Below the pieces are notes generated by a model. That model did no database searches. It was not told the origin of the DNA and saw nothing but the letters and a program-made list of their open reading frames with translations. DNA of 64,000 nt from Gammaproteobacteria bacterium. GTDB taxonomy: Bacteria > Pseudomonadota > Gammaproteobacteria > GCA-001735895. Made by a program: the position numbers and the translations under genes. The stretch spans positions 1 through 64,000 of the forward strand of contig JAHEKJ010000002.1 in assembly GCA_024638385.1 (NCBI GenBank). Reading direction: 5' to 3'. Every line of letters begins with the position of its first letter. Within the stretch, counting starts at the first letter, position 1. Of the stretch, positions 1 through 64,000 are shown piece by piece.

Positions 1-46
1 AAAACCAACGTCGGGAAGATTCTCCGGCGTGAACTGAGGTAGTCTG

Positions 47-469
47 ATGAGCAGTAAAGACAACCCCGAACGGGATCCGGAGGATCTCGATTATCCGCGC
101 GATCTCGAGCATTTCACCTTCGACGAGTGGCGCTGCCTGCACGAGGAAGACCCGCATCGTTTCGACCGCTGCCGGCTGAAGCTTCTCAACGACCTGATCG
201 ATGCGGCGCCGCCGGCGTCACGGCCCCGACTGCGCGGCCTGATGTTCAGGATGGAAGGCGAGTCGCGCCGCTGCAAGAACCCGCTGCACTACAATCTTCG
301 CCTGTCGGCGATGATGATGGAGATGCTCGACGAACTGCGTCAACAGCTGACCCTGCTGTCCGCGCCGGCGGGCGGCGATACGGCCACCGCGCGCGGCGCC
401 GACGTCATTCCGTTCACCCGGCCCGGTGACGCCGGGCGCAACAGCCCCCGGAGCAACGACGCCGGCTGA
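47..469 (+). CDS. DUF3135 domain-containing protein
   Basis: Small, acidic, soluble protein of 140 residues with no known biochemical role. The region around residues 24-70 has the DUF3135 pattern: FDEW, then a DP.RF motif, a run of basic residues, and an R.RLRGL.FRME segment. This family is known mainly from gammaproteobacteria. The last 35 residues are low-complexity (Gly, Ala, Pro, Asp) and probably disordered. There is no signal peptide or membrane segment. It is transcribed towards a convergent DUF1244 gene with only 27 bases between them. The family call rests on the core motif; the function is unknown. Confidence 0.82.
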   Translation: MSSKDNPERDPEDLDYPRDLEHFTFDEWRCLHEEDPHRFDRCRLKLLNDLIDAAPPASRPRLRGLMFRMEGESRRCKNPLHYNLRLSAMMMEMLDELRQQLTLLSAPAGGDTATARGADVIPFTRPGDAGRNSPRSNDAG

Positions 470-496
470 GCCGCTCCGCCAGCTAGCGGCCGCCGA

Positions 497-811
497 TCAG
501 TAACCGCTGATTTTTGCGTGCAGCGGTTTGGTTTCCTCGTAGCGTTGCTGCTGCTCGTCGCTGGCTTCGGTCTGGTAGTCGCGTTTCCATTCGTCGATGC
601 TCATGCCGTAGATTCGCTGTTGCGCGGCGGCGTAGTCGAAATCCAGGCCGAGCCGTTTGGCTTCCGCCGAGTACCACTTGGCGAGGCAATTGCGGCAAAA
701 GCCGGCGAGGTTCATCAGCTCGATGTTCTGCACGTCCTTGCGGTCCTGCAAGTGCGCGATTAGTGCGCGAAACGCGGCTGCTTCGATTTGCGTTTGCTGG
801 TCTTTGGTCAT
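497..811 (-). CDS. DUF1244 domain-containing protein
   Basis: Protein of 104 residues, the usual family length. It shows the DUF1244 core: an AFRALIAHLQ.R.DVQNI stretch followed by LMNLAGFCRNCLAKWY at about residues 31-47. The two closely spaced cysteines in FCRNCL could bind metal or be redox active, but no function is established for the family. It is soluble with no signal sequence. It is divergent from tmcA, sharing a 48-base intergenic region, and converges on the DUF3135 gene. Confidence 0.86.
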   Translation of the reverse strand: MTKDQQTQIEAAAFRALIAHLQDRKDVQNIELMNLAGFCRNCLAKWYSAEAKRLGLDFDYAAAQQRIYGMSIDEWKRDYQTEASDEQQQRYEETKPLHAKISGY

Positions 812-836
812 TTCACGGGCTCACCTATAATGAGCC
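803..836 (+). promoter_or_regulatory. Candidate tmcA promoter with an overlapping small palindrome
   Basis: A TATAAT -10 box at 826-831 lies about 29 bases before the tmcA ATG. The best -35 match (TTTGGT, 803-808) is poor. The -10 sits inside a perfect inverted repeat, GGCTCA (818-823) and TGAGCC (831-836). The palindrome could be an operator or could simply form a hairpin at the start of the transcript. Confidence 0.35.
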
Positions 837-859
837 GCATTTTGTAGCAAATATTACCG

Positions 860-2902
860 ATGCCGGCAAACGAATTGGAGCGCTGGTTCGCCGCCTTGCG
901 CCAGCAGCTAGCGGCGAGCCGGCAACGACAACTCGTCGTCTTGAGCGGGTCGCTCGACTGGTGTGACGGCGCCTTCGCGCGGTTGCGGCAAGGCGACGAC
1001 CGCTGGCTGATGTTCTCCGATCGCGATCTCGGCGGCGAACGCGTGGCGCTCGCCAAGGCCGCGACCCGGCTCGGCGGCGAAGCGGATCGGATCGCGCTCG
1101 ATCTGTTTCGCGGTTTCAATCCCGACCTCCTGTGTATCGCCGCCGGCATGGTCAACGCCGGTGGCGTGCTGCTGTTGCTGGCGCCGACGGCGGCGCACTG
1201 GGAGCCTCGCGAAGACCGTTTCGCGGTGTGGCAAGATGGCAAACTCTCGCCGGCACCACGGTTTCTCGACTACTTCCTGGGCGCGGTCGAGCGCGAACCG
1301 GTGATCGGGCTGGTGCTCGAAGCGCAGCGGGTACTGCCGTCGTTGCCGCGGCTCGAAAGCCTGTCGCCGACGCCGATCGAGGCCGGCGAAACCGCCGCGC
1401 AGCGGCGGGTCCTGGCCGAGCTGGACGACTGGTTGCGGCGCGAAGAATCCGGCGTCGCGCTGATCAGCGCCGATCGGGGTCGCGGCAAGAGCACCACGCT
1501 GGGTTTGTTGATCCGCCGACTGCGGCGCGATTCCGGCCGGCGCGTGCTGCTGTGCGCGGCGTCCCGCCGGGTCGCCGCACAAGCGCTCGCGATCGCGGAC
1601 GGCATCGAATTCATGCCCCCTGACCGGTTGCTCGCCGAGTATCCGGCGGCCGATCCGCTCGTCATCGACGAAGCCGCGATGATTCCGCAATCGATGCTGC
1701 GGCTACTGTGCCGGCGCTACGCGCGGCTGGTCATCGCGTCGACCAGCGGCGGCTACGAGGGCACCGGGCGCGGATTTCGCCTGCGCTTCGTCGACGGCTT
1801 GCCGAGCGCGCGGCGACTCGACCTCGAACTGTCCGAACCGGTGCGCTGGTGCGCCGGCGACCGGCTCGAGGCCTGGATCAACCGCGTGCTGCTGCTCGAC
1901 GAATCCACCGCTTCGCGCGCCGCGGCTTTCGATCCCGCGCCCCCCGATTACGATTGTTTCGCCGTAAAAGACGGCGGCGCGCCGAACGAATTACTGCTCG
2001 AAGTTTATCGGCTGCTGAATTCGGCGCACTACCGAACCCGGCCGTCGGACTTGCGCATGCTGTTCGAGAACCCGGATCTCGAACTCGTGGTTGCGCGCGA
2101 ACGGGGCGCGGTCGTCGGCGCGGCAATGCTCAACCTCGAGGGCGGTCTCGCGAACGGGCTTTGCGCGCAGATTCATCTCGGTCGTCGCCGGCCGCGCGGG
2201 CACCTGCTGGCGCAGATGGTGACCGCCCAGGCCGGGCTGCAAGGATTCGCGAGCTGGCGCGGCCTGCGCGTGCAGCGCATCGCGGTCGCGGAGGCTTGCC
2301 GCCGGCGGGGTATCGGCCGCGAGCTGCTGGCCCGGGCCGCCGGGATCGCGCGAGCGCGCGGGCTGCACTGGCTCGGCGCCAGCTTCGCGATCGAGCCGGG
2401 CGCGGCGGCATTCTGGCGGCAGGGCGGTTTCGAACTCGTGCACGTCAGCTACGCCGCGGGCAAATCGAGCGGCAATCACTCGCTGGCGGTGCTGGCGGCG
2501 ATCGATGCGCGGCTCGAACCGGCAATCGCGCGGCTCGGTGATCGTATCCGGCGACGGTTGCCGACCTGGATGACCCGGTTTCTGCAGGATCTCGACGCCG
2601 ATTCGACGATTGCATTGCTGCGCTACAGTCGCTTCCGGCGCGCACCGGCGGCCGCCGATCTCGCCGAGGTCCGCGCCTTCGCGCATGGCCATCGCGACTT
2701 CGAAAGCGTATTCGCGAGCCTGCAGCCGTGGGTCATGACCGCGATCGCGCGCTCGAGCGGAGCGGTGGATCGTCTGCTGGTCGAAAAAGGCGTGCAGAAT
2801 CGCGACTGGTCGCAACTCGAACGCGAGGCCGGCGCCGGCGGTCGTCGATCGCTCGAGCGGCGCCTCCGGGCACTGGTCGCTGACCTCGACAAAGCCTGTT
2901 AA
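860..2902 (+). CDS. tmcA: tRNA(Met) cytidine acetyltransferase TmcA
   Basis: Acetylates the wobble cytidine of elongator tRNA-Met (ac4C34) using acetyl-CoA and ATP hydrolysis. It has 680 residues, close to the E. coli length. Domains in order are an N-terminal DUF1726-type domain, a helicase-like P-loop with Walker A ADRGRGKST at about 203-211, a Walker B-like VIDEAAMIP near 270, a GNAT acetyltransferase region with RRRGIGRELL near 480, and a C-terminal tRNA-binding tail. The ATG at 860 gives the expected N-terminus. The downstream DUF924 gene starts 12 bases after the stop, so the two are probably co-transcribed. Confidence 0.95.
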   Translation: MPANELERWFAALRQQLAASRQRQLVVLSGSLDWCDGAFARLRQGDDRWLMFSDRDLGGERVALAKAATRLGGEADRIALDLFRGFNPDLLCIAAGMVNAGGVLLLLAPTAAHWEPREDRFAVWQDGKLSPAPRFLDYFLGAVEREPVIGLVLEAQRVLPSLPRLESLSPTPIEAGETAAQRRVLAELDDWLRREESGVALISADRGRGKSTTLGLLIRRLRRDSGRRVLLCAASRRVAAQALAIADGIEFMPPDRLLAEYPAADPLVIDEAAMIPQSMLRLLCRRYARLVIASTSGGYEGTGRGFRLRFVDGLPSARRLDLELSEPVRWCAGDRLEAWINRVLLLDESTASRAAAFDPAPPDYDCFAVKDGGAPNELLLEVYRLLNSAHYRTRPSDLRMLFENPDLELVVARERGAVVGAAMLNLEGGLANGLCAQIHLGRRRPRGHLLAQMVTAQAGLQGFASWRGLRVQRIAVAEACRRRGIGRELLARAAGIARARGLHWLGASFAIEPGAAAFWRQGGFELVHVSYAAGKSSGNHSLAVLAAIDARLEPAIARLGDRIRRRLPTWMTRFLQDLDADSTIALLRYSRFRRAPAAADLAEVRAFAHGHRDFESVFASLQPWVMTAIARSSGAVDRLLVEKGVQNRDWSQLEREAGAGGRRSLERRLRALVADLDKAC

Positions 2903-2914
2903 CATCCACGCCCT

Positions 2915-3469
2915 ATGCAAAACGTATCCGCGCCCGGTGAAATTCTCGATTTCTGGTTCTCGCCGGAGGTCAGCAAGCGCTGGTTCGATTCGACGCCGGA
3001 ATTCGACCAAGGTTTGCGCCAGGATTACGAGGATCTCTGGCAGCGCGCGCGGCGCGGCGAACTCGATCACTGGCGGCAAAGCGCCGACGGCTGCCTCGCG
3101 CTTGTCATCGTGCTCGACCAGTTTCCGCTCAACATGTTCCGCGGACGGGCCCGGGGTTTCGCCACCGAGGCGCAATCGCGCGAGGTTGCGCGTGGCGCGC
3201 TGGCGCGCGGATTCGATCGGGAGCTGCCGGTCGAGCGGCAAGCCTTTCTCTACATGCCGTTCATGCACAGCGAAGATTCCGCCGACCAGGAACTCTCGGT
3301 AGAGCTTTTTGCCCAACCGGGTCTGGAAAAGAGCTACCGATTCGCCAAACACCACCGCGATATCGTCGCGCGCTTCGGCCGCTTCCCGCACCGAAATACC
3401 GTGCTCGGTCGCGAGAGCACCGCGGAAGAAATCGAATATCTGAACTCCAAACAGGCGTTCACGGGTTGA
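2915..3469 (+). CDS. DUF924 family protein
   Basis: Soluble protein of 184 residues. It opens with the family signature ILDFWFSPE...RWFDSTPEFD, and carries VIVLDQFPLNMFRG near 68-81 and a YMPFMHSED motif near 112. DUF924 proteins adopt a TPR-like helical fold; no enzymatic role is established. It follows tmcA after 12 bases and its stop overlaps the first possible start (TTG) of the YihY-family gene, which points to one transcript. Confidence 0.87.
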   Translation: MQNVSAPGEILDFWFSPEVSKRWFDSTPEFDQGLRQDYEDLWQRARRGELDHWRQSADGCLALVIVLDQFPLNMFRGRARGFATEAQSREVARGALARGFDRELPVERQAFLYMPFMHSEDSADQELSVELFAQPGLEKSYRFAKHHRDIVARFGRFPHRNTVLGRESTAEEIEYLNSKQAFTG

Positions 3470-3474
3470 CCGGC

Positions 3475-4818
3475 ATGCGCGACCGAATCGTCGAATACAT
3501 CTGGAGTTACCACGCGGGCGACCCCGAGACGCCGTATTCGCCGCCGCGCCATTTTCTGCAAATCGTGGTCATGGTGTCGCGCGACCTCATCGACGGCCAG
3601 CTGACGCTGCGCGCGATGAGCCTGGTCTACACGACGATCCTGTCGCTGGTGCCGCTGCTCGCGGTCAGCATCTCGGTACTGAAGGGTTTCGGTGTGCAAA
3701 ATCAACTCGAGCCGGCGCTGCTTCGAATGCTCGCGCCGCTCGGCGAGAGCAGCGCCGAGGTCAGCGCGCGCATCGTCGATTTCGTCGAGAATATGCGCGT
3801 CGGCGTGCTCGGCGCGGTCGGCCTCGGCCTGTTGATCTACACCACGATCTCATTGATTCAGAAAATCGAGTCGGCCTTCAATTATACCTGGCGGACTCGC
3901 TCGAGCCGTAACCTGATGCGGCGCTTCAGCGATTACCTGAGCGTGATCATGGTCGGGCCGGTGCTGATATTTGCCGCGGTCGGAATTACCGCGTCGCTGT
4001 CGAACAATTATGTCATCGGCCTGCTCAACTCGCTGCCTTACCTCGGTGGCGCCTTGCACTTCGCCGGCAAGCTGCTGCCCTACCTGCTGGTCATCGCCGC
4101 GTTCGCGTTCATCTACATGCTGGTGCCCAATACCCGGGTCAACTGGCGCTCGGCGATGTACGGCGCGATCACGGCCGGCATCCTGTGGGAAACATCGGGT
4201 CTCGCGTTCACGTCGTTCGTCAGCGGTTCGACCAAGTACACCGCGATCTACTCGGGCTTCGCGATCCTGCTGGTATTCATGATCTGGCTTTATCTGGCCT
4301 GGCTAATCCTGCTGATCGGTTCGAGCATCGCGTTCTACCACCAGAATCCCGAGCGCCTGGGATGGCGCCGGCGCGACTCGCATCTGAGTGCGCGCATGCG
4401 CGAACGGCTGGCGCTGCAGGCGATGGTCGACATCGCGCTCGTCCACGACCGCCAGTCGTCGCTGCCGACCGATCTCGACGGACTCGCCGCGCGCCAGCAG
4501 GTGCCGGGCGATATCCTTGCGCGCATGCTCGATGCGCTCGAGGCCGACGGTCTCGTCGTCCGCAGCGACGAGGATCCGCCGCGCTACCTGCCGGCCGCGT
4601 CGCTGGAGAAAATCCGGCTGAGCGAAATTATGCAAAGCGCGCGCGCTGCCGAAGACGACGGGCAGGCCGAGGGCCGCGGCGTCGACCGCGATGTCGCCGA
4701 TTTGCTGCGGGGGCTGGAGCAGAGCCTGGAATCGCAACTGGGCGATACGTCGCTGGCCGATTTCGTGCGCCGCGGGGGAGAGATAGTCGATGCGAATCGT
4801 TACGTTCAACGTCAATAG
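3475..4818 (+). CDS. YihY/virulence-factor BrkB family inner membrane protein with winged-helix-like tail
   Basis: Polytopic inner-membrane protein, about 447 residues from the ATG at 3475. A TTG at 3466 that overlaps the previous stop is the alternative start. The first 300 residues carry the YihY family pattern: TLRAMSLVYTTILSLVPLLA, several hydrophobic spans, and a YSGFAILLVFMIWLYLAWL helix. YihY was once named ribonuclease BN in error; its real role is unknown. The remaining ~150 residues are cytoplasmic, are absent from E. coli YihY, and look like a winged helix (LDGLAARQQVPGDILARMLD, then L..DGLVVR). Its 3' end overlaps xthA by 29 bases. Confidence 0.86.
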   Translation: MRDRIVEYIWSYHAGDPETPYSPPRHFLQIVVMVSRDLIDGQLTLRAMSLVYTTILSLVPLLAVSISVLKGFGVQNQLEPALLRMLAPLGESSAEVSARIVDFVENMRVGVLGAVGLGLLIYTTISLIQKIESAFNYTWRTRSSRNLMRRFSDYLSVIMVGPVLIFAAVGITASLSNNYVIGLLNSLPYLGGALHFAGKLLPYLLVIAAFAFIYMLVPNTRVNWRSAMYGAITAGILWETSGLAFTSFVSGSTKYTAIYSGFAILLVFMIWLYLAWLILLIGSSIAFYHQNPERLGWRRRDSHLSARMRERLALQAMVDIALVHDRQSSLPTDLDGLAARQQVPGDILARMLDALEADGLVVRSDEDPPRYLPAASLEKIRLSEIMQSARAAEDDGQAEGRGVDRDVADLLRGLEQSLESQLGDTSLADFVRRGGEIVDANRYVQRQ

Positions 4819-5620
4819 CCTGCGCCAGCGCCTGCACCAGCTGCAAAGCGTCATCGACAAGCACGCGCCGGCGATCATCGGTCTGCAGGAAACCAAGGTG
4901 CAGGATTCGGAATTTCCGCTAGCGGCGATCGGCGAGCTGGGGTACGAGGTCATCTACCTCGGGCAGAAGACGCATTACGGCGTCGCGCTGATGTCGCGTG
5001 TGACCTGCAGCGAGCCGTGTTTCGGTCTTCCCGGCGACGACGAATCGGCACAGAAACGCTTCATCGGCGGCCGCTTCGAGATCGAAGGCATCGGGTTCGA
5101 CGTCTTCAACGCTTATTTTCCGCAGGGCGAGAGCCGCGATCACCCGGTCAAGTTTCCCGGCAAGGAGCGCTTTTACCGCGAGCTGACCGAGTTTCTCGCC
5201 GGCTTCGACATGGCGCGGGCCAGGGTGGTGCTGATGGGCGACTACAATATCGCGCCGCTCGATCTCGACATCGGCATTGGTGAAGACAACGCCAAACGCT
5301 GGCTGCGCACCGGCAAGACGAGCTTCCTGCCGGAGGAGCGGGAATGGTTCGAGCGGCTCGTCGCGCTCGGCCTGCATGACGGTTTTCGCCTGTGCCACGC
5401 CGACGAGGACAAGCTGTTCAGCTGGTTCGACTACCGCAGCCGCGGTTTCGAGCGCGAGCCGAAACGCGGCCTGCGCATCGATCACCTGCTGGTGTCGGAG
5501 CCGCTCAGGCCGGCGGTGGTGGACGCCGGCATCGATTACGATATCCGCGGCATGGACAAGCCGTCGGATCACGCGCCGGCCTGGATCGAACTCGATCCGG
5601 CCCGGATTGTCACATCCTGA
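4790..5620 (+). CDS. xthA: Exodeoxyribonuclease III
   Basis: Mg-dependent 3'-5' exonuclease and AP endonuclease of base-excision repair. It has 276 residues with the EEP-fold signatures: FNVNSLRQR at the N-terminus, the metal-binding Glu in LQETKVQD (about residue 34), [12 protein letters not shown] near 151, and the terminal catalytic [10 protein letters not shown]. The ATG at 4790 is supported by the purine-rich GGGGGAGA at 4773-4780, so translation starts inside the end of the YihY-family gene and the two are probably coupled. Confidence 0.94.
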
Positions 5621-5645
5621 AACCGTTTCGCGACGCGAGGTCAAC

Positions 5646-6272
5646 ATGTTCAGCAAACCCACGACTCTTCCTTCCGCCGCCGAGGCCCTGCCCGGGCGCG
5701 ACGCCGCGATCCAGTTTGATCCACGCCACGCCGTGCTCGGCACCTCGATGGTCGAACCTTTCCCCGAGCATTGCGAGCAAATCGTCCTCGGCATGGGTTG
5801 CTTCTGGGGCGCCGAACGCAAGTTCTGGTCGCTGCCCGGCGTCTACACCACCGCGGTCGGCTATGCCGCCGGGCATACCCCCAATCCGACCTACCAGGAA
5901 GTCTGCACCGGCATGACCGGACACAACGAGGTCGTACTGGTGGTCTACGATCCGGCGCAGATCGAGCTTGCGACGCTGCTCAAGACCTTCTGGGAATCGC
6001 ACGACCCGACGCAGGGCATGCGCCAGGGTAACGACGTCGGCACCCAGTACCGTTCCGGCATCTACTACGATACCGAAGCCCAGGCCGAGACCGCGCGTCA
6101 AAGTCTTGACGATTACCAGCAAAAACTCCTTGCGGCCGGCTATACTCCGATTACGACCGAGATCCAGGCGGCTGGACCCTTCTACTATGCGGAGGAGTAT
6201 CACCAGCAGTATCTGGAAAAGAATCCAGCAGGTTACTGCGGATTGGGAGGTACCGGGATAGCTTGTCAGTAA
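5646..6272 (+). CDS. msrA: Peptide-methionine (S)-S-oxide reductase MsrA
   Basis: Reduces methionine-S-sulfoxide in oxidised proteins. It has 208 residues from the ATG at 5646, preceded by a GAGG at 5637-5640. The catalytic cysteine is C52 in [10 protein letters not shown]. Other family motifs are GYAAG.T.NPTY, GHNEVV, and [23 protein letters not shown]. Two C-terminal cysteines ([12 protein letters not shown]) match the recycling cysteines of the longer MsrA form. An N-terminal extension of about 45 residues resembles the E. coli form. It lies 25 bases after xthA, forming a small repair pair. Confidence 0.95.
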
Positions 6273-6580
6273 ACCGGATATCGTTCGCCCCTGGCGGTGA
6301 CGATGCCGGTTTATCGCCCCGAGCAAGACGACGAGATACCCGGTTAAACTGGCGTCTTGCGATGATAACAACAATGGTTTTCCGGGCCCCGCCAGCGAGG
6401 CCCGGCTACGACACGACCGTTGCCGTCCCCCGCGGGAGGCACGGGCGCGATTCGAATCGGCGGCCCGTCGCGCTCGCCGTCGCCACGCGTGGTCTGCCGG
6501 GTGCCGGGATTTCGGCAGCGGCGATTTTCGGCAACCTCCAACCTGGGGATAAGGAACGTCCGGCCAGGGTCGTCTAGCCT
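6273..6580. other. Gene-free stretch with a GC hairpin
   Basis: This 308-base gap between msrA and the GGDEF-EAL gene has no convincing coding region. It contains a perfect 7-bp hairpin, CCGGGCC (6382-6388) and GGCCCGG (6399-6405) with a 10-base loop. No T-run follows on either strand, so it is not a standard intrinsic terminator. I looked for a cyclic-di-GMP riboswitch ahead of the downstream gene and saw none. Confidence 0.5.
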
Positions 6581-9307
6581 GTGTTGGCGCGACTATACAG
6601 CTTCAAGTTCATCATCAGCGCCGCGCTGCTGTGGCTCGGGGCGCTGGCCTACGGGCTCGCGATCTACAGCACACAGGTCTACCGCGGCCAGGCGATCGAT
6701 CATCAGCTGCAGTCGCTCGAATCCCTGCTCGAAATCGAAACCCGGGCCGCGATCGAAGATCTCAACGCCGAACTCGATCGTTTCGCCTTCTGGCTGCACA
6801 GCGCCCCCGAGTTTCGGCAGGCGCTGGCGGCGGGCGAACGGCAGCAGCTCGAAAGCTGGCTGAGCCGCAGCTTCGCGCTTTACCCCAACGCGGTCGAGAA
6901 GCTGCGCCTCAAATCGATCGCCGTGCGTAACCTCACCGGTGACATGGTCGCGCACACGTCGGACGACGGCATTCGCGATTACCGGGGCTGCGCACTGTCG
7001 CCGAGGGGCGGTAGCGACGCGTTGCGGCTGATCGATCCGAAGCATTCGCTGTGCAGCCGCAGCGGCGGCCTCTTCAGCGAGGTCGTGGCGCCGACCGGCA
7101 GCCCGGAAGCGGATCACTATCTGCAAATCCTGGCCTACGCGGTCGACGGCCTGAGCCTGATCGAGCGTAACATCGGCATTCCGCTGCAAATCACCAACCG
7201 CCAGGGCGAGCGGCTCTACCAGTCGGAACGCTGGACCGGCGGGCAGGACCGAACGCATCTCTATCCGACCTATACGCTGTACGGCGACGATTCCTTTGTC
7301 GGCGCCCGCATCACCGCCGCCTTCGATCAGCGGCCGATTATCGAGCGTCTCGAAGATACCGAAAGCAACTTCTTCATCATCACAACAGTCGCGACGTTCA
7401 GCGCGCTGCTGCTGGTCATTCTGCTGCTGAACCGCGCCTTGCAACCGATGAACAAACTGCGTAACTCGGTCGGCGCGCTGCTGACCGGCAAGTACGCGTC
7501 GATCAGCGAGGACAGGTTGCCGAGCGAATTACGTGACCTGGTCGTCGCCTACAACGAGATGGTCGAGGGCCTCGAGACCGAGACCATCTCGCGCCGCCAG
7601 ATCGAGGAAAAGCTGCGCTCGGAAAAAGACTTCATCTCGACGACGCTGGATTCGATCAGTAACCCGGTCATCGTCATCGATTCGAAGGATCGCATCAAGC
7701 TGATCAATCCCAGCGCCGAGAAGCTGTTCGGCGACCGCGAGTCCGATCTGATCAACACGTCGATTCACGACGTGCTGATTCTCTACGCCAATCGCCAGAC
7801 CACGCGCATCGTCGACGTACGCCAGCTGCTGACCGGCAAGATCTCGATCAGCTCGATGTATTTCTTCGACCCCGACCGCCATGTCGTCGAGCTCGAGTTT
7901 TCAGCCTCGCCGATGATCGACATGGAGGCCGAGGATGTCGGTTTCGTCATCATCTTGAAGGACGTTTCCGAGGATCGCAAGTTGCGGCGCAAACTCTCCT
8001 ACGAGGGCAGCCACGACCAGTTGACCGGTTTTCTCAATCGCGGTGCCTTCGAGCAGAAGTTCGAGAACCTCGTTACCGAAAACAACAACGCCGAACCCCA
8101 GCACGTGCTCGCCTACCTCGACCTCGATCAATTCCGCGTCATCAACGAGACTTGCGGCAATGCCGCCGGTGACCAGTTGTTGAAGCAGACGGCGGGGGTT
8201 ATTCGCCGCCACATGCGCAAGTCGGATTTCATCGCGCGCCTGTCCGGCGACGAATTCGGCATTATCATGCCGTTCTTCGAAATGGAACGCGCGCTGCAGA
8301 CGATCCAGAAAATCATCATCGACGTTCAGCACACCGGGTTCGACTGGAACGATCAGTTTTACAGCGTGACCGCGAGTATCGGCGTAATGGCTTTCGGCCG
8401 GATGTCGGACGACTACTCGGACGAATACTCGAAGGTAACCACCGCCTGCTTCCTGGCCAAGCAGAACGGCGGTAACCAGTATCATTTCATTGACGAAAAC
8501 GACGAGAAGATCAAGGCCCAGCAGGTTTCGATGGAGTGGGTGTCCGGCATCATGGAAGGCTTCGCCGAAGAACGTTTCCGACTTTACGTCCAGCCAATCG
8601 TGTCGATCGACGAGAACGAGCAACGTGATCACTACGAGGTCCTGATTCGTTACCGCAATCCCGACGGTCGAATCTATCCGCCGAACGATTTCCTGCCGCC
8701 GGCCGAGCGCTACAACCTGATCGAGCGCATCGACAGCTGGGTCGTCAGCAATGTCATCGCATGGCTCCAGCAACACCAGGATCGGCTGGACCCGGCGATG
8801 TTTTCGATCAATCTGTCGGGGCGCAGCCTCGGCTCGCAGACCTTTCACAAATTTCTGCACGACAGCCTGGCCGACAGCGAGCTGGATCTGAGCTGGCTAT
8901 GTTTCGAGATCACCGAAACCGCGGCGGTCGACAACGTCGAGCGATCGGTCGAGTTCATCAATTCGATCAAGGCGCTGGGAGCGAAGTTCTCGCTCGACGA
9001 TTTCGGCACCGGCCTGTCGTCGTTCAGTTATCTCAAGCAGTTCCCGGTCGACTTCCTCAAGATCGACGGCGAATTCGTGCGCGATATCACCGATGACGAC
9101 AAGAGTTATGTGTTCGTTCGCTCGATGACCGAGGTCGGGCATTGCCTGGACATGAAGGTCATCGCCGAATTCGTCGAATCCGATACGATGTTCGACAAGT
9201 TGCGCGAGGCAAATGTCGATTACATCCAGGGTTACATCGTCGGCAAGCCGGTCGAAATCGCGACCCTGCTTGCGGCCGACGAGGCCGGCGACGGAGTCGT
9301 GAACTAG
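6581..9307 (+). CDS. Membrane HAMP-PAS-GGDEF-EAL cyclic-di-GMP signalling protein
   Basis: Bifunctional-type cyclic-di-GMP enzyme of 908 residues with a GTG start. It has a TM helix at about 9-29, a periplasmic sensor region to about 260, a second TM at about 262-287, HAMP (about 288-340), PAS (about 345-470), GGDEF from about 477 and EAL from about 660. The GGDEF signature reads SGDEF (about 554-558), with Ser replacing the first Gly, so cyclase activity is uncertain. The phosphodiesterase keeps the key acidic residues: EVLIR, EITET, DDFGTG and KIDGEF. Phosphodiesterase activity is therefore likely. It is monocistronic, with a convergent SDR gene downstream. Confidence 0.93.
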   Translation: MLARLYSFKFIISAALLWLGALAYGLAIYSTQVYRGQAIDHQLQSLESLLEIETRAAIEDLNAELDRFAFWLHSAPEFRQALAAGERQQLESWLSRSFALYPNAVEKLRLKSIAVRNLTGDMVAHTSDDGIRDYRGCALSPRGGSDALRLIDPKHSLCSRSGGLFSEVVAPTGSPEADHYLQILAYAVDGLSLIERNIGIPLQITNRQGERLYQSERWTGGQDRTHLYPTYTLYGDDSFVGARITAAFDQRPIIERLEDTESNFFIITTVATFSALLLVILLLNRALQPMNKLRNSVGALLTGKYASISEDRLPSELRDLVVAYNEMVEGLETETISRRQIEEKLRSEKDFISTTLDSISNPVIVIDSKDRIKLINPSAEKLFGDRESDLINTSIHDVLILYANRQTTRIVDVRQLLTGKISISSMYFFDPDRHVVELEFSASPMIDMEAEDVGFVIILKDVSEDRKLRRKLSYEGSHDQLTGFLNRGAFEQKFENLVTENNNAEPQHVLAYLDLDQFRVINETCGNAAGDQLLKQTAGVIRRHMRKSDFIARLSGDEFGIIMPFFEMERALQTIQKIIIDVQHTGFDWNDQFYSVTASIGVMAFGRMSDDYSDEYSKVTTACFLAKQNGGNQYHFIDENDEKIKAQQVSMEWVSGIMEGFAEERFRLYVQPIVSIDENEQRDHYEVLIRYRNPDGRIYPPNDFLPPAERYNLIERIDSWVVSNVIAWLQQHQDRLDPAMFSINLSGRSLGSQTFHKFLHDSLADSELDLSWLCFEITETAAVDNVERSVEFINSIKALGAKFSLDDFGTGLSSFSYLKQFPVDFLKIDGEFVRDITDDDKSYVFVRSMTEVGHCLDMKVIAEFVESDTMFDKLREANVDYIQGYIVGKPVEIATLLAADEAGDGVVN

Positions 9308-9321
9308 GCGCGGCCGGTCGG

Positions 9322-10041
9322 CTAGCGCCTGCGCCCGCCCTTGAAGTCGATCGACTTGATCCGGGGCGACAACGTGATTTCGTCGATCACGATAGACTCG
9401 CTGCTGGCGAGAATCTGAGCGACCAGCGCGGCGACGTCGCCGACCTCTATCGCGTTTTCCACCGCGGCGCCGGGGGCAAAGTCGAGCGCGTCGAAAAACG
9501 CGCTGCGCACCATGCCGGGATTGATCAGGCTGACGCGAATACCGGCGGCGGCGCAATCCTCGCGCAGTGCCCGGCAAAATCCGCGCAGGCCATGCTTGGC
9601 CGCGCTGTAGAGCGCGCCCTTGCGACCGGCTTCGAGCGCCGCCTCCGAGCCGATGAAGATCAGCTGGCCGCGTCCGGCGCGGCGCATCGACGGCACCAGC
9701 GCGCGGCTGAGGACCAGCGCGCTGGTCAGATTGAGCCGCAACGACGCGTCGATTTGCGCGACCGAGAATTGTTCGATCGAGCCGAACAGGCCGGCGCCGG
9801 CGGCGTGCACCAGGCAGTCGACGGGACGCTCGCCGAGGCTCGCCCGCAGCGAAGTCTCGATCGCGTCGAGGTCGGTCAGGTCGAGCGCCAGCGGCGTGAA
9901 GTCGGCGCCCGCGAGTCGCGCCACGTCGCCGCGCCGGCTCAGGCCGACAACCTGGTATCCGTCGTCCAGCAGGCGCTCGGCGCAGGCCAGGCCGATGCCG
10001 GAACTCGCGCCGGTGACGACGGCGGTGCGGCGCTCAGTCAT
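9322..10041 (-). CDS. Short-chain dehydrogenase/reductase (SDR)
   Basis: NAD(P)-dependent oxidoreductase of 239 residues with the classical SDR layout: cofactor motif TGASSGIG at about 11-18, an HAAGAG stretch in place of NNAG, a catalytic Ser in FIGSEA, and the catalytic pair in YSAAK at about 150-154. The substrate cannot be told from sequence. It is the last gene of a four-gene minus-strand operon; its start codon overlaps the end of the radical SAM gene by 8 bases, so the two are translationally coupled. Confidence 0.9.
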   Translation of the reverse strand: MTERRTAVVTGASSGIGLACAERLLDDGYQVVGLSRRGDVARLAGADFTPLALDLTDLDAIETSLRASLGERPVDCLVHAAGAGLFGSIEQFSVAQIDASLRLNLTSALVLSRALVPSMRRAGRGQLIFIGSEAALEAGRKGALYSAAKHGLRGFCRALREDCAAAGIRVSLINPGMVRSAFFDALDFAPGAAVENAIEVGDVAALVAQILASSESIVIDEITLSPRIKSIDFKGGRRR

Positions 10042-11131
10042 GCCAGCTGCACGGCTGGTAGCGGTCGGCCGGCACGCGCTCGAGCAGTCGGGATTCGCAA
10101 TACTCGATCATCTCGCGTTCGCGATCGTGCGGGTAGCTGATGATACCATCCCGCGCCGCAAGGTCCTGGGCGAACAGCGGTTCGCCGGGGTATAGCCGCG
10201 TGACGCGGCGATAGTGCGCGCGCGTCAGGCGAAACGGGCCGAGGCTGACCGAGTGCAGGCGCGCGGCGTCGACGCGGGCGAAAATTTCGTCGAGCAGGGC
10301 GACGAAGGTCGAGCGGTAGTCGCGATGATACACCACCGGATCGAGGCGCAGGCCGACCGGCCAGCCGGCGTCCTGCAGCCGCGCCATCGCGTCGACGCGC
10401 CGCTCGATCGGCGGCACGCCGTGCTCGAGCCGCGCGTGACTGACGGCATCGCTGAAACTGAAAGCGACGACGACGCGCGCGACCGGTTCGCGCGCGAGCA
10501 GCCCGCGCACCTGGGTACTCTTGGTGCGCAATTCCATCCACGCATTGGCGACGCGGTCGATCACGGGCACGAAGAAATCGGTAAAGCGGGTCATCGGTTC
10601 GAAGGCGAGGCTGTCGCAGTCGTAGCCCGAGTAGAACCAGACCGTCGCCGGCGCGTGCTCGCCGGCGACGGCCTCGATGTCGGCGGCGAAATCCTCGTAG
10701 TTGACGAACACGACCTGGTGCGCCGAACGGTACATGCCCTGCAGAAAGCAATAGCGACAGTCGTAGACGCAATTGAGCATGTGCGAGAAATAGTAGTGGT
10801 GGTCGCCGTCGAGACCGTATCCCGGCGGCGCCTCGAGCACGCGTTTGTGCGGCTTGGCCGCGATGATCAGCGCCGGGTTGCGTTTCTGCAGGCGAAAATT
10901 CTGCGCCCGCGGGTTGAAGACCTCACCGTAGCGCTCGATCTCGATTCGTGGCGTCGTCGTGCCGAGGCGTTGCAACATCGCCCGCGCGCGCGGATGCGCG
11001 CTGATACCGGACTCGATGTAGACGCAGCTGGCCAGCTTACAGCCCCGCGCTATCGTCGTGGCACAACCGCGCCAGGGATTCCAGCTTGGCGCGTCGCGTC
11101 GGCTCCGCGTGCATGCGCGCGAGCAGCGCAT
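10034..11131 (-). CDS. Spore-photoproduct-lyase-like radical SAM protein
   Basis: Radical SAM protein of the SplB family. The 4Fe-4S motif is CVYDCRYC (CX3CX2C), followed by FLQGMY, as in spore photoproduct lyases; YIESG and HKRVLE segments ahead of it also match the family. The ATG at 11131 is the only ATG upstream of the conserved YIE motif and makes the gene overlap the upstream nucleosidase by 95 bases. The first ~30 residues look non-native, so a CTG near 11030-11035 may be the real start. A non-spore-former has no spore photoproduct, so the substrate is unknown. The neighbours are a nucleosidase-like protein upstream and an SDR downstream. Confidence 0.8.
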   Translation of the reverse strand: MRCSRACTRSRRDAPSWNPWRGCATTIARGCKLASCVYIESGISAHPRARAMLQRLGTTTPRIEIERYGEVFNPRAQNFRLQKRNPALIIAAKPHKRVLEAPPGYGLDGDHHYYFSHMLNCVYDCRYCFLQGMYRSAHQVVFVNYEDFAADIEAVAGEHAPATVWFYSGYDCDSLAFEPMTRFTDFFVPVIDRVANAWMELRTKSTQVRGLLAREPVARVVVAFSFSDAVSHARLEHGVPPIERRVDAMARLQDAGWPVGLRLDPVVYHRDYRSTFVALLDEIFARVDAARLHSVSLGPFRLTRAHYRRVTRLYPGEPLFAQDLAARDGIISYPHDREREMIEYCESRLLERVPADRYQPCSWHD

Positions 11132-11855
11132 GGCGGTCGTATTCGCGGTTCAGCAGGTAGCGCGCGAGTGCGCGCAGGCGGTTTTGCTCGGTTTCGCTAA
11201 ACGGCGCCGCGGCGAGTAGCGCGTGCCAGTCGGCGGGGTCGATTTCGCGCCCGCCGACATCGTCGGCCAGCGCCAGCAGGCGCATCGCCTCGGTGTCGAT
11301 CGCGTCGAGCCGGCGCTCGATCAACGCGCTGACGGCGCCGCGATCGCGCCCGGTATGCGCGCACGGATTATCGCTGACGACCTTGAGGCAGCCGATCAGT
11401 TCGGCGGAGGAAAAGCGCAGCGCGCTGGCGGCGAATCCGCTGGCCTCCATGTCGAGCAGGAACCCGGGCGGATAGTCGTTGCCGGGTCTGGCGAGGCTCA
11501 GGCACGCGGCGGTCGGCAGTGCCGGTTTCGCGGTCGGCGTCGGGTAGTAGCGCCGGCCGCTGTCGGCATCGACGATCTGCACGACCTGCAGCAGCGTGCC
11601 GAGCTTGAAATCGGCGGCCCCGGCGATTCCGACGTTGAGCCAGGCGAGCGCCCGCTCGGTGTCGAAGCGCGCGGCGCACCAGGCCGTTGCCGCGGCGCCG
11701 GCGAGACGACCGACACCGCTGACGATGCAGGCCATGCGCGGGTTTTCATAGAGATCGAAGGCATGATCGCGCCGCGATTTCTTCAACCGGTAGCGATCGA
11801 TGATCGGCCGGGCTTCGCAGGCGAGCGCGCAAACCCAGATCAGCCGGCCGCTCAC
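11037..11855 (-). CDS. Nucleoside phosphorylase/nucleosidase-like protein
   Basis: Protein of 272 residues resembling the purine-nucleoside phosphorylase/MTA-SAH nucleosidase superfamily. It starts LIWVCALACEARPII, the usual first strand with an acidic residue, has VSGVGRLAGAAATAW and WLNVGIAGA, and a DMEASGFA motif near 140-147 that matches the ribose-binding ME.E region. The family C-terminus is not obvious; the last ~80 residues are Leu/Arg rich. It could hydrolyse 5'-deoxyadenosine or methylthioadenosine, which would suit the overlapping radical SAM gene, but this is inference. It also overlaps the upstream glycosyltransferase by 4 bases. Confidence 0.75.
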   Translation of the reverse strand: MSGRLIWVCALACEARPIIDRYRLKKSRRDHAFDLYENPRMACIVSGVGRLAGAAATAWCAARFDTERALAWLNVGIAGAADFKLGTLLQVVQIVDADSGRRYYPTPTAKPALPTAACLSLARPGNDYPPGFLLDMEASGFAASALRFSSAELIGCLKVVSDNPCAHTGRDRGAVSALIERRLDAIDTEAMRLLALADDVGGREIDPADWHALLAAAPFSETEQNRLRALARYLLNREYDRHALLARMHAEPTRRAKLESLARLCHDDSAGL

Positions 11856-12688
11856 GACGCGGCCGCAGCGGCGAGGCGCGCGCGCATGGGCTCGAACTCG
11901 GCGAGGATGTCATCGTTGCCGTGTTTGCGCGCCCCGGCGAGCAGTATGCCGAGCTTGCGTTCGAGCGTCTCGCGCGCGGCGCGCGCGTCGTCCGCGCCGA
12001 GCGCCGATTCGTCGAGCACCCGGGCGAGCGCGCGCACTCGAAAACGGTCCATTGCCGGGTAGCGCGCCGACAGTTGATCGGCGTGACCGCCGTACTTCGT
12101 GATCAGCGGTTCGTCGATGTAGTGCACCGGGTAGCGGCTGCACAGGCGCAGCCACAGATCGTAGTCCTCGCAGGCCGGCAGCGATTCGTCGAATCCGCCA
12201 AGCTCGACGAGCCGCTCGCGCCGGATCACCGCAGCCGACGGCGAAATCGCGCACAACGGCAGGCAGTGGCGGAAGATCCAGCCGCCGTGCTTGCGGTGTT
12301 TGCGATGCGGATTGACCCGGCGGCCGCGGCGCACCCAGAATTCATCGGAGTGATAGAGCGCGAAGCCGGGGTGTCGCGCGGCGGCGTCGTGCACGCGGGC
12401 GATCTTGTGCGGCAACCAGCAGTCGTCGGAATCGAGCAGCGCGATCCAGTCGCCGCGCGCGGCCTCGATGCCGAGGTTGCGCGCGGCGCTGACGCCGCGA
12501 TTGGCCTGGCGAATCAAGTCGACCCCGGGGAAATCGCTCGCGACCATCGCCGCGCTGGCGTCGCTCGAGCCGTCGTCGACGACGATGACCTGGGCCACCG
12601 GTAACGTCTGCGCGAGCACCGAGCGCAGCGCGCGCGCGAGCGGCTCGCGCCGGTTGTAGCTCGGGATGACGGCGGTTATTCGCATCAT
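11852..12688 (-). CDS. Family 2 glycosyltransferase
   Basis: GT-A fold glycosyltransferase of 278 residues, cytoplasmic, with no membrane helix. The nucleotide-sugar motifs are clear: ITAVIPSYNRR at the N-terminus, VIVVDDGSSD near 34-43, NRGVSAARNLGIEAARGDWI near 63-82, and the metal-binding LLDSDDCW near 84-91. A later CEDYDLWLRL matches the acceptor-site acidic motif. The acceptor is unknown. It is the first gene of the minus-strand operon with the nucleosidase, radical SAM and SDR genes. Confidence 0.9.
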   Translation of the reverse strand: MMRITAVIPSYNRREPLARALRSVLAQTLPVAQVIVVDDGSSDASAAMVASDFPGVDLIRQANRGVSAARNLGIEAARGDWIALLDSDDCWLPHKIARVHDAAARHPGFALYHSDEFWVRRGRRVNPHRKHRKHGGWIFRHCLPLCAISPSAAVIRRERLVELGGFDESLPACEDYDLWLRLCSRYPVHYIDEPLITKYGGHADQLSARYPAMDRFRVRALARVLDESALGADDARAARETLERKLGILLAGARKHGNDDILAEFEPMRARLAAAAAS

Positions 12689-12704
12689 TGCCGGGGCCGA
12701 CGCG

Positions 12705-13037
12705 TCAGGTTTTTTGCGGAACGATCGACGATCCCGGGAAACTGGTCACGATCGCGCCGTCGCTGTCGAGGATGCGATTCTTGCCACAACGCTCGACCTC
12801 GTCGATACGAATCACGGAATGCAGCGGTATATAGGTGTGCTTGACGTTGCCGAACTCGCTCTTGAGTTTCTCTTCGGCCGGATCGATCAGCAATTTCGAA
12901 TGTTCGCCGAATATGATTTCACCGATCTCGATGAAGCCGGCCATCCGCGCCTGGCCGACCTCGTGCGCGTAGAGTTCGTAGATCCGGTTGCTGTTGTGGA
13001 ACTGGATGCGAAACATCGGTTTGTCGGCTTTCGGCAT
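12705..13037 (-). CDS. DUF1820 family protein
   Basis: Protein of 110 residues matching the DUF1820 family of gammaproteobacteria: FRIQFHNSNRIYELYA, then GFIEIGEI.FGE, DPAEEKLK.EF and YIPLHSVIRIDEV. It is soluble with no known role. It lies 9 bases downstream of grxC and 16 bases upstream of the glycosyltransferase start, so it may be the link in a longer transcript. Confidence 0.86.
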   Translation of the reverse strand: MPKADKPMFRIQFHNSNRIYELYAHEVGQARMAGFIEIGEIIFGEHSKLLIDPAEEKLKSEFGNVKHTYIPLHSVIRIDEVERCGKNRILDSDGAIVTSFPGSSIVPQKT

Positions 13038-13046
13038 GCGCGGAAC

Positions 13047-13307
13047 CTATTCCGGTTGCATCAGTTCGTCGAGCTCGCCGTCCATGTGCAGCTCGGTGAG
13101 TTCGGAGAATCCGCCGACGAGGCGCTCGTCGATCAGAATTTGCGGCACCGTGCGCGCGCCGCGCGTGACCTCGGCGAATTCGCGCATGGCCGCGGCATCG
13201 CCGTCGATGCGAATCTCGTCGTAGGGGATCGCCCACTTGTCGAGCATGGTTTTGGCCCGGGCGCAGATCGCGCACCGCGCGGTACTGTAAATTTTTACTC
13301 TCGGCAT
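13047..13307 (-). CDS. grxC: Glutaredoxin (GrxC type)
   Basis: Small thiol-disulfide oxidoreductase using glutathione. The ATG at 13307 gives 86 residues, the usual GrxC length; a longer frame to 13373 adds a non-conserved leader. The fold opens with VKIYSTARCAICARAK, with the active site CAIC in place of the usual CPYC. TVPQILID supplies the cis-Pro and GGFSEL the glutathione-binding glycines. Ala for Pro and Ile for Tyr in the active site may alter its redox potential. It is followed by the DUF1820 gene. Confidence 0.88.
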   Translation of the reverse strand: MPRVKIYSTARCAICARAKTMLDKWAIPYDEIRIDGDAAAMREFAEVTRGARTVPQILIDERLVGGFSELTELHMDGELDELMQPE

Positions 13308-13388
13308 CGATTGCCCGCCCGCGGTAATAACGGCTAATGGTAACTCAGGTGGGGATCGGAGTCCTGCTTTCAAGCCGGCCGCGGCGGC

Positions 13389-15752
13389 TCATCCCGAATG
13401 CCGAATCGCGAGCACTACCTGGTTGCGCAAGGTCTTTAGCAGGCCGAGCTGCTCGTCGCTGATGCGCACGGGCTGCTGCTGCGCGCTGTCGATATAGATC
13501 AGCGCGAGCGGTCTCTTGCGAACGACGACCGGGAAGATCGTGAAGCAGCGGGCGCCGACCTGCTCGTGATACCAGGCGGGCATCTTGTCGCGGATCTTGG
13601 CGTCAGCCGAGTTTTCGATACGAATGTCGACGTTGTTGTCGAGGGCGGCGCGGAAGACGTCGGCCTGCTGCTTGCGCGGAATCGCGAAGTGCTCGATCAA
13701 TTGCTGCACGTCGTCGCCGTAGCCGAAGCGCGCGCGAATGTCGCCGCTCTTGTTGTCCTTCAGGCACAGCACGACGCGCACGCCGTCGAAGGCGCGGTAA
13801 ATGGTTTCGAGCGCCATCTGCATGACCTGGTTGATGCTGTAGTCGCCGGCCAGCGTGGCGGTGATGTCCTGAATGCCCTCGGTCAGGGTTTTTTCTACCG
13901 TCTGATCGGTCACGGCCGACTGATCGACGAGAATTTCGACGCTGTCGTCGATGCCGATTTCCAGCGTCGGCGGAACTTCCGGCGGTTCCGGTTCGAGGCT
14001 GCCGCCGCTCGAGATTTGCTGATAGTAGATGCTCTTGTCGAGATCGAACTGGATCAGCCGCGCGAAGCGGGTCAACTCCCGGTGGCAGTTTTCGAGCAGG
14101 CTCGAAACCTTTTCGCCATCGAGGTCGAGGATCTTGCCGAACTGGCCGGTCAGGCGATTGATTGCCGGCGCCTGCTGCTGCAGCGGCAGGGTCAGGCAGA
14201 TCCCGAGCGCACTCGAAAACTGCGCGACGAGCTTGAGTTTGTCGTCGGCCGACCGGGGTTGCGGCAAATGATCGAAGTCGAGCGGCAACATGCAGTCGGT
14301 AATCGATTTGGGGAAACCCCATTCGCGCGCCACCGAAAAACCGAGACGCGCATAGCTGGTGCCTAGAATTTCAGTCGCCGCCGCGGCTTCACTGCAGTTT
14401 TTGCCGGCCACGAGCTTATCGATCGCGCGCGCCTCTTCGTGCAGATAGAAACGCACCAGCATCTTGCCGAGTTGTTGCAGCAACGCGCACAGAAAGGCTT
14501 CCTCGTGGTTGGCGATCGAAAGCCCGCGCGCCAGCGAGTTGGCCAGCAGGCCGCTGAACAGTGCCTGCACCGACTGCTCCTTGAGCTTGTGCGCCTGCAG
14601 CTTGTCCTGCAGGTGCTCGAACAGCATCAGGCCGACCGCGATGCTGCGCACGGTATCGATGCCGAGCATCACCAGCGCGCGCGATATCGTGCTGACCTTG
14701 CCGCCGCCGCGATTGTAATAAGCCGAATTCACCAGCCGCAGGACCTTGTTGGTCAGCGAGTAATCCTTGAGGATCGCATTCGAGACTTCGGCCAGGCTCT
14801 CGGTTTCGCTCGACGAGGCCTGGTTGAGCACGCTGATCGTGTGCGAAAAAGCGGGGAAATCCTTCTTGTGGCGCATGCGCCGCAGCAAAAATCTCGCGGT
14901 CGCGTCGCCATGACCCCGGCGCGGCGTGCTCTGGTCGAGCGCGAAGTAATCGTTGATCGCCCGCAGCAACTCGCCGGCGTCGGCGTATCGCTCCACCGGA
15001 TTCTTGGCAAGCGATTTCATGATCAGCGCATTCAGGCGCTCGTCGACCTCGGCGGCGAGTTGCGACGGCGGCACGATTTGCCGGGTCGCGATCGCGTTGA
15101 GCACCTGGTAGACCTCCTTGCCCTTGAAGGGCGCTTCGCCGGTCAACAGCTCGTAGCAGATCAGCCCCAGCGAGAACACGTCGGAGACCTTCTGGTGGCG
15201 GTGCGTTTCGAGGTACTCGGGCGCCATGTACTGCGGCGTGCCGCAGAGCGAATTGCCGGAACTGCGGGCAGCGTCGGTCAGCCAGGCAAGTCCGAAATCC
15301 GCAACCTTGGCCTGGCCCTGTTCGCTGATCAGGATGTTCGCCGGTTTCAGGTCGCAATGTACGATATCCTGCGCATGCGCGGCGGCCACGCCGTCGATGA
15401 TATCGCGCATGATATTGAGCTTTTCGTCGTAGCCGAGCCCGGCCGCGATCTTTTTCTGCAGTGGCTGGCCGTCGATGTACTCGAACACGAGGTACGGATC
15501 CTGGCCGTGCATGCCGATATCGAAGATCGAGACGACGTTGGCATGCTGGAGGCGGCTCACGGTGCGCGCTTCGGCGATGAGCTGCTCGATGTCGCCGCGC
15601 GGTCCGAGGCCGCCGCCGAGGCGGACCGACTTGATCGCGACCTGGCGCTTGAGCCGGGGGTCGTGCGCGAGGTAGACCATCCCCTGGCTGCCCTCTCCGA
15701 GCACGCGGCGAATGTGAAAGCGATCGATGGACTGTGGAAAACTGGCGGCCAT
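13389..15752 (-). CDS. Serine/threonine protein kinase fused to HDOD and GAF-like domains
   Basis: Protein of 787 residues. An N-terminal Hanks-type kinase (about 12-270) has the glycine loop GEGSQGMV, Lys41 in VAIKSV, HCDLKPAN with Asp134 as the catalytic base, DFG at 152-154 and an APEYLE stretch. An HDOD domain follows (about 295-500; SETESLAEVSNAIL and LVNSAYYNR are typical). A C-terminal GAF-like domain starts near 620. There are no membrane spans. HDOD domains are linked to signalling and motility control, but no substrate can be named. The HRD motif reads HCD, a substitution also seen in active kinases. It stands alone between the DUF2288-oxyR pair and grxC. Confidence 0.92.
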   Translation of the reverse strand: MAASFPQSIDRFHIRRVLGEGSQGMVYLAHDPRLKRQVAIKSVRLGGGLGPRGDIEQLIAEARTVSRLQHANVVSIFDIGMHGQDPYLVFEYIDGQPLQKKIAAGLGYDEKLNIMRDIIDGVAAAHAQDIVHCDLKPANILISEQGQAKVADFGLAWLTDAARSSGNSLCGTPQYMAPEYLETHRHQKVSDVFSLGLICYELLTGEAPFKGKEVYQVLNAIATRQIVPPSQLAAEVDERLNALIMKSLAKNPVERYADAGELLRAINDYFALDQSTPRRGHGDATARFLLRRMRHKKDFPAFSHTISVLNQASSSETESLAEVSNAILKDYSLTNKVLRLVNSAYYNRGGGKVSTISRALVMLGIDTVRSIAVGLMLFEHLQDKLQAHKLKEQSVQALFSGLLANSLARGLSIANHEEAFLCALLQQLGKMLVRFYLHEEARAIDKLVAGKNCSEAAAATEILGTSYARLGFSVAREWGFPKSITDCMLPLDFDHLPQPRSADDKLKLVAQFSSALGICLTLPLQQQAPAINRLTGQFGKILDLDGEKVSSLLENCHRELTRFARLIQFDLDKSIYYQQISSGGSLEPEPPEVPPTLEIGIDDSVEILVDQSAVTDQTVEKTLTEGIQDITATLAGDYSINQVMQMALETIYRAFDGVRVVLCLKDNKSGDIRARFGYGDDVQQLIEHFAIPRKQQADVFRAALDNNVDIRIENSADAKIRDKMPAWYHEQVGARCFTIFPVVVRKRPLALIYIDSAQQQPVRISDEQLGLLKTLRNQVVLAIRHSG

Positions 15753-15825
15753 GTCAAACTACGAGACCCTGCTGGTCTTCAGAGTATAGCCAGCGAGTCA
15801 GAGTCTGCCGCCGGTACGCTCCGGA

Positions 15826-16149
15826 TCAGGGGTCAGTCTCGGTGGATTGCACCAGTACCCAGGGTTTGACGACGACCGCCCACAGCAGCGCGTCGTCTTC
15901 GATCCAGCCGCGCGCCTCGTCGTCGCTGACCGGGTAGAGCGCAGTCGCCTCGGTCCAGGCTTCGACGCGGCCGACGTCGTCCTGCTCGAGCGCGCAGGCG
16001 ACCTCGACGAGGTCGAGTTCGGCGGCGACGCGCAATACCTTGCCGGCGGCAAAGAATCGCTGCAGGTCGCGCCAGGGGACTTGCGCGGTTTCGAGGTTGA
16101 GCTTGGCGCGGGTCAGGTCGAGATCCTGCCGCCTCGGGTCGTCGCTCAC
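15826..16149 (-). CDS. DUF2288 domain-containing protein
   Basis: Protein of 107 residues from a GTG at 16149 that overlaps the oxyR stop (GTGA). It carries the DUF2288 pattern: LNLETAQVPWRDLQRFFAAG, LDLVEVACAL, an AR.WIED stretch, and the terminal LWAVVVKPWVLVQ. It is small and soluble, with unknown function. The overlap implies translational coupling with oxyR. Confidence 0.82.
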   Translation of the reverse strand: MSDDPRRQDLDLTRAKLNLETAQVPWRDLQRFFAAGKVLRVAAELDLVEVACALEQDDVGRVEAWTEATALYPVSDDEARGWIEDDALLWAVVVKPWVLVQSTETDP

Positions 16150-17075
16150 GCGACCGACTTGATGATGTCGACGCCGTCGAGCGGGCTGTCCTGGATCGTA
16201 TCGCGAATCGTGAAGATCGCTTCCTTGCGCGGGAAGTGCTTGCGCCAGGCGATCGCGACCGTGCGGTGCGGCGACGGTTCGGTGAACGGTTTGATCGTGA
16301 TCAGCGATTCGTTTTTCTGGCTGTGCAGGATGCTGGTGCGCGGCAGCACGGTGATGCCGGTTCCGGCCGCGACCATGTGGCGGATGGTTTCGAGCGAGCC
16401 GCCTTCGAGAGTCCGGGTCAGTTCGCTGTTGCCCGACATGCAATCGGGACAGGCCTCGATGACCTGGTCGCGGAAGCAGTGGCCCGAGCCGAGCAACATC
16501 AGATCCTGGGTTGCCAGATCCTGCGGCGGAATCTGCTTGCGGTCCTTCCACTCGTGGTTGCGCGGCAGCGCGACGATGAACGGCTCGTCGTAGAGCGGCG
16601 CGGTTTCGATGCCGGGTTCGTCGAACGGGTAGGAGATGATGATCGCGTCGAGCGCGCCCTGCTTCAACGACTGGAACAGGTTGGCGGTGAAATTTTCCTC
16701 GATGATCAGCTTCAGGTTCGGTGCGTTCTTCTTCAGTTTCGGGATCAGGCTCGGCAACAGGTAGGGACCGATCGTGTAGATCACGCCGAGCTTGAACTGA
16801 CCCGAAAGCGGGTCCTTGCCCTGCTGCGCGATCTCGGTCAGGATCTGCGCTTCCTGCAACACGATATAGGCCTGGTTGATGATCTGCTGGCCGATTTCGG
16901 TGATGCGGATTTCGTTTTTCGAGCTGCGCTCGAACAGGCGCACGTCGAGTTCTTCCTCGAGTTTCTTTATCGCGATACTTAGGGTAGGCTGGCTCACGAA
17001 ACAGGCCTGCGCGGCCTTGCCGAAATGGTTTTTCTGTGCCACCGCGACGATGTAGCGCAACTCGGTCAGAGTCAT
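16146..17075 (-). CDS. oxyR: Hydrogen-peroxide sensing regulator OxyR
   Basis: LysR-type activator of the peroxide response, 309 residues. The N-terminal HTH is ELRYIVAVAQ...HFGKAAQACFVSQP. The redox cysteines are C200 (GSGHCFRDQ) and C209 (EACPDC), matching the E. coli pair C199 and C208; an extra cysteine follows at C212. The C-terminal sensor domain is complete. It is divergent from the TerB-like gene across 71 bases that contain two nested palindromes, and is followed by the overlapping DUF2288 gene. Autoregulation at that region is likely but inferred. Confidence 0.94.
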   Translation of the reverse strand: MTLTELRYIVAVAQKNHFGKAAQACFVSQPTLSIAIKKLEEELDVRLFERSSKNEIRITEIGQQIINQAYIVLQEAQILTEIAQQGKDPLSGQFKLGVIYTIGPYLLPSLIPKLKKNAPNLKLIIEENFTANLFQSLKQGALDAIIISYPFDEPGIETAPLYDEPFIVALPRNHEWKDRKQIPPQDLATQDLMLLGSGHCFRDQVIEACPDCMSGNSELTRTLEGGSLETIRHMVAAGTGITVLPRTSILHSQKNESLITIKPFTEPSPHRTVAIAWRKHFPRKEAIFTIRDTIQDSPLDGVDIIKSVA

Positions 17076-17087
17076 CGGGATCGGTAC

Positions 17088-17141
17088 CTATTGATTTAAT
17101 CAATTAATTTTGCACAAACCTGTATTTTTTGCAATCAATAG
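17088..17141. promoter_or_regulatory. Nested palindromes between oxyR and the TerB-like gene
   Basis: Two overlapping dyads occupy the divergent intergenic region. ATTGATT-T-AATCAAT is a perfect 15-base palindrome at 17090-17104. A wider dyad pairs CTATTGATT (17088-17096) with AATCAATAG (17133-17141). LysR-type regulators bind T-N11-A dyads of this kind near their own genes, and the CTAT/ATAG ends recall OxyR half-sites. Site identity is inference. Confidence 0.5.
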
Positions 17142-17146
17142 TTGCT

Positions 17147-17596
17147 ATGAAAAAATTACTGCAAAAATTGCTCGCGGTCGACGACGACAGCGATAGCGGG
17201 GTCGACGTCGAGCACGCGCTCAAGGTCGCGACGGCGGTCCTGCTGGTCGAAGTCACGCGCGCCGATTTCAGCGTCGAGCGCGCCGAGCGCGAGCGTGTGC
17301 GCCGCCTGCTCGGGCAACAATTCGAGCTGTCGGCGGCCGAGCTCGACGCCGTGCTCGAGGAGGCCGAGGCCGATGCTGACCGGCTGGTCTCGATCCAGCA
17401 CTTCACCCGGCTGCTGAACGAGCATTACGACCACGCGATGAAGGTGCGTATCGTCGAAATGATGTGGCAGGTCGTCTACGCGGACGGCGACAAAGACCAC
17501 TACGAGGAACACCTGTTGCGCCAGGTCGCCGAACTCCTCTACCTGTCTCACGCCGAATTCATCCAGGCCCGCCACAAGGCCGAACCCTCGACCTAG
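17147..17596 (+). CDS. TerB-family (tellurite-resistance-like) protein
   Basis: Soluble helical protein of 149 residues from the ATG at 17147. It has the TerB-like fold pattern: ALKVATAVLLVEVTRADFSV, ERERVRRLLGQQFELS, and MKVRIVEMMWQVVYADGDKD with conserved acidic residues that could bind metal. The family is named after tellurite resistance but most members have no proven function. It is divergent from oxyR, so it may belong to the oxidative-stress response. An upstream TTG at 17129 would add six residues; the ATG is preferred. Confidence 0.84.
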   Translation: MKKLLQKLLAVDDDSDSGVDVEHALKVATAVLLVEVTRADFSVERAERERVRRLLGQQFELSAAELDAVLEEAEADADRLVSIQHFTRLLNEHYDHAMKVRIVEMMWQVVYADGDKDHYEEHLLRQVAELLYLSHAEFIQARHKAEPST

Positions 17597-17622
17597 GCAG
17601 TAGCTCGTATCGGGATTTGCAC

Positions 17623-17782
17623 GTCATTGCGAGGAGCGCGCGGTAGCGGATACTGCCAGGTCATTGCGAGGAGGCGCGCGGAAGCGGGTACTGGCAGGTC
17701 ATTGCGGGGAGGCGCAGCCGACGAAGCAACCTCCGGACAGCTGCCCGATCCAAAGAGATTGCTTCGCTGCGCTCGCAATGAC
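17623..17782. repeat. Dispersed palindromic repeat, copy A (compound)
   Basis: Three successive left ends of the GTCATTGCGAGGAG(G)CGC type begin at 17623, 17660 and 17698. They are followed by one full right end, GATTGCTTCGCTGCGCTCGC plus AATGAC, ending at 17782. The ends are inverted copies of each other, so the unit can fold into a hairpin. It sits between the convergent TerB-like and yggT genes. Confidence 0.85.
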
Positions 17783-17837
17783 GCGAAATACGAAAAACGT
17801 CGCCGCGACCCGTACCTGCTGCCGCGAAACGCTCGTG

Positions 17838-18443
17838 TCAGAACGTGCCGAGCAGGACGATGGGGGGGATCACGAGCATCTTGCCGACGAGCAGGATCAG
17901 CGTCGCGAACAGCGGTGACAGGTCGAGCCCGCCGACCGGCGGGATTACGCGCCGCAGCGGGCGCAGCACCGGCTCGGCGAGCCTGTGCACGAGGCCGATG
18001 ACCGGATTGTTGCTGCCGGGCGCGATCCAGCTCAGGATGACCACGATGATGACCGCAACCAGGAACACGGTAAACGTCAGCGCGATCAGGTCGGCGATAC
18101 AGAATACCAGCAAGCCGCCATAGCTCACGCCGATGATCGGCGCGACCACGCCGCCGATGTGGACGGCCTTGACCTCGAGCGCGCGCAGGATCATGAACTT
18201 GGCGAAGATCAGCAGCAGGCACAGCACGATCGCCGCGGTGTCCTGGCCGCGAATACTCGGGATGAAACGTCGCAGCACGCGCAGCGGCGGCGTCGTCACA
18301 CGCACGATGAACTGCGAGATCGGATTGTAGAAATCGGCGCGCAGCATCTGCAGCAGGAAACGCAACAACACCAGCAGAATGTAGAGGTCGAAGAGCGTGT
18401 TGATGATCAGCATCAACGGTGAAAGTAAATAGCCGGAACCCAT
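17838..18443 (-). CDS. yggT: YggT family membrane protein
   Basis: Inner-membrane protein of 201 residues made of two YggT repeats, each with a hydrophobic hairpin. FLLQMLRADFYNPISQFI and LSWIAPGSNNPVIGLVHRLA are the two matching signature segments, with RPLRRVIPPVGG after the second. The family has been linked to osmotic-shock tolerance in E. coli; the mechanism is unknown. It lies 9 bases downstream of proC in a yggS-proC-yggT operon, the usual gammaproteobacterial order. Confidence 0.92.
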   Translation of the reverse strand: MGSGYLLSPLMLIINTLFDLYILLVLLRFLLQMLRADFYNPISQFIVRVTTPPLRVLRRFIPSIRGQDTAAIVLCLLLIFAKFMILRALEVKAVHIGGVVAPIIGVSYGGLLVFCIADLIALTFTVFLVAVIIVVILSWIAPGSNNPVIGLVHRLAEPVLRPLRRVIPPVGGLDLSPLFATLILLVGKMLVIPPIVLLGTF

Positions 18444-18452
18444 CTTGCCCGC

Positions 18453-19271
18453 CTAGGACTCGGTCAGTTCACGCGCGAGCTCGATGGAACGCCGGCGCGC
18501 GGCCTCGGTCGCCGCGTCCACCAGCGCGTCGAGACGCTGTTGTTGAAAGCTCAGAATCGCCTGCTCGGTCGTGCCCCGCTTCGAAGTGACCTGCGCGCGA
18601 AGCTGTTCGACGTCGCCATCCTGCGCCATGGTCGCGGCGCCGAGCGCGGTCTGGCGCGCGAGCCGCGCGGCGGTCGTCCGCGGCAGGCCGAGCTTGACCC
18701 CGGCGGCCTCGAGCAGTTCGATGAAGTAAAAGAAGTAGGCCGGGCCGCTGCCCGAGATCGCGGTCACCGCGTCGAGGTCGGCTTCGTCGTCGACCCAGAT
18801 CGCGATGCCGACCGCCTCGAGTATCTGCTGCGCCACCGATTGCTGGACCTCGCTGACATAGGCGTTGGCGTATAGGCCGCTGGCGCCGAGGCCGATCAGC
18901 GCCGGCGTGTTGGGCATGCAGCGGACGATCGCGCGGCCGCCGCCGAGCCAGGCGTCGAGCGCATCGATCGGCACGCCGGCGGCGATGCTGATAAAAAGTT
19001 GCTGCGGGTTGGGCGGCAACTCCTCGAGCGATGCGCAGACATCGCGCATGACCTGCGGCTTGACCGCGAGGACGATGATTTGCGCGTGCTGCGCGCTGGT
19101 GAAGTTATCGGTCGAGGTCTGAATGCCGAAGCGCTCGGCGAGTTCCTGCAATCGATCGGAATCGATATCGCAGGCGGTAATCTGACCATCGTCGTCGAGC
19201 TTGTCGAGCATCCCGCCGATCAGGCTCGTCGCCATGTTGCCCGCGCCGATGAAGCAGATCTTTTGATTCAA
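18453..19271 (-). CDS. proC: Pyrroline-5-carboxylate reductase
   Basis: Last step of proline synthesis, reducing pyrroline-5-carboxylate with NAD(P)H. It has 272 residues, normal length. The Rossmann motif is FIGAGNMATSLIGGM; VLAVKPQ, RCMPNTPALIG and the catalytic-region SGSGPAYFF are present. The final helical part, with LARQTALGAA and SKRGTTEQAI, matches the dimerisation domain. Its start overlaps the yggS stop by 4 bases. Confidence 0.95.
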   Translation of the reverse strand: MNQKICFIGAGNMATSLIGGMLDKLDDDGQITACDIDSDRLQELAERFGIQTSTDNFTSAQHAQIIVLAVKPQVMRDVCASLEELPPNPQQLFISIAAGVPIDALDAWLGGGRAIVRCMPNTPALIGLGASGLYANAYVSEVQQSVAQQILEAVGIAIWVDDEADLDAVTAISGSGPAYFFYFIELLEAAGVKLGLPRTTAARLARQTALGAATMAQDGDVEQLRAQVTSKRGTTEQAILSFQQQRLDALVDAATEAARRRSIELARELTES

Positions 19272-19981
19272 TTGCGTTCCCCGAAGATTGCCGTGCCGAC
19301 CCGGACCAGGGTCGAGCCTTCGGCGATCGCGGCTTCGAGGTCCTGGGTCATGCCCATCGATAAGGTATCACAGCCGAGGCCGCGTTGCTGCAGTGTTTCG
19401 AGCGCCTCGCGCAGCTGCGCAAAGGCCGCGCGCTGCGCATCGGGGTCGGCACGCGGCGCCGGGATCGCCATCAGGCCGCGCAGGCGCAGCCGCGGCAGCT
19501 CGGCGACCCCGGCGGCAAGATCGGCGACCGCTTCGAGTTCGATTCCGGCCTTACTCTCCTCGCGGTCGAGGTTGACCTGAATGCAGACCTCGAGCGGTTC
19601 GAGTTCGTCCGGGCGCTGCGCGGACAGGCGCTGCGCGATCTTGATGCGATCGATGCAATGCGCCCAGGCGAAGGCCTCGGCAATGTCGCGCGTCTTGTTC
19701 GACTGGATCGCGCCGATGAAGTGCCAGCGAATCTCGAGATCGGCGAGCACGCGCATTTTCTGTTGCGCTTCCTGCAGGTAGTTCTCGCCGAAATCCCGTT
19801 GCCCCAGCCGGTAAGCCCGGCGAATGTCGTCGGCGGATTTTTTCTTCGCCACCGCGAGCAGCAAAACCGAATCCGGATCGCGACCGTGCGCGCGCGCGGC
19901 CCGCGCGATCCGCGCGCGCACGGCGTCCAGATTTTTTCCGATGTTCTCCACAGAGTTTGCTATATTTGTTTTGTCATTCAA
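19268..19981 (-). CDS. yggS: YggS-family pyridoxal-phosphate homeostasis protein
   Basis: PLP-binding protein that controls the free cofactor pool and has no proven catalytic activity. It has 237 residues in a TIM-barrel-like fold. The PLP lysine lies in LLAVAKKKSADDI, and GENYLQEA, WHFIGAIQSNK and a late DLEAAIAEGSTLVRVGTAIF are family motifs. It is the first gene of the yggS-proC-yggT operon and is divergent from pilT across 101 bases. Confidence 0.94.
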   Translation of the reverse strand: MNDKTNIANSVENIGKNLDAVRARIARAARAHGRDPDSVLLLAVAKKKSADDIRRAYRLGQRDFGENYLQEAQQKMRVLADLEIRWHFIGAIQSNKTRDIAEAFAWAHCIDRIKIAQRLSAQRPDELEPLEVCIQVNLDREESKAGIELEAVADLAAGVAELPRLRLRGLMAIPAPRADPDAQRAAFAQLREALETLQQRGLGCDTLSMGMTQDLEAAIAEGSTLVRVGTAIFGERN

Positions 19982-20027
19982 GCCGCGCGAGCGGCCGATT
20001 TATCAATCGTTCGTCTGCAGGCGATAC

Positions 20028-20033
20028 TATAAA
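20028..20033 (+). promoter_or_regulatory. Candidate pilT -10 box
   Basis: A TATAAA hexamer lies about 50 bases before the pilT ATG in the yggS-pilT divergent gap. No good -35 is present at 16-18 bases. A clear ribosome-binding AAGGA follows at 20072-20076. Confidence 0.3.
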
Positions 20034-20082
20034 GCCCGTCACGATTTCTACCAAACCCGTCTATCGAGAATAAGGATACGGT

Positions 20083-21117
20083 ATGGATATTGCTCAACTC
20101 CTGGCTTTCGGCGTGAAACAGGGCGCCTCGGATTTACACCTGTCCGCGGGGTTGCCGCCGATGATTCGCGTCGATGGCGACATTCGCCGGATCAACGTTC
20201 CGGAGATGGACCACAAGCAGGTGCACGACATGATCTATGACATCATGAGCGACAAGCAGCGCAAGGATTACGAGGAATACCTGGAGACCGACTTCTCGTT
20301 CGAGATCCCGGGGCTCGCGCGTTTTCGCGTCAACGCCTTCAATCACAATCGCGGCGCCGGTGGCGTCTTCCGGACGATCCCGTCGAAGATCCTGAGCCTC
20401 GAGGACCTGAACGCGCCGAAGATCTTCCAGGAAATCTCCGAGTATCCGCGCGGCATCGTGCTCGTCACCGGGCCGACCGGCTCGGGCAAGTCGACCACGC
20501 TCGCCGGCATGGTCGACTACAAGAACGATACCGAGTACGGCCACATCCTGACGGTCGAGGACCCGATCGAATTCGTCCACGAAAGCAAGAAGTGCCTCGT
20601 CAACCAGCGCGAGGTGCACCGCGATACGCTGGGCTTCAACGAGGCGCTGCGCTCGGCGCTGCGCGAAGACCCGGACACGATCCTGGTCGGCGAGATGCGC
20701 GACCTGGAGACCATTCGCCTCGCGCTGTCGGCGGCCGAAACAGGCCACCTCGTGTTCGGCACGCTGCATACGAGTTCGGCGGCCAAGACCATCGACCGGA
20801 TCGTCGACGTGTTTCCGGCGGCGGAAAAGGCCATGGTACGTTCGATGTTGTCGGAATCGTTGAAGGCGGTCATCTCGCAAACGCTGATGAAGAAGATCGG
20901 CGGCGGCCGCATCGCCGCGCACGAAATCATGATCGGCACGCCGGCGATCCGCAACCTGATCCGCGAAGACAAGGTTGCGCAGATGTACTCGGCCATCCAG
21001 ACCGGACAGAATGTCGGCATGCAGACGCTGGATCAGAATCTCAAGGCGTTGCTGGCCCAGGGCGTCGTCGCCAAGGACGAGGCGCAACGCAAGGCGGCTA
21101 ACCCGGAAGCGCTATAA
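20083..21117 (+). CDS. pilT: Type IV pilus retraction ATPase PilT
   Basis: Hexameric secretion-type ATPase at the inner-membrane base of the type IV pilus that drives pilus depolymerisation and twitching. It has 344 residues, the canonical length. Key motifs are ASDLHLSAG at the N-terminus, Walker A GPTGSGKST near 133-141, the Asp box TVEDPIEFVH, Walker B VGEMRDLET, the His box GHLVFGTLHTSSA, and the C-terminal TPAIRNLIRED (AIRNLIRE), which marks true PilT and is needed for retraction. It is the first of three tandem homologues. Confidence 0.97.
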   Translation: MDIAQLLAFGVKQGASDLHLSAGLPPMIRVDGDIRRINVPEMDHKQVHDMIYDIMSDKQRKDYEEYLETDFSFEIPGLARFRVNAFNHNRGAGGVFRTIPSKILSLEDLNAPKIFQEISEYPRGIVLVTGPTGSGKSTTLAGMVDYKNDTEYGHILTVEDPIEFVHESKKCLVNQREVHRDTLGFNEALRSALREDPDTILVGEMRDLETIRLALSAAETGHLVFGTLHTSSAAKTIDRIVDVFPAAEKAMVRSMLSESLKAVISQTLMKKIGGGRIAAHEIMIGTPAIRNLIREDKVAQMYSAIQTGQNVGMQTLDQNLKALLAQGVVAKDEAQRKAANPEAL

Positions 21118-21147
21118 TCGGCACCGGCGAGACCGGGAGGAAGACTC

Positions 21148-22317
21148 ATGGACCGTAACAAGGCAATCAGTTTCATGCACGACCTGCTGCGCATGATGGT
21201 CAGCAAGGACGGTTCGGACCTGTTCATCACGTCGGGCTCGCCGCCGGCGATGAAAATCGACGGCAAGGTCACGACGGTATCGAAGCAAAACCTGTCGCCG
21301 AGCCACACGCAGATGCTGGCGCGCTCGATCATGAACGACAAGCAGGTTTCGGAATTCGAGGAACACCAGGAATGTAATTTCTCGATCGCGCTGCCCGGCG
21401 TCGCGCGCTTTCGCGTCAACGCCTTCGTCCAACGCGGCAGCTGCGGCCTGGTGCTGCGTATCATCAACTCCGAGATTCCCGGCTTCGAAGAGCTCAACCT
21501 GCCGCCGATCCTGCAGGATATCGCGATGACCAAGCGCGGCCTGGTGATCTTCGTCGGCGGCACCGGCTCGGGTAAATCGACCTCGCTGGCGTCGATGGTC
21601 GACTACCGCAACCGGAATTCGCACGGTCATATCATCACGATCGAAGACCCGGTTGAATTCGTCCACGATCACGGCAATTGCCTGGTCACGCAGCGCGAGG
21701 TCGGCGTCGATACCGAATCCTACGAGATCGCGCTGAAAAACACGCTGCGACAGGCGCCCGACGTGATCCTGATCGGCGAGATCCGCGACCGCGAAACCAT
21801 GGAGCACGCGATCGCGTTCGCCGAAACCGGCCACCTGTGCCTGTCGACGCTGCACGCCAACAGCACCAACCAGGCACTCGACCGCATCATCAACTTCTTC
21901 CCCGACGAACGCCGCCAGCAACTGCTGATGGACTTGTCGCTGAACCTCAAAGGGCTGGTGTCGCAGCGGCTGATTCCGAAGATCGACGGCGCCGGTCGAA
22001 TCCCGGCGATCGAGGTCATGCTCAACACGCCGCTGATGGCCGACCTGATCTTCAAGGGCGACGTGCACGAGATGAAGACGCTGATCTCGAAATCCAACGA
22101 AGCCGGCATGCAGACTTTCGACCAGGCGCTGTTCAGGCTCTTCGAGGAGCGCAAGATCACTTACGAGGATGCGTTGCGCAACGCTGATTCGGTCAACGAT
22201 ATTCGTCTGCGCATCAAGCTCGAGAGTGAAACCGCGCGCAAGACCGGTATCACCGACGACCACCGCGATTTCGAGCTCGAAGAGTCCGAGGACGAGACCG
22301 CGAGCGGGATGATCTGA
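21148..22317 (+). CDS. pilU: PilT-dependent retraction ATPase PilU
   Basis: PilT paralogue of 389 residues that works with PilT to raise retraction force. It has Walker A GGTGSGKST, Asp box TIEDPVEFVHD, Walker B IGEIRDRET and His box GHLCLSTLHANST. In place of AIRNLIRE it has the PilU-type TPLMADLIFKGDVHE, and it ends with the PilU-like YEDALRNADSVNDIRLRIKL. A strong GGGAGGAAG ribosome-binding site precedes the ATG, 30 bases after pilT. Its acidic tail (ELEESEDE) is probably disordered. Confidence 0.94.
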   Translation: MDRNKAISFMHDLLRMMVSKDGSDLFITSGSPPAMKIDGKVTTVSKQNLSPSHTQMLARSIMNDKQVSEFEEHQECNFSIALPGVARFRVNAFVQRGSCGLVLRIINSEIPGFEELNLPPILQDIAMTKRGLVIFVGGTGSGKSTSLASMVDYRNRNSHGHIITIEDPVEFVHDHGNCLVTQREVGVDTESYEIALKNTLRQAPDVILIGEIRDRETMEHAIAFAETGHLCLSTLHANSTNQALDRIINFFPDERRQQLLMDLSLNLKGLVSQRLIPKIDGAGRIPAIEVMLNTPLMADLIFKGDVHEMKTLISKSNEAGMQTFDQALFRLFEERKITYEDALRNADSVNDIRLRIKLESETARKTGITDDHRDFELEESEDETASGMI

Positions 22318-22326
22318 CGAGGTTTC

Positions 22327-23490
22327 ATGATGTCGCGCGAACCCACCACCAAGCTGCTCGAGCCCTACCTCAAGGTCATGGTCGAAAAACAGGCCTCGGA
22401 CCTGTATTTCGTCACCGGCGCGGCGCCCAATATGAAGACCCAGGGTCATACTTCGGCGATCGCCAAGAACCCGTTCCAGACCGGGCAGGTGCAAAAGCTC
22501 GCCTACAGCCTGCTGACCGACGAACAGGTGCGCGACTTCGAGATCAATCGCGAACTCAACCTCGGCTTCACGCTGCACGATGTCGGCCGCTTCCGCGTCA
22601 ACATCTTCATCCAGCGCTCCGAGGTGTCGATGGTCATCCGCTACATCAAGTGGGACATCCCGACCATCGACCAGCTCGGCCTGCCGCAGGTGCTCAAGGA
22701 AATCGTTATGAACCAGACCGGCCTGGTGCTGGTCGTCGGCTCGACCGGTTCGGGTAAATCGACGACGCTGGCGTCGATGCTCGATCACCGCAACAAGTCG
22801 GCAGGCGGGCATATCCTGACGATCGAGGATCCGATCGAATTCGTCTTTCGTCACAGCAAGTCGATTATTTCGCAACGCGAGGTCGGCATCGACACGCTGT
22901 CTTACGAAAACGCCCTGCGCGAGGCCCTGCGCGAGGCGCCCGAGGTCATCATGATCGGCGAGGCGCGCGACTCGGAGACGATGAAGGCCGCGATCAATTT
23001 CGCCGACACCGGCCACCTCTGCCTGACCACGCTGCACGCGGTCAACTCCAACCAGGCGATGGACCGGATCATGAACATGTTCCCGACCGACATGCGCGAG
23101 CAGTTGCTGATGGACTTGTCGCTGAACCTCAAGGGCGTGATCTCGCAGCGCCTGGTGCCGGGGATGCAAGGCAAGCTCGCCTGCGCGGTCGAGATCCTGA
23201 TGAACACGCCGTACATTTCCGAGCTGCTGCGCGAAGGCAACTTCAACGAGATAAAGGAAATCATGGAGAAGGGTGACCAGGCCGGCATGCAGACCTTCGA
23301 CCAGTCGCTCTACGATCTCTACAAGGACGACAAGATCACGATCAAGTCGGCGCTCGCCTATGCCGACTCGAGCACCAATCTCGAGTGGAAGATCAACTTC
23401 GGCGGCGAGCAGCGCGAGCGGGACACGCGCCACAATCTGAACCAGCAGGGCGATCTCCAGGAGCTGACCCTGCCGTCCGAAGAAGACTGA
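22327..23490 (+). CDS. Third PilT/PilU-family pilus ATPase
   Basis: Second PilU-like paralogue, 387 residues, starting 9 bases after pilU. It keeps all ATPase motifs: Walker A GSTGSGKST, Asp box TIEDPIEFVFR, Walker B IGEARDSET and His box GHLCLTTLHAVNS. Like PilU it lacks AIRNLIRE and has TPYISELLREGNFNEIK instead. Its end, SSTNLEWKINFGGEQ, is unlike standard PilU. The P. aeruginosa locus has only pilT and pilU here, so this is a lineage-specific third member. It may adjust retraction force or serve another pilus; this is inference. Confidence 0.9.
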   Translation: MMSREPTTKLLEPYLKVMVEKQASDLYFVTGAAPNMKTQGHTSAIAKNPFQTGQVQKLAYSLLTDEQVRDFEINRELNLGFTLHDVGRFRVNIFIQRSEVSMVIRYIKWDIPTIDQLGLPQVLKEIVMNQTGLVLVVGSTGSGKSTTLASMLDHRNKSAGGHILTIEDPIEFVFRHSKSIISQREVGIDTLSYENALREALREAPEVIMIGEARDSETMKAAINFADTGHLCLTTLHAVNSNQAMDRIMNMFPTDMREQLLMDLSLNLKGVISQRLVPGMQGKLACAVEILMNTPYISELLREGNFNEIKEIMEKGDQAGMQTFDQSLYDLYKDDKITIKSALAYADSSTNLEWKINFGGEQRERDTRHNLNQQGDLQELTLPSEED

Positions 23491-23510
23491 TTAGCAGGTA
23501 CGCTGTCCCC

Positions 23511-24791
23511 CTAATTCGTCGCATAGACGATTTCGCCGCCGATGATGGTGTGCGTGACGCGGCCGCTGAAGTCCCAGCCGTCGAAGGCCGTGTTCTTGCC
23601 CTTGGATATCAATTCGGTGGCGCGGCAAACCCAGTGCGCCTCGGGATCGAAGACGGCGAGGTCGGCCGGTTGACCCGGCTGCAGTCGGCCACCCGGCACG
23701 CCCAGGATCATCGCCGGGTTCAGCGTCAGGCGTCGCACCAGTTCCGGTAACGCCAGCACCTTTTCCTCGACCAGCTGCAAGGCCAGCGGCAGCAACGTCT
23801 CGAGGCCGCTGACGCCGGGTTCGGCCGATGGGAACGGCCGCAGCTTGGCGTCGACTTCGTGCGGCTGGTGGTCCGAGCACAGGCAGTCGATCGTGCCGTC
23901 GGCGACGCCGGCGCGCAACGCGTCGCGGTCGCGCAGGCTGCGCAGCGGCGGGATCACGAACTTGTTGCTGTCGAATTCGCCGATATCGTGATCGGTCAGG
24001 AACAGCTGGTGAATCGCGCAATCGGCGGTGACCGGCAAGCCCTTTTCCTTGGCCTGGCGGATCATGTCGACCGAACGCGCGCAGGACAGCTGGCCGAAAT
24101 GCGTGCGCACGCCGGTTTGCACGACCAGTTCGAGGTCCTTCGCCAGCGCCGCGGTTTCGGCGGCTTCCGGAATCGCCGGCAGGCCGAGCCGAGTCGAGAT
24201 CGCGCCCTCGTGGGCACAGCCGTTGCCGAGCAGATCGTGATCGAGCGGCTGGATGATGACCAGCGCGCCGAGCCCCGCGGCGTAATCCATCGCGCGCCGC
24301 TGCACGAGGTTGTTGACGATCGGATGCTGCGCGTTGCTGAACGCGATGCAGCCGTCGACCAGCAGGCTCGCCATGTTGCTGAGCTGCTCGCCGCCGAGGC
24401 CGCGCGTCAGCGCGCCGATCGGGTAGACATGCGCGCGGTGACCGAACATTTCGTTGCGGTGGTGGATCAGCTCGACCGTCGCCGAGTTGTCGATCGGCGG
24501 CAGCGTGTCGGGCGGCACGACCAGCGTCGTGATGCCGCTCTTGACCGCGGCCCCGGTCTCGCTCTCGATGTTGGCTTTTTCCGGCTGGCCCGGATCGCGC
24601 AGCCGCGCCTGGCAATCGACCACCCCGGGCAAGACCCAGCGGCCCGCCGCGTCGACGACCTCGGCGGCGTCGAAACCGTCCGGCTCGCTGCCGATCGCGA
24701 CGATCTTGCCGTCGGCGACGAACACGTCGGCCTCGCGGGTCTCGCTCGCCGCCGGGTCGATCAGCAGGCCGCCGCGAATGACCCGCTTCAC
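23511..24791 (-). CDS. Dihydroorotase-like, probably inactive aspartate transcarbamoylase subunit (PyrC')
   Basis: Amidohydrolase-fold protein of 426 residues most like the class of dihydroorotases that pair with PyrB. The metal-binding H-x-H after the first strand is missing: where active enzymes have DxHxHxR it reads [10 protein letters not shown]. Later regions are partly kept ([18 protein letters not shown]). In Pseudomonas such a pseudo-dihydroorotase is a structural subunit of the class A aspartate transcarbamoylase, and a separate active PyrC makes dihydroorotate. The start overlaps the pyrB stop by 4 bases, which supports a complex. Confidence 0.9.
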
Positions 24792-25765
24792 GCGTCGCCC
24801 CCGGCCTGCAGGCCCGACTGGCCGACGATCATCGACATCACCGCCATGCGCACCGAGATGCCGAAACTGACTTGTTGCAGGATCACCGACTGGCTGCCGT
24901 CCATGACGCTGGATTCGATTTCGACGCCGCGGTTGGCCGGTCCGGGATGCATGACGATGGCTTCCGGGTGGGCGCGGCGCAGGCGTTCCTGCGACAGGCC
25001 GTACTTGCGGAAATACTCCTTCTCGCTCGGCAGCAGCGCGCCGCGCATGCGTTCCTTTTGCAGGCGCAGCATGATGACGACGTCGACGTCGTCGAGGCCG
25101 CGCTCGAGATCCTCGAATACCTGCACGCCGAGCGTTTCGGCGTCGACCGGCATCAGGGTGCGCGGCGCGATCACGCGAATCTCGGCGGTGCCCAGCAGGT
25201 TGAGCGCGTGAATCTGCGAACGCGCGACCCGCGAGTGCAGGATGTCGCCGACGATCGCGACCTTCAGGCGCGCGAAGTCCTGCTTGTAATGGCGAATCGT
25301 GTACATGTCGAGCATCGCCTGCGTCGGGTGTTCGTGCTGGCCGTCGCCGGCATTGAGCACCGATACCCCGGGGCGCACGTGCTGGGCGAAGAAATGCGCG
25401 CTGCCGCTGTCCTGGTGACGAATCACGAACATGTCGATCTGCATCGCCTCGAGGTTGCGCAGCGTGTCGAGCAGCGACTCGCCCTTGGCCGTGGCCGAGA
25501 AATCGACGTTGAGGCTCAGGATGTCGGCCGACAGGCGCTGCTCGGCGAGCTCGAAGGTCGAGCGCGTGCGCGTGCTGGCCTCGAAAAACAGGTTGGCGAC
25601 GGTCTTGCCGCGCAGGATCGGCACCTTCTTGATCGTGCGATCGGTGACCGACATGAACGATTCGGCGGTATCGAGAATCTCGGTCAACAGCGCCCGGTTC
25701 AGGCCTTCGATGCTGAGAAAGTGCCTGAGCTTGCCATGGTCGAGCTGCAGGTCAGCGCTCGCCAT
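24788..25765 (-). CDS. pyrB: Aspartate carbamoyltransferase catalytic subunit
   Basis: Makes N-carbamoyl-aspartate from carbamoyl phosphate and aspartate, the first committed pyrimidine step. It has 325 residues. Carbamoyl-phosphate binding is shown by [18 protein letters not shown] and HPTQAMLD; aspartate binding by MLRLQKERM and the [11 protein letters not shown] motif. It overlaps pyrR by 14 bases and the PyrC'-type gene by 4, the pyrR-pyrB-pyrC' arrangement of Pseudomonas. Confidence 0.96.
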
Positions 25766-26264
25766 CGGGCTTTAAGGTTTTGATCACGAGGCGCAGGTCG
25801 TCCGGCCCCTCGAGCTTGATGTGGCTGCCAGGCTCGAGCTCGAGCCGCGCGCCGACGAAGTCGGGCTGCACCGGGATCTCGCGTTCGCCGCGGTCGATCA
25901 GCGCCGCGAACAGGATTCGCTGCGGCCGGCCGTAGTCGAACAACGCGTTCATCGCCGCGCGCACCGTGCGCCCCGAGTGCACGACGTCGTCGACCAGGAC
26001 GACGCTGCGGTCGTCGATATCGATCGGCAGAACCGACGGTTTGACGGTCGGGTGCAGGCCGATTCGGGTGAAATCGTCGCGGTAGAACGAGATATTCAGA
26101 CGGCCGAGTTCGGTATCGGGGCGGATGACGCGGTGCAGGCGTTCGGCGATCCAGACGCCGCCGGTTTCGATACCGACGATGAGCGGTTGGGGCGAGGAGG
26201 AAAAATGGGGAGTCAGTGCCTGGGTCAGCTTGTCGATCAGCGAATCAACCGAGGGTAGGGACAC
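25752..26264 (-). CDS. pyrR: Bifunctional PyrR (uracil phosphoribosyltransferase/pyr regulator)
   Basis: Type I phosphoribosyltransferase-fold protein of 170 residues from a GTG at 26264. Upstream codons in the same frame run into a repeat and are not conserved. The PRPP loop is [31 protein letters not shown] and FYRDDF are also PyrR-type. In Gram-positives it attenuates pyr mRNA; in gammaproteobacteria its regulatory role is less certain. It heads the pyrR-pyrB-pyrC' operon. A candidate extended -10 lies about 30 bases upstream. Confidence 0.93.
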
Positions 26265-26292
26265 ATGCGCTCCGCGGGCCAGTTGGGGACGC

Positions 26293-26301
26293 TTTATAGC
26301 A
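26293..26301 (-). promoter_or_regulatory. Candidate pyrR extended -10 promoter
   Basis: Read on the minus strand, TGC-TATAAA (an extended -10 element) lies about 30 bases before the pyrR GTG start, predicting a leader of about 20 bases. No convincing -35 is present, which is usual for extended -10 promoters. The leader is too short for a PyrR attenuator hairpin. Confidence 0.45.
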
Positions 26302-26361
26302 CAATTCCCCCGCGAAAACAGTAACCAGAACGCCGCTCTCGACGAGCATCGGGATCTGCAG

Positions 26362-26448
26362 GTCATTGCGAGGAGGCGCAGCCGACGAAGCAATCTCGGG
26401 GAAATTGCCCGATCCCGGAAGACTGTTCCGCTATGCCCGCGGTGACGC
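26362..26448. repeat. Dispersed palindromic repeat, copy B (decayed right end)
   Basis: The left end GTCATTGCGAGGAGGCGCAG and the following CCGACGAAGCAATCTC are intact. The right end is degenerate (GACTGTTCCGCTATGCCCGC, then GGTGACGC), so the stem would pair poorly. It lies between the ends of pyrR (upstream side) and ruvX, both on the minus strand. It is the only copy not between convergent genes. Confidence 0.8.
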
Positions 26449-26464
26449 GGTGAATGCCCGCCAA

Positions 26465-26878
26465 TCAGGTATTCGCCTGCTCGTGGAGCCAGGTTTCGGT
26501 GATCAGCATCGCCGCGAGGCTGTCGATCTCGGGCTTGGATTTCTTGTCCGCGCGCTCGAGCGCGAGCTGCCAGGCTTCGCGCGTCGTCAGGCGTTCGTCG
26601 ATCAGTTCGCTCGGAATGCCGAAGCGGCCCTCGAGCTGACGGCCAAAGCGCTCGGCGCGCGCGGTCATCGCCTGGCGCTCGCCGGCCAGGTTCAGCGGCA
26701 AGCCGACGACGATGCGCTGGGGACGCCACTCGGCGAGCAGCGCTTCGATCCGCCGCCAGTCACCGCGGCGGACCGCCGACAGCGGGCGCGCCTGCCCGGT
26801 CAGGGTTTGCCCGACCGCGACGCCGATCCAGTGGTTGCCGAAATCGAAACCGATGACGGTCTCGACCGGTTCAGGCAT
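26465..26878 (-). CDS. ruvX: Putative pre-16S rRNA nuclease / Holliday junction resolvase-like RuvX (YqgF)
   Basis: RNase-H-fold protein of 137 residues. The first active-site Asp lies in GFDFGNHWIGVAVG, followed by VVGLPLNL and the ERLTTREA motif; the terminal DSLAAMLITETWL carries the last acidic residue. In E. coli the protein processes the 5' end of 16S rRNA; the Holliday-junction role was the earlier proposal. Its start overlaps the yqgE stop by 8 bases, the conserved yqgE-ruvX pairing. Confidence 0.94.
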   Translation of the reverse strand: MPEPVETVIGFDFGNHWIGVAVGQTLTGQARPLSAVRRGDWRRIEALLAEWRPQRIVVGLPLNLAGERQAMTARAERFGRQLEGRFGIPSELIDERLTTREAWQLALERADKKSKPEIDSLAAMLITETWLHEQANT

Positions 26879-27440
26879 TCCCGCTCACGGGCGAGAGCGA
26901 ATTGATGTCGAAGCCGAGCGAATCGAAGGCGACCTGCCACTTGTCCTCGGGCCTCTCGTGGAACAGCAGGTCGGCGCTCGAAGCCGAGGTCAGCCACGAG
27001 TTTTGCTGCAGTTCGGATTCGAGCTGGCCCGAGGCCCAGCCGGAAAAACCGAGGATGACAAGATAGTCGTCGGGTCCGTGGCCGTCGGCGATCGCCTGCA
27101 GGATATCGAGCGAACTGGTCAGGTGGATCCCCGACGCGATCTCGACGCTGTTTTGCCAGCCACCGGCGCCGCCGCTGTGCAACACGAAACCCTGCTCGAG
27201 CTGCACCGGGCCGCCGATGTAAACCGGCTGATCGAGAATTTCCTCGTCGTCGCAGCGGATATCGAGTTGCTTGAAAATGTCGCCGAGCACCTGCGAGGTT
27301 TCGCGGTTGACGACCAGGCCCATGCTGCCCTGTTCGCTGTGCTCGCACATGTAGATCAGGCTGGAGGCAAAAATCGGGTCCTTGATCGCCGGCGTGGCAA
27401 TCAGGCACTTGTCGACGAGGCTGGCCGTGGATTCGCTCAT
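26871..27440 (-). CDS. yqgE: YqgE/AlgH family protein
   Basis: Soluble protein of 189 residues with the family motifs CLIATPAI, FASSLIYMCEHSEQGSMGLVVNR and VYIGGPV near 74, and a terminal WQVAFDSLGFD. Its biochemical function is unresolved. It precedes and overlaps ruvX, and lies 10 bases after the tonB-like gene, as in P. aeruginosa. Confidence 0.94.
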   Translation of the reverse strand: MSESTASLVDKCLIATPAIKDPIFASSLIYMCEHSEQGSMGLVVNRETSQVLGDIFKQLDIRCDDEEILDQPVYIGGPVQLEQGFVLHSGGAGGWQNSVEIASGIHLTSSLDILQAIADGHGPDDYLVILGFSGWASGQLESELQQNSWLTSASSADLLFHERPEDKWQVAFDSLGFDINSLSPVSGNA

Positions 27441-27450
27441 GGCTTCGTCG

Positions 27451-28341
27451 TTAGCTTACTCCGCTTTTGGTCGCAAAGCGATTGCTTTTGAAGTCCCAGG
27501 TCCGGATGATGACGATCTGATCGGCGCGTTCCTTCAGTTCTTCGGGAAACGGCGCGAAGGGCTGTGCCAGGCGCAGAATTCGCTTGGCGGCCTCGTCGAG
27601 CACGCTTTGTCCCGATGAACTGGTGATCTCCATTTCCAATACCTCGCCGGCCGCGTTCAACCAGACGCTCATGCGCAGGCGGCCGTCGAGGTTTTTGATT
27701 CGCGCTTCGTGCGGATAGTTCAAATTGCCGGTGTGCTCGACTCTTTGCACCCACGATGCCAGGTAGCTGGCCTCGATCGCCTTGCGCGTACTCGCGGTCA
27801 GCGTGATGGTTTTCGGCCGCTTGGCATAGTCGATCGTCATTTGCCGGATCTCGGCCTGTAGCCGCGCGATCTTGCTTTCGCGCTGCTCGAATTCGTTGGC
27901 ATCGCGCGCCGCCGAATCGTCGCTGCGGCGTTGCTCGCGTCGCGCGATGCGTTCGTCGGCCTCGCTTTGCGTCAGAAAGTAGAGCTGGCTCAACCTGAGC
28001 TGCTGTTTTTGCATCTCGATCCGGTCCTGGTCCGACAGGCCCTGCTGCTCGACCGGTGTCGGCGACGAGACCGGCGCGCCGGGACGGGCCCTGGCGTCGG
28101 CCTGACCGCCGCCGGCCTGGTCGAGCTGGGCGAGATAATCCGGGTTCTCGACAGTATCGAAACTTTGCGCGTTGGCGAGAATGATCTCGAGACTCGGCAG
28201 GGCCTCGGCGGAGGCGTCGTCGCTCGGGCGAAAACCGACGCCGAGCACGACGATCGCATGCAGCATCAGCGCGAGAAACAGCGTGAAGCCAAGGCGATCG
28301 CTCGCAGTGATTCGGGGTCTGGGTGCGGGAGTCGGAGCCAT
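27451..28341 (-). CDS. Energy transducer TonB, TonB3-like
   Basis: Protein of 296 residues anchored by one N-terminal TM helix (LGFTLFLALMLHAIVVLGVGF, about 17-37). A charged coiled-coil stretch follows (RRSDDSAARDANEFEQRES and beyond), then a C-terminal TonB domain (about 215-296; GNLNYPHEARIKNLDGRLRM). A classical Pro-rich linker is absent and no exbB or exbD is nearby. The P. aeruginosa gene at the same place, tonB3, is needed for normal twitching and pilus assembly. The position next to pil genes therefore suggests a pilus role, by synteny only. Confidence 0.88.
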   Translation of the reverse strand: MAPTPAPRPRITASDRLGFTLFLALMLHAIVVLGVGFRPSDDASAEALPSLEIILANAQSFDTVENPDYLAQLDQAGGGQADARARPGAPVSSPTPVEQQGLSDQDRIEMQKQQLRLSQLYFLTQSEADERIARREQRRSDDSAARDANEFEQRESKIARLQAEIRQMTIDYAKRPKTITLTASTRKAIEASYLASWVQRVEHTGNLNYPHEARIKNLDGRLRMSVWLNAAGEVLEMEITSSSGQSVLDEAAKRILRLAQPFAPFPEELKERADQIVIIRTWDFKSNRFATKSGVS

Positions 28342-28365
28342 GTCAGCGCGATTGTGCCAAGAACG

Positions 28366-28394
28366 ATTCTAGATAACCAGAAAATCTTGTTGAA
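28366..28394 (-). promoter_or_regulatory. Candidate tonB-like gene promoter
   Basis: On the minus strand, TTCAAC (28394-28389) and TAGAAT (28371-28366) are separated by 17 bases, and the -10 ends about 24 bases before the start codon. The -35 match is weak. The surrounding 28342-28587 gap to gshB is AT-rich near this end and otherwise unremarkable. Confidence 0.35.
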
Positions 28395-28587
28395 TTATTT
28401 GACAATTTTAGTCGGCCATGGCGTAAAAATCCGGACTTTTTCGACGCTCGCCACGCGCCGCGTGATTGCGCGCGATGCGCCGACGACGAGCGGGTCGTCT
28501 ACCCCCAAGGATAGTGCCAAATCGCGTGTTTTGCCGGATCCGTCGTGCATCGGTGCCGTCGGCGCGCAACCGCCAGCAACGGCGGGT

Positions 28588-29553
28588 TCAGGACGAAGCC
28601 TGGTCGAGACGCTGCTCGATGCAGGTAAACAGGTCGGCGCCGATGTTGAGATCGAAATCGCGGTCGAGTTCGCGAATGCAGGTCGGGCTGGTGACATTGA
28701 TCTCGGTAATGTAGTCGCCGATGACGTCGAGACCGACGAACAGCAGGCCGCGCGCGCGCAGCTCCGGCCCGACCTGCTCGCACAGCCAGTGATCGCGCTC
28801 GGACAGCGGCTGGCCGCGCGTGCTCGCGCCGGCGGCGATATTGCCGCGGTTCTCGCCCTCGGCCGGCAACCGCGCGAGGGCGTAGGGCACGGCCTCGCCG
28901 TCGATCAGCAGAATGCGCTTGTCACCCTCGCTGATCTCGGGGATGTAGCGCTGCACCATGGTCTGCGAACGGCCGTTTTGCGAAACCGTTTCGATGATCG
29001 CGTTGGTGTTGCGGTCGCCCTGCTGCAGGCGGAAGATCGACTGTCCGCCCATGCCGTCGAGCGGCTTGATGATGACGTCGCGGTGCCTGGCCAGAAATGC
29101 CTTGAGTATCGATGCCTTGCGGCTGACGGTCGTCTCGACGCAGCACTGCGGAAAGACGCGGGTGAAGAGCTTTTCGTTGCAGTCGCGCAGGCTCGCGGGC
29201 TTGTTGACGACCAGCACGCCGGCTTCCTCGGCCTGCTCGAGCATATAGGTGCAGTAGATGTACTCGAGGTTGAACGGCGGATCCTTGCGCATCAGGATCA
29301 CGTCGAGCTCGGCCAGCCGGCAGGTGCCGGAGTCGACGATATCGAACCAGTCGTCGTTGTCGTCGCGCAGCGAGAGCGTATGGTACTGGCCGAAGGCGAT
29401 GCCGTCTTCGAGGTAGATGTCGTCGAGCGTGAAATAAAACGGCGTCCAGCCCCGCCGCCCGGCCTCGAGCAGCATCGCGAAGGTCGAATCCTTCCACGGT
29501 TTGATCGATTCTATCGGGTCCATGACGACGCCGATTTTGCGCGGTTTTGGCAT
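28588..29553 (-). CDS. gshB: Glutathione synthase
   Basis: ATP-grasp ligase joining gamma-glutamylcysteine and glycine, 321 residues. The N-terminal PreATP-grasp strand is IGVVMDPIESI, ATP-binding residues lie in VIIKPLDGMGGQSIFRL, and DLILMRKDPPFN (here DVILMRKDPPFN) and the late ATRGQPLSERD and GLDVIGDYITEINVTSPT are typical. It sits between pilG and the tonB-like gene, as in Pseudomonas, and is divergent from pilG across 307 bases. Confidence 0.96.
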   Translation of the reverse strand: MPKPRKIGVVMDPIESIKPWKDSTFAMLLEAGRRGWTPFYFTLDDIYLEDGIAFGQYHTLSLRDDNDDWFDIVDSGTCRLAELDVILMRKDPPFNLEYIYCTYMLEQAEEAGVLVVNKPASLRDCNEKLFTRVFPQCCVETTVSRKASILKAFLARHRDVIIKPLDGMGGQSIFRLQQGDRNTNAIIETVSQNGRSQTMVQRYIPEISEGDKRILLIDGEAVPYALARLPAEGENRGNIAAGASTRGQPLSERDHWLCEQVGPELRARGLLFVGLDVIGDYITEINVTSPTCIRELDRDFDLNIGADLFTCIEQRLDQASS

Positions 29554-29752
29554 GCTGGATCGGAGGCTTGGCGCAGCGCTAGCGAAGATCGCCCGATTCT
29601 ACTCAATTCGGGCCGCGGAAGCACAGCAAAATCAACGCTTTCGGCGGCCGGCGAGTGATCGAGATACGCCTTGTTAAACCGGCTTTTATGAACTACTTTT
29701 TAAACTTGTAGCGCGCAATATCGGGCCCATTCGACTTCGCGTAAAAGCGTAG

Positions 29753-29771
29753 AAACTACATTATGTAGTTT
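29753..29771. promoter_or_regulatory. Perfect palindrome upstream of pilG
   Basis: AAACTACAT-T-ATGTAGTTT is a perfect 9+1+9 inverted repeat about 50 bases upstream of the TATACT -10 candidate. It is AT-rich and not followed by a T-run, so it is more likely a protein-binding site than a terminator. The CTAC/GTAG core recurs in a looser dyad 60 bases upstream (29693-29711). Confidence 0.55.
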
Positions 29772-29804
29772 TATTAAATCTCTGGTTTTACTTGAAATAA
29801 TTTA

Positions 29805-29810
29805 TATACT
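29805..29810 (+). promoter_or_regulatory. Candidate pilG promoter -10 box
   Basis: A TATACT hexamer in an AT-rich stretch, about 50 bases before the GTG start of pilG. No convincing -35 lies at 16-18 bases, so activator dependence is possible. Confidence 0.35.
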
Positions 29811-29860
29811 TTGATGCAGATAACCCGGGGCAAACCCGTTCTCACTCGTTTGGGGGTCAC

Positions 29861-30274
29861 GTGAACACCGAAACTCAGACCGTTGATGCCGCCGAAGTGT
29901 CGGCCAATCTCAACGTCAAGGTCATGGTCATCGACGACAGTAAAACCATCCGCCGCAGTGCGGAAACCTTGCTGAAAAAGGTCGGCTGCGAGGTCGTCAC
30001 CGCAATCGACGGCTTCGAGGCGCTGGCCAAGATCACCGAACACAAGCCGGACATCATTTTCGTCGACATCATGATGCCGCGGCTCGATGGCTACCAGACC
30101 TGCGCGCTGATCAAGAACAATCAGACCTTCAAGGCGACGCCGGTCATCATGCTATCGAGCAAGGACAGTATCTTCGACCGCGCGCGCGGCCGGATCGTCG
30201 GTTCCGAGAAGTATCTGACCAAGCCCTTTTCCAAGGAAGACCTGATCAACGCAATTACGGCCCACGTCGGCTAG
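29861..30274 (+). CDS. pilG: Twitching motility response regulator PilG
   Basis: Single-domain CheY-like receiver of 137 residues with a GTG start and a 20-residue leader. The acidic pocket is VIDDSK (D25, D26), the phosphoacceptor is D69 in IFVDIMMPRLDGY, and the conserved lysine is in LTKPF. In Pseudomonas PilG is phosphorylated by ChpA, promotes pilus extension and raises cAMP. It is the first gene of a plus-strand pilGHIJ-chpA-chpC cluster, with pilH 36 bases downstream. Confidence 0.95.
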   Translation: MNTETQTVDAAEVSANLNVKVMVIDDSKTIRRSAETLLKKVGCEVVTAIDGFEALAKITEHKPDIIFVDIMMPRLDGYQTCALIKNNQTFKATPVIMLSSKDSIFDRARGRIVGSEKYLTKPFSKEDLINAITAHVG

Positions 30275-30310
30275 GCGAGGCGGATCGAACTCAAATGAAG
30301 GTAGATTGAC

Positions 30311-30694
30311 ATGACGCACGTTTTGATCATCGACGACTCGCCGACCGAGGTGCATGTGTTCGAGCGCATGCTGCAGGCTAACGATATCGAGGTTTCGGTC
30401 GCCATCAACGGCGAGGAAGGCATCGAGAAAGCCATCGAAATGAAGCCGGACTGTATCCTGATGGACGTGGTCATGCCGGGCAAGAACGGTTTTCAGGCAA
30501 CCCGCGACCTGAGCCGCAATCCGGCCACCTCGGCGATTCCGGTCATCATCATAACGACCAAGGACCAGGAGACCGACAAGATCTGGGGCATGCGCCAGGG
30601 CGCCAAGGACTATATCGTCAAGCCGGCCGACGAGCGCGACCTGATCGACCGGATCAAGAAGGTGCTGGCGGCCAGCGGACCGCCCGAGGACTGA
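30311..30694 (+). CDS. pilH: Twitching motility response regulator PilH
   Basis: Stand-alone CheY-like receiver of 127 residues. LIIDDSPTEVHVFERML provides the acidic pocket, D52 in ILMDVVMPGKNGFQATRDL is the phosphoacceptor, and IVKPA contains the lysine. QETDKIWGMRQGAKDY is typical of PilH. In Pseudomonas it opposes or buffers PilG signalling and favours retraction. It lies between pilG and pilI. Confidence 0.95.
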   Translation: MTHVLIIDDSPTEVHVFERMLQANDIEVSVAINGEEGIEKAIEMKPDCILMDVVMPGKNGFQATRDLSRNPATSAIPVIIITTKDQETDKIWGMRQGAKDYIVKPADERDLIDRIKKVLAASGPPED

Positions 30695-30710
30695 GTCACG
30701 AGTCCCGCCG

Positions 30711-31244
30711 ATGCCGATTACGTCGCCGTTCGAGATACTGAAATCGCTGGATTCCCGCTTTCGCCGGAATTCCAGCGGCCTGCCGGTGGCCCAGGCGGTC
30801 GTCGATGACTGGATCGGCATCGGGTTTGCGATCAACCAGGTACCGCTGCTGGCGAAGATGGACGACGTCAGCGAAATTCTGCCGCCGCCGGCGACGATTC
30901 GGGTCCCGGGCGCGATCCACTGGGTCAGGGGGCTCGCCAATATTCGCGGCAACCTGATGCCGGTGCTGGACATGAACGCGTTCCTGTTCGGCAAGCCGAC
31001 GGAGGTGCGCAAGGAGAGCCGGGTGCTGATCATCGGCAAGCTCGGCGTCGTCGCGGCGCTGCTGGTCGACGAGGTTTTCGGCCTGCGACGATTCAAACCC
31101 GAGGAGCAGCAACCGGAAAATGCACCGGATGTCGGTTCACTCGGACCGTATCTGAACGGCGTCTTCGTCGATCAGATTCGCAGCTGGAACGTGTTCAGCG
31201 TGGAGAAACTGGCGCGAGCCGATACGTTTCTGCGTGTCGTATAG
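30711..31244 (+). CDS. pilI: CheW-like adaptor PilI
   Basis: CheW-domain protein of 177 residues that couples the PilJ receptor to the ChpA kinase. GIGFAINQVPLLAKMDDVSEI and VRGLANIRGNLMPVLDMNAF are the CheW-type beta-barrel motifs. It is soluble and starts 16 bases after pilH. Confidence 0.94.
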   Translation: MPITSPFEILKSLDSRFRRNSSGLPVAQAVVDDWIGIGFAINQVPLLAKMDDVSEILPPPATIRVPGAIHWVRGLANIRGNLMPVLDMNAFLFGKPTEVRKESRVLIIGKLGVVAALLVDEVFGLRRFKPEEQQPENAPDVGSLGPYLNGVFVDQIRSWNVFSVEKLARADTFLRVV

Positions 31245-31271
31245 GGCAGGTAGACAAGATTTGAGGCGATT

Positions 31272-33413
31272 ATGGCATTCGTAGACAAGATCAAGAGCCT
31301 GCTCCCGAGCCGATCCGAAGCGCCGGCGGCAGCCTCGCCCATCGGCATCGACAAGAAGGCGCTCGCCGTCGGCGTACTGCTGGTGGTCGCGATCGTCGGG
31401 ATGGTGGTCATGTTCGCGCTCGAGAGCAACCTGTCCCGGCAAAACAAGATTTATACGACGATCGCCTCCGAACAGCAGGTGATCGCACTGCAAATCGCGG
31501 TCAATGCGCTCGAAGCCTCGGCGGGCGACGCGCGCGCCTTCGATCGCCTCGAAGATGACCGCGCGCGATTTCGCGCGAGCCTCGAAACCCTCGATCAGGG
31601 CGATGCGGCGCGCGATCTGCCGCCGCTGCCGGCGAATTACGGCGGCGAATTTTCGAACCTCAAGTCCGTCTGGAGCGGCTACGACGACCAGGTCGCGACG
31701 ATCCTCGCGGCCAGGGGCTCGATCGGCACGGTCAGCGATTTCGTCACCCAGATCAACGAGTCTTTGCCCGAACTGCTAATACTCGCCAACCGGGTCGTCG
31801 CCGACCTGGTCAAGGCCAACGCGCCGCGCCGCAACATCGCGGTCGCGGCGCGCCAGGTCGACCTGATCCGCAGCGTCGAGCACAGCTTGAGCCAGGTCCT
31901 GACCGACCGCGAGCGGGTCATGGACGCCGCCGACCGCTTCGCCCGCGACGCCGGCCTGATCGAGGCGCAGCTGCTCGGCATGCTCGAAGGCAACAAGTCG
32001 CTCGGCATCGCCAAGTTCAGCGGCCAGGCGGTGGTCGACAACCTGCTGAAGTTCGCCGATCTCTACTCGGTCGTGCGCAAGAACGTGCGCGAGATCCTCG
32101 ACAACTCGGCGCAGATCTTCAAGGTGCACGAGGCGGCGCGCCAGATCGAAACCATCAACCCGATGATGGTCGACGCGTCGACCGCGCTGATCGGCGCGAT
32201 TCAGCGCGGCGATCTGCTGGGCCAGACCTATAACCTGGTTGCCTACGCCTGTGGCGTCGCCGCGGTCATACTGCTGGTACTGCTGATTTTCGTCATCACT
32301 TTCGAATCGCGGCAGAGTCTCGCCAAGTCGCAGGAGCAGAACGAACGCAACCAGCGCGCGATTCTGCGGCTGCTCGACGAGATGACGAATCTCGCCGACG
32401 GCGACCTGTCGACCCATACGACGGTCACCGAGGACATCACCGGAGCGATCGCCGACTCGGTGAACTACTCGATCGACGCATTGCGCGATCTCGTCAGCAC
32501 GATCAACAGCACCGCCAACCAGGTCCGCACCGCGGTGCGCAAGACGCAGAACATGACCGGCGAACTGGCCGAGGCGTCGGAGGCGCAGACGCGTCAGATT
32601 ACCGCGGCGAGTAGCGCGATCACCGAGATCTCGCGTTCGATGTCCGCGGTTTCGGAGCGTGCCGCCGATTCGGCCGAGGTCGCGCGCAAATCGGTCAGCA
32701 TCGCGCATAAGGGCGGCGAAACCGTGCGCCAGACGATCGAGGGCATGGAAACGATTCGCGAACAAATCCAGGAAACCTCGAAGCGAATCAAGCGCCTCGG
32801 CGAGTCCTCGCAGGAGATCGGCGATATCGTCAACCTGATTACCGAGATCTCCGACCAGACCAATATTCTCGCGCTCAACGCCGCGATCCAGGCGTCGATG
32901 GCCGGCGAGGCCGGGCGCGGCTTCGCGGTCGTCGCCGACGAGGTCCAGCGGCTCGCCGAGCGGACCGGTGACGCGACCAAGCAGATCGAGGCGCTGGTGA
33001 AGACGATCCAGGCCGACACCAACGAGGCGACCGTGTCGATGGAGCAGAGCACCGCCAACGTGGTCAAGGGCGCGCAGCTGACCGAGAACGCGGGCGGCGC
33101 GCTCGACCGCATCGAGCAGGTTTCGATGAACCTCGCGCAGCGAATCCTCGAAATTTCCGACGCGACCCGCGACCAGGCCGACGAGAGCGTCAAGATTACC
33201 GAAACCATGGACCTGATCCGCGAGATCACGGCCAAGACCTCGGAAGGTTCGAACCGGGCGTCGGGCTCGATCGGCGAACTGTCGGCGATGGTGCAGGAAA
33301 TGCAGAAGTCGGTGGCCGGATTCAAGCTGCCCGGCGTCCGTTCGGTCGACAGCACGATGGTCAAAGACCCCGATGACCTCGCCGCGATCGGCCTGGTCGA
33401 GGAAGCGGAGTAA
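31272..33413 (+). CDS. pilJ: Twitching motility methyl-accepting receptor PilJ
   Basis: Membrane chemoreceptor of 713 residues. It has a TM at about 34-54, a periplasmic sensor with PilJ-type helical modules to about 315, a second TM near 318-340, a HAMP-like region, and a long cytoplasmic coiled coil. The hairpin tip reads [20 protein letters not shown], which is PilJ-like, followed by [20 protein letters not shown]. In Pseudomonas it senses surface contact and interacts with pilin. The usual receptor methyltransferase gene (pilK) is not downstream; chpA follows after 11 bases. Confidence 0.95.
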
Positions 33414-33424
33414 CCCTTGCAGGC

Positions 33425-36400
33425 ATGAACGCGCAGGAGACATCGATAAAGCACAGCGCTCTCGGCTGGGTCAAGAAGTCGATCGACGACAATCTGACCG
33501 AGATCGAGACCGATCTCAAGCGCTATATCGACGATCCCGACGACGCGCTGCTGGGTTCGGTCCAGGAACGCCTGCGGCTGATCCAGGGCGTGCTGATGAT
33601 GATCGAGCAGTACGGCGCGGCGATGCTGACCGAGGAAATGGTCGCGCTCGCGGATTTCATCGTCGAGAGCGAACGGGAGCAGGCCGAGCCGGCGCTCGAG
33701 GTCATGCTCCGGGCGGTGCTGCAGCTGCCCGATTACCTCGAACATATCCAGACCGGCCACCGCGACATCCCGATCGCGATCCTGCCGTTGCTCAACGACA
33801 TTCGCGCGGTGCGCAACCAGGACCTGTTTTCGGAAAAGCTGCTGTTCCTGCCGGACCTGTCGATGCACCAGGCAGGTGCCGAGGCCGAGACCATCGACGA
33901 ACAGCAGAACCAGGCGTCGAAATTGCTGGCCAAAAAAGTGCGCCCGGTCTACCAGCTCGCGCTGCTGAACGTCATCAAGGACAAGTCGGTCGAGGAGAGC
34001 CTCGCGCGCCTCGAAAAGGTTTGTGAAACCCTAGAGGAGCGCTCGATCTCGGAACAGGTCGCGCGCATCTGGTGGATCGTCGGCGCGCTGATCGAGTCGG
34101 TGTCGCGCCAGCAGCTCGAACTCGGGGTCTCGATCAAGAACCTGCTCGGCAAGGTCGACGCGTTGTTTCGCGTGATCCTGATCATCGGCGAACGCGGCCT
34201 GGTGCAGCGCCAGCCGATCGAGCTGATCAAGAATTTTCTCTACTACATCGCCCAGCCCGAGTGCGACGGACCCAAGACCCAGGCGATCAAGACCGCCTAC
34301 CGGCTCGAGCAGTTCCTGCCGTCGGAACGCGCGCGCAGCGAGGTGCTCGACAATATCGCCGGCCCCAACCAGGCCCTGCTCAAGACCGTCGCCGAGGCGA
34401 TGCGCGCCGATATCGAAGCGGTCAAGTCGACCCTCGAGGTCTACGTCAACGGCGACCTCGCCAGGGTCGAGCAGCTCAAGGACCTGCCGCAGGAAATGCA
34501 CGTCATCTCGGATACGCTGGCGATGATCGGCCTCGGCCCGCAGCGGCAGCTGATCGAGGCGCAGATCGAAACCGTGCGCAGTATCGTCGACGGCAGGCAA
34601 ACCGCCAGCGAGGAGCAGTTGCTGTCGATGGCGGCCGAGTTGCTGCAGGTCGAGCAGGCGCTGGAACAGATGCAGAAGCGCCAGCTGCCGGGCGCCGACG
34701 AGAAGGCGCGCAGCGAGTCCGACGTATCGCGCGACTACGAACTCGACAACGTGCTGACGGCGGTCGTCAGCGCGGCGCTCGACGATATCCAGAAAACCAA
34801 GAACGCAATCCTCGAATTCATCAAGGATTCGAGCAAGAACGAGAATATCGAACTCTGCGTGACGCTGATGTCGGAATCCCGCGGTGCGCTAGAGCTGCTC
34901 AACGAGCCGCGCGCGGTCGCCGTGGTCGACGGTCTGCTGGCATACCTGAAGGGTTACGACATCGTCGAGTTCATGGAAACAAGTCGTCTCGACGCGTTGT
35001 CGCAGGTCGTCGTCAGCCTCGAGTATTACCTCGAGGCGCTGGGCGAACACCGCAGCGACGCCGATAGCATTCTCGACCTGGCCGACGCGCAATTGCAGGA
35101 CTTGCTCGCCGGCGTCAACATTTCGAGTTCGCCGGCGGCCGACGAGGTCATCGAGGTCGTCGATCCCGAGGCCGGGCCCGCGGCCGGCACCGACGACGAG
35201 CCCGCGGCCGAAGCTTCCGCCGAAGAGGCGGAGACCGGTGGCGCGGTGCCGCGGGCCGACGCCATCGTCGCCACCGAGATCGCTCCCGATGCGTCGCCGC
35301 AACCGTCGGCCGCGGCCGCCGCGGCGGTCGCGCGCGAAGACCTGGTCGACGCGGCCGACAGCGTCACCGACACCCCGGTCGAAGTCGTGCCGGTCGACGA
35401 GGATCTCGAGGTGCTCAAGCCGGACAGCGACCCCGACATCCTCGAAATCTATCTCGAGGAGGCCGAGGAAGAATCGCGCAATATCGTCCGCCTGCAACAG
35501 GACTGGCTGCTGCATTCGGAGGATGAAAATGCGCTGAAGAACATTCGTCGCGCGTTTCACACGATCAAGGGTAGTGGCCGGCTCGTCGGCGCGACCAAGA
35601 TCGGCGAATTCGCGTGGGAATACGAGCAACTGCTCAACCGGGTCATCGACAAGACGATCGCGCCGAGCCGCCAGATCATCGACGCGGTAGGCGAGGCAGG
35701 GGTGGCGCAGACGCAACTCGTCGAAGAACTCAAGGGCGGCCCGCCGCCCGAGGCCGACATCCCCTATCTTCGCGGCCTGGCGCGAGCGCTGGCCGAGTTT
35801 CGCGCCGATCGCGTACTCATCGAACACACGCGGCAAATGTCCGCTCCCGAGTCGCCTTACGATACGATTACCGGCATCTCCGAAGCCGACGCGACGAATC
35901 CCGGCCTCGGCGCCGAGACGCAGGTCGTCTCGCCGCGACAGGTCGAGGATAGTCTGCTCGAAAACATCGAACCCGACACCATGGCGGTCGACGCCGACGA
36001 GCTCGAGGCCGATTCGATCGCCGAATTCGGCCGCGCGGCTTCGGCGACGCAACCGGCGCGAACGCCCGCGGCGGATCCGGTCGAGGCGGGCGACTATTCG
36101 CGCCCGGTGCCGGAATCCGACGCCGACGAGCCGATGATCGAGGCCGTCGAGCTCGGTGACATCGAGCCGCTGCCGCGCGAGACGATCGAGGTTCAGACCA
36201 TCGGCGAGGATTTCGTCAGCGACGACTTCGACGGGGCGCTCGACGACGAAGAGATCGCGTTCACGACGACGATGAGCGGCAACTTCGATGCGGCCGCCGA
36301 AGCCGGGACGCCGGCAACCGAAGCGCTGCCCGCGGCGGATGAAATCGAGGCCGCGACGGCAGATCAGGTCGGCGAATCCGCGCTCGACGCGCAAGCCGAA

Positions 36401-39400
36401 ATCGAATCGCTCGACATCGAGGCCCCGGTTGAAATCGAGGAAGTCGATATCGAGGCGCCGGTCGATAGCGGCGATGACGATGCGGGCGATGCCGGGCCCG
36501 CCGCCGAAGAGGAGATCCCCCGCGACCCTTTCGACGAAACGATGTCGAACCCGGCGCCTGGAAACGCGGCGCCGGGAGGCGACCCCGACCGCGTGCCGCC
36601 GGCAACGTCAACCGACCTGTCGTTCGATCCGGAACTCCTGATAATCTACCAGCAAGAGGTCGAACAGCACCTAAACATCGTAAATTCCGTCCTTGACCAG
36701 GCCGAGCGGGTCGAGGAACTGGTCCCCAACGAACAGATTTACCGCGCCCTGCACACGATTCACGGCGCGTCTCGCACCGCCGACATCTCGACCATCGGCG
36801 AACTCGCCAGCCTGATGGAGAAGCCGCTGAAATCGGCGCTCGCGCAGAATCTCGCGCTCGATCACGAAATCGTCGCGCTCTACCGCGAGGGCCAGCGCGC
36901 GATCGACGGCATGACCCGGGAACTGGTTACGACCCGCAAGCTGCCGCGCATTCCCCACGATCTCGAGGTCAGCCTGAAGGCGCTGGCCGAGGACTTCGAG
37001 GAGCACACGGTCGAAATACCCGAAAGCGAAGCCGAAACCTCGGGCGAGTTCATCGATACCCTGACGATGATGAGCGATGGCGCCGATGTCGGCCAGGACA
37101 ACGAGCTGCTGACGATCTTCGTCGACGAGGCCAACGAGTTGCTCGAGATGAGCGACAACACGCTGCACGAATGGGCCGAGCAGCAAGACGACGCGGCCGG
37201 CGCCCGCGACTACGGCCCGGTCATGGAGTTGCAGCGTTACCTGCATACGCTCAAGGGCGGCGCCCGCATGGCCGAGCTCCGCGAAATCAGCGACCTGGCG
37301 CACGAGATGGAGTCGATCTTCATCGCCGTGATCGACGGGCGCGTCGACCGCGACGACGAGTTGATCGAGACCCTGAAAAACTGTTTCGACCTGTTGCACC
37401 GGCAGGTGCAGCAGGCGCAGTCGCGGGAAGCGATGAGCCCGTCGATCGAGCAGGTCGCCTTGCTGCGCAAGCTGCGTCGCGGCGACAAGGGCGAGGCCGT
37501 CGAGGAAGTCATAGCCGAGGCGCTCGACGGCGGCAGAGACGAGGCCGACGTGGTCGCCGAGAACCTGCCCGGCGAACCGCTGGGCGGGCAGGAACGGCCG
37601 TCGCAGGACGTCATTCGCGTGCGCACCGACCTGCTCGACAACCTGGTCAGCTCGGCCGGCGAGGTCAGTATCTACCGCGCGCGCATGGAGCAACAGGTCG
37701 CCGGGCTCGGATCCTATCTCGGTGAACTCGGCCAGACCATCGCCCGCCTCAAGGGCCAGCTGCGCAACCTGGAGGCAGAGACCGAGACCCAGATCCATTA
37801 CAGCCACCGCGCCGAGGCTACCCGCGCGGGCGAATTCGACCCGCTCGAAATGGATCGTTACACGATGATCCAGGAGTTGTCGCGTAGCTTGAGCGAATCG
37901 GTCAACGACCTGTCGAGCCTGCAGGCCATGCTCGGCGAGCAGGTCAAGGATTCGGAAACCCTGCTGCTGCAGCAATCGCGGGTCAACACCGACCTGCAGG
38001 ACGGACTGATCAAGAGCCGCATGGTCAAGTTTTCCGGCCTGCTGTCGCGCCTGCGCCGCCTCGTGCGGCAGAGCGGCCAGGAGCTCGGCAAGAAAGCCGA
38101 GCTGGTGATCACCGGCGAGGATAACGAGGTCGACAACAAGGTGCTCGACCGCATGGTTGCGCCGCTCGAGCACATCATCCGCAATGCCCTGTCGCACGGC
38201 ATCGAGACACCGATGGAGCGGGTCAACAAGGGCAAGCCCGAGACCGGCAGGATCGGTATCGATATTACCCGCGACGGCTCCGACGTCGTGATACGCGTCA
38301 GCGACGACGGCGCCGGTGTCAACCTGGACAAGGTCCGTAATCGCGCGATTCAGCTCGGCCTGCTCGACAAGAAAAAGGCGATCAGCGACAGCGACCTCGT
38401 GCAATACATTCTCGAGCCGGGGTTCAGCACCGCCGATCACGTGACCCAGTTGTCGGGCCGCGGCGTCGGCATGGACGTGGTCGACATCGAAATCAAGCAG
38501 CTTGGCGGCACGCTGCAAATCGAGACCACGCCCGAGGGCACGAACTTCGTCGCGCGCCTGCCGTTTACCCTGTCGATCAACCAGGCCATTCTGGTGCGCA
38601 GCGGCGACGAAACCTACGCGATTCCGCTGATCAACATCGTCGGCATCACGCGCCTCGACAGCGAGCGACTGGTGGAGTACTACCGCCAGGAGAATCCCGA
38701 AATCGAATACGCCGGGCAGCAGTTCGCGCTGCACCACCTGGCCAAGCTGGTCGACGCACCGTCACATTTTCGCCCCGGCGCCGATGGCGAAAAACAGGCG
38801 GTCATCTTCAGCCGCTCGGGCGACGTGCGCGTCGCGCTGCACGCCGACGAGGTCCTCGGCAATCGCGAAATCGTCGTCAAGACGCTCGGCAAGCAGTTGT
38901 CGCAGATCAAGGGACTCGCCGGCGCCAGTATCCTCGCCGACGGCAGCGTGGTGCTGATCCTCGACATCAACGGCCTCGTTCGCCACAGCGTGCAAAGCGC
39001 GGTCAAGGTCGTCTATCAACCCGGCGAGGGCGCGGCCGGCGACGCGCGCGAAACGGTCATGGTGGTCGACGATTCGATCACGATGCGACGCGTCGCGAGC
39101 AAGCTGCTCGAGCGGCACAATTACGAAGTCGTCACGGCCAAGGACGGGGTCGACGCGTTGGCGCAGCTCGAGGACGTTCGTCCCGACGTCATGCTGCTCG
39201 ATATCGAGATGCCGCGAATGGACGGCTTCGAACTCGCGACGCACATGCAAAACGAGGAAAATTACGCCAGGATTCCGATCATCATGATCACGTCGCGCAC
39301 CGGTGAAAAGCACCGCGACCGCGCGCTCGAAATCGGCGTCACGAATTACATGGGCAAGCCTTACCAGGAAGACGAATTGATCGAAACCATCGAAAGCGCG

Positions 39401-39421
39401 CTCAGCGCGCGCAGCGCGTAG
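33425..39421 (+). CDS. chpA: Pil-Chp hybrid histidine kinase ChpA/PilL
   Basis: Very large CheA-type hybrid kinase of 1998 residues (P. aeruginosa ChpA is about 2470). Three canonical Hpt domains are visible, with phosphoacceptor H712 (FHTIKGSGR), H1110 (LHTIHGASR) and H1274 (LHTLKGGAR). An N-terminal region of about 580 residues contains degenerate Hpt-like helices. Acidic, Ala/Asp/Glu-rich linkers separate the modules (about 570-680 and 860-1070). The kinase core has HIIRNALSHGIE, DDGAGV and SGRGVGMDVV near 1570-1700, then a CheW-like domain (about 1710-1850) and a terminal receiver with D1926 (MLLDIEMPRMDGFE). It lies between pilJ and chpC. Confidence 0.96.
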   Translation: MNAQETSIKHSALGWVKKSIDDNLTEIETDLKRYIDDPDDALLGSVQERLRLIQGVLMMIEQYGAAMLTEEMVALADFIVESEREQAEPALEVMLRAVLQLPDYLEHIQTGHRDIPIAILPLLNDIRAVRNQDLFSEKLLFLPDLSMHQAGAEAETIDEQQNQASKLLAKKVRPVYQLALLNVIKDKSVEESLARLEKVCETLEERSISEQVARIWWIVGALIESVSRQQLELGVSIKNLLGKVDALFRVILIIGERGLVQRQPIELIKNFLYYIAQPECDGPKTQAIKTAYRLEQFLPSERARSEVLDNIAGPNQALLKTVAEAMRADIEAVKSTLEVYVNGDLARVEQLKDLPQEMHVISDTLAMIGLGPQRQLIEAQIETVRSIVDGRQTASEEQLLSMAAELLQVEQALEQMQKRQLPGADEKARSESDVSRDYELDNVLTAVVSAALDDIQKTKNAILEFIKDSSKNENIELCVTLMSESRGALELLNEPRAVAVVDGLLAYLKGYDIVEFMETSRLDALSQVVVSLEYYLEALGEHRSDADSILDLADAQLQDLLAGVNISSSPAADEVIEVVDPEAGPAAGTDDEPAAEASAEEAETGGAVPRADAIVATEIAPDASPQPSAAAAAAVAREDLVDAADSVTDTPVEVVPVDEDLEVLKPDSDPDILEIYLEEAEEESRNIVRLQQDWLLHSEDENALKNIRRAFHTIKGSGRLVGATKIGEFAWEYEQLLNRVIDKTIAPSRQIIDAVGEAGVAQTQLVEELKGGPPPEADIPYLRGLARALAEFRADRVLIEHTRQMSAPESPYDTITGISEADATNPGLGAETQVVSPRQVEDSLLENIEPDTMAVDADELEADSIAEFGRAASATQPARTPAADPVEAGDYSRPVPESDADEPMIEAVELGDIEPLPRETIEVQTIGEDFVSDDFDGALDDEEIAFTTTMSGNFDAAAEAGTPATEALPAADEIEAATADQVGESALDAQAEIESLDIEAPVEIEEVDIEAPVDSGDDDAGDAGPAAEEEIPRDPFDETMSNPAPGNAAPGGDPDRVPPATSTDLSFDPELLIIYQQEVEQHLNIVNSVLDQAERVEELVPNEQIYRALHTIHGASRTADISTIGELASLMEKPLKSALAQNLALDHEIVALYREGQRAIDGMTRELVTTRKLPRIPHDLEVSLKALAEDFEEHTVEIPESEAETSGEFIDTLTMMSDGADVGQDNELLTIFVDEANELLEMSDNTLHEWAEQQDDAAGARDYGPVMELQRYLHTLKGGARMAELREISDLAHEMESIFIAVIDGRVDRDDELIETLKNCFDLLHRQVQQAQSREAMSPSIEQVALLRKLRRGDKGEAVEEVIAEALDGGRDEADVVAENLPGEPLGGQERPSQDVIRVRTDLLDNLVSSAGEVSIYRARMEQQVAGLGSYLGELGQTIARLKGQLRNLEAETETQIHYSHRAEATRAGEFDPLEMDRYTMIQELSRSLSESVNDLSSLQAMLGEQVKDSETLLLQQSRVNTDLQDGLIKSRMVKFSGLLSRLRRLVRQSGQELGKKAELVITGEDNEVDNKVLDRMVAPLEHIIRNALSHGIETPMERVNKGKPETGRIGIDITRDGSDVVIRVSDDGAGVNLDKVRNRAIQLGLLDKKKAISDSDLVQYILEPGFSTADHVTQLSGRGVGMDVVDIEIKQLGGTLQIETTPEGTNFVARLPFTLSINQAILVRSGDETYAIPLINIVGITRLDSERLVEYYRQENPEIEYAGQQFALHHLAKLVDAPSHFRPGADGEKQAVIFSRSGDVRVALHADEVLGNREIVVKTLGKQLSQIKGLAGASILADGSVVLILDINGLVRHSVQSAVKVVYQPGEGAAGDARETVMVVDDSITMRRVASKLLERHNYEVVTAKDGVDALAQLEDVRPDVMLLDIEMPRMDGFELATHMQNEENYARIPIIMITSRTGEKHRDRALEIGVTNYMGKPYQEDELIETIESALSARSA

Positions 39422-39425
39422 AACG

Positions 39426-39911
39426 ATGACCGACAGCGCCACCTCGGTCCGCTGCATGCTGTTGCCGTTGAAATCGCTGAACCTGCTGATCCCGAACTCG
39501 GCAGTCGCGGAGATCATCGGCTATTCGACACCGCGCGAACTGCCGGACACCAGCGACTGGTTCGGCGGCGTGGTGCTCTGGCGTGGCGTCTACATCCCGG
39601 TGGTCGCGATCGAGCAAATGTGCGACATCGACGTCGCCCAGGTGGGTCCGCGCGCGCGCATCGCGATCATCTACAACCCGGAAAAGGATCCCGACCTGCC
39701 GTACCTCGGTATCCACATGCAGGACATCCCGCGCGCCTACCTGGCGGAGGCCGAAACCACGGTTTCTGGCAGCGACGAGGGCCTGCCGCCCTACCTGTTG
39801 TCGCGCGTCGACGACGACCAGTTCCAGCGCGCGATCCCCGACCTCGATCGCATCATCGCCGATCTCAAGGCCGAGTACACGGCCGGTAAGCTCGAAGAAC
39901 TCAACCGCTAA
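39426..39911 (+). CDS. chpC: CheW-like adaptor ChpC
   Basis: Second CheW-domain protein of the Pil-Chp system, 161 residues. CMLLPLKSLNLLIPNSAVAE opens the domain, and LPDTSDWFGGVVLWRGVYIPVVAIE is the CheW beta-barrel core. Relative to the P. aeruginosa cluster, chpB (methylesterase) is missing between chpA and this gene, which starts 4 bases after chpA. It is followed by a repeat and convergent rsmE. Confidence 0.9.
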   Translation: MTDSATSVRCMLLPLKSLNLLIPNSAVAEIIGYSTPRELPDTSDWFGGVVLWRGVYIPVVAIEQMCDIDVAQVGPRARIAIIYNPEKDPDLPYLGIHMQDIPRAYLAEAETTVSGSDEGLPPYLLSRVDDDQFQRAIPDLDRIIADLKAEYTAGKLEELNR

Positions 39912-39930
39912 AATAACCGAATACCTGCAC

Positions 39931-40074
39931 GTCATTGCGAGGAGCGCACGGCCGCAGGTCGTGCGCGACGAAGCAACCTCCCTGGTCTTGCCCGATCCCG
40001 GGAGATTGCTTCGGCCCTTCGGGCCTCGCGATGACGCTGTCTTTGGGAAATTGTTCTGCTGTGCTCGCAATGAC
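39931..40074. repeat. Dispersed palindromic repeat, copy C (compound)
   Basis: A left end GTCATTGCGAGGAGCGC starts at 39931, a first right end (GATTGCTTCGGCCC...CGCGATGAC) follows near 40006-40034, and a second right end (TTGTTCTGCTGTGCTCGCAA then TGAC) ends at about 40074. It lies between the convergent chpC and rsmE genes, and fills most of that 184-base gap. Confidence 0.82.
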
Positions 40075-40095
40075 GCGGGCGGTCGGAATCGCGAG

Positions 40096-40827
40096 TCAGC
40101 CCATATCCCCCAGACAGGCCTGCGCGAGCGCCAGCGCGGCCGCGGCCGCGGTCTCGGTGCGCAGCACGCGCGGGCCGAGGCTCGCCGACGCGTATCCGGC
40201 CTCGCGCGCGAGCAGGATTTCGCGCTCGTCGAGGCCACCCTCGGGGCCGAGCAGCAGGGCGATGCCGCCGGCGGCGGCCTGCAGCAACCCGGGTAGCGGC
40301 ACGCCCGCAGGGTCGAGCAGTATCCGGTGGCCGGGAATCGTCGCCGCCAGCGCGGCCGCCAGGTCGGGATGAAACTCGAGCGCCGGCAGGCGCGCGCGAC
40401 CGCATTGCTCGCAGGCGCTGGTGACGACGCCGCGCCAGTGCCCGAGTTTGCGCTCGAGGCGCTCGCCCTTGAGCGGGGTCTGGGTGCGCGCCGCGTTGAA
40501 CAGCGCGACCCGGTTGATCCCGAGTTCGGTGGTCTTTTGCAGTGTCCAGTCGACGTGATCGGCTTTCGCCAGTCCCTGGATGAGCTGGCTATGCAGCGGC
40601 GATTCGGCCGCCGCGGTCACGACCGACTCGACGCGGGCGCGCAGGCATTTGCCGGCGGCCTCGAGCGTGGCGGGATAGTCCATGCCGTCGGCGCCGTTGA
40701 ACAGGCGCACTGGCACGCCCGTCTTCAGGCGCAATACATGACCGAGGTAGTGGGATCGATCGGCGCCGAGTTCGACCTCGGCGCCGATCGCAAGCGGTTG
40801 GTCGACATGAACACGGGGAATGCGCAT
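40096..40827 (-). CDS. rsmE: 16S rRNA (uracil-1498-N3)-methyltransferase RsmE
   Basis: SPOUT-class methyltransferase modifying U1498 in the 30S decoding centre. The ATG at 40827 gives 243 residues, beginning MRIPRVHVDQPL; further upstream codons run into ahcY and are not conserved. Family features are DRSHYLGHVLRLKTG (RNA-binding domain), QTTELG-type QKTTELGINRV, LLLGPEGGLDEREI, and the SAM-binding SLGPRVLRTETAAAAAL knot. It lies 15 bases after ahcY and may be the last gene of that transcript. Confidence 0.95.
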   Translation of the reverse strand: MRIPRVHVDQPLAIGAEVELGADRSHYLGHVLRLKTGVPVRLFNGADGMDYPATLEAAGKCLRARVESVVTAAAESPLHSQLIQGLAKADHVDWTLQKTTELGINRVALFNAARTQTPLKGERLERKLGHWRGVVTSACEQCGRARLPALEFHPDLAAALAATIPGHRILLDPAGVPLPGLLQAAAGGIALLLGPEGGLDEREILLAREAGYASASLGPRVLRTETAAAAALALAQACLGDMG

Positions 40828-40841
40828 GCCGAGCGCGGTAC

Positions 40842-42260
<1,419 letters not shown>

Positions 42261-42281
42261 AAATAATCTCCTGAGTATTTA

Positions 42282-42346
42282 TGAGCGCCGTTGGAATCAA
42301 CCGCCTTGCGAGCCTGGCAGCCAGAGCTGTCGCAGCGCTCCTCGCA
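42282..42346 (-). promoter_or_regulatory. S-adenosylhomocysteine (SAH) riboswitch
   Basis: Read on the minus strand, the leader begins GCGAGGAGCGCTGCGAC and continues with CCAGGCTCGC and AACGGCGCTCA, the conserved core of the SAH riboswitch class. P1 pairs GCGAG with CTCGC. The pseudoknot pairs GAGCGC with the GCGCTC just before the coding region. The ribosome-binding AGGAG and the ahcY ATG follow within 22 bases. In this class SAH binding turns on ahcY expression. Confidence 0.93.
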
Positions 42347-42381
42347 ATGCGGTCCCGGCCGGCCAGGACCGGGGACCGAGT

Positions 42382-42409
42382 AGTTTATCTATATACGGGT
42401 GGCTGTCAA
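42382..42409 (-). promoter_or_regulatory. Candidate ahcY promoter
   Basis: Minus-strand TTGACA (42409-42404) and TAAACT (42387-42382) are 16 bases apart. Transcription would start near 42375, about 30 bases before the riboswitch core. The -35 is a perfect consensus hexamer. This makes ahcY independent of metK transcription. Confidence 0.55.
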
Positions 42410-42431
42410 ACCGGATCAACCGGCGGGGGGG

Positions 42432-42663
42432 CTAGCCCGCATCCGCCACCGATTTCCTGCTGCGGTCGCCGAGAAGCGCACTGTGGCACGCTAGCCCCGA
42501 TGCGCAATACTGCGCATCGGGTTCGTCGGACCGCTTGGCGTAGTGTCGACTACGCCGGCGCGGTCCCCCCCCGATGCGAATTTTATGCGCATCGGGTTGC
42601 GCAGCGCGCCACAGCGTCTTCTCGACGCCCTCGCGACGTAAAACGGTGTCGTATGCGGGCTAG
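42432..42663. repeat. 232-bp MITE-like palindromic element at the metK stop
   Basis: The terminal inverted repeats match at 18 of 20 bases: CTAGCCCGCATCCGCCACCG (42432-42451) and, reversed, CTAGCCCGCATACGACACCG (42663-42644). The interior is also symmetrical: perfect hairpin CCCGATGCGCA/TGCGCATCGGG (42496-42521), its partner CCCGATGCG/CGCATCGGG (42570-42596), and a central two-tier hairpin GGACCGC/GCGGTCC with GGCGTAG/CTACGCC (42528-42566). It encodes no protein. The right end contains the metK stop codon. The size and shape resemble a non-autonomous MITE or large REP-type element. Confidence 0.85.
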
Positions 42664-43826
42664 AGACCGGCGTCGCGCTTTAGGTCGTCGGCCTTGTCGG
42701 TGCGCTCCCACGACAGGTCGAGGTCTTCGCGGCCGAAGTGGCCGTAGGCCGCGGTCGGCAGGTAAATCGGCCTGATCAGATCGAGCATCGCGATCAGGCC
42801 CTTCGGCCGCAGGTCGAAGTGATCGCGGATCAGCTGGACGATGCGCTCGTCGGCGATCCGGCCGGTGCCGAAGGTGTCGACGCTGATCGACGTCGGCTCG
42901 GCCACGCCGATGGCGTAGGAAACCTGGATTTCGCAACGCTCGGCAATGCCGGCGGCGACGATATTCTTGGCGACGTAGCGCGCCGCGTAGGCGGCCGAAC
43001 GATCGACCTTGGAGGGATCCTTGCCTGAAAACGCGCCGCCGCCGTGGCGCGCCTTGCCGCCGTAGGTATCGACGATGATCTTGCGCCCGGTCAGGCCGGC
43101 GTCGCCGACCGGGCCGCCGATGACGAAGCGACCGGTCGGATTGACGTGGATGTTTTCGGACTTGCACTGCGCAAACCAGTCATCCGGCAATACCGGTTTG
43201 AGGATAGTCTCGATGACGGCCTCGCGCAGCGTGTCGAGGCTGACCGATTCCTTGTGCTGGGTCGAAAGCACGACCGCTTCGATGCCGACCGGCTTGTGAT
43301 CCTCGTAGCGCAGCGTGACCTGGCTCTTGGCGTCGGGTTGCAGCCAGTCGAGCTCGCCCGACCTGAACAGTTCGTGCTGGCGGTGCACGAGGCGATGCGC
43401 GTAGGTGATCGGCGCCGGCATCAGCACCTCGGTCTCGTCGCAGGCGTAGCCGAACATCAGGCCCTGGTCGCCGGCGCCCTGTTGCTTGTCGCCGGACTCG
43501 TCGACGCCCATCGCGATATCGCTCGACTGCTTGCCGAGCCCGGTCAGCACCGCGCAGGTCTTGCCGTCGAATCCGCATTCGGGATTGTCGTAGCCGATGT
43601 CGCTGACGGTTTTGCGCACCAGCGCCTCGAAGTCGACCTCGGCATTGGTCGTGATTTCGCCGGCGAGCAAGACCATGCCGGTCTTGACGAGGGTTTCGCA
43701 GGCGACCCGCGACTTGGGGTCCTGCTCGAGCAGCGCGTCGAGTACGGCGTCGGAAATCTGGTCGGCCATCTTGTCCGGGTGTCCGCCGGAAACCGATTCG
43801 GAGGTGAAAATGTAGGATCCCGACAT
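42660..43826 (-). CDS. metK: S-adenosylmethionine synthase
   Basis: Makes S-adenosylmethionine from methionine and ATP. It has 388 residues. [20 protein letters not shown] holds the catalytic His, [12 protein letters not shown] the ATP/Met loop, [17 protein letters not shown] and [19 protein letters not shown] the P-loop-like region. It ends KRDAGL immediately before TAG, and this stop lies within the terminal repeat of the palindromic element. It supplies SAM for the cycle that ahcY closes, and is divergent from tkt. Confidence 0.97.
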
Positions 43827-43860
43827 GCCTGTTGCCTCGAGAAGGGGTCAAAAGAAGCGC

Positions 43861-43889
43861 ATTATAAGAAACAATACCGAAAATGACAT
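43861..43889 (-). promoter_or_regulatory. Candidate metK promoter
   Basis: Minus-strand ATGTCA (43889-43884) and perfect TATAAT (43866-43861) are separated by 17 bases, placing the start about 35-40 bases before the metK ATG. I see no SAM riboswitch in this leader. The rest of the 43827-44104 divergent gap holds a GC-rich CCCCCGGGGG palindrome and an AT-rich tkt-proximal part. Confidence 0.55.
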
Positions 43890-44104
43890 AGCCAAATGCG
43901 TGCCCCCGGGGGTGCCCGCGGGAAGCCATTTTAGCGGTTGCCGAGCCAATTCATTTACGAGAGAATAGCGCGCCTTGCCAACTCCGCCGGTGTGGCGGTC
44001 GGCCGTCGCTGCCGTTCACGCGCCGTTACTGAAACCCAGAAGCCTGAAATATTTCTATAAATATCAGTTACTTATGTTGAAATTTCGAATTCGGGGAGCG
44101 ATTT

Positions 44105-46117
44105 ATGGCATCACGTAAAACGTTGGCGAATGCCATTCGGGCGCTGGCAATGGACGCGGTGCAGCGAGCCAACTCGGGGCATCCCGGCGCGCCGATGGGG
44201 ATGGCGGACATCGCCCAGGTGCTGTACGCCGATTTCATGCGTCACAATCCTGCGAATCCCGAGTGGATCGATCGTGATCGTTTCGTCATGTCGAACGGTC
44301 ACGGCTCGATGCTGCCCTACTCGGTGCTGCACCTGACCGGCTACGACGTCGCCATCGAGGATCTGAAGAATTTTCGTCAGCTGCACTCGAAGACGCCGGG
44401 CCATCCCGAGTTCGGCTGTGCGCCCGGAATCGAGACCACCACCGGTCCGCTCGGCCAGGGTATCGCCAATGCGGTCGGCATGGCGATCGCCGAGCGCGCG
44501 CTCGGCGCCGAGTTCAACCGCGACGAATTCGACATCGTCGATCATTTTACCTACGTCTTCATGGGCGACGGCGACATGATGGAGGGTATCTCGCACGAGG
44601 CTTGCTCGCTCGCCGGCACGCTCGGCCTCGGCAAGCTGATCGCCTTCTGGGACGACAACGGCATCTCGATCGACGGCAAGGTAGAGGGCTGGTTCCTCGA
44701 CGATACCCCGAAGCGTTTCGAAGCTTACGGCTGGCACGTGGTCGAGGTCGACGGGCACGACGCCGACGAGATCAAGATTGCGATCGAGGCGGCGCGCGCG
44801 ATCACCGCCAGGCCGTCGCTGATATGCTGCAAGACGATCATCGGCTACGGCGCGCCGAACAAGGCGGGCGGTCATGGCGTTCACGGCGCGCCGCTCGGGG
44901 AAGACGAGGTTGCGCTGGCGCGCGTCGAGTTGAACTGGGAACACGAACCGTTCGTCGTTCCGGAGGAAATCTACGAAGGTTGGGATCACCGCAAGACCGG
45001 CGAGAAGCAGGAAGCGGACTGGAACGAGAAGTTCGCCGCCTACCGCAACGCCCATCCCGAGATGGCGGCGGAATTCGAGCGTCGCGTCGGCGGCGAGCTG
45101 CCGGACGACTGGGAAAAAATGTCCCATGCGTTCATTGCCGAGGTTGTCGAGGCGGCCGAAGACAAGGCCACCCGGCAGGCCTCGCTGGCGGCGCTCGAGA
45201 CCTATTCGCGCCTGGTGCCCGAGCTGTTCGGCGGCTCGGCCGATCTCGGCGGTTCCAACGGCACCGAGTGGTCGGGATACAGGCCGATGCGGGCCGACGA
45301 ACCGCAGGCCAACTACGTCAATTACGGTGTGCGCGAGTTCGGCATGTCGGCGATAATCAACGGTCTCGCGTTGCACGGCGGTTTCATCCCGTTCGGCGCG
45401 ACCTTCCTGGTGTTTTCCGATTACGCGCGCAACGCGGTGCGGCTCTCGGCCCTGATGAAGGTGCCCAGCATTTTCGTCTATAGCCACGATTCGATCGGGC
45501 TCGGCGAGGACGGGCCGACGCACCAGGCGGTCGAGCACATCCCGAGCCTGCGCCTGATCCCGGGCCTCGATGTCTGGCGGCCCTGCGACACGGTCGAGAC
45601 CGCGGTTTGCTGGAAGGCGGCGATCGAACGTCGCGATGGCCCGAGCGCGCTGATATTCTCGCGCCAGGGGCTGAAGTTTCAGCCGCGCGAGCCCGAACAG
45701 ATCGAGCAGATCGCCCGCGGCGGCTATGTCCTGCGCGACTGCGAAGGCGAACCCGAGGTGATCATGATCGCCACCGGCTCCGAGGTCGAGCTCGCCGTCG
45801 CAGCGCTCGAATCGGAAGCGCTCGAGGACGAGAAAATCCGCCTGGTGTCGATGCCGAGCACGACCGTGTTCGATCGTCAGCCGCGCGACTACCGTGAATC
45901 GGTGCTGCCGCCCGAGGTCGGCGCGCGCATCGCGATCGAGGCCGCGGCGACCGCGACCTGGCACCGGTACGTCGGCAGCGACGGCGTCATCATCGGCATC
46001 GATACCTTTGGCGAATCCGCGCCGGCCAAGGAACTGTTCGCTTATTTCGGGTTCACCGTCGACAAGGTCGTCGGCGCGGTGAACGCCTTGCTGGGCAACG
46101 ATGAAGATTCAGACTGA
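44105..46117 (+). CDS. tkt: Transketolase
   Basis: Thiamine-diphosphate enzyme of the pentose phosphate pathway or Calvin cycle, 670 residues. [29 protein letters not shown] and the ThDP motif [13 protein letters not shown] are present; [21 protein letters not shown] opens the pyrimidine-binding domain and [14 protein letters not shown] the substrate site. A GGGGAG ribosome-binding site precedes the ATG (44094-44099). It heads tkt-gap-pgk-pyk, an order that also occurs in autotrophs, but no RuBisCO gene is in the window. Confidence 0.97.
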
Positions 46118-47128
<1,011 letters not shown>

Positions 47129-47129
47129 C

Positions 47130-48329
47130 ATGCCGGTCCTGCAACTGGCCGATCTCGACGTCGGCGGCAAGCGGGTCCTGATCCGGCAGGATCTGAACGT
47201 CCCGCTGAAGGACGGCAAGGTCGCCAGCGAGGCGCGCCTGCAGGCGTCGCTGCCGGCAATCCGCCACTGCCTCGAGGCCGGCGCGCGGTTGATGATCATG
47301 TCGCATCTCGGCCGGCCCGAGGAGGGCAAACCGGAAGCGCAGTATTCGCTCGCCCCGGTCGCCGATTACCTCGGCGTCGCGCTCGGTCGGAAAGTGCCGC
47401 TGATCACCGATTACCTCGAACAGCCGCCGGAACTCGACGATGGCGATGTCGTGCTGCTCGAAAACGTGCGTTTCAACGTCGGCGAGGGCGCCGACGACGA
47501 GACCCTGGCGAAGCGCTACGCGGCCCTTTGCGAGGTTTACGTCATGGATGCGTTCGGCACCGCGCACCGCGCGCAGGCATCGACCCACGGCGTCGGCCGT
47601 TTCGCGCCGCTCGCCTGCGCCGGGCCGCTGCTCGCGGCCGAACTCGACGCGCTCGGCAAGGCGCTCACCGAACCGGCGCGGCCGGTGATCGCGATCGTCG
47701 GCGGCGCCAAGGTGTCGACCAAGCTGACCTTGCTCGAATCGCTCACCGGTATCGTCGACCGGCTGATCCCGGGCGGCGGCATCGCCAACACCTTCATCGC
47801 CGCCGCCGGCCACAACGTTGGCCGCTCGCTGATGGAGCCCGACCTGATCCCGCAGGCCCGGCGGCTGGTCGCGCAGGCCGAGGCCGACGGCCGGCAGATT
47901 CCGATTCCCGACGACGTCGTCTGCGGCAAGCAGTTTGCCGAGGATGCCGTCGCCGAAATACTGGCGGTCGATGCGGTCGCGGCCGACGACATGATCTTAG
48001 ATATCGGGCCCGCGACCGCCGAGCGCTTCGCCGCGTTGCTGCGCGACGCCGGCACGATCGTCTGGAACGGGCCGGTCGGCGTCTTCGAGTTCGACCAGTT
48101 CGGCAACGGCACGCGCGTGATCGCGCAGGCGATCGCCGATTCGGCGGCGTTCTCGATAGCCGGCGGTGGCGACACGCTCGCCGCGGTCGACAAGTACGGT
48201 ATCGGCGATCGCATTTCTTACATTTCGACCGGCGGTGGCGCTTTTCTCGAGTTTCTCGAGGGCAAGCAACTGCCGGCTGTAGCAATGCTGGAGGCGAGAT
48301 ATGGAGACTATCAGGGCGGTTCCGCGTAG
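47130..48329 (+). CDS. pgk: Phosphoglycerate kinase
   Basis: Transfers phosphate between 1,3-bisphosphoglycerate and ADP. The ATG at 47130 directly follows the gap stop and gives 399 residues. [24 protein letters not shown] and LLENVRFN (substrate side), and [16 protein letters not shown] and [14 protein letters not shown] (nucleotide side) are all present. The 3' end overlaps the pyk start by 29 bases. Confidence 0.97.
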
Positions 48330-49764
48330 GACCAAGATCGTCGCGACGATTGGTCCCGCGAGCGAATCGGAAGAGGTGCTCGACGGCCTGATCAAGGCCG
48401 GCGTCGACGTGCTGCGGCTCAACTTCTCGCACGGCAGCGTCGACGACCATCTCGCGCGGGTCGAGAAGATACGCCGCATCGGGCAGCAAAACGAGCGCTT
48501 TCTCGCGATTCTCGCCGACCTGCAGGGACCCAAGATCCGGGTCGAGAAGTTTCGCGAAGGGCCGATCGAGCTTGCGCCGGGAGACAAATTCACCCTCGAT
48601 GTCGAACTGCCGGCCGACGCCGGCGACCAGTCACGGGTCGGCGTCACTTACAAGAAGCTGCCCGACGACGTCAGGGCAGGCGACGTGCTCGTGCTCGACG
48701 ACGGCCGCATCGTGCTCGACGTCGACTCGGTCGAAGGATCGCAGATCAATTGCACCGTCAGTATCGGCGGCGAGTTGTCCAACAACAAGGGCATCAACCT
48801 GAAAGGCGGCGGCCTGACCGCCGAAGTGCTGACCGAAAAAGACAAGGCCGATATCAAGACCGCGGCGCTGATCGATGCCGATTATCTTGCGGTTTCGTTC
48901 CCGCGCAACGCCGAGGACATGAACCAGGCTCGGCGATTGCTCGATGAGGCCGGCGGCAAGGCCGGCCTGGTCGCCAAGATCGAGCGCGCCGAGGCACTCG
49001 AGAATCTCGAGGAAATCATGCGCGCATCGGATGCGGTCATGATCGCGCGCGGCGACCTCGGGGTCGAGATCGGCGACGCCAAGCTGCCGGCCGTGCAAAA
49101 GGAGATCATCCGCAAGGCGCGCGACCTGAATTGCCTCATCATCACCGCGACGCAAATGATGGAATCGATGCGCGACAGTCCGATCCCGACGCGGGCCGAG
49201 GTGTTCGACGTCGCCAACGCGGTGCTCGACGGCACCGACGCGGTCATGCTGTCGGCCGAGACCGCGACCGGGCGTTACCCGGTGCTTACGGTCAAGGCGA
49301 TGTCGAACATCTGCATGAACGCCGAAACCCACCAGCACGCGATCAAGTCGAGGCACCGGCTCGACGACACCTTCGAGCGCGTCGACGAGGCGATCGCGAT
49401 GGCGACGATGTACACCGCAAACCACCTCAACGTGCGCGCGATCGCGGCGCTGACCGAGTCGGGCTCGACCGCGCTGTGGATGTCGCGCATTTCGTCGGCA
49501 ATCCCGATCTACGCGCTGTCGCGCCACGAATCGACCAATCGCAAGGTCAACCTGTACCGCGGCGTGTTTCCGGTCTACTTCCCGACCGTGCATACCAACC
49601 ACGCCGAAGCCAACCAGGAAGCGGTCGAAGTCATGAAGGCGCGCGGCACGGTCGCCGACGGCGATCTCGTCATCATTACCAAGGGCGACCTGATGGGCAC
49701 CGGCGGCGGCACCAACGCGATGAAAATCGTCGAGGCCGGCAACATGCCGCAATTCGTCGCCTAG
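48301..49764 (+). CDS. pyk: Pyruvate kinase
   Basis: Last glycolytic step, producing pyruvate and ATP. It has 487 residues. [35 protein letters not shown] (metal and ADP site) and [11 protein letters not shown] are clear; the K-binding Thr/Ser region and C-terminal allosteric domain are complete ([15 protein letters not shown]). A GGAGGCGAG at 48289-48297 supports the start inside pgk. It is the last gene of tkt-gap-pgk-pyk and is followed by repeat copy D. Confidence 0.96.
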
Positions 49765-49787
49765 CGCGCCGTCCCGGGCAATATCAG

Positions 49788-49872
49788 GTCATTGCGAGGA
49801 GGCGCAGCCGACGAAGCAACCTCCCCGTTCTTGCCCGAATCCGGAAGATTGCTTCGCTGCGCTCGCAATGAC
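49788..49872. repeat. Dispersed palindromic repeat, copy D (complete)
   Basis: The simplest complete copy, 85 bases. It has left end GTCATTGCGAGGAGGCGCAG with CCGACGAAGCAACCTC, a variable middle with TTGCCCGAATCCGG, and right end GATTGCTTCGCTGCGCTCGC plus AATGAC. It lies between the convergent pyk and rarD genes. It could fold into a long hairpin in either transcript. Confidence 0.88.
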
Positions 49873-49891
49873 GAAATAAAGTATTCGCCAT

Positions 49892-49921
49892 CACGATCAG
49901 AGTGAACACGATCGGAGTGAA
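49892..49921. repeat. 15-bp tandem duplication
   Basis: CACGATCAGAGTGAA (49892-49906) is directly followed by CACGATCGGAGTGAA (49907-49921), one mismatch. It is probably a local duplication next to the dispersed repeat, with no obvious role. Confidence 0.6.
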
Positions 49922-49966
49922 TGTCGCCCGGCCCGATGAAACTCAGGTCAAATCAACGTCGCGGCA

Positions 49967-50854
49967 TCAGGTCGTTTCGACGCGTCGCGGTTTGGCGCCG
50001 CGCAGCAGGCTGTAGCTGAAAATCACCAGCCCGGCCCAGATACCGGCGAAGCCGATCAGCCTGTCGACGCCGAAGGGTTCGCCGAGGATCGCGATACCGG
50101 ACAGGAATTGCAGCGACGGCGTGACGTAAAACAGCACCCCGACCGTCGTCATCGGCAGCATGCGGGTGCCGGCGGCGAAGAACGCGAGCGGCGCGGCGGT
50201 GACCGGGCCGCCGAGGATCAGCCACCAGTCGGTCGCGCGGTCGAGGTTCAGGAACAGCGCCTCGTCGCGGTAGTGCAGCCAGCCGATCACGGCCAGCACG
50301 AACGGCAGCAATAACAGCACCTCGACGAACAGCCCCGGCACCGCGTTGATCGGCATGCGCTTGCGCAGCAGGCCGTAGGCGGCGAAGCTGATGCCGACCG
50401 CGAGCCCGACCCAGGGCACGGCACCGGTGCCGACGATGTAGTAAAGCACCCCGGCCGTGGCGAGTCCGACCGCAAGGAGGTCGAGCCGGCCGAGCCTCTC
50501 GCGGAACACGACGACCCCGGCGAGTACGTTGAGCAATGGCGTCAGGAAATATCCCATGCTCGCCTCGACCACCTTTTCGTGGGCTACCGCCCAGATGTAG
50601 ACGCCCCAGTTGAAACTGACGACGAGACCCGACGCCGCGAGCCAGCCGAGATCGCGCGCCGATCGCAGCGCCGCCGCGACCTGGCCGCGGCGGCGCGCGC
50701 TCGCGAATACCAGTAGCGCCAGCACCGGCGCCGACCAGGCCATGCGATGCAGCAAAACCTCTAGCGGCGGCACGTGGCGAAGCAGCGTCCAGTAGAGCGG
50801 AAACAGGCCCCAGCCGACGTAGCCGGCGAGGATCACGGCGTATCCCCGGTTCAC
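49967..50854 (-). CDS. rarD: EamA-family transporter RarD
   Basis: Inner-membrane drug/metabolite transporter-superfamily protein of 295 residues from a GTG start, with about ten hydrophobic spans in two EamA halves. GYVGWGLFPLYWTLL and WGVYIWAV, GYFLTPLLNVLAGVV, and FYVTPSLQFLSGI are RarD motifs. The substrate is unknown. It starts 4 bases after the preceding membrane protein gene and is the last of the bioD-membrane protein-rarD transcript. Confidence 0.92.
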   Translation of the reverse strand: MNRGYAVILAGYVGWGLFPLYWTLLRHVPPLEVLLHRMAWSAPVLALLVFASARRRGQVAAALRSARDLGWLAASGLVVSFNWGVYIWAVAHEKVVEASMGYFLTPLLNVLAGVVVFRERLGRLDLLAVGLATAGVLYYIVGTGAVPWVGLAVGISFAAYGLLRKRMPINAVPGLFVEVLLLLPFVLAVIGWLHYRDEALFLNLDRATDWWLILGGPVTAAPLAFFAAGTRMLPMTTVGVLFYVTPSLQFLSGIAILGEPFGVDRLIGFAGIWAGLVIFSYSLLRGAKPRRVETT

Positions 50855-50858
50855 CGGG

Positions 50859-51410
50859 TCAGTGGCGCCGCAGGTCGCGCGCGAGCACGAGGATCAGGCC
50901 GGTCACCTGCAGGAAGATCGCGATACTGAAGAGGCGCGCGTTGGCGCGCTCGAGCGGCATCCTGGCCTCCTGAAGTTCGAGCATCTCGAAGTAGGTATCG
51001 TTGATCGACGCGATGATCGATTGCTGCGCCGCCTGGCTGATCTCGAGCGCCAGGTCGAGTTCGGCGCCATCGCGTTCGCCCAGCTCGTCCTCGAATTCCG
51101 GCAGGCGATAGGTCTCGATCAGGCGGGTGACGAAATCCACGTAGAAACGCTCGACCAGCTCGGGGTTATCGGGCTGGCCGGACAGCAGCAGGATGAAGAA
51201 TTCCTGCTTGCGGTCGACCTCGGTCTTGGCTTGCCAGAGGCTGTCGATCAACACCTGCTTGTCATTGATGCGGCGATCGATGCCGTTGATGTCGTCGTTG
51301 TTGAGACCGATGAAGTAGTGCGTGATGACGGCCGACAGGATATTGAACAGGATGCCGGTGGTGACGAATACCCACGGCGCCAGCAGTCGATCGAGCCTAG
51401 ACGGGGTCAC
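50859..51410 (-). CDS. Hypothetical two-TM membrane protein
   Basis: I do not recognise this 183-residue protein. It starts at a GTG at 51410 that overlaps the bioD end by 14 bases; codons further upstream read through bioD and look non-native. There is a TM helix near 12-34 (LAPWVFVTTGILFNILSAVI), a roughly 110-residue charged helical region with coiled-coil character, and a second TM near the end (SIAIFLQVTGLILVLA). The layout resembles small membrane sensors or scaffolds. It lies between bioD and rarD, with no functional clue from them. Confidence 0.75.
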   Translation of the reverse strand: MTPSRLDRLLAPWVFVTTGILFNILSAVITHYFIGLNNDDINGIDRRINDKQVLIDSLWQAKTEVDRKQEFFILLLSGQPDNPELVERFYVDFVTRLIETYRLPEFEDELGERDGAELDLALEISQAAQQSIIASINDTYFEMLELQEARMPLERANARLFSIAIFLQVTGLILVLARDLRRH

Positions 51411-52071
51411 GCGGAGCCTCGAACAGCGGCGGCAAGGCTGCCGCGTGCGCGCAATGGAACAGCGGGCCGGCATAGTGCGTGGCGAGATCGGCGGCGTTGT
51501 CCATGCCGTTCTCGTGCTCGGCCCGCACCCGGTTCAGGACCAGCGCGGCCAGCGCGAGTCCGCGACTGGCGATCGCCTCGATCAGCAGCAGCGCCTGGTT
51601 GACGGCGCCGACGCGATCCTCGACCACGGCGATGACCGGCAGGTCAAGCGCGACCCCGAGATCGGCGTTGAGCCCGTCCTCGGCCAGCGGCGACAGGAAT
51701 CCGCCGGCGCCCTCGACCAGCAGGCAGTCGGCGTCGGCACCGTCGCGACTGGCCGCGATCAGCGCCGCGAGCTCGAGCCGCCGGCCCTCGAGGCGCGCCG
51801 CGCGATGCGGCGCGAGCGCCGCGCGGAAGCAATAGGCCGCGATCCGCTCGAGCGGCTCGCGGCCGTCGTTGGCGTCATGCAGGGCGCGCGCATCGTGTGG
51901 CAGCAATTCGCCGTCGGGCGCAACCTCGCAGCCCGACTCGGCCGGCTTGCGCGTCGCGACGCTGCGGCCGAGCGCGCGCAGCTGGCGCACGATTTCACAG
52001 GCCACGTAGGTCTTGCCGACGTCGGTATCGGATCCGGTGATAAAGTACCCGTTGGCGGCGAGCGGAATCAT
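51397..52071 (-). CDS. bioD: Dethiobiotin synthetase
   Basis: ATP-dependent carboxylation of diaminopelargonate in biotin synthesis. The ATG at 52071 gives 224 residues (E. coli BioD is 225) beginning with the P-loop region GYFITGSDTDVGKTYVA; an in-frame ATG at 52110 would add a non-conserved leader. KPAESGC, LLVEGAGGFLSPL and VLNRV are typical. Other bio genes are not in the window. Confidence 0.93.
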   Translation of the reverse strand: MIPLAANGYFITGSDTDVGKTYVACEIVRQLRALGRSVATRKPAESGCEVAPDGELLPHDARALHDANDGREPLERIAAYCFRAALAPHRAARLEGRRLELAALIAASRDGADADCLLVEGAGGFLSPLAEDGLNADLGVALDLPVIAVVEDRVGAVNQALLLIEAIASRGLALAALVLNRVRAEHENGMDNAADLATHYAGPLFHCAHAAALPPLFEAPRDPV

Positions 52072-52080
52072 GCCGGCATT

Positions 52081-52097
52081 CTCGGCAGTTTGCCGAG
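52081..52097. promoter_or_regulatory. Small hairpin in the bioD-rapA divergent gap
   Basis: CTCGGCA-GTT-TGCCGAG is a perfect 7-bp stem with a 3-base loop, only about 10 bases from the bioD ATG. It might be an operator or affect bioD translation. It does not match the BirA operator. Confidence 0.4.
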
Positions 52098-52123
52098 CGA
52101 CTGCAAGCATCGTCGCGGGCCTC

Positions 52124-52132
52124 TGTTATAAT
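52124..52132 (+). promoter_or_regulatory. Candidate rapA extended -10 promoter
   Basis: TGT-TATAAT at 52124-52132 is a consensus extended -10 element, about 24-30 bases before the rapA start codons. No good -35 is present. The leader would be about 20 bases and lacks a clear ribosome-binding site. Confidence 0.55.
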
Positions 52133-52161
52133 CGCGCGCGTTTTCGCAAACTCGCGTGACG

Positions 52162-54825
52162 ATGCAGGAATTCGCCGTAGGCCAGCGCTGGATCAGCGCG
52201 GCCGAACTTCACCTCGGGCTCGGCATGGTGATCGAGATCGAGCACCGTACCGTCAGTATCATTTTCCCGACTACCGGCGAGACCCGCATCTATGCGCGCG
52301 CCGACGCGCCGCTGACCCGGGTCCGTTTTCGCGAGGGCGACTGGGTCGAAAAGCAGGACGGCGGACAGCTGCGCGTGCTGTCGCTGTCCGAAGCGGGCGG
52401 CCTGCTCACCTACCATTGCGAAGACGAGCGGGGCGCGCGCGTCGAGTTGCCCGAGGGCCGGCTGAGCAACTTCATCCAGCTGAACCAGCCCGGCGAACGC
52501 CTGCTCAACGCACAGATCGACCGCAACAAATGGTTCGACCTGCGCTGCGCGACGCGCGAGATCGCCAACCGCTTGCAGGGATCCGACGTCTACGGACTCG
52601 CGGGCTGCCGTACGAACCTGATCGCGCATCAGCTCTACATTGCCTACGAGGTGTCGCGACGCTACGCGCCGCGCGTACTGCTCGCCGACGAAGTCGGTCT
52701 CGGCAAGACGATCGAGGCCGGGTTGATCCTGCACCAGCAACTGCTGCTTGAACGCGCGCGCCGGGTCTTGATCGTCGTGCCCGAATCGCTGGTGCACCAG
52801 TGGCTCCTCGAAATGTTGCGCCGCTTCAACCTGATGTTCCGCATCTTCGACGAGGCGCGCTTCGGCGACGACGAGGCCGAGGTCGACGACGGTGACAACC
52901 CCTGGCACGGCGAGCAACTCGTGCTCTGCAGCCTCGATTTCCTGCTGCGCCATCGGCAGCAGGCCGCGTGGGCGCGCGACGGCGACTGGGACCTGCTGGT
53001 GGTCGACGAGGCGCACCACCTCGAATGGTCGCCCGCCGCCGTCAGCGACGCCTATCGCCTGGTCGAGGACCTGGCCGCCGGGACCCAGGGCCTGCTGTTG
53101 CTGACGGCGACGCCCGAACAGCTCGGCAAGGAGAGCCATTTTGCCCGCCTGCGCCTGCTCGATCCCGATCGTTTCGCCGATCTCGGGCGCTTCCTCGACG
53201 AGGAGCAGGGCTACGGCGAGCTCGCCGACCAGGTCGAGGCGATGCTCGACGATCCCGGGCGCGCCGCCGAAGTCGACGACCTGCTCGACCGACACGGCAC
53301 CGGCCGCGTGATGTTTCGCAATACCCGCCACGTCGTGCAGGGCTTTCCCGAGCGCGAAGCCTTGCCGGCGAGCCTGCCGGCCGGCGTCAGCGAGGAGCGG
53401 TACTGCGACTGGCTGGGCGACCTGCTGCGCGAAATGCGCGACACGAAGGTGCTCGTCATCGCCGCCGCCGCGTCGACCGCTATCGGGCTCGCGGCCGCGC
53501 TCAAGCGACGCTTCGGGCTGCGCGCGGCGACCTTTCACGAGGGCATGTCGCTCGTCGAGCGCGACCGCGCCGCGGCCTGGTTCGCCGATCCGGACGACGG
53601 CGCGCAGGTACTGGTGTGCTCGGAGATCGGCAGCGAAGGACGCAACTTCCAGTTCGCGCATCATCTCGTGCTCTACGACCTGCCGCGCAATCCCGATCTG
53701 CTCGAGCAGCGCATCGGCCGTCTCGACCGCATCGGCCAGAGCGCGGTCATTCGCATTCACGTGCCTTACGCCGCCGGCAGCGAACGCGAGGTGCTTTTTC
53801 GCTGGTATCACGAGGGCCTCGACGCGTTTCGCCGGACCTGTCCGGCCGGACATCAGGTCTACCAGAACCTGCAGCACGAGCTCGAGCGCCACCTCGACGA
53901 TCCGGCGCTGCCGCTCGACGATCTGCTCGGCCAGACGCGCGCGCTGCACGATCGCTTCGACGCGGCGCTGCAGAAGGGTCGCGATCGCCTGCTCGAGTTC
54001 AATTCGTGCCGGCCAAGGGTCGCCGAACGCCTGATCGACGAAGCGCTCGCGCGCGAGCGCGAACTCGACCTGTTCGGCTACATGGAGCGGATCTACGATT
54101 GCTACGGCGTCAACAGCGATATCCGTGGCGCCGGACGCTGGGCCGTTACGCCGGGCGACAACATGCTGACGCCGATGCCGGGGCTGCCCGAGGACGGCAT
54201 GACCGTGACCTACGACCGCAGCGCCGCGCTCGCCAACGAGGACCTGCATTACCTGACCTGGGAGCACCCGTTCGTGCGCAACGCGATGGACATGATCCTG
54301 TCGAGCGAATTCGGCAATACCGCGCTGGTCGCGCTCGCCGGCGTCGGCGTCGATCCCGGCACTGTGCTCGCCGAATGTTACTTCCTGATGGATTTCAGCG
54401 ACGATGCACGCAGCCACCGCGAGCGCTATTTCCCGAACGCCAGCATCCGCGTCGTGCTCGACGAGCGCGGCGGCGAGCATGCCGCGCGAATCGAATTCGA
54501 CCCGGCGCAAATGCAGCCCCAGCGGGTCGACCGCGACACCGCGATCAAGATCGTCAAGGCCCGCCAGGCGGAGCTCGCGCAGGTTCTCGAGCAGGCCGAA
54601 CTGGTCGCCGAGGCGCAGGTGCCGGCGCTGATCGCGGCCGCGCGCGACCGCGGGCGCGAACTCCTCGGCCACGAAATCGAGCGCCTCGAAGCGCTGCAGC
54701 GGGTCAATCCCGGCGTGCGCGACGACGAGATCCAATTCTTCCGCGCCGAGCTCGACGCCTTCGAAACCGCGCTCGGCCACGCGCGCCTGCGCCTCGACGC
54801 CGTCCGCGTCATCGTCGCCACCTGA
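52162..54825 (+). CDS. rapA: RNA polymerase-associated ATPase RapA
   Basis: SWI2/SNF2-family ATPase that binds RNA polymerase and helps it recycle after termination. It has 887 residues from the ATG at 52162 (or 889 from the GTG at 52156); E. coli RapA is 968. The N-terminal Tudor-like region (FAVGQRWISAAELHLGLG) is followed by Walker A LADEVGLGKTIEAGLIL, DEAHHLEW, and motif VI EQRIGRLDRIGQ. The RapA C-terminal domain is present to the end. It is divergent from bioD. Confidence 0.94.
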   Translation: MQEFAVGQRWISAAELHLGLGMVIEIEHRTVSIIFPTTGETRIYARADAPLTRVRFREGDWVEKQDGGQLRVLSLSEAGGLLTYHCEDERGARVELPEGRLSNFIQLNQPGERLLNAQIDRNKWFDLRCATREIANRLQGSDVYGLAGCRTNLIAHQLYIAYEVSRRYAPRVLLADEVGLGKTIEAGLILHQQLLLERARRVLIVVPESLVHQWLLEMLRRFNLMFRIFDEARFGDDEAEVDDGDNPWHGEQLVLCSLDFLLRHRQQAAWARDGDWDLLVVDEAHHLEWSPAAVSDAYRLVEDLAAGTQGLLLLTATPEQLGKESHFARLRLLDPDRFADLGRFLDEEQGYGELADQVEAMLDDPGRAAEVDDLLDRHGTGRVMFRNTRHVVQGFPEREALPASLPAGVSEERYCDWLGDLLREMRDTKVLVIAAAASTAIGLAAALKRRFGLRAATFHEGMSLVERDRAAAWFADPDDGAQVLVCSEIGSEGRNFQFAHHLVLYDLPRNPDLLEQRIGRLDRIGQSAVIRIHVPYAAGSEREVLFRWYHEGLDAFRRTCPAGHQVYQNLQHELERHLDDPALPLDDLLGQTRALHDRFDAALQKGRDRLLEFNSCRPRVAERLIDEALARERELDLFGYMERIYDCYGVNSDIRGAGRWAVTPGDNMLTPMPGLPEDGMTVTYDRSAALANEDLHYLTWEHPFVRNAMDMILSSEFGNTALVALAGVGVDPGTVLAECYFLMDFSDDARSHRERYFPNASIRVVLDERGGEHAARIEFDPAQMQPQRVDRDTAIKIVKARQAELAQVLEQAELVAEAQVPALIAAARDRGRELLGHEIERLEALQRVNPGVRDDEIQFFRAELDAFETALGHARLRLDAVRVIVAT

Positions 54826-54847
54826 TACCCGGCACCAGATAATTTTT

Positions 54848-54883
54848 GTTCAGATCATAAACTCGCGGGTTTTCGATCTGAAC
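54848..54883. promoter_or_regulatory. Inverted repeat downstream of rapA
   Basis: GTTCAGATC (54848-54856) and GATCTGAAC (54875-54883) form a perfect 9-bp dyad with an 18-base loop. No T-run follows on either strand, so it is not an obvious intrinsic terminator. It could be a factor-dependent terminator, an mRNA-stabilising hairpin or an operator. Confidence 0.45.
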
Positions 54884-55063
54884 TAACACCCCGCGCTTGC
54901 AACCAACGCTCGCCCAATCAGATCTTACCCAGGGAAAAACTCCGGTCGGCGGAGGGAGGCAACGAGTTTTTGCTCCGATTAATAACATTCTTCCGGGCTG
55001 TCGAAATCGGCGTCGCGCGATCGTTCAATGCGCATGAACTGCTATCTGGAGGGACCGAAGCGG

Positions 55064-55113
55064 TTGACATACATACCGGTCGGTATTATAAAGCATACCG
55101 ACTGGTATGTATG
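55064..55113 (+). promoter_or_regulatory. Sigma70 promoter overlapped by a double TetR-type operator
   Basis: TTGACA (55064-55069) and TATAAA (55087-55092) are exactly 17 bases apart, the best promoter in the window. Two operator-like palindromes flank the -10: ATACCGGTCGGTAT (55073-55086) and ATACCGACTGGTAT (55095-55108). Together they form a larger dyad of 19-base arms (55068-55086 and 55095-55113) with 18 matching positions. Binding would block RNA polymerase, so autorepression by the TetR protein directly downstream is likely. Confidence 0.85.
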
Positions 55114-55117
55114 CGAC

Positions 55118-55756
55118 ATGAACGGCCTGACCGACAACGACGTTTACTGGTGGCGCCCGCTCGACGACGCGCCGCTCGACACCCGCGACAAGATCCTGTT
55201 CGCGGCCTACAAGGAAATCCATCTCAACGGCTTTCAGTCGGCGAGCCTGAGCAACATCCTCGCGCAGACCGGCGTCACCAAGGGCGCGCTCTACCATCAC
55301 TTCAACAGCAAGACCGAGCTCGGCTACGCGGTCGTCGACGAAGTCATCGCCAAACGCATTTACGTTTCGTTCATCGGTCCGCTCGAAGGACTCGACGATC
55401 CGATCGAGGGATTCATCGATCTGATCCGCGACGCCGGCGCGAGCTTTTCGATGACCGACATCGAACTCGGCTGCCCGTTGACGGTGCTGGCGCAGGAAAT
55501 GGCGCCGATCGACGAGGGATTCCGCACCCGCCTGATCCGCATGTACGCCCAGTGGCACGCATCGATCGCGAGCGTGTTGTGCCGCGCGCGCGACGCCGGA
55601 CTGATCATCGACGAGGCGAACCCCGACAGCCTCGCTGTCATGATCGCGTCGACCCTGGAAGGCAGTATCACCGCCGCGAAGGTGGCGCAGGACCTCGACA
55701 AGCTGCATCAGTGCGGCGCCGGGCTCATCCAGTTCCTGCAACTACTGCGCAAATAA
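55118..55756 (+). CDS. TetR/AcrR family transcriptional regulator
   Basis: Ligand-responsive repressor of 212 residues. The HTH is textbook: FQSASLSNILAQTGVTKGAL followed by YHHFNSKTELGYAVVDEV. The C-terminal ligand domain resembles those with a TetR_C_6-like helical tail. The ATG at 55118 is chosen because an in-frame upstream ATG (55028) lies ahead of the promoter. The double operator ends 4 bases before the start. The exporter gene follows after 15 bases, so the regulator probably controls the whole cluster. Confidence 0.92.
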   Translation: MNGLTDNDVYWWRPLDDAPLDTRDKILFAAYKEIHLNGFQSASLSNILAQTGVTKGALYHHFNSKTELGYAVVDEVIAKRIYVSFIGPLEGLDDPIEGFIDLIRDAGASFSMTDIELGCPLTVLAQEMAPIDEGFRTRLIRMYAQWHASIASVLCRARDAGLIIDEANPDSLAVMIASTLEGSITAAKVAQDLDKLHQCGAGLIQFLQLLRK

Positions 55757-55771
55757 TCGAGAGACACGACC

Positions 55772-58117
55772 ATGGCACGCGAATACTCGCAATTCATCCT
55801 CAGGTTCAAATGGACGGTGGTTTTGCTATCGGTGATCTGGATCGCGATCATGGGCGCCGGCGCGCAGCACCTGACCTTCACCAACGATTACCGCGTCTTC
55901 TTCGGCGAGGACAACCCGCAGCTGGTCGCGTTCGAGTACCTGCAGGACACCTACTCGAAGAACGACAACGTCATGTTCGTGCTGGTGCCCGACGACGGCA
56001 ACGTCTTCACCCGCGAAACCCTCACCGCGGTCGCGTGGCTGACCGAGCGCGCGTGGGGGACGCCGTTTTCGACCCGCGTCGAATCGCTTTCCAATTACCA
56101 GCACACGGCGGCCGAGGGCGACGACCTGGTGGTCGCCGATCTCGCCTACGAGCCGGAAAGCCTCGGCGACGAAGATCTCGCCCGGATTCGCGAAATCGCG
56201 CTCGCCGAGCCGGTACTGGTCAATCGACTGGTTTCGCCGCGCGCGCACGTCACCGGCGTCAACGTCACGATCGAGCTGCCCGGCGAAGACCAGACTACCG
56301 AGAATCCGCAGGTGGTCGAGTTCGTGCGCGCGCTCGCGGCCGAATTCGAACAGACCTTCGCGGGCATCGACGTTCGCCTGACCGGCATCTCGATGATGAA
56401 CAACGCGTTCCCCGAGGCCAGCCAGTACGACATGTCGACGCTGTTCCCGCTGATGCTGGTCATGTTCGTCGTCGTGCTGTATTTCTGGATTCGCGGCTTT
56501 GCCGGCACGATCGCGACCTTTTTCATCATCATTTTCTCGATCGTCGGCGCGATGGGCATGGCCGGCTGGCTCGGCATCGCGCTGACGCCGCCGTCGTTTT
56601 CGGCGATCATGATCATCCCGACGATGGCGATCGCCGACAGCGTGCACGTGTTGATGAACTACGTGCTCGCGCGGCAACGCGGCGAAGACAAGCGAGCGGC
56701 GATGGTCGACAGCATCCGGATCAACCTGCAGCCGGTGTTCCTGACCAGCATCACGACCGCGATCGGCTTCCTGAGCATGAATTTCTCCGACGCGCCGCCG
56801 TTCCACGATCTCGGCAACATCGTCGCGATGGGCGTCATGATCGCGTTCGTGCTGTCGGTGACTTTCCTGCCGGCGGTAATGATGCTGCTGCCGGAGCGGC
56901 AGCGGCGGGTCGATTCGGCGTCGAGCCGCCTGATGGCGCGTTTCGCCGAGTTCGTCATCGCCAATCGCCGGCGGCTGCTCGTCGGCATGGGTCTCGGCTG
57001 CCTGGTCTTGATCTCTTTCGTGCCGGCCAACGAGCTCAACGACAACTTCGTCAAGTATTTCAGCGAGCGCATCGAGTTTCGTCGCGACGCCGATTTCGCG
57101 TCGCAAAACCTCGCCGGGCTCTACACGATCGACTACTCGCTCGAGTCGGGCGAGGACGGCGGCGTCAGCAACCCCGAGTTCCAGCAACACGTCGAGAACT
57201 TCGCCAACTGGTACCGCGCTCAGCCCGAAGTGCAGCACGTCAACGTCATCACCGATACCTTCAAGCGGCTCAACAAGAGCATGCACGGCGACGACCCGAC
57301 CCGGTACAGGCTGCCCGAACAGCGCGATCTCGCCGCGCAGTACCTGCTGCTCTACGAGATGTCGCTGCCCTACGGCCTCGATCTGAACAACCAGCTCAAC
57401 ATCGACAAGTCGGCGACGCGCATGACGGTCATGCTGCACAACATGACGACCAAGACGGTGCTCGCGCTCGAGGCGCGCGCGCAGGCCTGGTTGCGCGAGA
57501 ACTCGCCGCCCGGTATGCAGGTCGCCGGCGCGAGCCCGACGATCATGTTCAGCCACATCGGCGAGCGCAACATCAGGAGCATGCTGCTCGGCACGACCGT
57601 CGCGCTGGTCCTGATCTCGCTGATCCTCGTGTTCGCGCTGCGCTCGATCAAGATCGGCCTGCTGAGCCTGGTGCCAAACCTGATCCCGGCGGCGCTCGCG
57701 TTCGGCGTCTGGGGCATCTTCGTCGGACAGGTCGGGCTCGCTTTGTCGGTCGTGACCGGCATGACGCTCGGCATCGTCGTCGACGACACGGTGCATTTCC
57801 TCAGCAAGTACCTGCGCGCACGGCGCGAAAAGGGACTCGATTCGCCCGACGCGGTGCGCTATGCATTCAACACCGTTGGCCTCGCGCTGGTCGTGACCTC
57901 GCTGGTACTGGTCGCCGGTTTCGGCGTGCTCGCGTTCTCGGCCTTCGTGTTGAATTCGCAGATGGCAACGATGACCGCGGTCACGATCGTGTTCGCGATC
58001 GTCGCCGATTTCCTGTTATTGCCGCCGCTGCTGATGGCGCTCGACCGCGATAAAAAGCCGGCGGACAGCGCCGATCCCTTGATGACTTACAAGACGCAGG
58101 AGCAAAGCAATGTCTAG
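55772..58117 (+). CDS. MMPL/RND-superfamily exporter
   Basis: Inner-membrane proton-driven transporter of 781 residues. It has a TM at about 13-30, a large periplasmic loop, a TM bundle at about 215-390, a second half starting with a TM near 408, a second periplasmic loop, and TMs at about 610-760. Motifs such as PTMAIADSVHVLMNY and GMTLGIVVDDTVHFLSKYLRAR match the predicted-exporter (HpnN/MMPL-like) group, which moves lipids or hydrophobes rather than drugs through TolC. No membrane-fusion protein is encoded nearby. Its last codons overlap the next gene by 8 bases. Confidence 0.9.
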   Translation: MAREYSQFILRFKWTVVLLSVIWIAIMGAGAQHLTFTNDYRVFFGEDNPQLVAFEYLQDTYSKNDNVMFVLVPDDGNVFTRETLTAVAWLTERAWGTPFSTRVESLSNYQHTAAEGDDLVVADLAYEPESLGDEDLARIREIALAEPVLVNRLVSPRAHVTGVNVTIELPGEDQTTENPQVVEFVRALAAEFEQTFAGIDVRLTGISMMNNAFPEASQYDMSTLFPLMLVMFVVVLYFWIRGFAGTIATFFIIIFSIVGAMGMAGWLGIALTPPSFSAIMIIPTMAIADSVHVLMNYVLARQRGEDKRAAMVDSIRINLQPVFLTSITTAIGFLSMNFSDAPPFHDLGNIVAMGVMIAFVLSVTFLPAVMMLLPERQRRVDSASSRLMARFAEFVIANRRRLLVGMGLGCLVLISFVPANELNDNFVKYFSERIEFRRDADFASQNLAGLYTIDYSLESGEDGGVSNPEFQQHVENFANWYRAQPEVQHVNVITDTFKRLNKSMHGDDPTRYRLPEQRDLAAQYLLLYEMSLPYGLDLNNQLNIDKSATRMTVMLHNMTTKTVLALEARAQAWLRENSPPGMQVAGASPTIMFSHIGERNIRSMLLGTTVALVLISLILVFALRSIKIGLLSLVPNLIPAALAFGVWGIFVGQVGLALSVVTGMTLGIVVDDTVHFLSKYLRARREKGLDSPDAVRYAFNTVGLALVVTSLVLVAGFGVLAFSAFVLNSQMATMTAVTIVFAIVADFLLLPPLLMALDRDKKPADSADPLMTYKTQEQSNV

Positions 58118-58895
58118 ACTCAACCGATTTATCGCCCTGGTCTTGCTGGCGTTGCCGTTCGCAGCCGTCGCGACGAGCGCCGGGGAAAAGGGCCTCGAGA
58201 TCGCCACGGCGGCCGACGCCTACGATGCCGGCTTCGGCGATTTCGTCGCCGACATGAAGATGATTCTCGTCAACAAGGCCGGCGACACGTCGACCCGCGA
58301 GATTCGCATCCGCACCCTCGAGGTCGAGGGCGACGGCGACAAGAGCCTGTCGATCTTCGACGAGCCGGCCGACGTCAAGGGCACCAAGATGCTGACCTAT
58401 TCGCACGGCCTCGAACCCGACGACCAGTGGCTCTACCTGCCGGCGCTCAAGCGCGTCAAGCGGATCAGCTCGCGCAACAAGTCCGGGCCGTTCATGGGTT
58501 CGACCTTTGCCTTCGAGGACCTCGGCTCGCAGGAGGTCGAGAAGTACACTTACAAGTACCTGCGCGACGAGCCCTGCGGCGACTGGACCTGCCATGTGAT
58601 CGAGCGCTACCCGGCCTACGAGTTTTCCGGCTACACCCGCCAGGTGGTCTGGCTCGATACCGCGGCCTATCGCGTCGCCAGGACCGAGTACTACGACCGC
58701 AAGCAGTCCCTGCTGAAGACGCTGACGATGAGCGAATACCTGCAGTTTCTCGATCATTACTGGCGCCCGGGGCGCATGGAAATGGTCAACCACCAGACCG
58801 GCAAGAGCACGATCCTCGAGTGGACCGGCTACCGCTTCCGCACCGGGCTCAGTGAAGCCGATTTCCGTTCGCAGACGCTCAAACGCACGAATTGA
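58110..58895 (+). CDS. LolA-like outer-membrane lipoprotein-sorting family protein
   Basis: Periplasmic protein of 261 residues with a signal peptide (RFIALVLLALPFAAVATSAG). The mature part matches the LolA-like sorting family: AGDTSTREIRIRTLE, KGTKMLTYSH, DDQWLYLPALKRVKRISS and FMGSTFAFEDL. Two cysteines (CGDWTC) may pair. LolA-fold proteins carry acyl chains in a half-barrel cavity. Overlap with the exporter gene (ATGTCTAG) implies coupled expression, and similar MMPL/LolA-like pairs occur in other proteobacteria. A hydrophobe carrier between exporter and outer membrane is inference. Confidence 0.88.
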   Translation: MSRLNRFIALVLLALPFAAVATSAGEKGLEIATAADAYDAGFGDFVADMKMILVNKAGDTSTREIRIRTLEVEGDGDKSLSIFDEPADVKGTKMLTYSHGLEPDDQWLYLPALKRVKRISSRNKSGPFMGSTFAFEDLGSQEVEKYTYKYLRDEPCGDWTCHVIERYPAYEFSGYTRQVVWLDTAAYRVARTEYYDRKQSLLKTLTMSEYLQFLDHYWRPGRMEMVNHQTGKSTILEWTGYRFRTGLSEADFRSQTLKRTN

Positions 58896-60082
58896 TGCGC
58901 TGGATCCCCCCCATCCTCCTCCTCCAGTGCATTGTTACGGCGGCCCCGGCGGCCGCCGATTTTTCTGGCAATATCGCGATCGAGGCGGTGACTTTTTTCC
59001 AGGACGCGCAGTTCGACGAGCAGTTCGACGACAACGCGACGCTGTCGTTCGAGCCGCGCTGGACGGCGCAATGGAACGACGGCGACGACCGCTTCAGCGC
59101 CGAGCTGTTTCTGCGCGCCGACGACGAGGACGCCGGCCGCGAGCACGCCGATATCCGTGAATTGCTGTGGTTGCGCATCGACGGCGACAACGAGTGGCGC
59201 GTCGGCATCAATACGATGTTCTGGGGTGTGGTCGAATCGCAGCACCTGGTCGACGTGATCAACCAGATCGACGCGGTCGAGGGCATCGACGGCGAGGAAA
59301 AGCTCGGCCAGCCGATGCTGCACTGGAAGCGTTACGCCGACGCGGGCGTATTCGACGTGCTGATCCTGCCCGGCTTCCGCGAGCGCACGTTCCAGGAAGC
59401 CGAGGGCCGGCTGCGCCCGCCACTGGTCGTCGACACCGACCAGGCCGAGTACGAGTCCGGCGACGAGGAAAACCACGTGGATTTCGCCCTGCGCTGGTCG
59501 CAGACCTTTGGTGATCTCGATCTCGGCGTGCACCTGTTCGACGGCACCAACCGCGAACCGGTGCTATTGCCCGGCACCGATGAAGACGGCGATTCGGTAT
59601 TGATTCCGTTCTACGAGCAAATGACGCAAATCGGCGTCGACGCACAACTGATCGTCGAGGACTGGATCTGGCGGCTCGAACTGATCCGCCGCGAAGCGGA
59701 CTCGGGCGACCGCACGGCGTACGTCGCCGGCTTCGAGTATACGTTCTACGGCATCCTCGAATCGCCAACCGACCTCGGTCTGCTCGCCGAGTACTCCTAC
59801 GACGACCGGCCCGAGGACGAGCGCGGCGTGTTCGACCGCGACCTGTTCCTCGGCGCGCGTTTCGCCTTCAACGACGTGCAGTCGAGTGAAGTGCTCGCCG
59901 GCTTCATCGTCGATACCAACTACGACAGCCGCAGTTTCCGCATCGAGGGCAATCGCCGCTTCGGCGACAGCTTCAAGGGCACGCTCGAGCTGCAACTGTT
60001 CGCCAACGTCGACGCCGCCGATCCGCTTGCCGCAGTGGCGAAGGACGACCACCTGCTGCTGGAACTGGCTTATTTCTTCTAG
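58895..60082 (+). CDS. Probable outer-membrane beta-barrel protein
   Basis: Protein of 395 residues with a signal peptide (IPPILLLQCIVTAAPAAA) and an acidic mature part rich in alternating hydrophobic strands. It ends LLLELAYFF, with the C-terminal Phe needed by the BAM complex. I see no known porin family beyond weak resemblance to alginate-export-like or DUF1302-like barrels. The ATG at 58895 overlaps the previous stop (TGATG). It is the third gene of the exporter cluster and could be its outer-membrane exit. Confidence 0.75.
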   Translation: MRWIPPILLLQCIVTAAPAAADFSGNIAIEAVTFFQDAQFDEQFDDNATLSFEPRWTAQWNDGDDRFSAELFLRADDEDAGREHADIRELLWLRIDGDNEWRVGINTMFWGVVESQHLVDVINQIDAVEGIDGEEKLGQPMLHWKRYADAGVFDVLILPGFRERTFQEAEGRLRPPLVVDTDQAEYESGDEENHVDFALRWSQTFGDLDLGVHLFDGTNREPVLLPGTDEDGDSVLIPFYEQMTQIGVDAQLIVEDWIWRLELIRREADSGDRTAYVAGFEYTFYGILESPTDLGLLAEYSYDDRPEDERGVFDRDLFLGARFAFNDVQSSEVLAGFIVDTNYDSRSFRIEGNRRFGDSFKGTLELQLFANVDAADPLAAVAKDDHLLLELAYFF

Positions 60083-60172
60083 CGTTGGCGATCCCGACGG
60101 TGCTGGTAATCGCGTTGCCGCGGGCGTAAGCTGAGCGAAAGGTTCGCCACCGCCGTATCGACAGGGGAAACA

Positions 60173-60481
60173 ATGGACGACAACGCCGAACTTGGCATCC
60201 TGAAGACGCAGGCGGCGAAGAAAAGCGGCGTCGCCGAACGCCAGTCCTGGGGCATTGCCTACGTCAACGAAAGAATCCTGATCTACCTGTTCGCGCTCGC
60301 GCTGATCGGGCTCGCCGTGGTCTGGGCGACCGCGACCTCGGCCTGGGTACTCTACGGCTCGTTCGCCGGCGTCGTCGCGATCACGGTCCTGTGGGGCTAC
60401 GCGCGGATCAAGCACATCGAATTCGAACGCCTCGAACGCCAGCGCCAGGTCGACGCGATGCGCGGCGATGCCCCCGACTGA
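60173..60481 (+). CDS. Hypothetical small two-TM membrane protein
   Basis: Protein of 102 residues, unrecognised. Two TM helices (about 36-53 and 60-78; YLFALALIGLAVVWATAT and VLYGSFAGVVAITVLWGY) are followed by a charged helix (KHIEFERLERQRQV). A GGGGAA ribosome-binding site precedes the ATG. It lies 90 bases after the barrel gene and may or may not belong to that operon. A CCGAG-CGGG-CTCGG hairpin follows the stop, without a T-run. Confidence 0.72.
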   Translation: MDDNAELGILKTQAAKKSGVAERQSWGIAYVNERILIYLFALALIGLAVVWATATSAWVLYGSFAGVVAITVLWGYARIKHIEFERLERQRQVDAMRGDAPD

Positions 60482-60574
60482 AACCGCACCGAGCGGGCTC
60501 GGAACACGATAACCCGTTGATTCGAATACGGTTTGTCGCCGAAAGCAGGGCGGTAGAGTCTTGCAATCGGTATC

Positions 60575-61747
60575 TCAGGTTGGTCCGACCCCACGACTGG
60601 CCTTCATTCGGCTGGCGGCGCTGGTAAAGCCGCCGTCGCTGCCGTCGACGAAGTGAATGTGCCGGCTGTCCTCGAGGCTGAACACGAGGCAGGTCATCAA
60701 CGCCGAATCCGAGCGGTGCAGGCCGTACTCGATTTCGCCGCCGGCCGCGCGGGCCGCGAGCGCGGCTTCGATCTGCCCGGCCTGTTCTTCGCTGCAGTCG
60801 AGCAGCAGGCGCAGGGTATCGTCGAAGCGGCGGTAGTCGGTGTTGCTGCGCAGTTCGACGCGATAGCGCTTGCCGGCGTAACCACCCGCGCTCCAGTCGA
60901 AGCGGTCCAGCAAGAATTGCACGAAACTGTTGAAGTACAGCCGGGCGGCGTACCCGATGCGGTTGCGGTCGCCGACGGTGGCCCTGATCTCGGCCCTGAG
61001 CCCGCGCGGCGGCCAGCGGAAGCGCATGTTGGCGTCGCACACCGGTTTGCAGCGCGCGTCGAGACGCCCGGCGATGGTGTCGATTTCCCCGATCAGGTCG
61101 CGGTAGAGCCGGGCATTCGCCCGCGCGTCGTCGCCGCGCGCCCGCAGCAGCAGGCTCAGCATCACGCCGCGCTGGGCCTCGAGCGGTTCCCAGCGGCACG
61201 ACAGGCCGTCGAGGTCGGGCGGCCCCTCGTCGCCGGCCTGTTCGACGCGCCAGGCGGGATCGGACTTGATCCAGCGTTCGGCCAGGTCGATGCCGCCGCC
61301 GGTAAAGGTCGCCAGCTCGTTGCCCGGGCTCAGGCGGTACTTGCCGACGAGCACGCGCGCACGCGGCTGGCGATGAATTTCGACCACCGGCACCAGGCCG
61401 ACACGCAGCGACAGGTCGAAATCCGTCTCCGCCAGCCGGCGCAAGCCGAGCAACGCGCGTCGACACGCCGCGAGCGAGGCTTCGGGAATCAGCAGCGTCG
61501 CGCCGTCGCCGCCGAAGACGTAGGGAATCAGCCCGCGCTCGGTCACGTTGAGCACGGCGTTGATGCTGGCGGCGCCGATCAGGTTGACGTTCTTGTAGCG
61601 GCCCTCGGCGATCGCGCGGGTCGAGCCCTCGACGTCGGCGATGACGACGTACCAGCCGTCCGGCGCGACGGCGTAGTGGTCGGGATTGGCGATGCCGGCG
61701 AAGTCGTCGAAGGCCTCGAGTTCGTGGTAGAAACGCTCGTCACTCAT
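60575..61747 (-). CDS. DUF3095 domain-containing, cyclase-like protein
   Basis: Soluble protein of 390 residues from the ATG at 61747. The N-terminal half resembles the class III nucleotide-cyclase fold: VVIADVEGSTRAIAEGRYKN, YVFGGDGATLLIPE (a GGDG motif) and LRVGLVPV, a pattern described for DUF3095. The second Asp in the GDG segment could bind metal; catalytic activity is not established for the family. The C-terminal part is unassigned. It is a single gene in opposite orientation to the preceding cluster. Confidence 0.85.
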   Translation of the reverse strand: MSDERFYHELEAFDDFAGIANPDHYAVAPDGWYVVIADVEGSTRAIAEGRYKNVNLIGAASINAVLNVTERGLIPYVFGGDGATLLIPEASLAACRRALLGLRRLAETDFDLSLRVGLVPVVEIHRQPRARVLVGKYRLSPGNELATFTGGGIDLAERWIKSDPAWRVEQAGDEGPPDLDGLSCRWEPLEAQRGVMLSLLLRARGDDARANARLYRDLIGEIDTIAGRLDARCKPVCDANMRFRWPPRGLRAEIRATVGDRNRIGYAARLYFNSFVQFLLDRFDWSAGGYAGKRYRVELRSNTDYRRFDDTLRLLLDCSEEQAGQIEAALAARAAGGEIEYGLHRSDSALMTCLVFSLEDSRHIHFVDGSDGGFTSAASRMKASRGVGPT

Positions 61748-61964
61748 CGATCCGGGAGTTTGTGTCTGCCATGTCAATTGCGTTCACCGAATCAGGACCG
61801 CGTCGTCGGCGAGAATACCCGCGCGCAGGTCGTCGAGCGCGGCATTACCGTCAACCAAAACGACCTGAAGCACGGCCAGGCGCGAATCCTTGAATCTTCT
61901 CGATAGATCCCAGGCATTGGCCAACACCGCCGGAAACCGCGATTGTCCGCTCGAACCCGGTTAT

Positions 61965-63689
61965 TTACCGGGCCAACTGGAGCCTTTTTATCGCGGACAT
62001 CCGCTTGTCCGTCATCATCCTGGCGAGTTCCGGTCGCGATTCGTACAGATTCTCCTTCTCGCCGGGATCGTTTCTCAGGTCGTAGAGTTGCGCCTGCGAA
62101 GCACCGTCCCTGCCGATGATGAGCTTCAACAGGTGTTGCGCGTCCTGGTAGACCAGGCCCAGGGTATCCTTCCGGTTATCCAGATAGCCGAATTTTCTCG
62201 CTCCCGGCTGCTGCAACGGGCGTCCCATGAACGAATCCGGGACCGGCAATTCCATCTGGTACAGCAGCGTCGGCGGAATATCCATCAGCGTTGCAAAAAA
62301 ACCGGTGTCGATGTCCAGTTCCATGTTGTTGCTACTCCAGAATATTATCGGCACGTGAATTTCTTCCTGGTACAGGGTCTGGTAGTGGCCATAGTTTCCG
62401 CGCTCGCCCATCGCATCTCCATGGTCGCCGAAGATGACGACGATCGCATTGTCCAGGTAGCCCTTTTCTTCGAGCGACGAAAATATAGTCCTGACATAGT
62501 CATCGAATTGATGGGCGCGGTTGTCGTGGTCATTGATCGACGCGCGACGGTGGGATTCGCCGCCGAGCATGAACAACAGGCTGTCTCGCGTCGGTCGGTA
62601 CTTCTGGTATTTTTGCGGGTGGCTGCCCAGCCCATGCGAAGACATCATGCGGAGGTAGAAGAGGTTCGGCACTCCGGAGTAGCCGGGAAAGCGATCGAGT
62701 ATGTCGAGCACGTATCGGTCGTCGTGCATGTAGTAGTTGTCATCGAGGTCGGCGCGCAAAAAGTTTTCGATCCTCGGTCGCAGGTATCGATCGAGCCCGG
62801 CATGATAAAGGCTGCCCGCGCCTATAAAATTATTGACATAGCCTTGCCGGGACATGATCTCGAAAAGCCCGGTGGGAGCATCTTTGTACGAAAAGTTGGA
62901 GGTCAATACCGAAGAGAATCCGCAGATGGACTCGCTGCAGTTCGAGAAGCTGAAAGGTATTTTCTTTGCGCCCGAATCGACTATTCCGTCGATGAACGGA
63001 GAGGTCTTTCGTTGATTGCCATAGGTGCTCAGGCGATCGGCTCGCAACGCGTCTCCGTGAATCAGGACGATATTCGGCATCCGCGACCCCGCATCCCGCG
63101 CCACTTCTTTGGCCGGCGAGACGATTATTTCCTGCTGTATTTGTCCGCCGGCGGCGCGGGTGTTCAGGAATTCGTAAATCGGCTCTCCTTGCCAGATGAT
63201 GTCCATGTCCTCCGAGATTACCCAGCTCGACCAGGCAAAGCCCATTCCCAGCAAAGGCGTGGCAAGCAGCAGCCCGAAGTCCTGCGTTTTCAGTGTGATC
63301 GAGGGCAGCAGATAACGATAGGCAATGAAAACCAGGCCGGCGAGAATCACGAACACCGGCAGGATATAGACCGGAAACCGGCTCAACTCCTCGACGATCA
63401 CCTCCTGGTTGATCGTCAAAAACGACCATGAAATGAACTCGTTCCAATACTGGATGGCAACCAGGTTCGTGACATACAACAGACACAGGAACACGCTTAG
63501 AGTCGCGACGGCAAGGGTTTTCAATGCGCGGGGCATGAAATACAAAACCAGGGTATAGGCGGCGCACACCAGCAACGGATGGATGATCAATACGTTCGCG
63601 GAAAGCGGCATCCTCATCGACGTAATCAGCATTGCCGCGAATGCCAACAAAGCGTGCGCCAGTATGAATAAATGAATTCTTCGCTTCAT
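61965..63689 (-). CDS. Membrane-bound sulfatase-like hydrolase/transferase
   Basis: Alkaline-phosphatase-superfamily enzyme, 574 residues from the ATG at 63689 (an ATG at 63728 adds 13). About five N-terminal TM helices (to about 190) anchor a periplasmic domain, as in phosphoethanolamine transferases. Metal and active-site candidates are LIHGDALRADRLSTYG, SNCSESICGFSS (a possible nucleophile Cys, or Ser) and VVIFGDHGDAMGERG; YDLRNDPGEKENLY is a sulfatase-type tail. The G+C content by eye is clearly below the neighbours, suggesting transfer. Substrate unknown; envelope glycans are likely. Confidence 0.84.
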   Translation of the reverse strand: MKRRIHLFILAHALLAFAAMLITSMRMPLSANVLIIHPLLVCAAYTLVLYFMPRALKTLAVATLSVFLCLLYVTNLVAIQYWNEFISWSFLTINQEVIVEELSRFPVYILPVFVILAGLVFIAYRYLLPSITLKTQDFGLLLATPLLGMGFAWSSWVISEDMDIIWQGEPIYEFLNTRAAGGQIQQEIIVSPAKEVARDAGSRMPNIVLIHGDALRADRLSTYGNQRKTSPFIDGIVDSGAKKIPFSFSNCSESICGFSSVLTSNFSYKDAPTGLFEIMSRQGYVNNFIGAGSLYHAGLDRYLRPRIENFLRADLDDNYYMHDDRYVLDILDRFPGYSGVPNLFYLRMMSSHGLGSHPQKYQKYRPTRDSLLFMLGGESHRRASINDHDNRAHQFDDYVRTIFSSLEEKGYLDNAIVVIFGDHGDAMGERGNYGHYQTLYQEEIHVPIIFWSSNNMELDIDTGFFATLMDIPPTLLYQMELPVPDSFMGRPLQQPGARKFGYLDNRKDTLGLVYQDAQHLLKLIIGRDGASQAQLYDLRNDPGEKENLYESRPELARMMTDKRMSAIKRLQLAR

Positions 63690-63752
63690 TATTGACAACC
63701 AAAATCGATACCGACCCGGGTCATGCAAGCCGCTGCCGATAGTCCGTGAAAT

Positions 63753-64000
63753 TCATCGACCCGACTCACCGGCGAGCAGCTCCCGCCATTCGGGTTCCGT
63801 GCCGTAACCGTAAAGCCGCATCAACGGGCCGCAGATCCGGTCGACTATCCTGGCTTCGGCGGCGGGCCATGCTCGCCAGGAATATTCGGTATTCGCACTT
63901 TCGTTGACGGGCGGGCTCCCCATTATTTCCAGATCCAGAATTCGGTAATGACGTTCGGCATGACTGGAAATGAATCGAATCAGCGATTCCCGATTCCCGG
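63753..64000 (-). CDS. Probable sulfotransferase-family protein (3' end only)
   Basis: A minus-strand reading frame entering from the window edge and ending at 63753 encodes at least 81 residues. Its last ~40 residues, WPAAEARIVDRICGPLMRLY then GYGTEPEWRELL, match the C-terminal I..IC...M..LGY pattern of bacterial sulfotransferases. The rest of the gene, with the PAPS-binding P-loop, would lie beyond 64000. Its neighbour downstream is the sulfatase-like enzyme, fitting a sulfated-glycan locus. Confidence 0.55.
   Translation of the reverse strand, partial: GNRESLIRFISSHAERHYRILDLEIMGSPPVNESANTEYSWRAWPAAEARIVDRICGPLMRLYGYGTEPEWRELLAGESGR

Follow-up and report, generated by a model that had tools for sequence, protein, structure and literature searches.

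Proteins with an HDOD domain recur in motility screens, and the natural fusion of such a domain to a kinase gives it a measurable output. Within a stretch of 64,000 nucleotides (the window) from a gammaproteobacterial contig (JAHEKJ010000002.1, assembly GCA_024638385.1) one gene appears to join a Hanks-type kinase to HDOD and GAF domains, which raises the question of whether the fusion is genuine and, if so, in which direction a signal would pass along the chain and what it would control.

Domain architecture and catalytic residues

The open reading frame at 13389-15752 is real; its strand, left unstated in the sequence-only reading, is the minus strand. The fusion of kinase, HDOD and GAF in one chain, as proposed there, is borne out: all three domains score above their Pfam cut-offs in the 787-aa protein (Pkinase 176.1 bits, cut-off 31.7; HDOD, PF08668, 132.6 bits, cut-off 22.9; GAF_2, PF13185, 31.4 bits, cut-off 28.6; GAF, PF01590, 24.0 bits, cut-off 22.4), and the domain order is conserved over the full length among homologs of 36-70% identity. 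That the chain is soluble is plausible as well, the single hydrophobic window (Kyte-Doolittle 1.84, residue 360) falling within the HDOD core. We thus regard the product as a real and intact signalling protein with predicted activity. Its features are:

13389..15752, minus strand: kinase-HDOD-GAF gene, 787 aa (open reading frame and Pfam)
14982..15719, minus strand: Hanks-type kinase domain, residues 12-257, with K41, E61, H132-C133-D134, N139 and DFG at 152-154 (Pfam, alignment)
15351..15359, minus strand: HCD replacing HRD, non-RD (alignment)
14844..14891, minus strand: FLLRRMRHKKDFPAFS motif, residues 288-303, at the kinase/HDOD junction; its FLLRR portion tracks the kinase
14289..14855, minus strand: HDOD domain, residues 300-488 (Pfam and PDB profile comparison)
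14463..14477, minus strand: QQLGK, residues 426-430, at the position of the HD dyad of HD-family enzymes
14010..14285, minus strand: helical extension C-terminal to HDOD, residues 490-581 (AlphaFold2 model)
13902..14006, minus strand: low-confidence linker, probably disordered, residues 583-617 (AlphaFold2 model)
13404..13838, minus strand: GAF domain, residues 639-783 (Pfam, PDB profile, Foldseek)

The kinase domain carries the Hanks-type hallmarks (G-loop, K41, alphaC E61, D134, N139, DFG and APE), including the two catalytic residues named beforehand, K41 and D134. As K41, E61, D134, N139 and DFG are all intact, catalysis is plausible. Of the 49 kinase domains aligned, 46 retain the K, E, D, N and the Asp of DFG, and L074, L079 and L146_5929 are degenerate. 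An arginine before the catalytic Asp (RD) is typical of Hanks-type Ser/Thr kinases, though not required. Among the 49 members, which take in close relatives so that the counts are not independent, this residue is C in 21, R in 17, G in 7, L in 3 and H in 1, i.e. the HRD arginine is missing in 32. Furthermore, the activation loop is devoid of Ser/Thr in 7 of the 49, and inspection of all 49 loops by eye revealed no conserved single Ser/Thr site. The missing arginine and the Ser/Thr-free loops together make it less likely that the family is switched in general by classical phosphorylation of the loop. The non-RD state is not unique to this protein in its own genome, where five of the eight kinases that were readable among 12 Pkinase hits carry R and three, including this one, do not; this control is fairer than another in which 16 of 16 kinases had R or K, since the loci of the latter were chosen by peptide patterns.

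In sequence and fold comparison with the PDB, the kinase domain best resembles PknB/PknA. Its fold and catalytic residues are shared with PknB/Stk1-type Hanks kinases (PDB 5u94, 1mru, 4eqm; ~30-34% identity), from which the protein differs by HCD in place of HRD, by the HDOD-GAF tail and by the lack of PASTA repeats. Indeed, the NCBIfam equivalog for PASTA kinases (NF033483) scores 248.9 bits, short of its cut-off of 450, and aligns with the kinase domain only.

HD-family enzymes have an HD catalytic dyad. This dyad is absent from the HDOD domain, which has QQLGK at 426-430 and matches PDB 3m1t and 3hc1. The GAF domain matches PDB 3oov (profile, E 1.2e-7) and, by Foldseek, other GAFs. The NKFDE motif is the mark of cNMP-binding GAF domains; it has no match in the protein, and even a loose pattern matches only 1 of 56 rows. 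As there is also no His or Cys among the GAF columns that are >80% conserved, a heme- or cNMP-binding GAF was rejected.

The AlphaFold2 model of the full-length protein, built with 21 sequences, has a mean pLDDT of 72.9 and a pTM of 0.54 and yields no domain contacts; the HDOD-GAF part modelled alone reaches a mean pLDDT of 69.8. Both the kinase and the GAF domain are well modelled. For residues 295-382, the N-terminal half of HDOD, pLDDT stays below 50 in the full-length model and over most of the stretch when HDOD-GAF is modelled alone. Beyond HDOD the prediction has helices to ~581, a low-confidence stretch to 617 and then GAF. Structure prediction, which was to decide on the HDOD and GAF boundaries, therefore supports the latter, but the HDOD boundary is based on sequence rather than structure.

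Distribution, junction motif and tandem partners

The combination had been called uncommon, and matching this expectation it is found in about 6% of the class sample, i.e. in at least 21 of 369 Gammaproteobacteria genomes, distributed over 16 families; this is a lower bound, as weaker matches were left unfetched. An additional copy (L087) runs off the end of its contig. Outside the gene's own family the HDOD-GAF identity in this sample is 28-37%. In its own genus 15 of 31 genomes carry the gene (14 full-length, one split across two contigs), and so do 7 of 10 in the remaining family, with one more truncated at a contig end. The close relatives found in the genome contig scan include the Olavius algarvensis Gamma 3 endosymbiont (L029, 68%). 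Of the matches listed for 398 genomes sampled from the phylum, those from other classes align over HDOD only.

At the kinase/HDOD junction, FLLRR precedes HDOD in 39 of 42 kinase-bearing rows compared to 1 of 13 kinase-less rows. The kinase-bearing exceptions are L111, L092 and the pseudokinase L146_5929 (the count omits the contig-cut L087, which also lacks the motif), and the sole kinase-less row with FLLRR, L148, is nested among kinase-bearing rows. DFPA.S, C-terminal to FLLRR, is shared by both groups.

Several variants of the architecture occur. Kinase-HDOD proteins without GAF are encoded at L088, L090 and L092; HDOD-GAF proteins without kinase at L083, L086, L089, L091, L093 and others. 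The GAF part of some of the latter aligns yet stays below the Pfam threshold. Two kinase-HDOD-GAF genes stand in tandem at L037 (69 bp apart) and L040 (32 bp apart), a kinase-HDOD-GAF gene is followed by an HDOD-GAF gene 2 bp on at L103, two HDOD-GAF genes are spaced by 7 bp at L144, and at L146 (5929-10270, plus strand) a pseudokinase-HDOD gene precedes an intact kinase-HDOD-GAF gene by 13 bp. This arrangement suggests that tandem partners may form hetero-oligomers. A single clade of kinase fusions was rejected by the AU test; with long branches and a quick tree, the numbers of losses and gains are unsure. The architecture is thus lineage-restricted yet recurrent, and the features of the family are a mostly non-RD kinase, the junction motif and the tandem partners. 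We also note a 1137-aa single chain at L111 (2681-6091, plus strand) in which HDOD and GAF are combined with two kinase domains.

Flagella and the direction of signalling

A link to motility had been suggested from what HDOD proteins often do. Of the 369 genomes in the class sample 190 have FliM, with 21 of 21 among the carriers vs 169 of 348 among the others (Fisher p 5e-7). Against an HDOD-positive background the excess is weak (21/21 carriers vs 156/179, p 0.066; counting strong FliM hits only, 148/179 non-carriers, p 0.024), and FliM is found in 177 of the 200 genomes that match the HDOD-GAF query vs 13 of 169 that do not, a comparison uncorrected for phylogeny. At genome sizes of at least 2.8 Mb (sizes being listed for most, not all, genomes without a match), FliM occurs in 105 of 151 non-carriers (carrier excess, Fisher p 9e-4) and in 116 of 128 HDOD-GAF-matching vs 10 of 44 non-matching genomes; size is therefore not the explanation of the HDOD-flagella link. 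Most of the association between carriers and FliM is this general link.

Within the genus, 12 of 15 carriers have FliM vs 7 of 16 non-carriers (p 0.043), and for bins at least 90% complete the ratio is 9/9 vs 5/12 (p 0.007); the three carriers without FliM are bins that are 62, 66 and 87% complete. HDOD copy number is higher with FliM than without it (median 13 vs 6.5). When independent pairs are taken from a 26-genome locus tree, the genus excess is not significant (median p 1). Two genomes that hold remnants of the gene, G016 and G017, both lack FliM, G017 being sister to G015, which has kinase and FliM; of the sisters G002 and G030 one alone has the kinase and both have FliM. Many flagellated relatives do without the gene, i.e. 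it is dispensable. The motility link thus stands as a co-occurrence across the class, but it is mostly HDOD-general and does not reach significance under phylogenetic control within the genus.

Published work also connects HDOD proteins with motility. Swimming is altered by HDOD proteins in P. syringae (PMC11813219) and in P. protegens (PMC11004494, where Xanthomonas GsmR and Campylobacter Cj0248 are cited), and SadB binds c-di-GMP (PMC6543031); in passages of the last two papers the mechanism by which HDOD proteins pass on a signal is called not established. For Acidithiobacillus, GGDEF and EAL are described as partner domains of HDOD (PMC6416229). Among the titles and abstracts listed in searches of open-licence PMC articles, preprints excluded, none had a kinase-HDOD protein as its topic. 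Like the HDOD proteins of known structure or function (PDB 3hc1, 3m1t and 1vqr, Cj0248; SadB, GsmR), the protein described here has an HDOD without HD dyad and belongs to a motility-associated family; unlike them, it is fused to kinase and GAF and has no YbaK, EAL or receiver domain. Stand-alone HDOD-GAF proteins (Paraburkholderia, Cupriavidus and plasmid matches) align with its HDOD-linker-GAF part over ~490 aa at 25-26%; they are without kinase, and 12 of the 13 kinase-less rows compared are without FLLRR.

The best reading of these data is a sensor-linked kinase, with motility as its best-supported output. It builds on the observed domain order, catalytic residues, absent HD dyad, non-RD state, kinase-tracking motif and recurrence across families. 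Specifically, we tentatively propose, at a little short of an even chance, a cytosolic Ser/Thr kinase set in cis by the HDOD-helical-GAF module and acting in the control of motility or lifestyle. This C-terminal module, and not phosphorylation of the activation loop, would govern kinase activity. A small molecule would bind GAF, possibly with a nucleotide or a partner protein at HDOD, and the altered module would act on the kinase via the FLLRRM junction helix. The substrates that the kinase would then phosphorylate in trans most likely belong to flagellar motility or to the choice between swimming and attachment. If HDOD-GAF ligands do alter kinase activity, HDOD signalling would become assayable in vitro. 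An extension of this scheme, which we think unlikely to hold in all its parts, would make these proteins a Gammaproteobacteria-specific group of mostly non-RD kinases switched by HDOD-GAF via the FLLRRM helix, often tandem-partnered (by a pseudokinase or a kinase-less HDOD-GAF protein), that serve as heteromeric sensor-kinases and, through Ser/Thr phosphorylation, relay a second-messenger signal to the control of flagella.

The signal might also pass in the reverse direction, with HDOD-GAF as the output and the kinase as an input domain joined to it. The kinase would then phosphorylate either the HDOD-GAF part of the same chain or a tandem partner, in the manner of an adaptor switch. Kinase-less HDOD-GAF proteins are common and nested among kinase-bearing rows, partners lie 2-69 bp away (in one case a pseudokinase-HDOD beside an active-looking kinase-HDOD-GAF), and HDOD-only proteins affect motility without any kinase, all of which is consistent with such a switch. 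However, the catalytic residues are conserved in 46/49 members, and a conserved HDOD-GAF phospho-acceptor is not among the features seen. We therefore consider the reverse direction possible, if somewhat doubtful.

Genomic neighbourhood and gene loss

The immediate neighbours of the gene, both in lineage synteny, are:

15826..16151, minus strand: DUF2288 gene, immediately upstream
13047..13373, minus strand: glutaredoxin-3-like gene, immediately downstream

The sequence-only reading had argued from the proximity of oxyR, glutaredoxin and twitching genes. In 13 of 20 loci from the genome contig scan, glutaredoxin and DUF1820 come after the kinase, and oxyR usually precedes it where the contig extends far enough. 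This order is conserved inside the family only: oxyR, glutaredoxin, DUF1820 and pil genes are near homologs in 0 of 20 loci of other families, where merely generic GGDEF/EAL matches occur (2/20). The context argument thus falls, and a general operon function with oxyR, glutaredoxin and DUF1820 was rejected on the same grounds. No RNA elements were found at gathering thresholds at 8000-22000 of the window, around the gene.

We examined ten loci of family members without a full-length copy. In six, glutaredoxin comes after oxyR and nothing is left of the kinase; in two (L135, of genome G017, and L142, of G016) both ends of the gene persist as remnants that lie in different frames; and in the other two, parts of the oxyR-glutaredoxin block are missing. 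Intact synteny without the kinase and the out-of-frame remnants indicate that the gene is old in the lineage and was lost more than once.

These loci also bear on the idea of a redox kinase belonging to the oxyR/glutaredoxin locus, under the control of the HCD cysteine or of glutaredoxin. The glutaredoxin neighbour in 13/20 loci and the position of C133 at the catalytic loop would fit; however, the 20 other-family loci share no neighbour with this one, 28 of 49 members have R, G, L or H instead of the Cys, and several relatives retain the oxyR-DUF2288-glutaredoxin order without the kinase. We rejected a redox role of C133, given its variability among the 49 members, and judge the redox kinase as a whole improbable. 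Least credible of all is a regulator of twitching (type IV pilus), for which pilT/pilU lie 4-6 kb off here and in relatives, but PilM is near-universal (343/369), so that co-occurrence is uninformative, and homologs of other families have no pil genes nearby.

Elsewhere in the window, three consecutive genes for PilT-family ATPases were noted at 20083-23490 on the plus strand (pilT, pilU and a third at 22327-23490), a triple also present in the relatives L029, L031, L034, L046, L134 and L137. On the minus strand, 9322-12688 encodes a GT2, a futalosine-hydrolase-like protein, a spore-photoproduct-lyase-like radical SAM protein and an SDR, a conserved block that is retained in the family even where the kinase was lost.

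Follow-up and report, generated by a model that had tools for sequence, protein, structure and literature searches.

Gene organization of the locus

Four genes lie on the forward strand between positions 55,064 and 60,082 of the window, i.e. of the whole stretch of 64,000 nucleotides that we analysed. They follow one promoter and encode a TetR-family repressor, an MMPL transporter, a LolA_like carrier and an outer-membrane barrel (Table 1). The MMPL and LolA_like genes overlap by 8 bp and the LolA_like and barrel genes by 1-4 bp, depending on the start codon of the barrel (ATG 58,895 or TTG 58,892), while the gap between the TetR and MMPL genes is 15 bp. These coordinates and the Pfam matches confirm an earlier note on this DNA, which had described four genes in the same direction, three of them overlapping or nearly so. 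With two overlapping junctions and a third of 15 bp, a single transcript with coupled translation is likely, as far as the sequence can tell. Two other starts of the TetR gene were rejected. The TTG at 55,064, given in the earlier note, is part of the -35 box, and the ATG at 55,028, which opens the longest frame, is not the start conserved in homologues (ATG 55,118).

Table 1. Features of the operon and the basis on which each was assigned.
Feature	Positions	Strand	Basis
Sigma-70-type promoter: TTGACA (55,064-55,069), 17-bp spacer, TATAAA (55,087-55,092)	55,064-55,092	+	Read directly from the sequence
Predicted TetR operator 1, ATACCGGTCGGTAT, within the promoter spacer	55,073-55,086	.	Palindrome near related tetR starts
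Predicted TetR operator 2, ATACCGACTGGTAT, right after the -10 box	55,095-55,108	.	Palindrome near related tetR starts
TetR-family repressor, 212 aa, TetR_C_13 type, nearly invariant Cys119	55,118-55,756	+	Pfam TetR_N and TetR_C_13_2; start from homologues, e.g. L014; conserved columns
MMPL/HAE3-type RND inner-membrane transporter, 781 aa	55,772-58,117	+	PF03176, TIGR00921; model pLDDT 87; own clade
LolA_like periplasmic carrier, 261 aa, signal peptide	58,110-58,895	+	PF17131 (E 1e-62); solved homologues 3bk5 (E 3e-89), 4z48, 9tp6
Outer-membrane beta-barrel, 395 aa, acidic, signal peptide, C-terminal Phe, distant DUF1302 relative	58,895-60,082 (or from TTG 58,892)	+	Model; transitive profile link

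The genes annotated between 52 and 63.7 kb besides the operon are RapA, BioD-like and EamA-like frames, DUF3095 and a sulfatase. No membrane-fusion protein or TolC homologue is among them, and the absence of both, as stated in the earlier note, holds over this range. Among these genes, the locus thus lacks the two partners that would make it a tripartite RND efflux system of the AcrAB-TolC type. The neighbours of the operon, here and in the relatives that we inspected, are housekeeping or unrelated genes and include no catabolic pathway. Hence, we dropped the catabolic context as a clue to the substrate. The DUF3095 protein and a membrane sulfatase-fold protein (60,578-63,728, reverse strand) are convergent with the operon, and no link between them was seen. 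Near the operon we detected no RNA families and no terminator candidate above shuffled sequence, and the 102-aa gene at 60,173 has no match at the related loci, so that we do not count it in the set. Elsewhere in the window, a frame of 773 codons (21,115-23,433, reverse strand) has no Pfam match at E 1e-4 and is perhaps spurious, lying opposite a real gene.

Predicted regulation by paired operators

The promoter was overlooked by a consensus scan because the sixth base of its -10 box is A. TTGACA is likewise found 5' of the operators in three relatives (L011, L014 and L029). The twin operators predicted in this promoter share the pattern ATACC-N4-GGTAT and are spaced by 22 bp. At least one such palindrome occurs near the tetR start in 17 of 25 related loci, and 13 of the 25 have two sites, 21-32 bp apart. 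These loci span Gammaproteobacteria to Magnetococcales, and near-variants are found in some of the remaining ones. The pattern occurs at three places in the whole genome, i.e. the promoter pair and a lone site on a different contig, and its reversed control at none. Conserved palindromes in the promoter are what an operon autoregulated by TetR should present, and their pairing only here in the genome is strong sequence-based evidence that the operon is dedicated and autoregulated by its own TetR through the predicted operators. The TetR control put forward in the earlier note is therefore strongly supported by the twin conserved operators; its ligand is something that we infer. Our search for a wider regulon returned only the extra single site, ATACCGAAAGGTAT (contig C13:3387; L216:1501-1514), which lies near ORFs with no obvious link and may have arisen by chance. 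NemR and other TetR_C_13 proteins detect electrophiles via a cysteine. By analogy, the nearly invariant Cys119 may hint at the inducer, and we take it as only a lead.

Conservation, linkage and spread of the gene set

We assembled 80 loci from a scan with the LolA-like protein. The MMPL gene is directly upstream of the LolA_like gene in 59 of the 69 loci with room for it, and the barrel gene is directly downstream in 71 of all 80. A TetR gene stands ahead of the set in 30 of the 54 loci with room, and 11 loci begin with a TetR gene of a second type. The barrel is missing in 9 of the 80 loci and the pump is not adjacent in some. Because the block is conserved in relatives, the set is not a chance arrangement. 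The earlier note had named a lack of linkage of the barrel and LolA-like genes to the exporter in relatives as the finding that would count against it, and we observe the reverse.

Some loci go further than adjacency. In one of them (L207), pump and carrier are a single protein of 1085 residues (MMPL at 35-797, LolA at 837-1085), with a TetR gene before it and the barrel after it. Another (L086) also has a pump-carrier fusion, likewise followed by the barrel. Together with the linkage, these fusions make it very likely, on genomic grounds, that pump and carrier form one working unit.

Other variants were observed among the loci. The Myxococcota-labelled contig of L086 (3284-9931) encodes, in this order, an unfused pump, another pump that is fused to the carrier, and the barrel. 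Related cassettes have a tandem pair of LolA_like genes ahead of barrel and pump (L180:6557-8338 and L185:6831-8616), which suggests a two-carrier relay. A second, partial barrel (L020:7644-8000, the same place as G016:C178:89-445) lies 3' of the full copy and corresponds to its last 119 residues at 65% identity. Two carrier-barrel pairs of Alcanivoracaceae have no adjacent pump (L039:7968-9971 and L051:7902-10092); the first follows topoisomerase I and Lysine_decarbox-family genes, and the order in the second is similar.

Of 229 genomes in an independent sample from across the class, 91 have the barrel and 108 have the carrier. At 76 of the 95 strong barrel places in this sample, a LolA_like gene on the same strand precedes the barrel by at most 0.75 kb. 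The other 19 have no adjacent carrier, and for most of them a carrier is encoded elsewhere in the genome. Within the genus, 21 of 24 genomes have the carrier. Taxon labels extend beyond the class to Alphaproteobacteria, Magnetococcales, Desulfocapsa, Myxococcota and Nitrospirota, single assignments being unsure because many of these genomes are metagenome bins.

Pump and carrier

PF03176 matches two stretches of the pump (E 2.7e-37). The modelled pump aligns with HpnN (VIA-align Z 45.5, 3.5 A over 653 residues) and with the NPC1-type NCR1 (Z 46), and MmpL5 and MmpL3 are also matched. The proton-relay Asp of TM10 (Asp671) is present in 39 of 39 sequences and His675 is also invariant, whereas Asp289 of TM4 varies (26 D, 9 N and 4 H among the 39). 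Two MMPL domains, an RND fold and the proton-relay Asp place the protein among the MMPL/HAE3 RND transporters. The lipid-type MMPL/HpnN pump of the earlier note is thus borne out by a fold close to HpnN, MmpL and NPC1 and by the retained TM10 Asp. The score for the HpnN equivalog (TIGR03480) is 114 bits against a cut-off of 752. HpnN, the hopanoid transporter, has the same HAE3 RND fold but, unlike the operon's pump, works without dedicated periplasmic or outer-membrane partners (PMC6394551). In a tree of 55 pumps, quickly built, with some long branches and with DUF1302-linked pumps standing in for AmeD, the operon's lineage forms its own clade (support 100), and the DUF1302/DUF1329-linked lineage and two others are separate from it. 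By this sequence comparison, the operon's pump lineage is distinct from the AmeD-type one.

The carrier matches PF17131 at 211 bits (cut-off 30) and has a Sec-type signal peptide, read by eye, as expected of a secreted member of this family. Its match to DUF1329 is weak (E 2e-8). Residues 114-126 form a conserved basic strip, KRVKRISS-x-NKSG. Canonical LolA (PF03548) has a sole match in the genome, on another contig (C196), and the operon's carrier is not matched. Since the genome has this separate LolA, the operon's carrier need not serve lipoproteins. That LolA carries acyl chains is textbook knowledge, which the earlier note applied to LolA folds at large; the LolA fold is indeed present here, but a PF17131 protein lies beyond that basis.

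A pump whose fold is nearest to the lipid transporters HpnN, NPC1 and MmpL could also serve a housekeeping task: supplying the outer membrane with a lipid made by the cell itself (a phospholipid, or one that is hopanoid-like or derived from fatty acids), while TetR monitors the lipid state of the membrane. The frequency of the carrier within the genus and the absence of catabolic neighbours fit this explanation. We nevertheless find it unlikely, given the patchy distribution of barrel and carrier across the class and the dedicated local repressor, which suggests an inducible rather than a constant need.

The outer-membrane barrel

The sequence of the barrel has no match in Pfam, in NCBIfam or among PDB sequences. 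Its model (pLDDT 94) is closest to the 18-strand OprD/Occ channels and AlgE, at Z about 23 (OccAB3 23.6, VIA-align) and 7-12% identity; this likeness reflects a common fold and does not imply function. From the alternation of residues along the strands, we predict a polar lumen with 21.5% D/E against 12% R/K, and the pI of the whole protein is 4.1. We found no FadL-family match for the operon's barrel in Pfam, nor among the families found for 50 members. A polar acidic lumen, unlike that of FadL, speaks against a bare hydrocarbon simply crossing the pore. The model thus argues against a FadL-like hydrophobic channel, and the barrel looks like no obvious lipid channel.

There is no direct match to DUF1302 (PF06980) in the genome, and hhalign of the barrel against it gives E 0.04 with a probability of 1%. 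As this direct comparison is weak, we used intermediate families as a bridge, i.e. barrels of 460-540 residues encoded beside other LolA_like and MMPL genes. The operon's barrel family matches the intermediates at E 6.8e-12, the intermediates match one another at 4e-27, and they match DUF1302 at 3.7e-10 and 5e-5, while the reversed controls of the chain gave 0.7 and 0.06. By this transitive profile link, the barrel qualifies as a remote member of the DUF1302 superfamily. Together, model and profiles describe a barrel of the 18-strand type, polar and acidic in its lumen and distantly related to DUF1302. On the question of the earlier note, whether it might be a substrate-specific porin unrelated to lipid, the evidence points both ways: the structural neighbours and the lumen would fit such a porin, whereas the remote kinship is with DUF1302, whose members are the barrels of RND cassettes linked to monoterpenes and Tween 20. 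The bridged barrels also indicate that there are at least four lineages of cassettes with an RND pump, a LolA fold and a barrel, in differing gene orders.

The OprD/Occ-like fold and the polar, acidic lumen might mean that the barrel serves as an ordinary substrate channel and shares no more than the operon with pump and carrier, which would work alone. The 19 barrels without an adjacent carrier and the 9 carrier loci without a barrel would agree with this. It seems very improbable to us, because the linkage is strong, the genes overlap and MMPL and LolA genes also accompany the barrel's distant relatives, in different orders.

Related systems and the direction of transport

The operon represents a separate lineage within a known group of systems that has been little studied and that includes AmeABCD and sets in Pseudomonas putida and Thalassolituus. 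AmeABCD of Castellaniella defragrans comprises a DUF1302 barrel, a DUF1329 LolA-fold protein, a YCF48-like protein and an HAE3 pump, and its deletion lowers monoterpene tolerance and increases the influx of Nile Red (PMC6394551). Like the operon, it combines an HAE3/MMPL pump, a LolA-superfamily periplasmic protein and a barrel in one cassette, with no classical membrane-fusion protein or TolC, and the barrel families are distantly related. It differs in the YCF48-like protein, which is neither among the operon's four genes nor among their annotated neighbours, in its carrier family (DUF1329 instead of PF17131), in its pump clade and in gene order. The operon has its own TetR, and monoterpene genes are not nearby.

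In P. putida, growth on Tween 20 requires PP_0765/0766/2018/2019, and barrel-carrier and carrier-pump complexes have been predicted (PMC10866462). A barrel, a LolA-fold protein and a pump act together there as they would here, but they are encoded at two separate loci, belong to DUF1302/DUF1329 families and have a periplasmic partner, PP_2018, for which we see no counterpart in the operon. In Thalassolituus oleivorans, TOL_3187, a protein with MMPL and LolA domains, is up 42-fold on the n-C28 alkane, and the porin TOL_3188 was seen only on this alkane (PMC6304351). Going by this description alone, the arrangement resembles our fused locus L207, with MMPL and LolA-like domains directly ahead of a porin that has no conserved domains, whereas the operon has two genes in place of TOL_3187. 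Bacteroidota have iron-responsive operons of the order TetR-ABC-ABC-MMPL-'outer membrane lipoprotein-sorting protein' (PMC10434189). These share with our set, again by description, a TetR, an MMPL and a LolA-like gene in one operon, and differ in their two extra ABC ATPases, their response to iron and their phylum. AupA/AupB is also an outer- and inner-membrane pair for hydrophobes in marine bacteria. We rejected it as the parent system, since AupA belongs to the FadL family and AupB is a protein of unknown function, MMPL and LolA going unmentioned in that report (PMC5989066).

The Tween 20 and n-C28 phenotypes raise the converse of export, namely that long-chain alkanes, surfactant-borne lipids or fatty acids enter through the barrel, cross the periplasm on the carrier and are handed by the RND protein to the inner membrane, to be degraded. 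The nearest folds of the barrel, the OprD/Occ channels, are uptake channels, and Alcanivorax, Oleiphilus and Marinobacterium are among the loci. Yet, to our knowledge, the characterised RND pumps of this type act outwards. The operon has no catabolic genes around it, its lumen is acidic rather than hydrophobic, and its holders include a sulfur-oxidiser-type worm symbiont, Magnetococcales and Desulfocapsa. Uptake is, in our judgement, unlikely but, like the delivery of an endogenous lipid, a serious rival. We prefer export for tolerance to hydrophobes or for adjustment of the envelope, the outward direction being what we infer. Given the housekeeping or unrelated neighbours, a general role in tolerance or in the envelope fits better than a place in one catabolic pathway.

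A model of export and its implications

We give roughly even chances to the operon encoding an autoregulated three-component envelope exporter for a hydrophobic or amphiphilic substrate. TetR would occupy the two operators of its own promoter, placed by conservation, and would leave them once a ligand accumulates, which is probably the hydrophobic or amphiphilic substrate itself or a reactive compound related to it. The proton-driven pump would then extract the substrate uphill. The LolA-like protein, as its fold, the fusions and the linkage suggest, would take the substrate into its hydrophobic cavity and shuttle it across the periplasm in the place of a membrane-fusion protein. It would finally dock on the acidic barrel, possibly through its basic strip, a contact that can be tested, and the cargo would be released into the outer membrane or outside the cell.

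Several observations favour this exporter: the order MMPL-LolA-barrel, the fusions, the twin operators, the lipid-type fold of the pump with its invariant Asp671 and His675, and the separate LolA. The phenotype of the ameABCD deletion and the complexes predicted in P. putida point the same way. Others weigh against it. The lumen is polar and acidic in a barrel whose fold is nearest to OprD/Occ and AlgE, 9 of 80 loci lack the barrel and some an adjacent pump, TetR precedes only 30 of 54 sets, and Asp289 is variable. The Tween 20 requirement and the n-C28 induction in the relatives' sets are also compatible with uptake. On balance, the system most likely exports or redistributes a hydrophobic or amphiphilic molecule under TetR control. 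The transport of a lipid or hydrophobe that the earlier note had proposed is a reasonable interpretation and is partly supported.

What is new here is the autoregulation by twin operators, the type of the barrel with its kinship to DUF1302, and the separate clade of the pump. The barrel is found in about four in ten and the carrier in nearly half of the sampled genomes of the class, although the set is unnamed and the barrel has no family entry. More tentatively than for the exporter itself, we propose that this may be a widespread, unnamed pathway, tuned by its own repressor: an RND pump would hand the lipid or hydrophobe over to a shuttle with a LolA fold, which would unload into a dedicated outer-membrane barrel. 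The dedicated operators offer a simple reporter for the inducer, which makes the question of the substrate testable. If true, the pathway would stand beside the Lol, Lpt and Mla routes and the efflux tubes that span the periplasm, as an alternative that works by a shuttle. Carrying lipids or hydrophobes by a soluble shuttle would then represent a second general way across the Gram-negative envelope, and tolerance to hydrocarbons, solvents or surfactants could rest on it.
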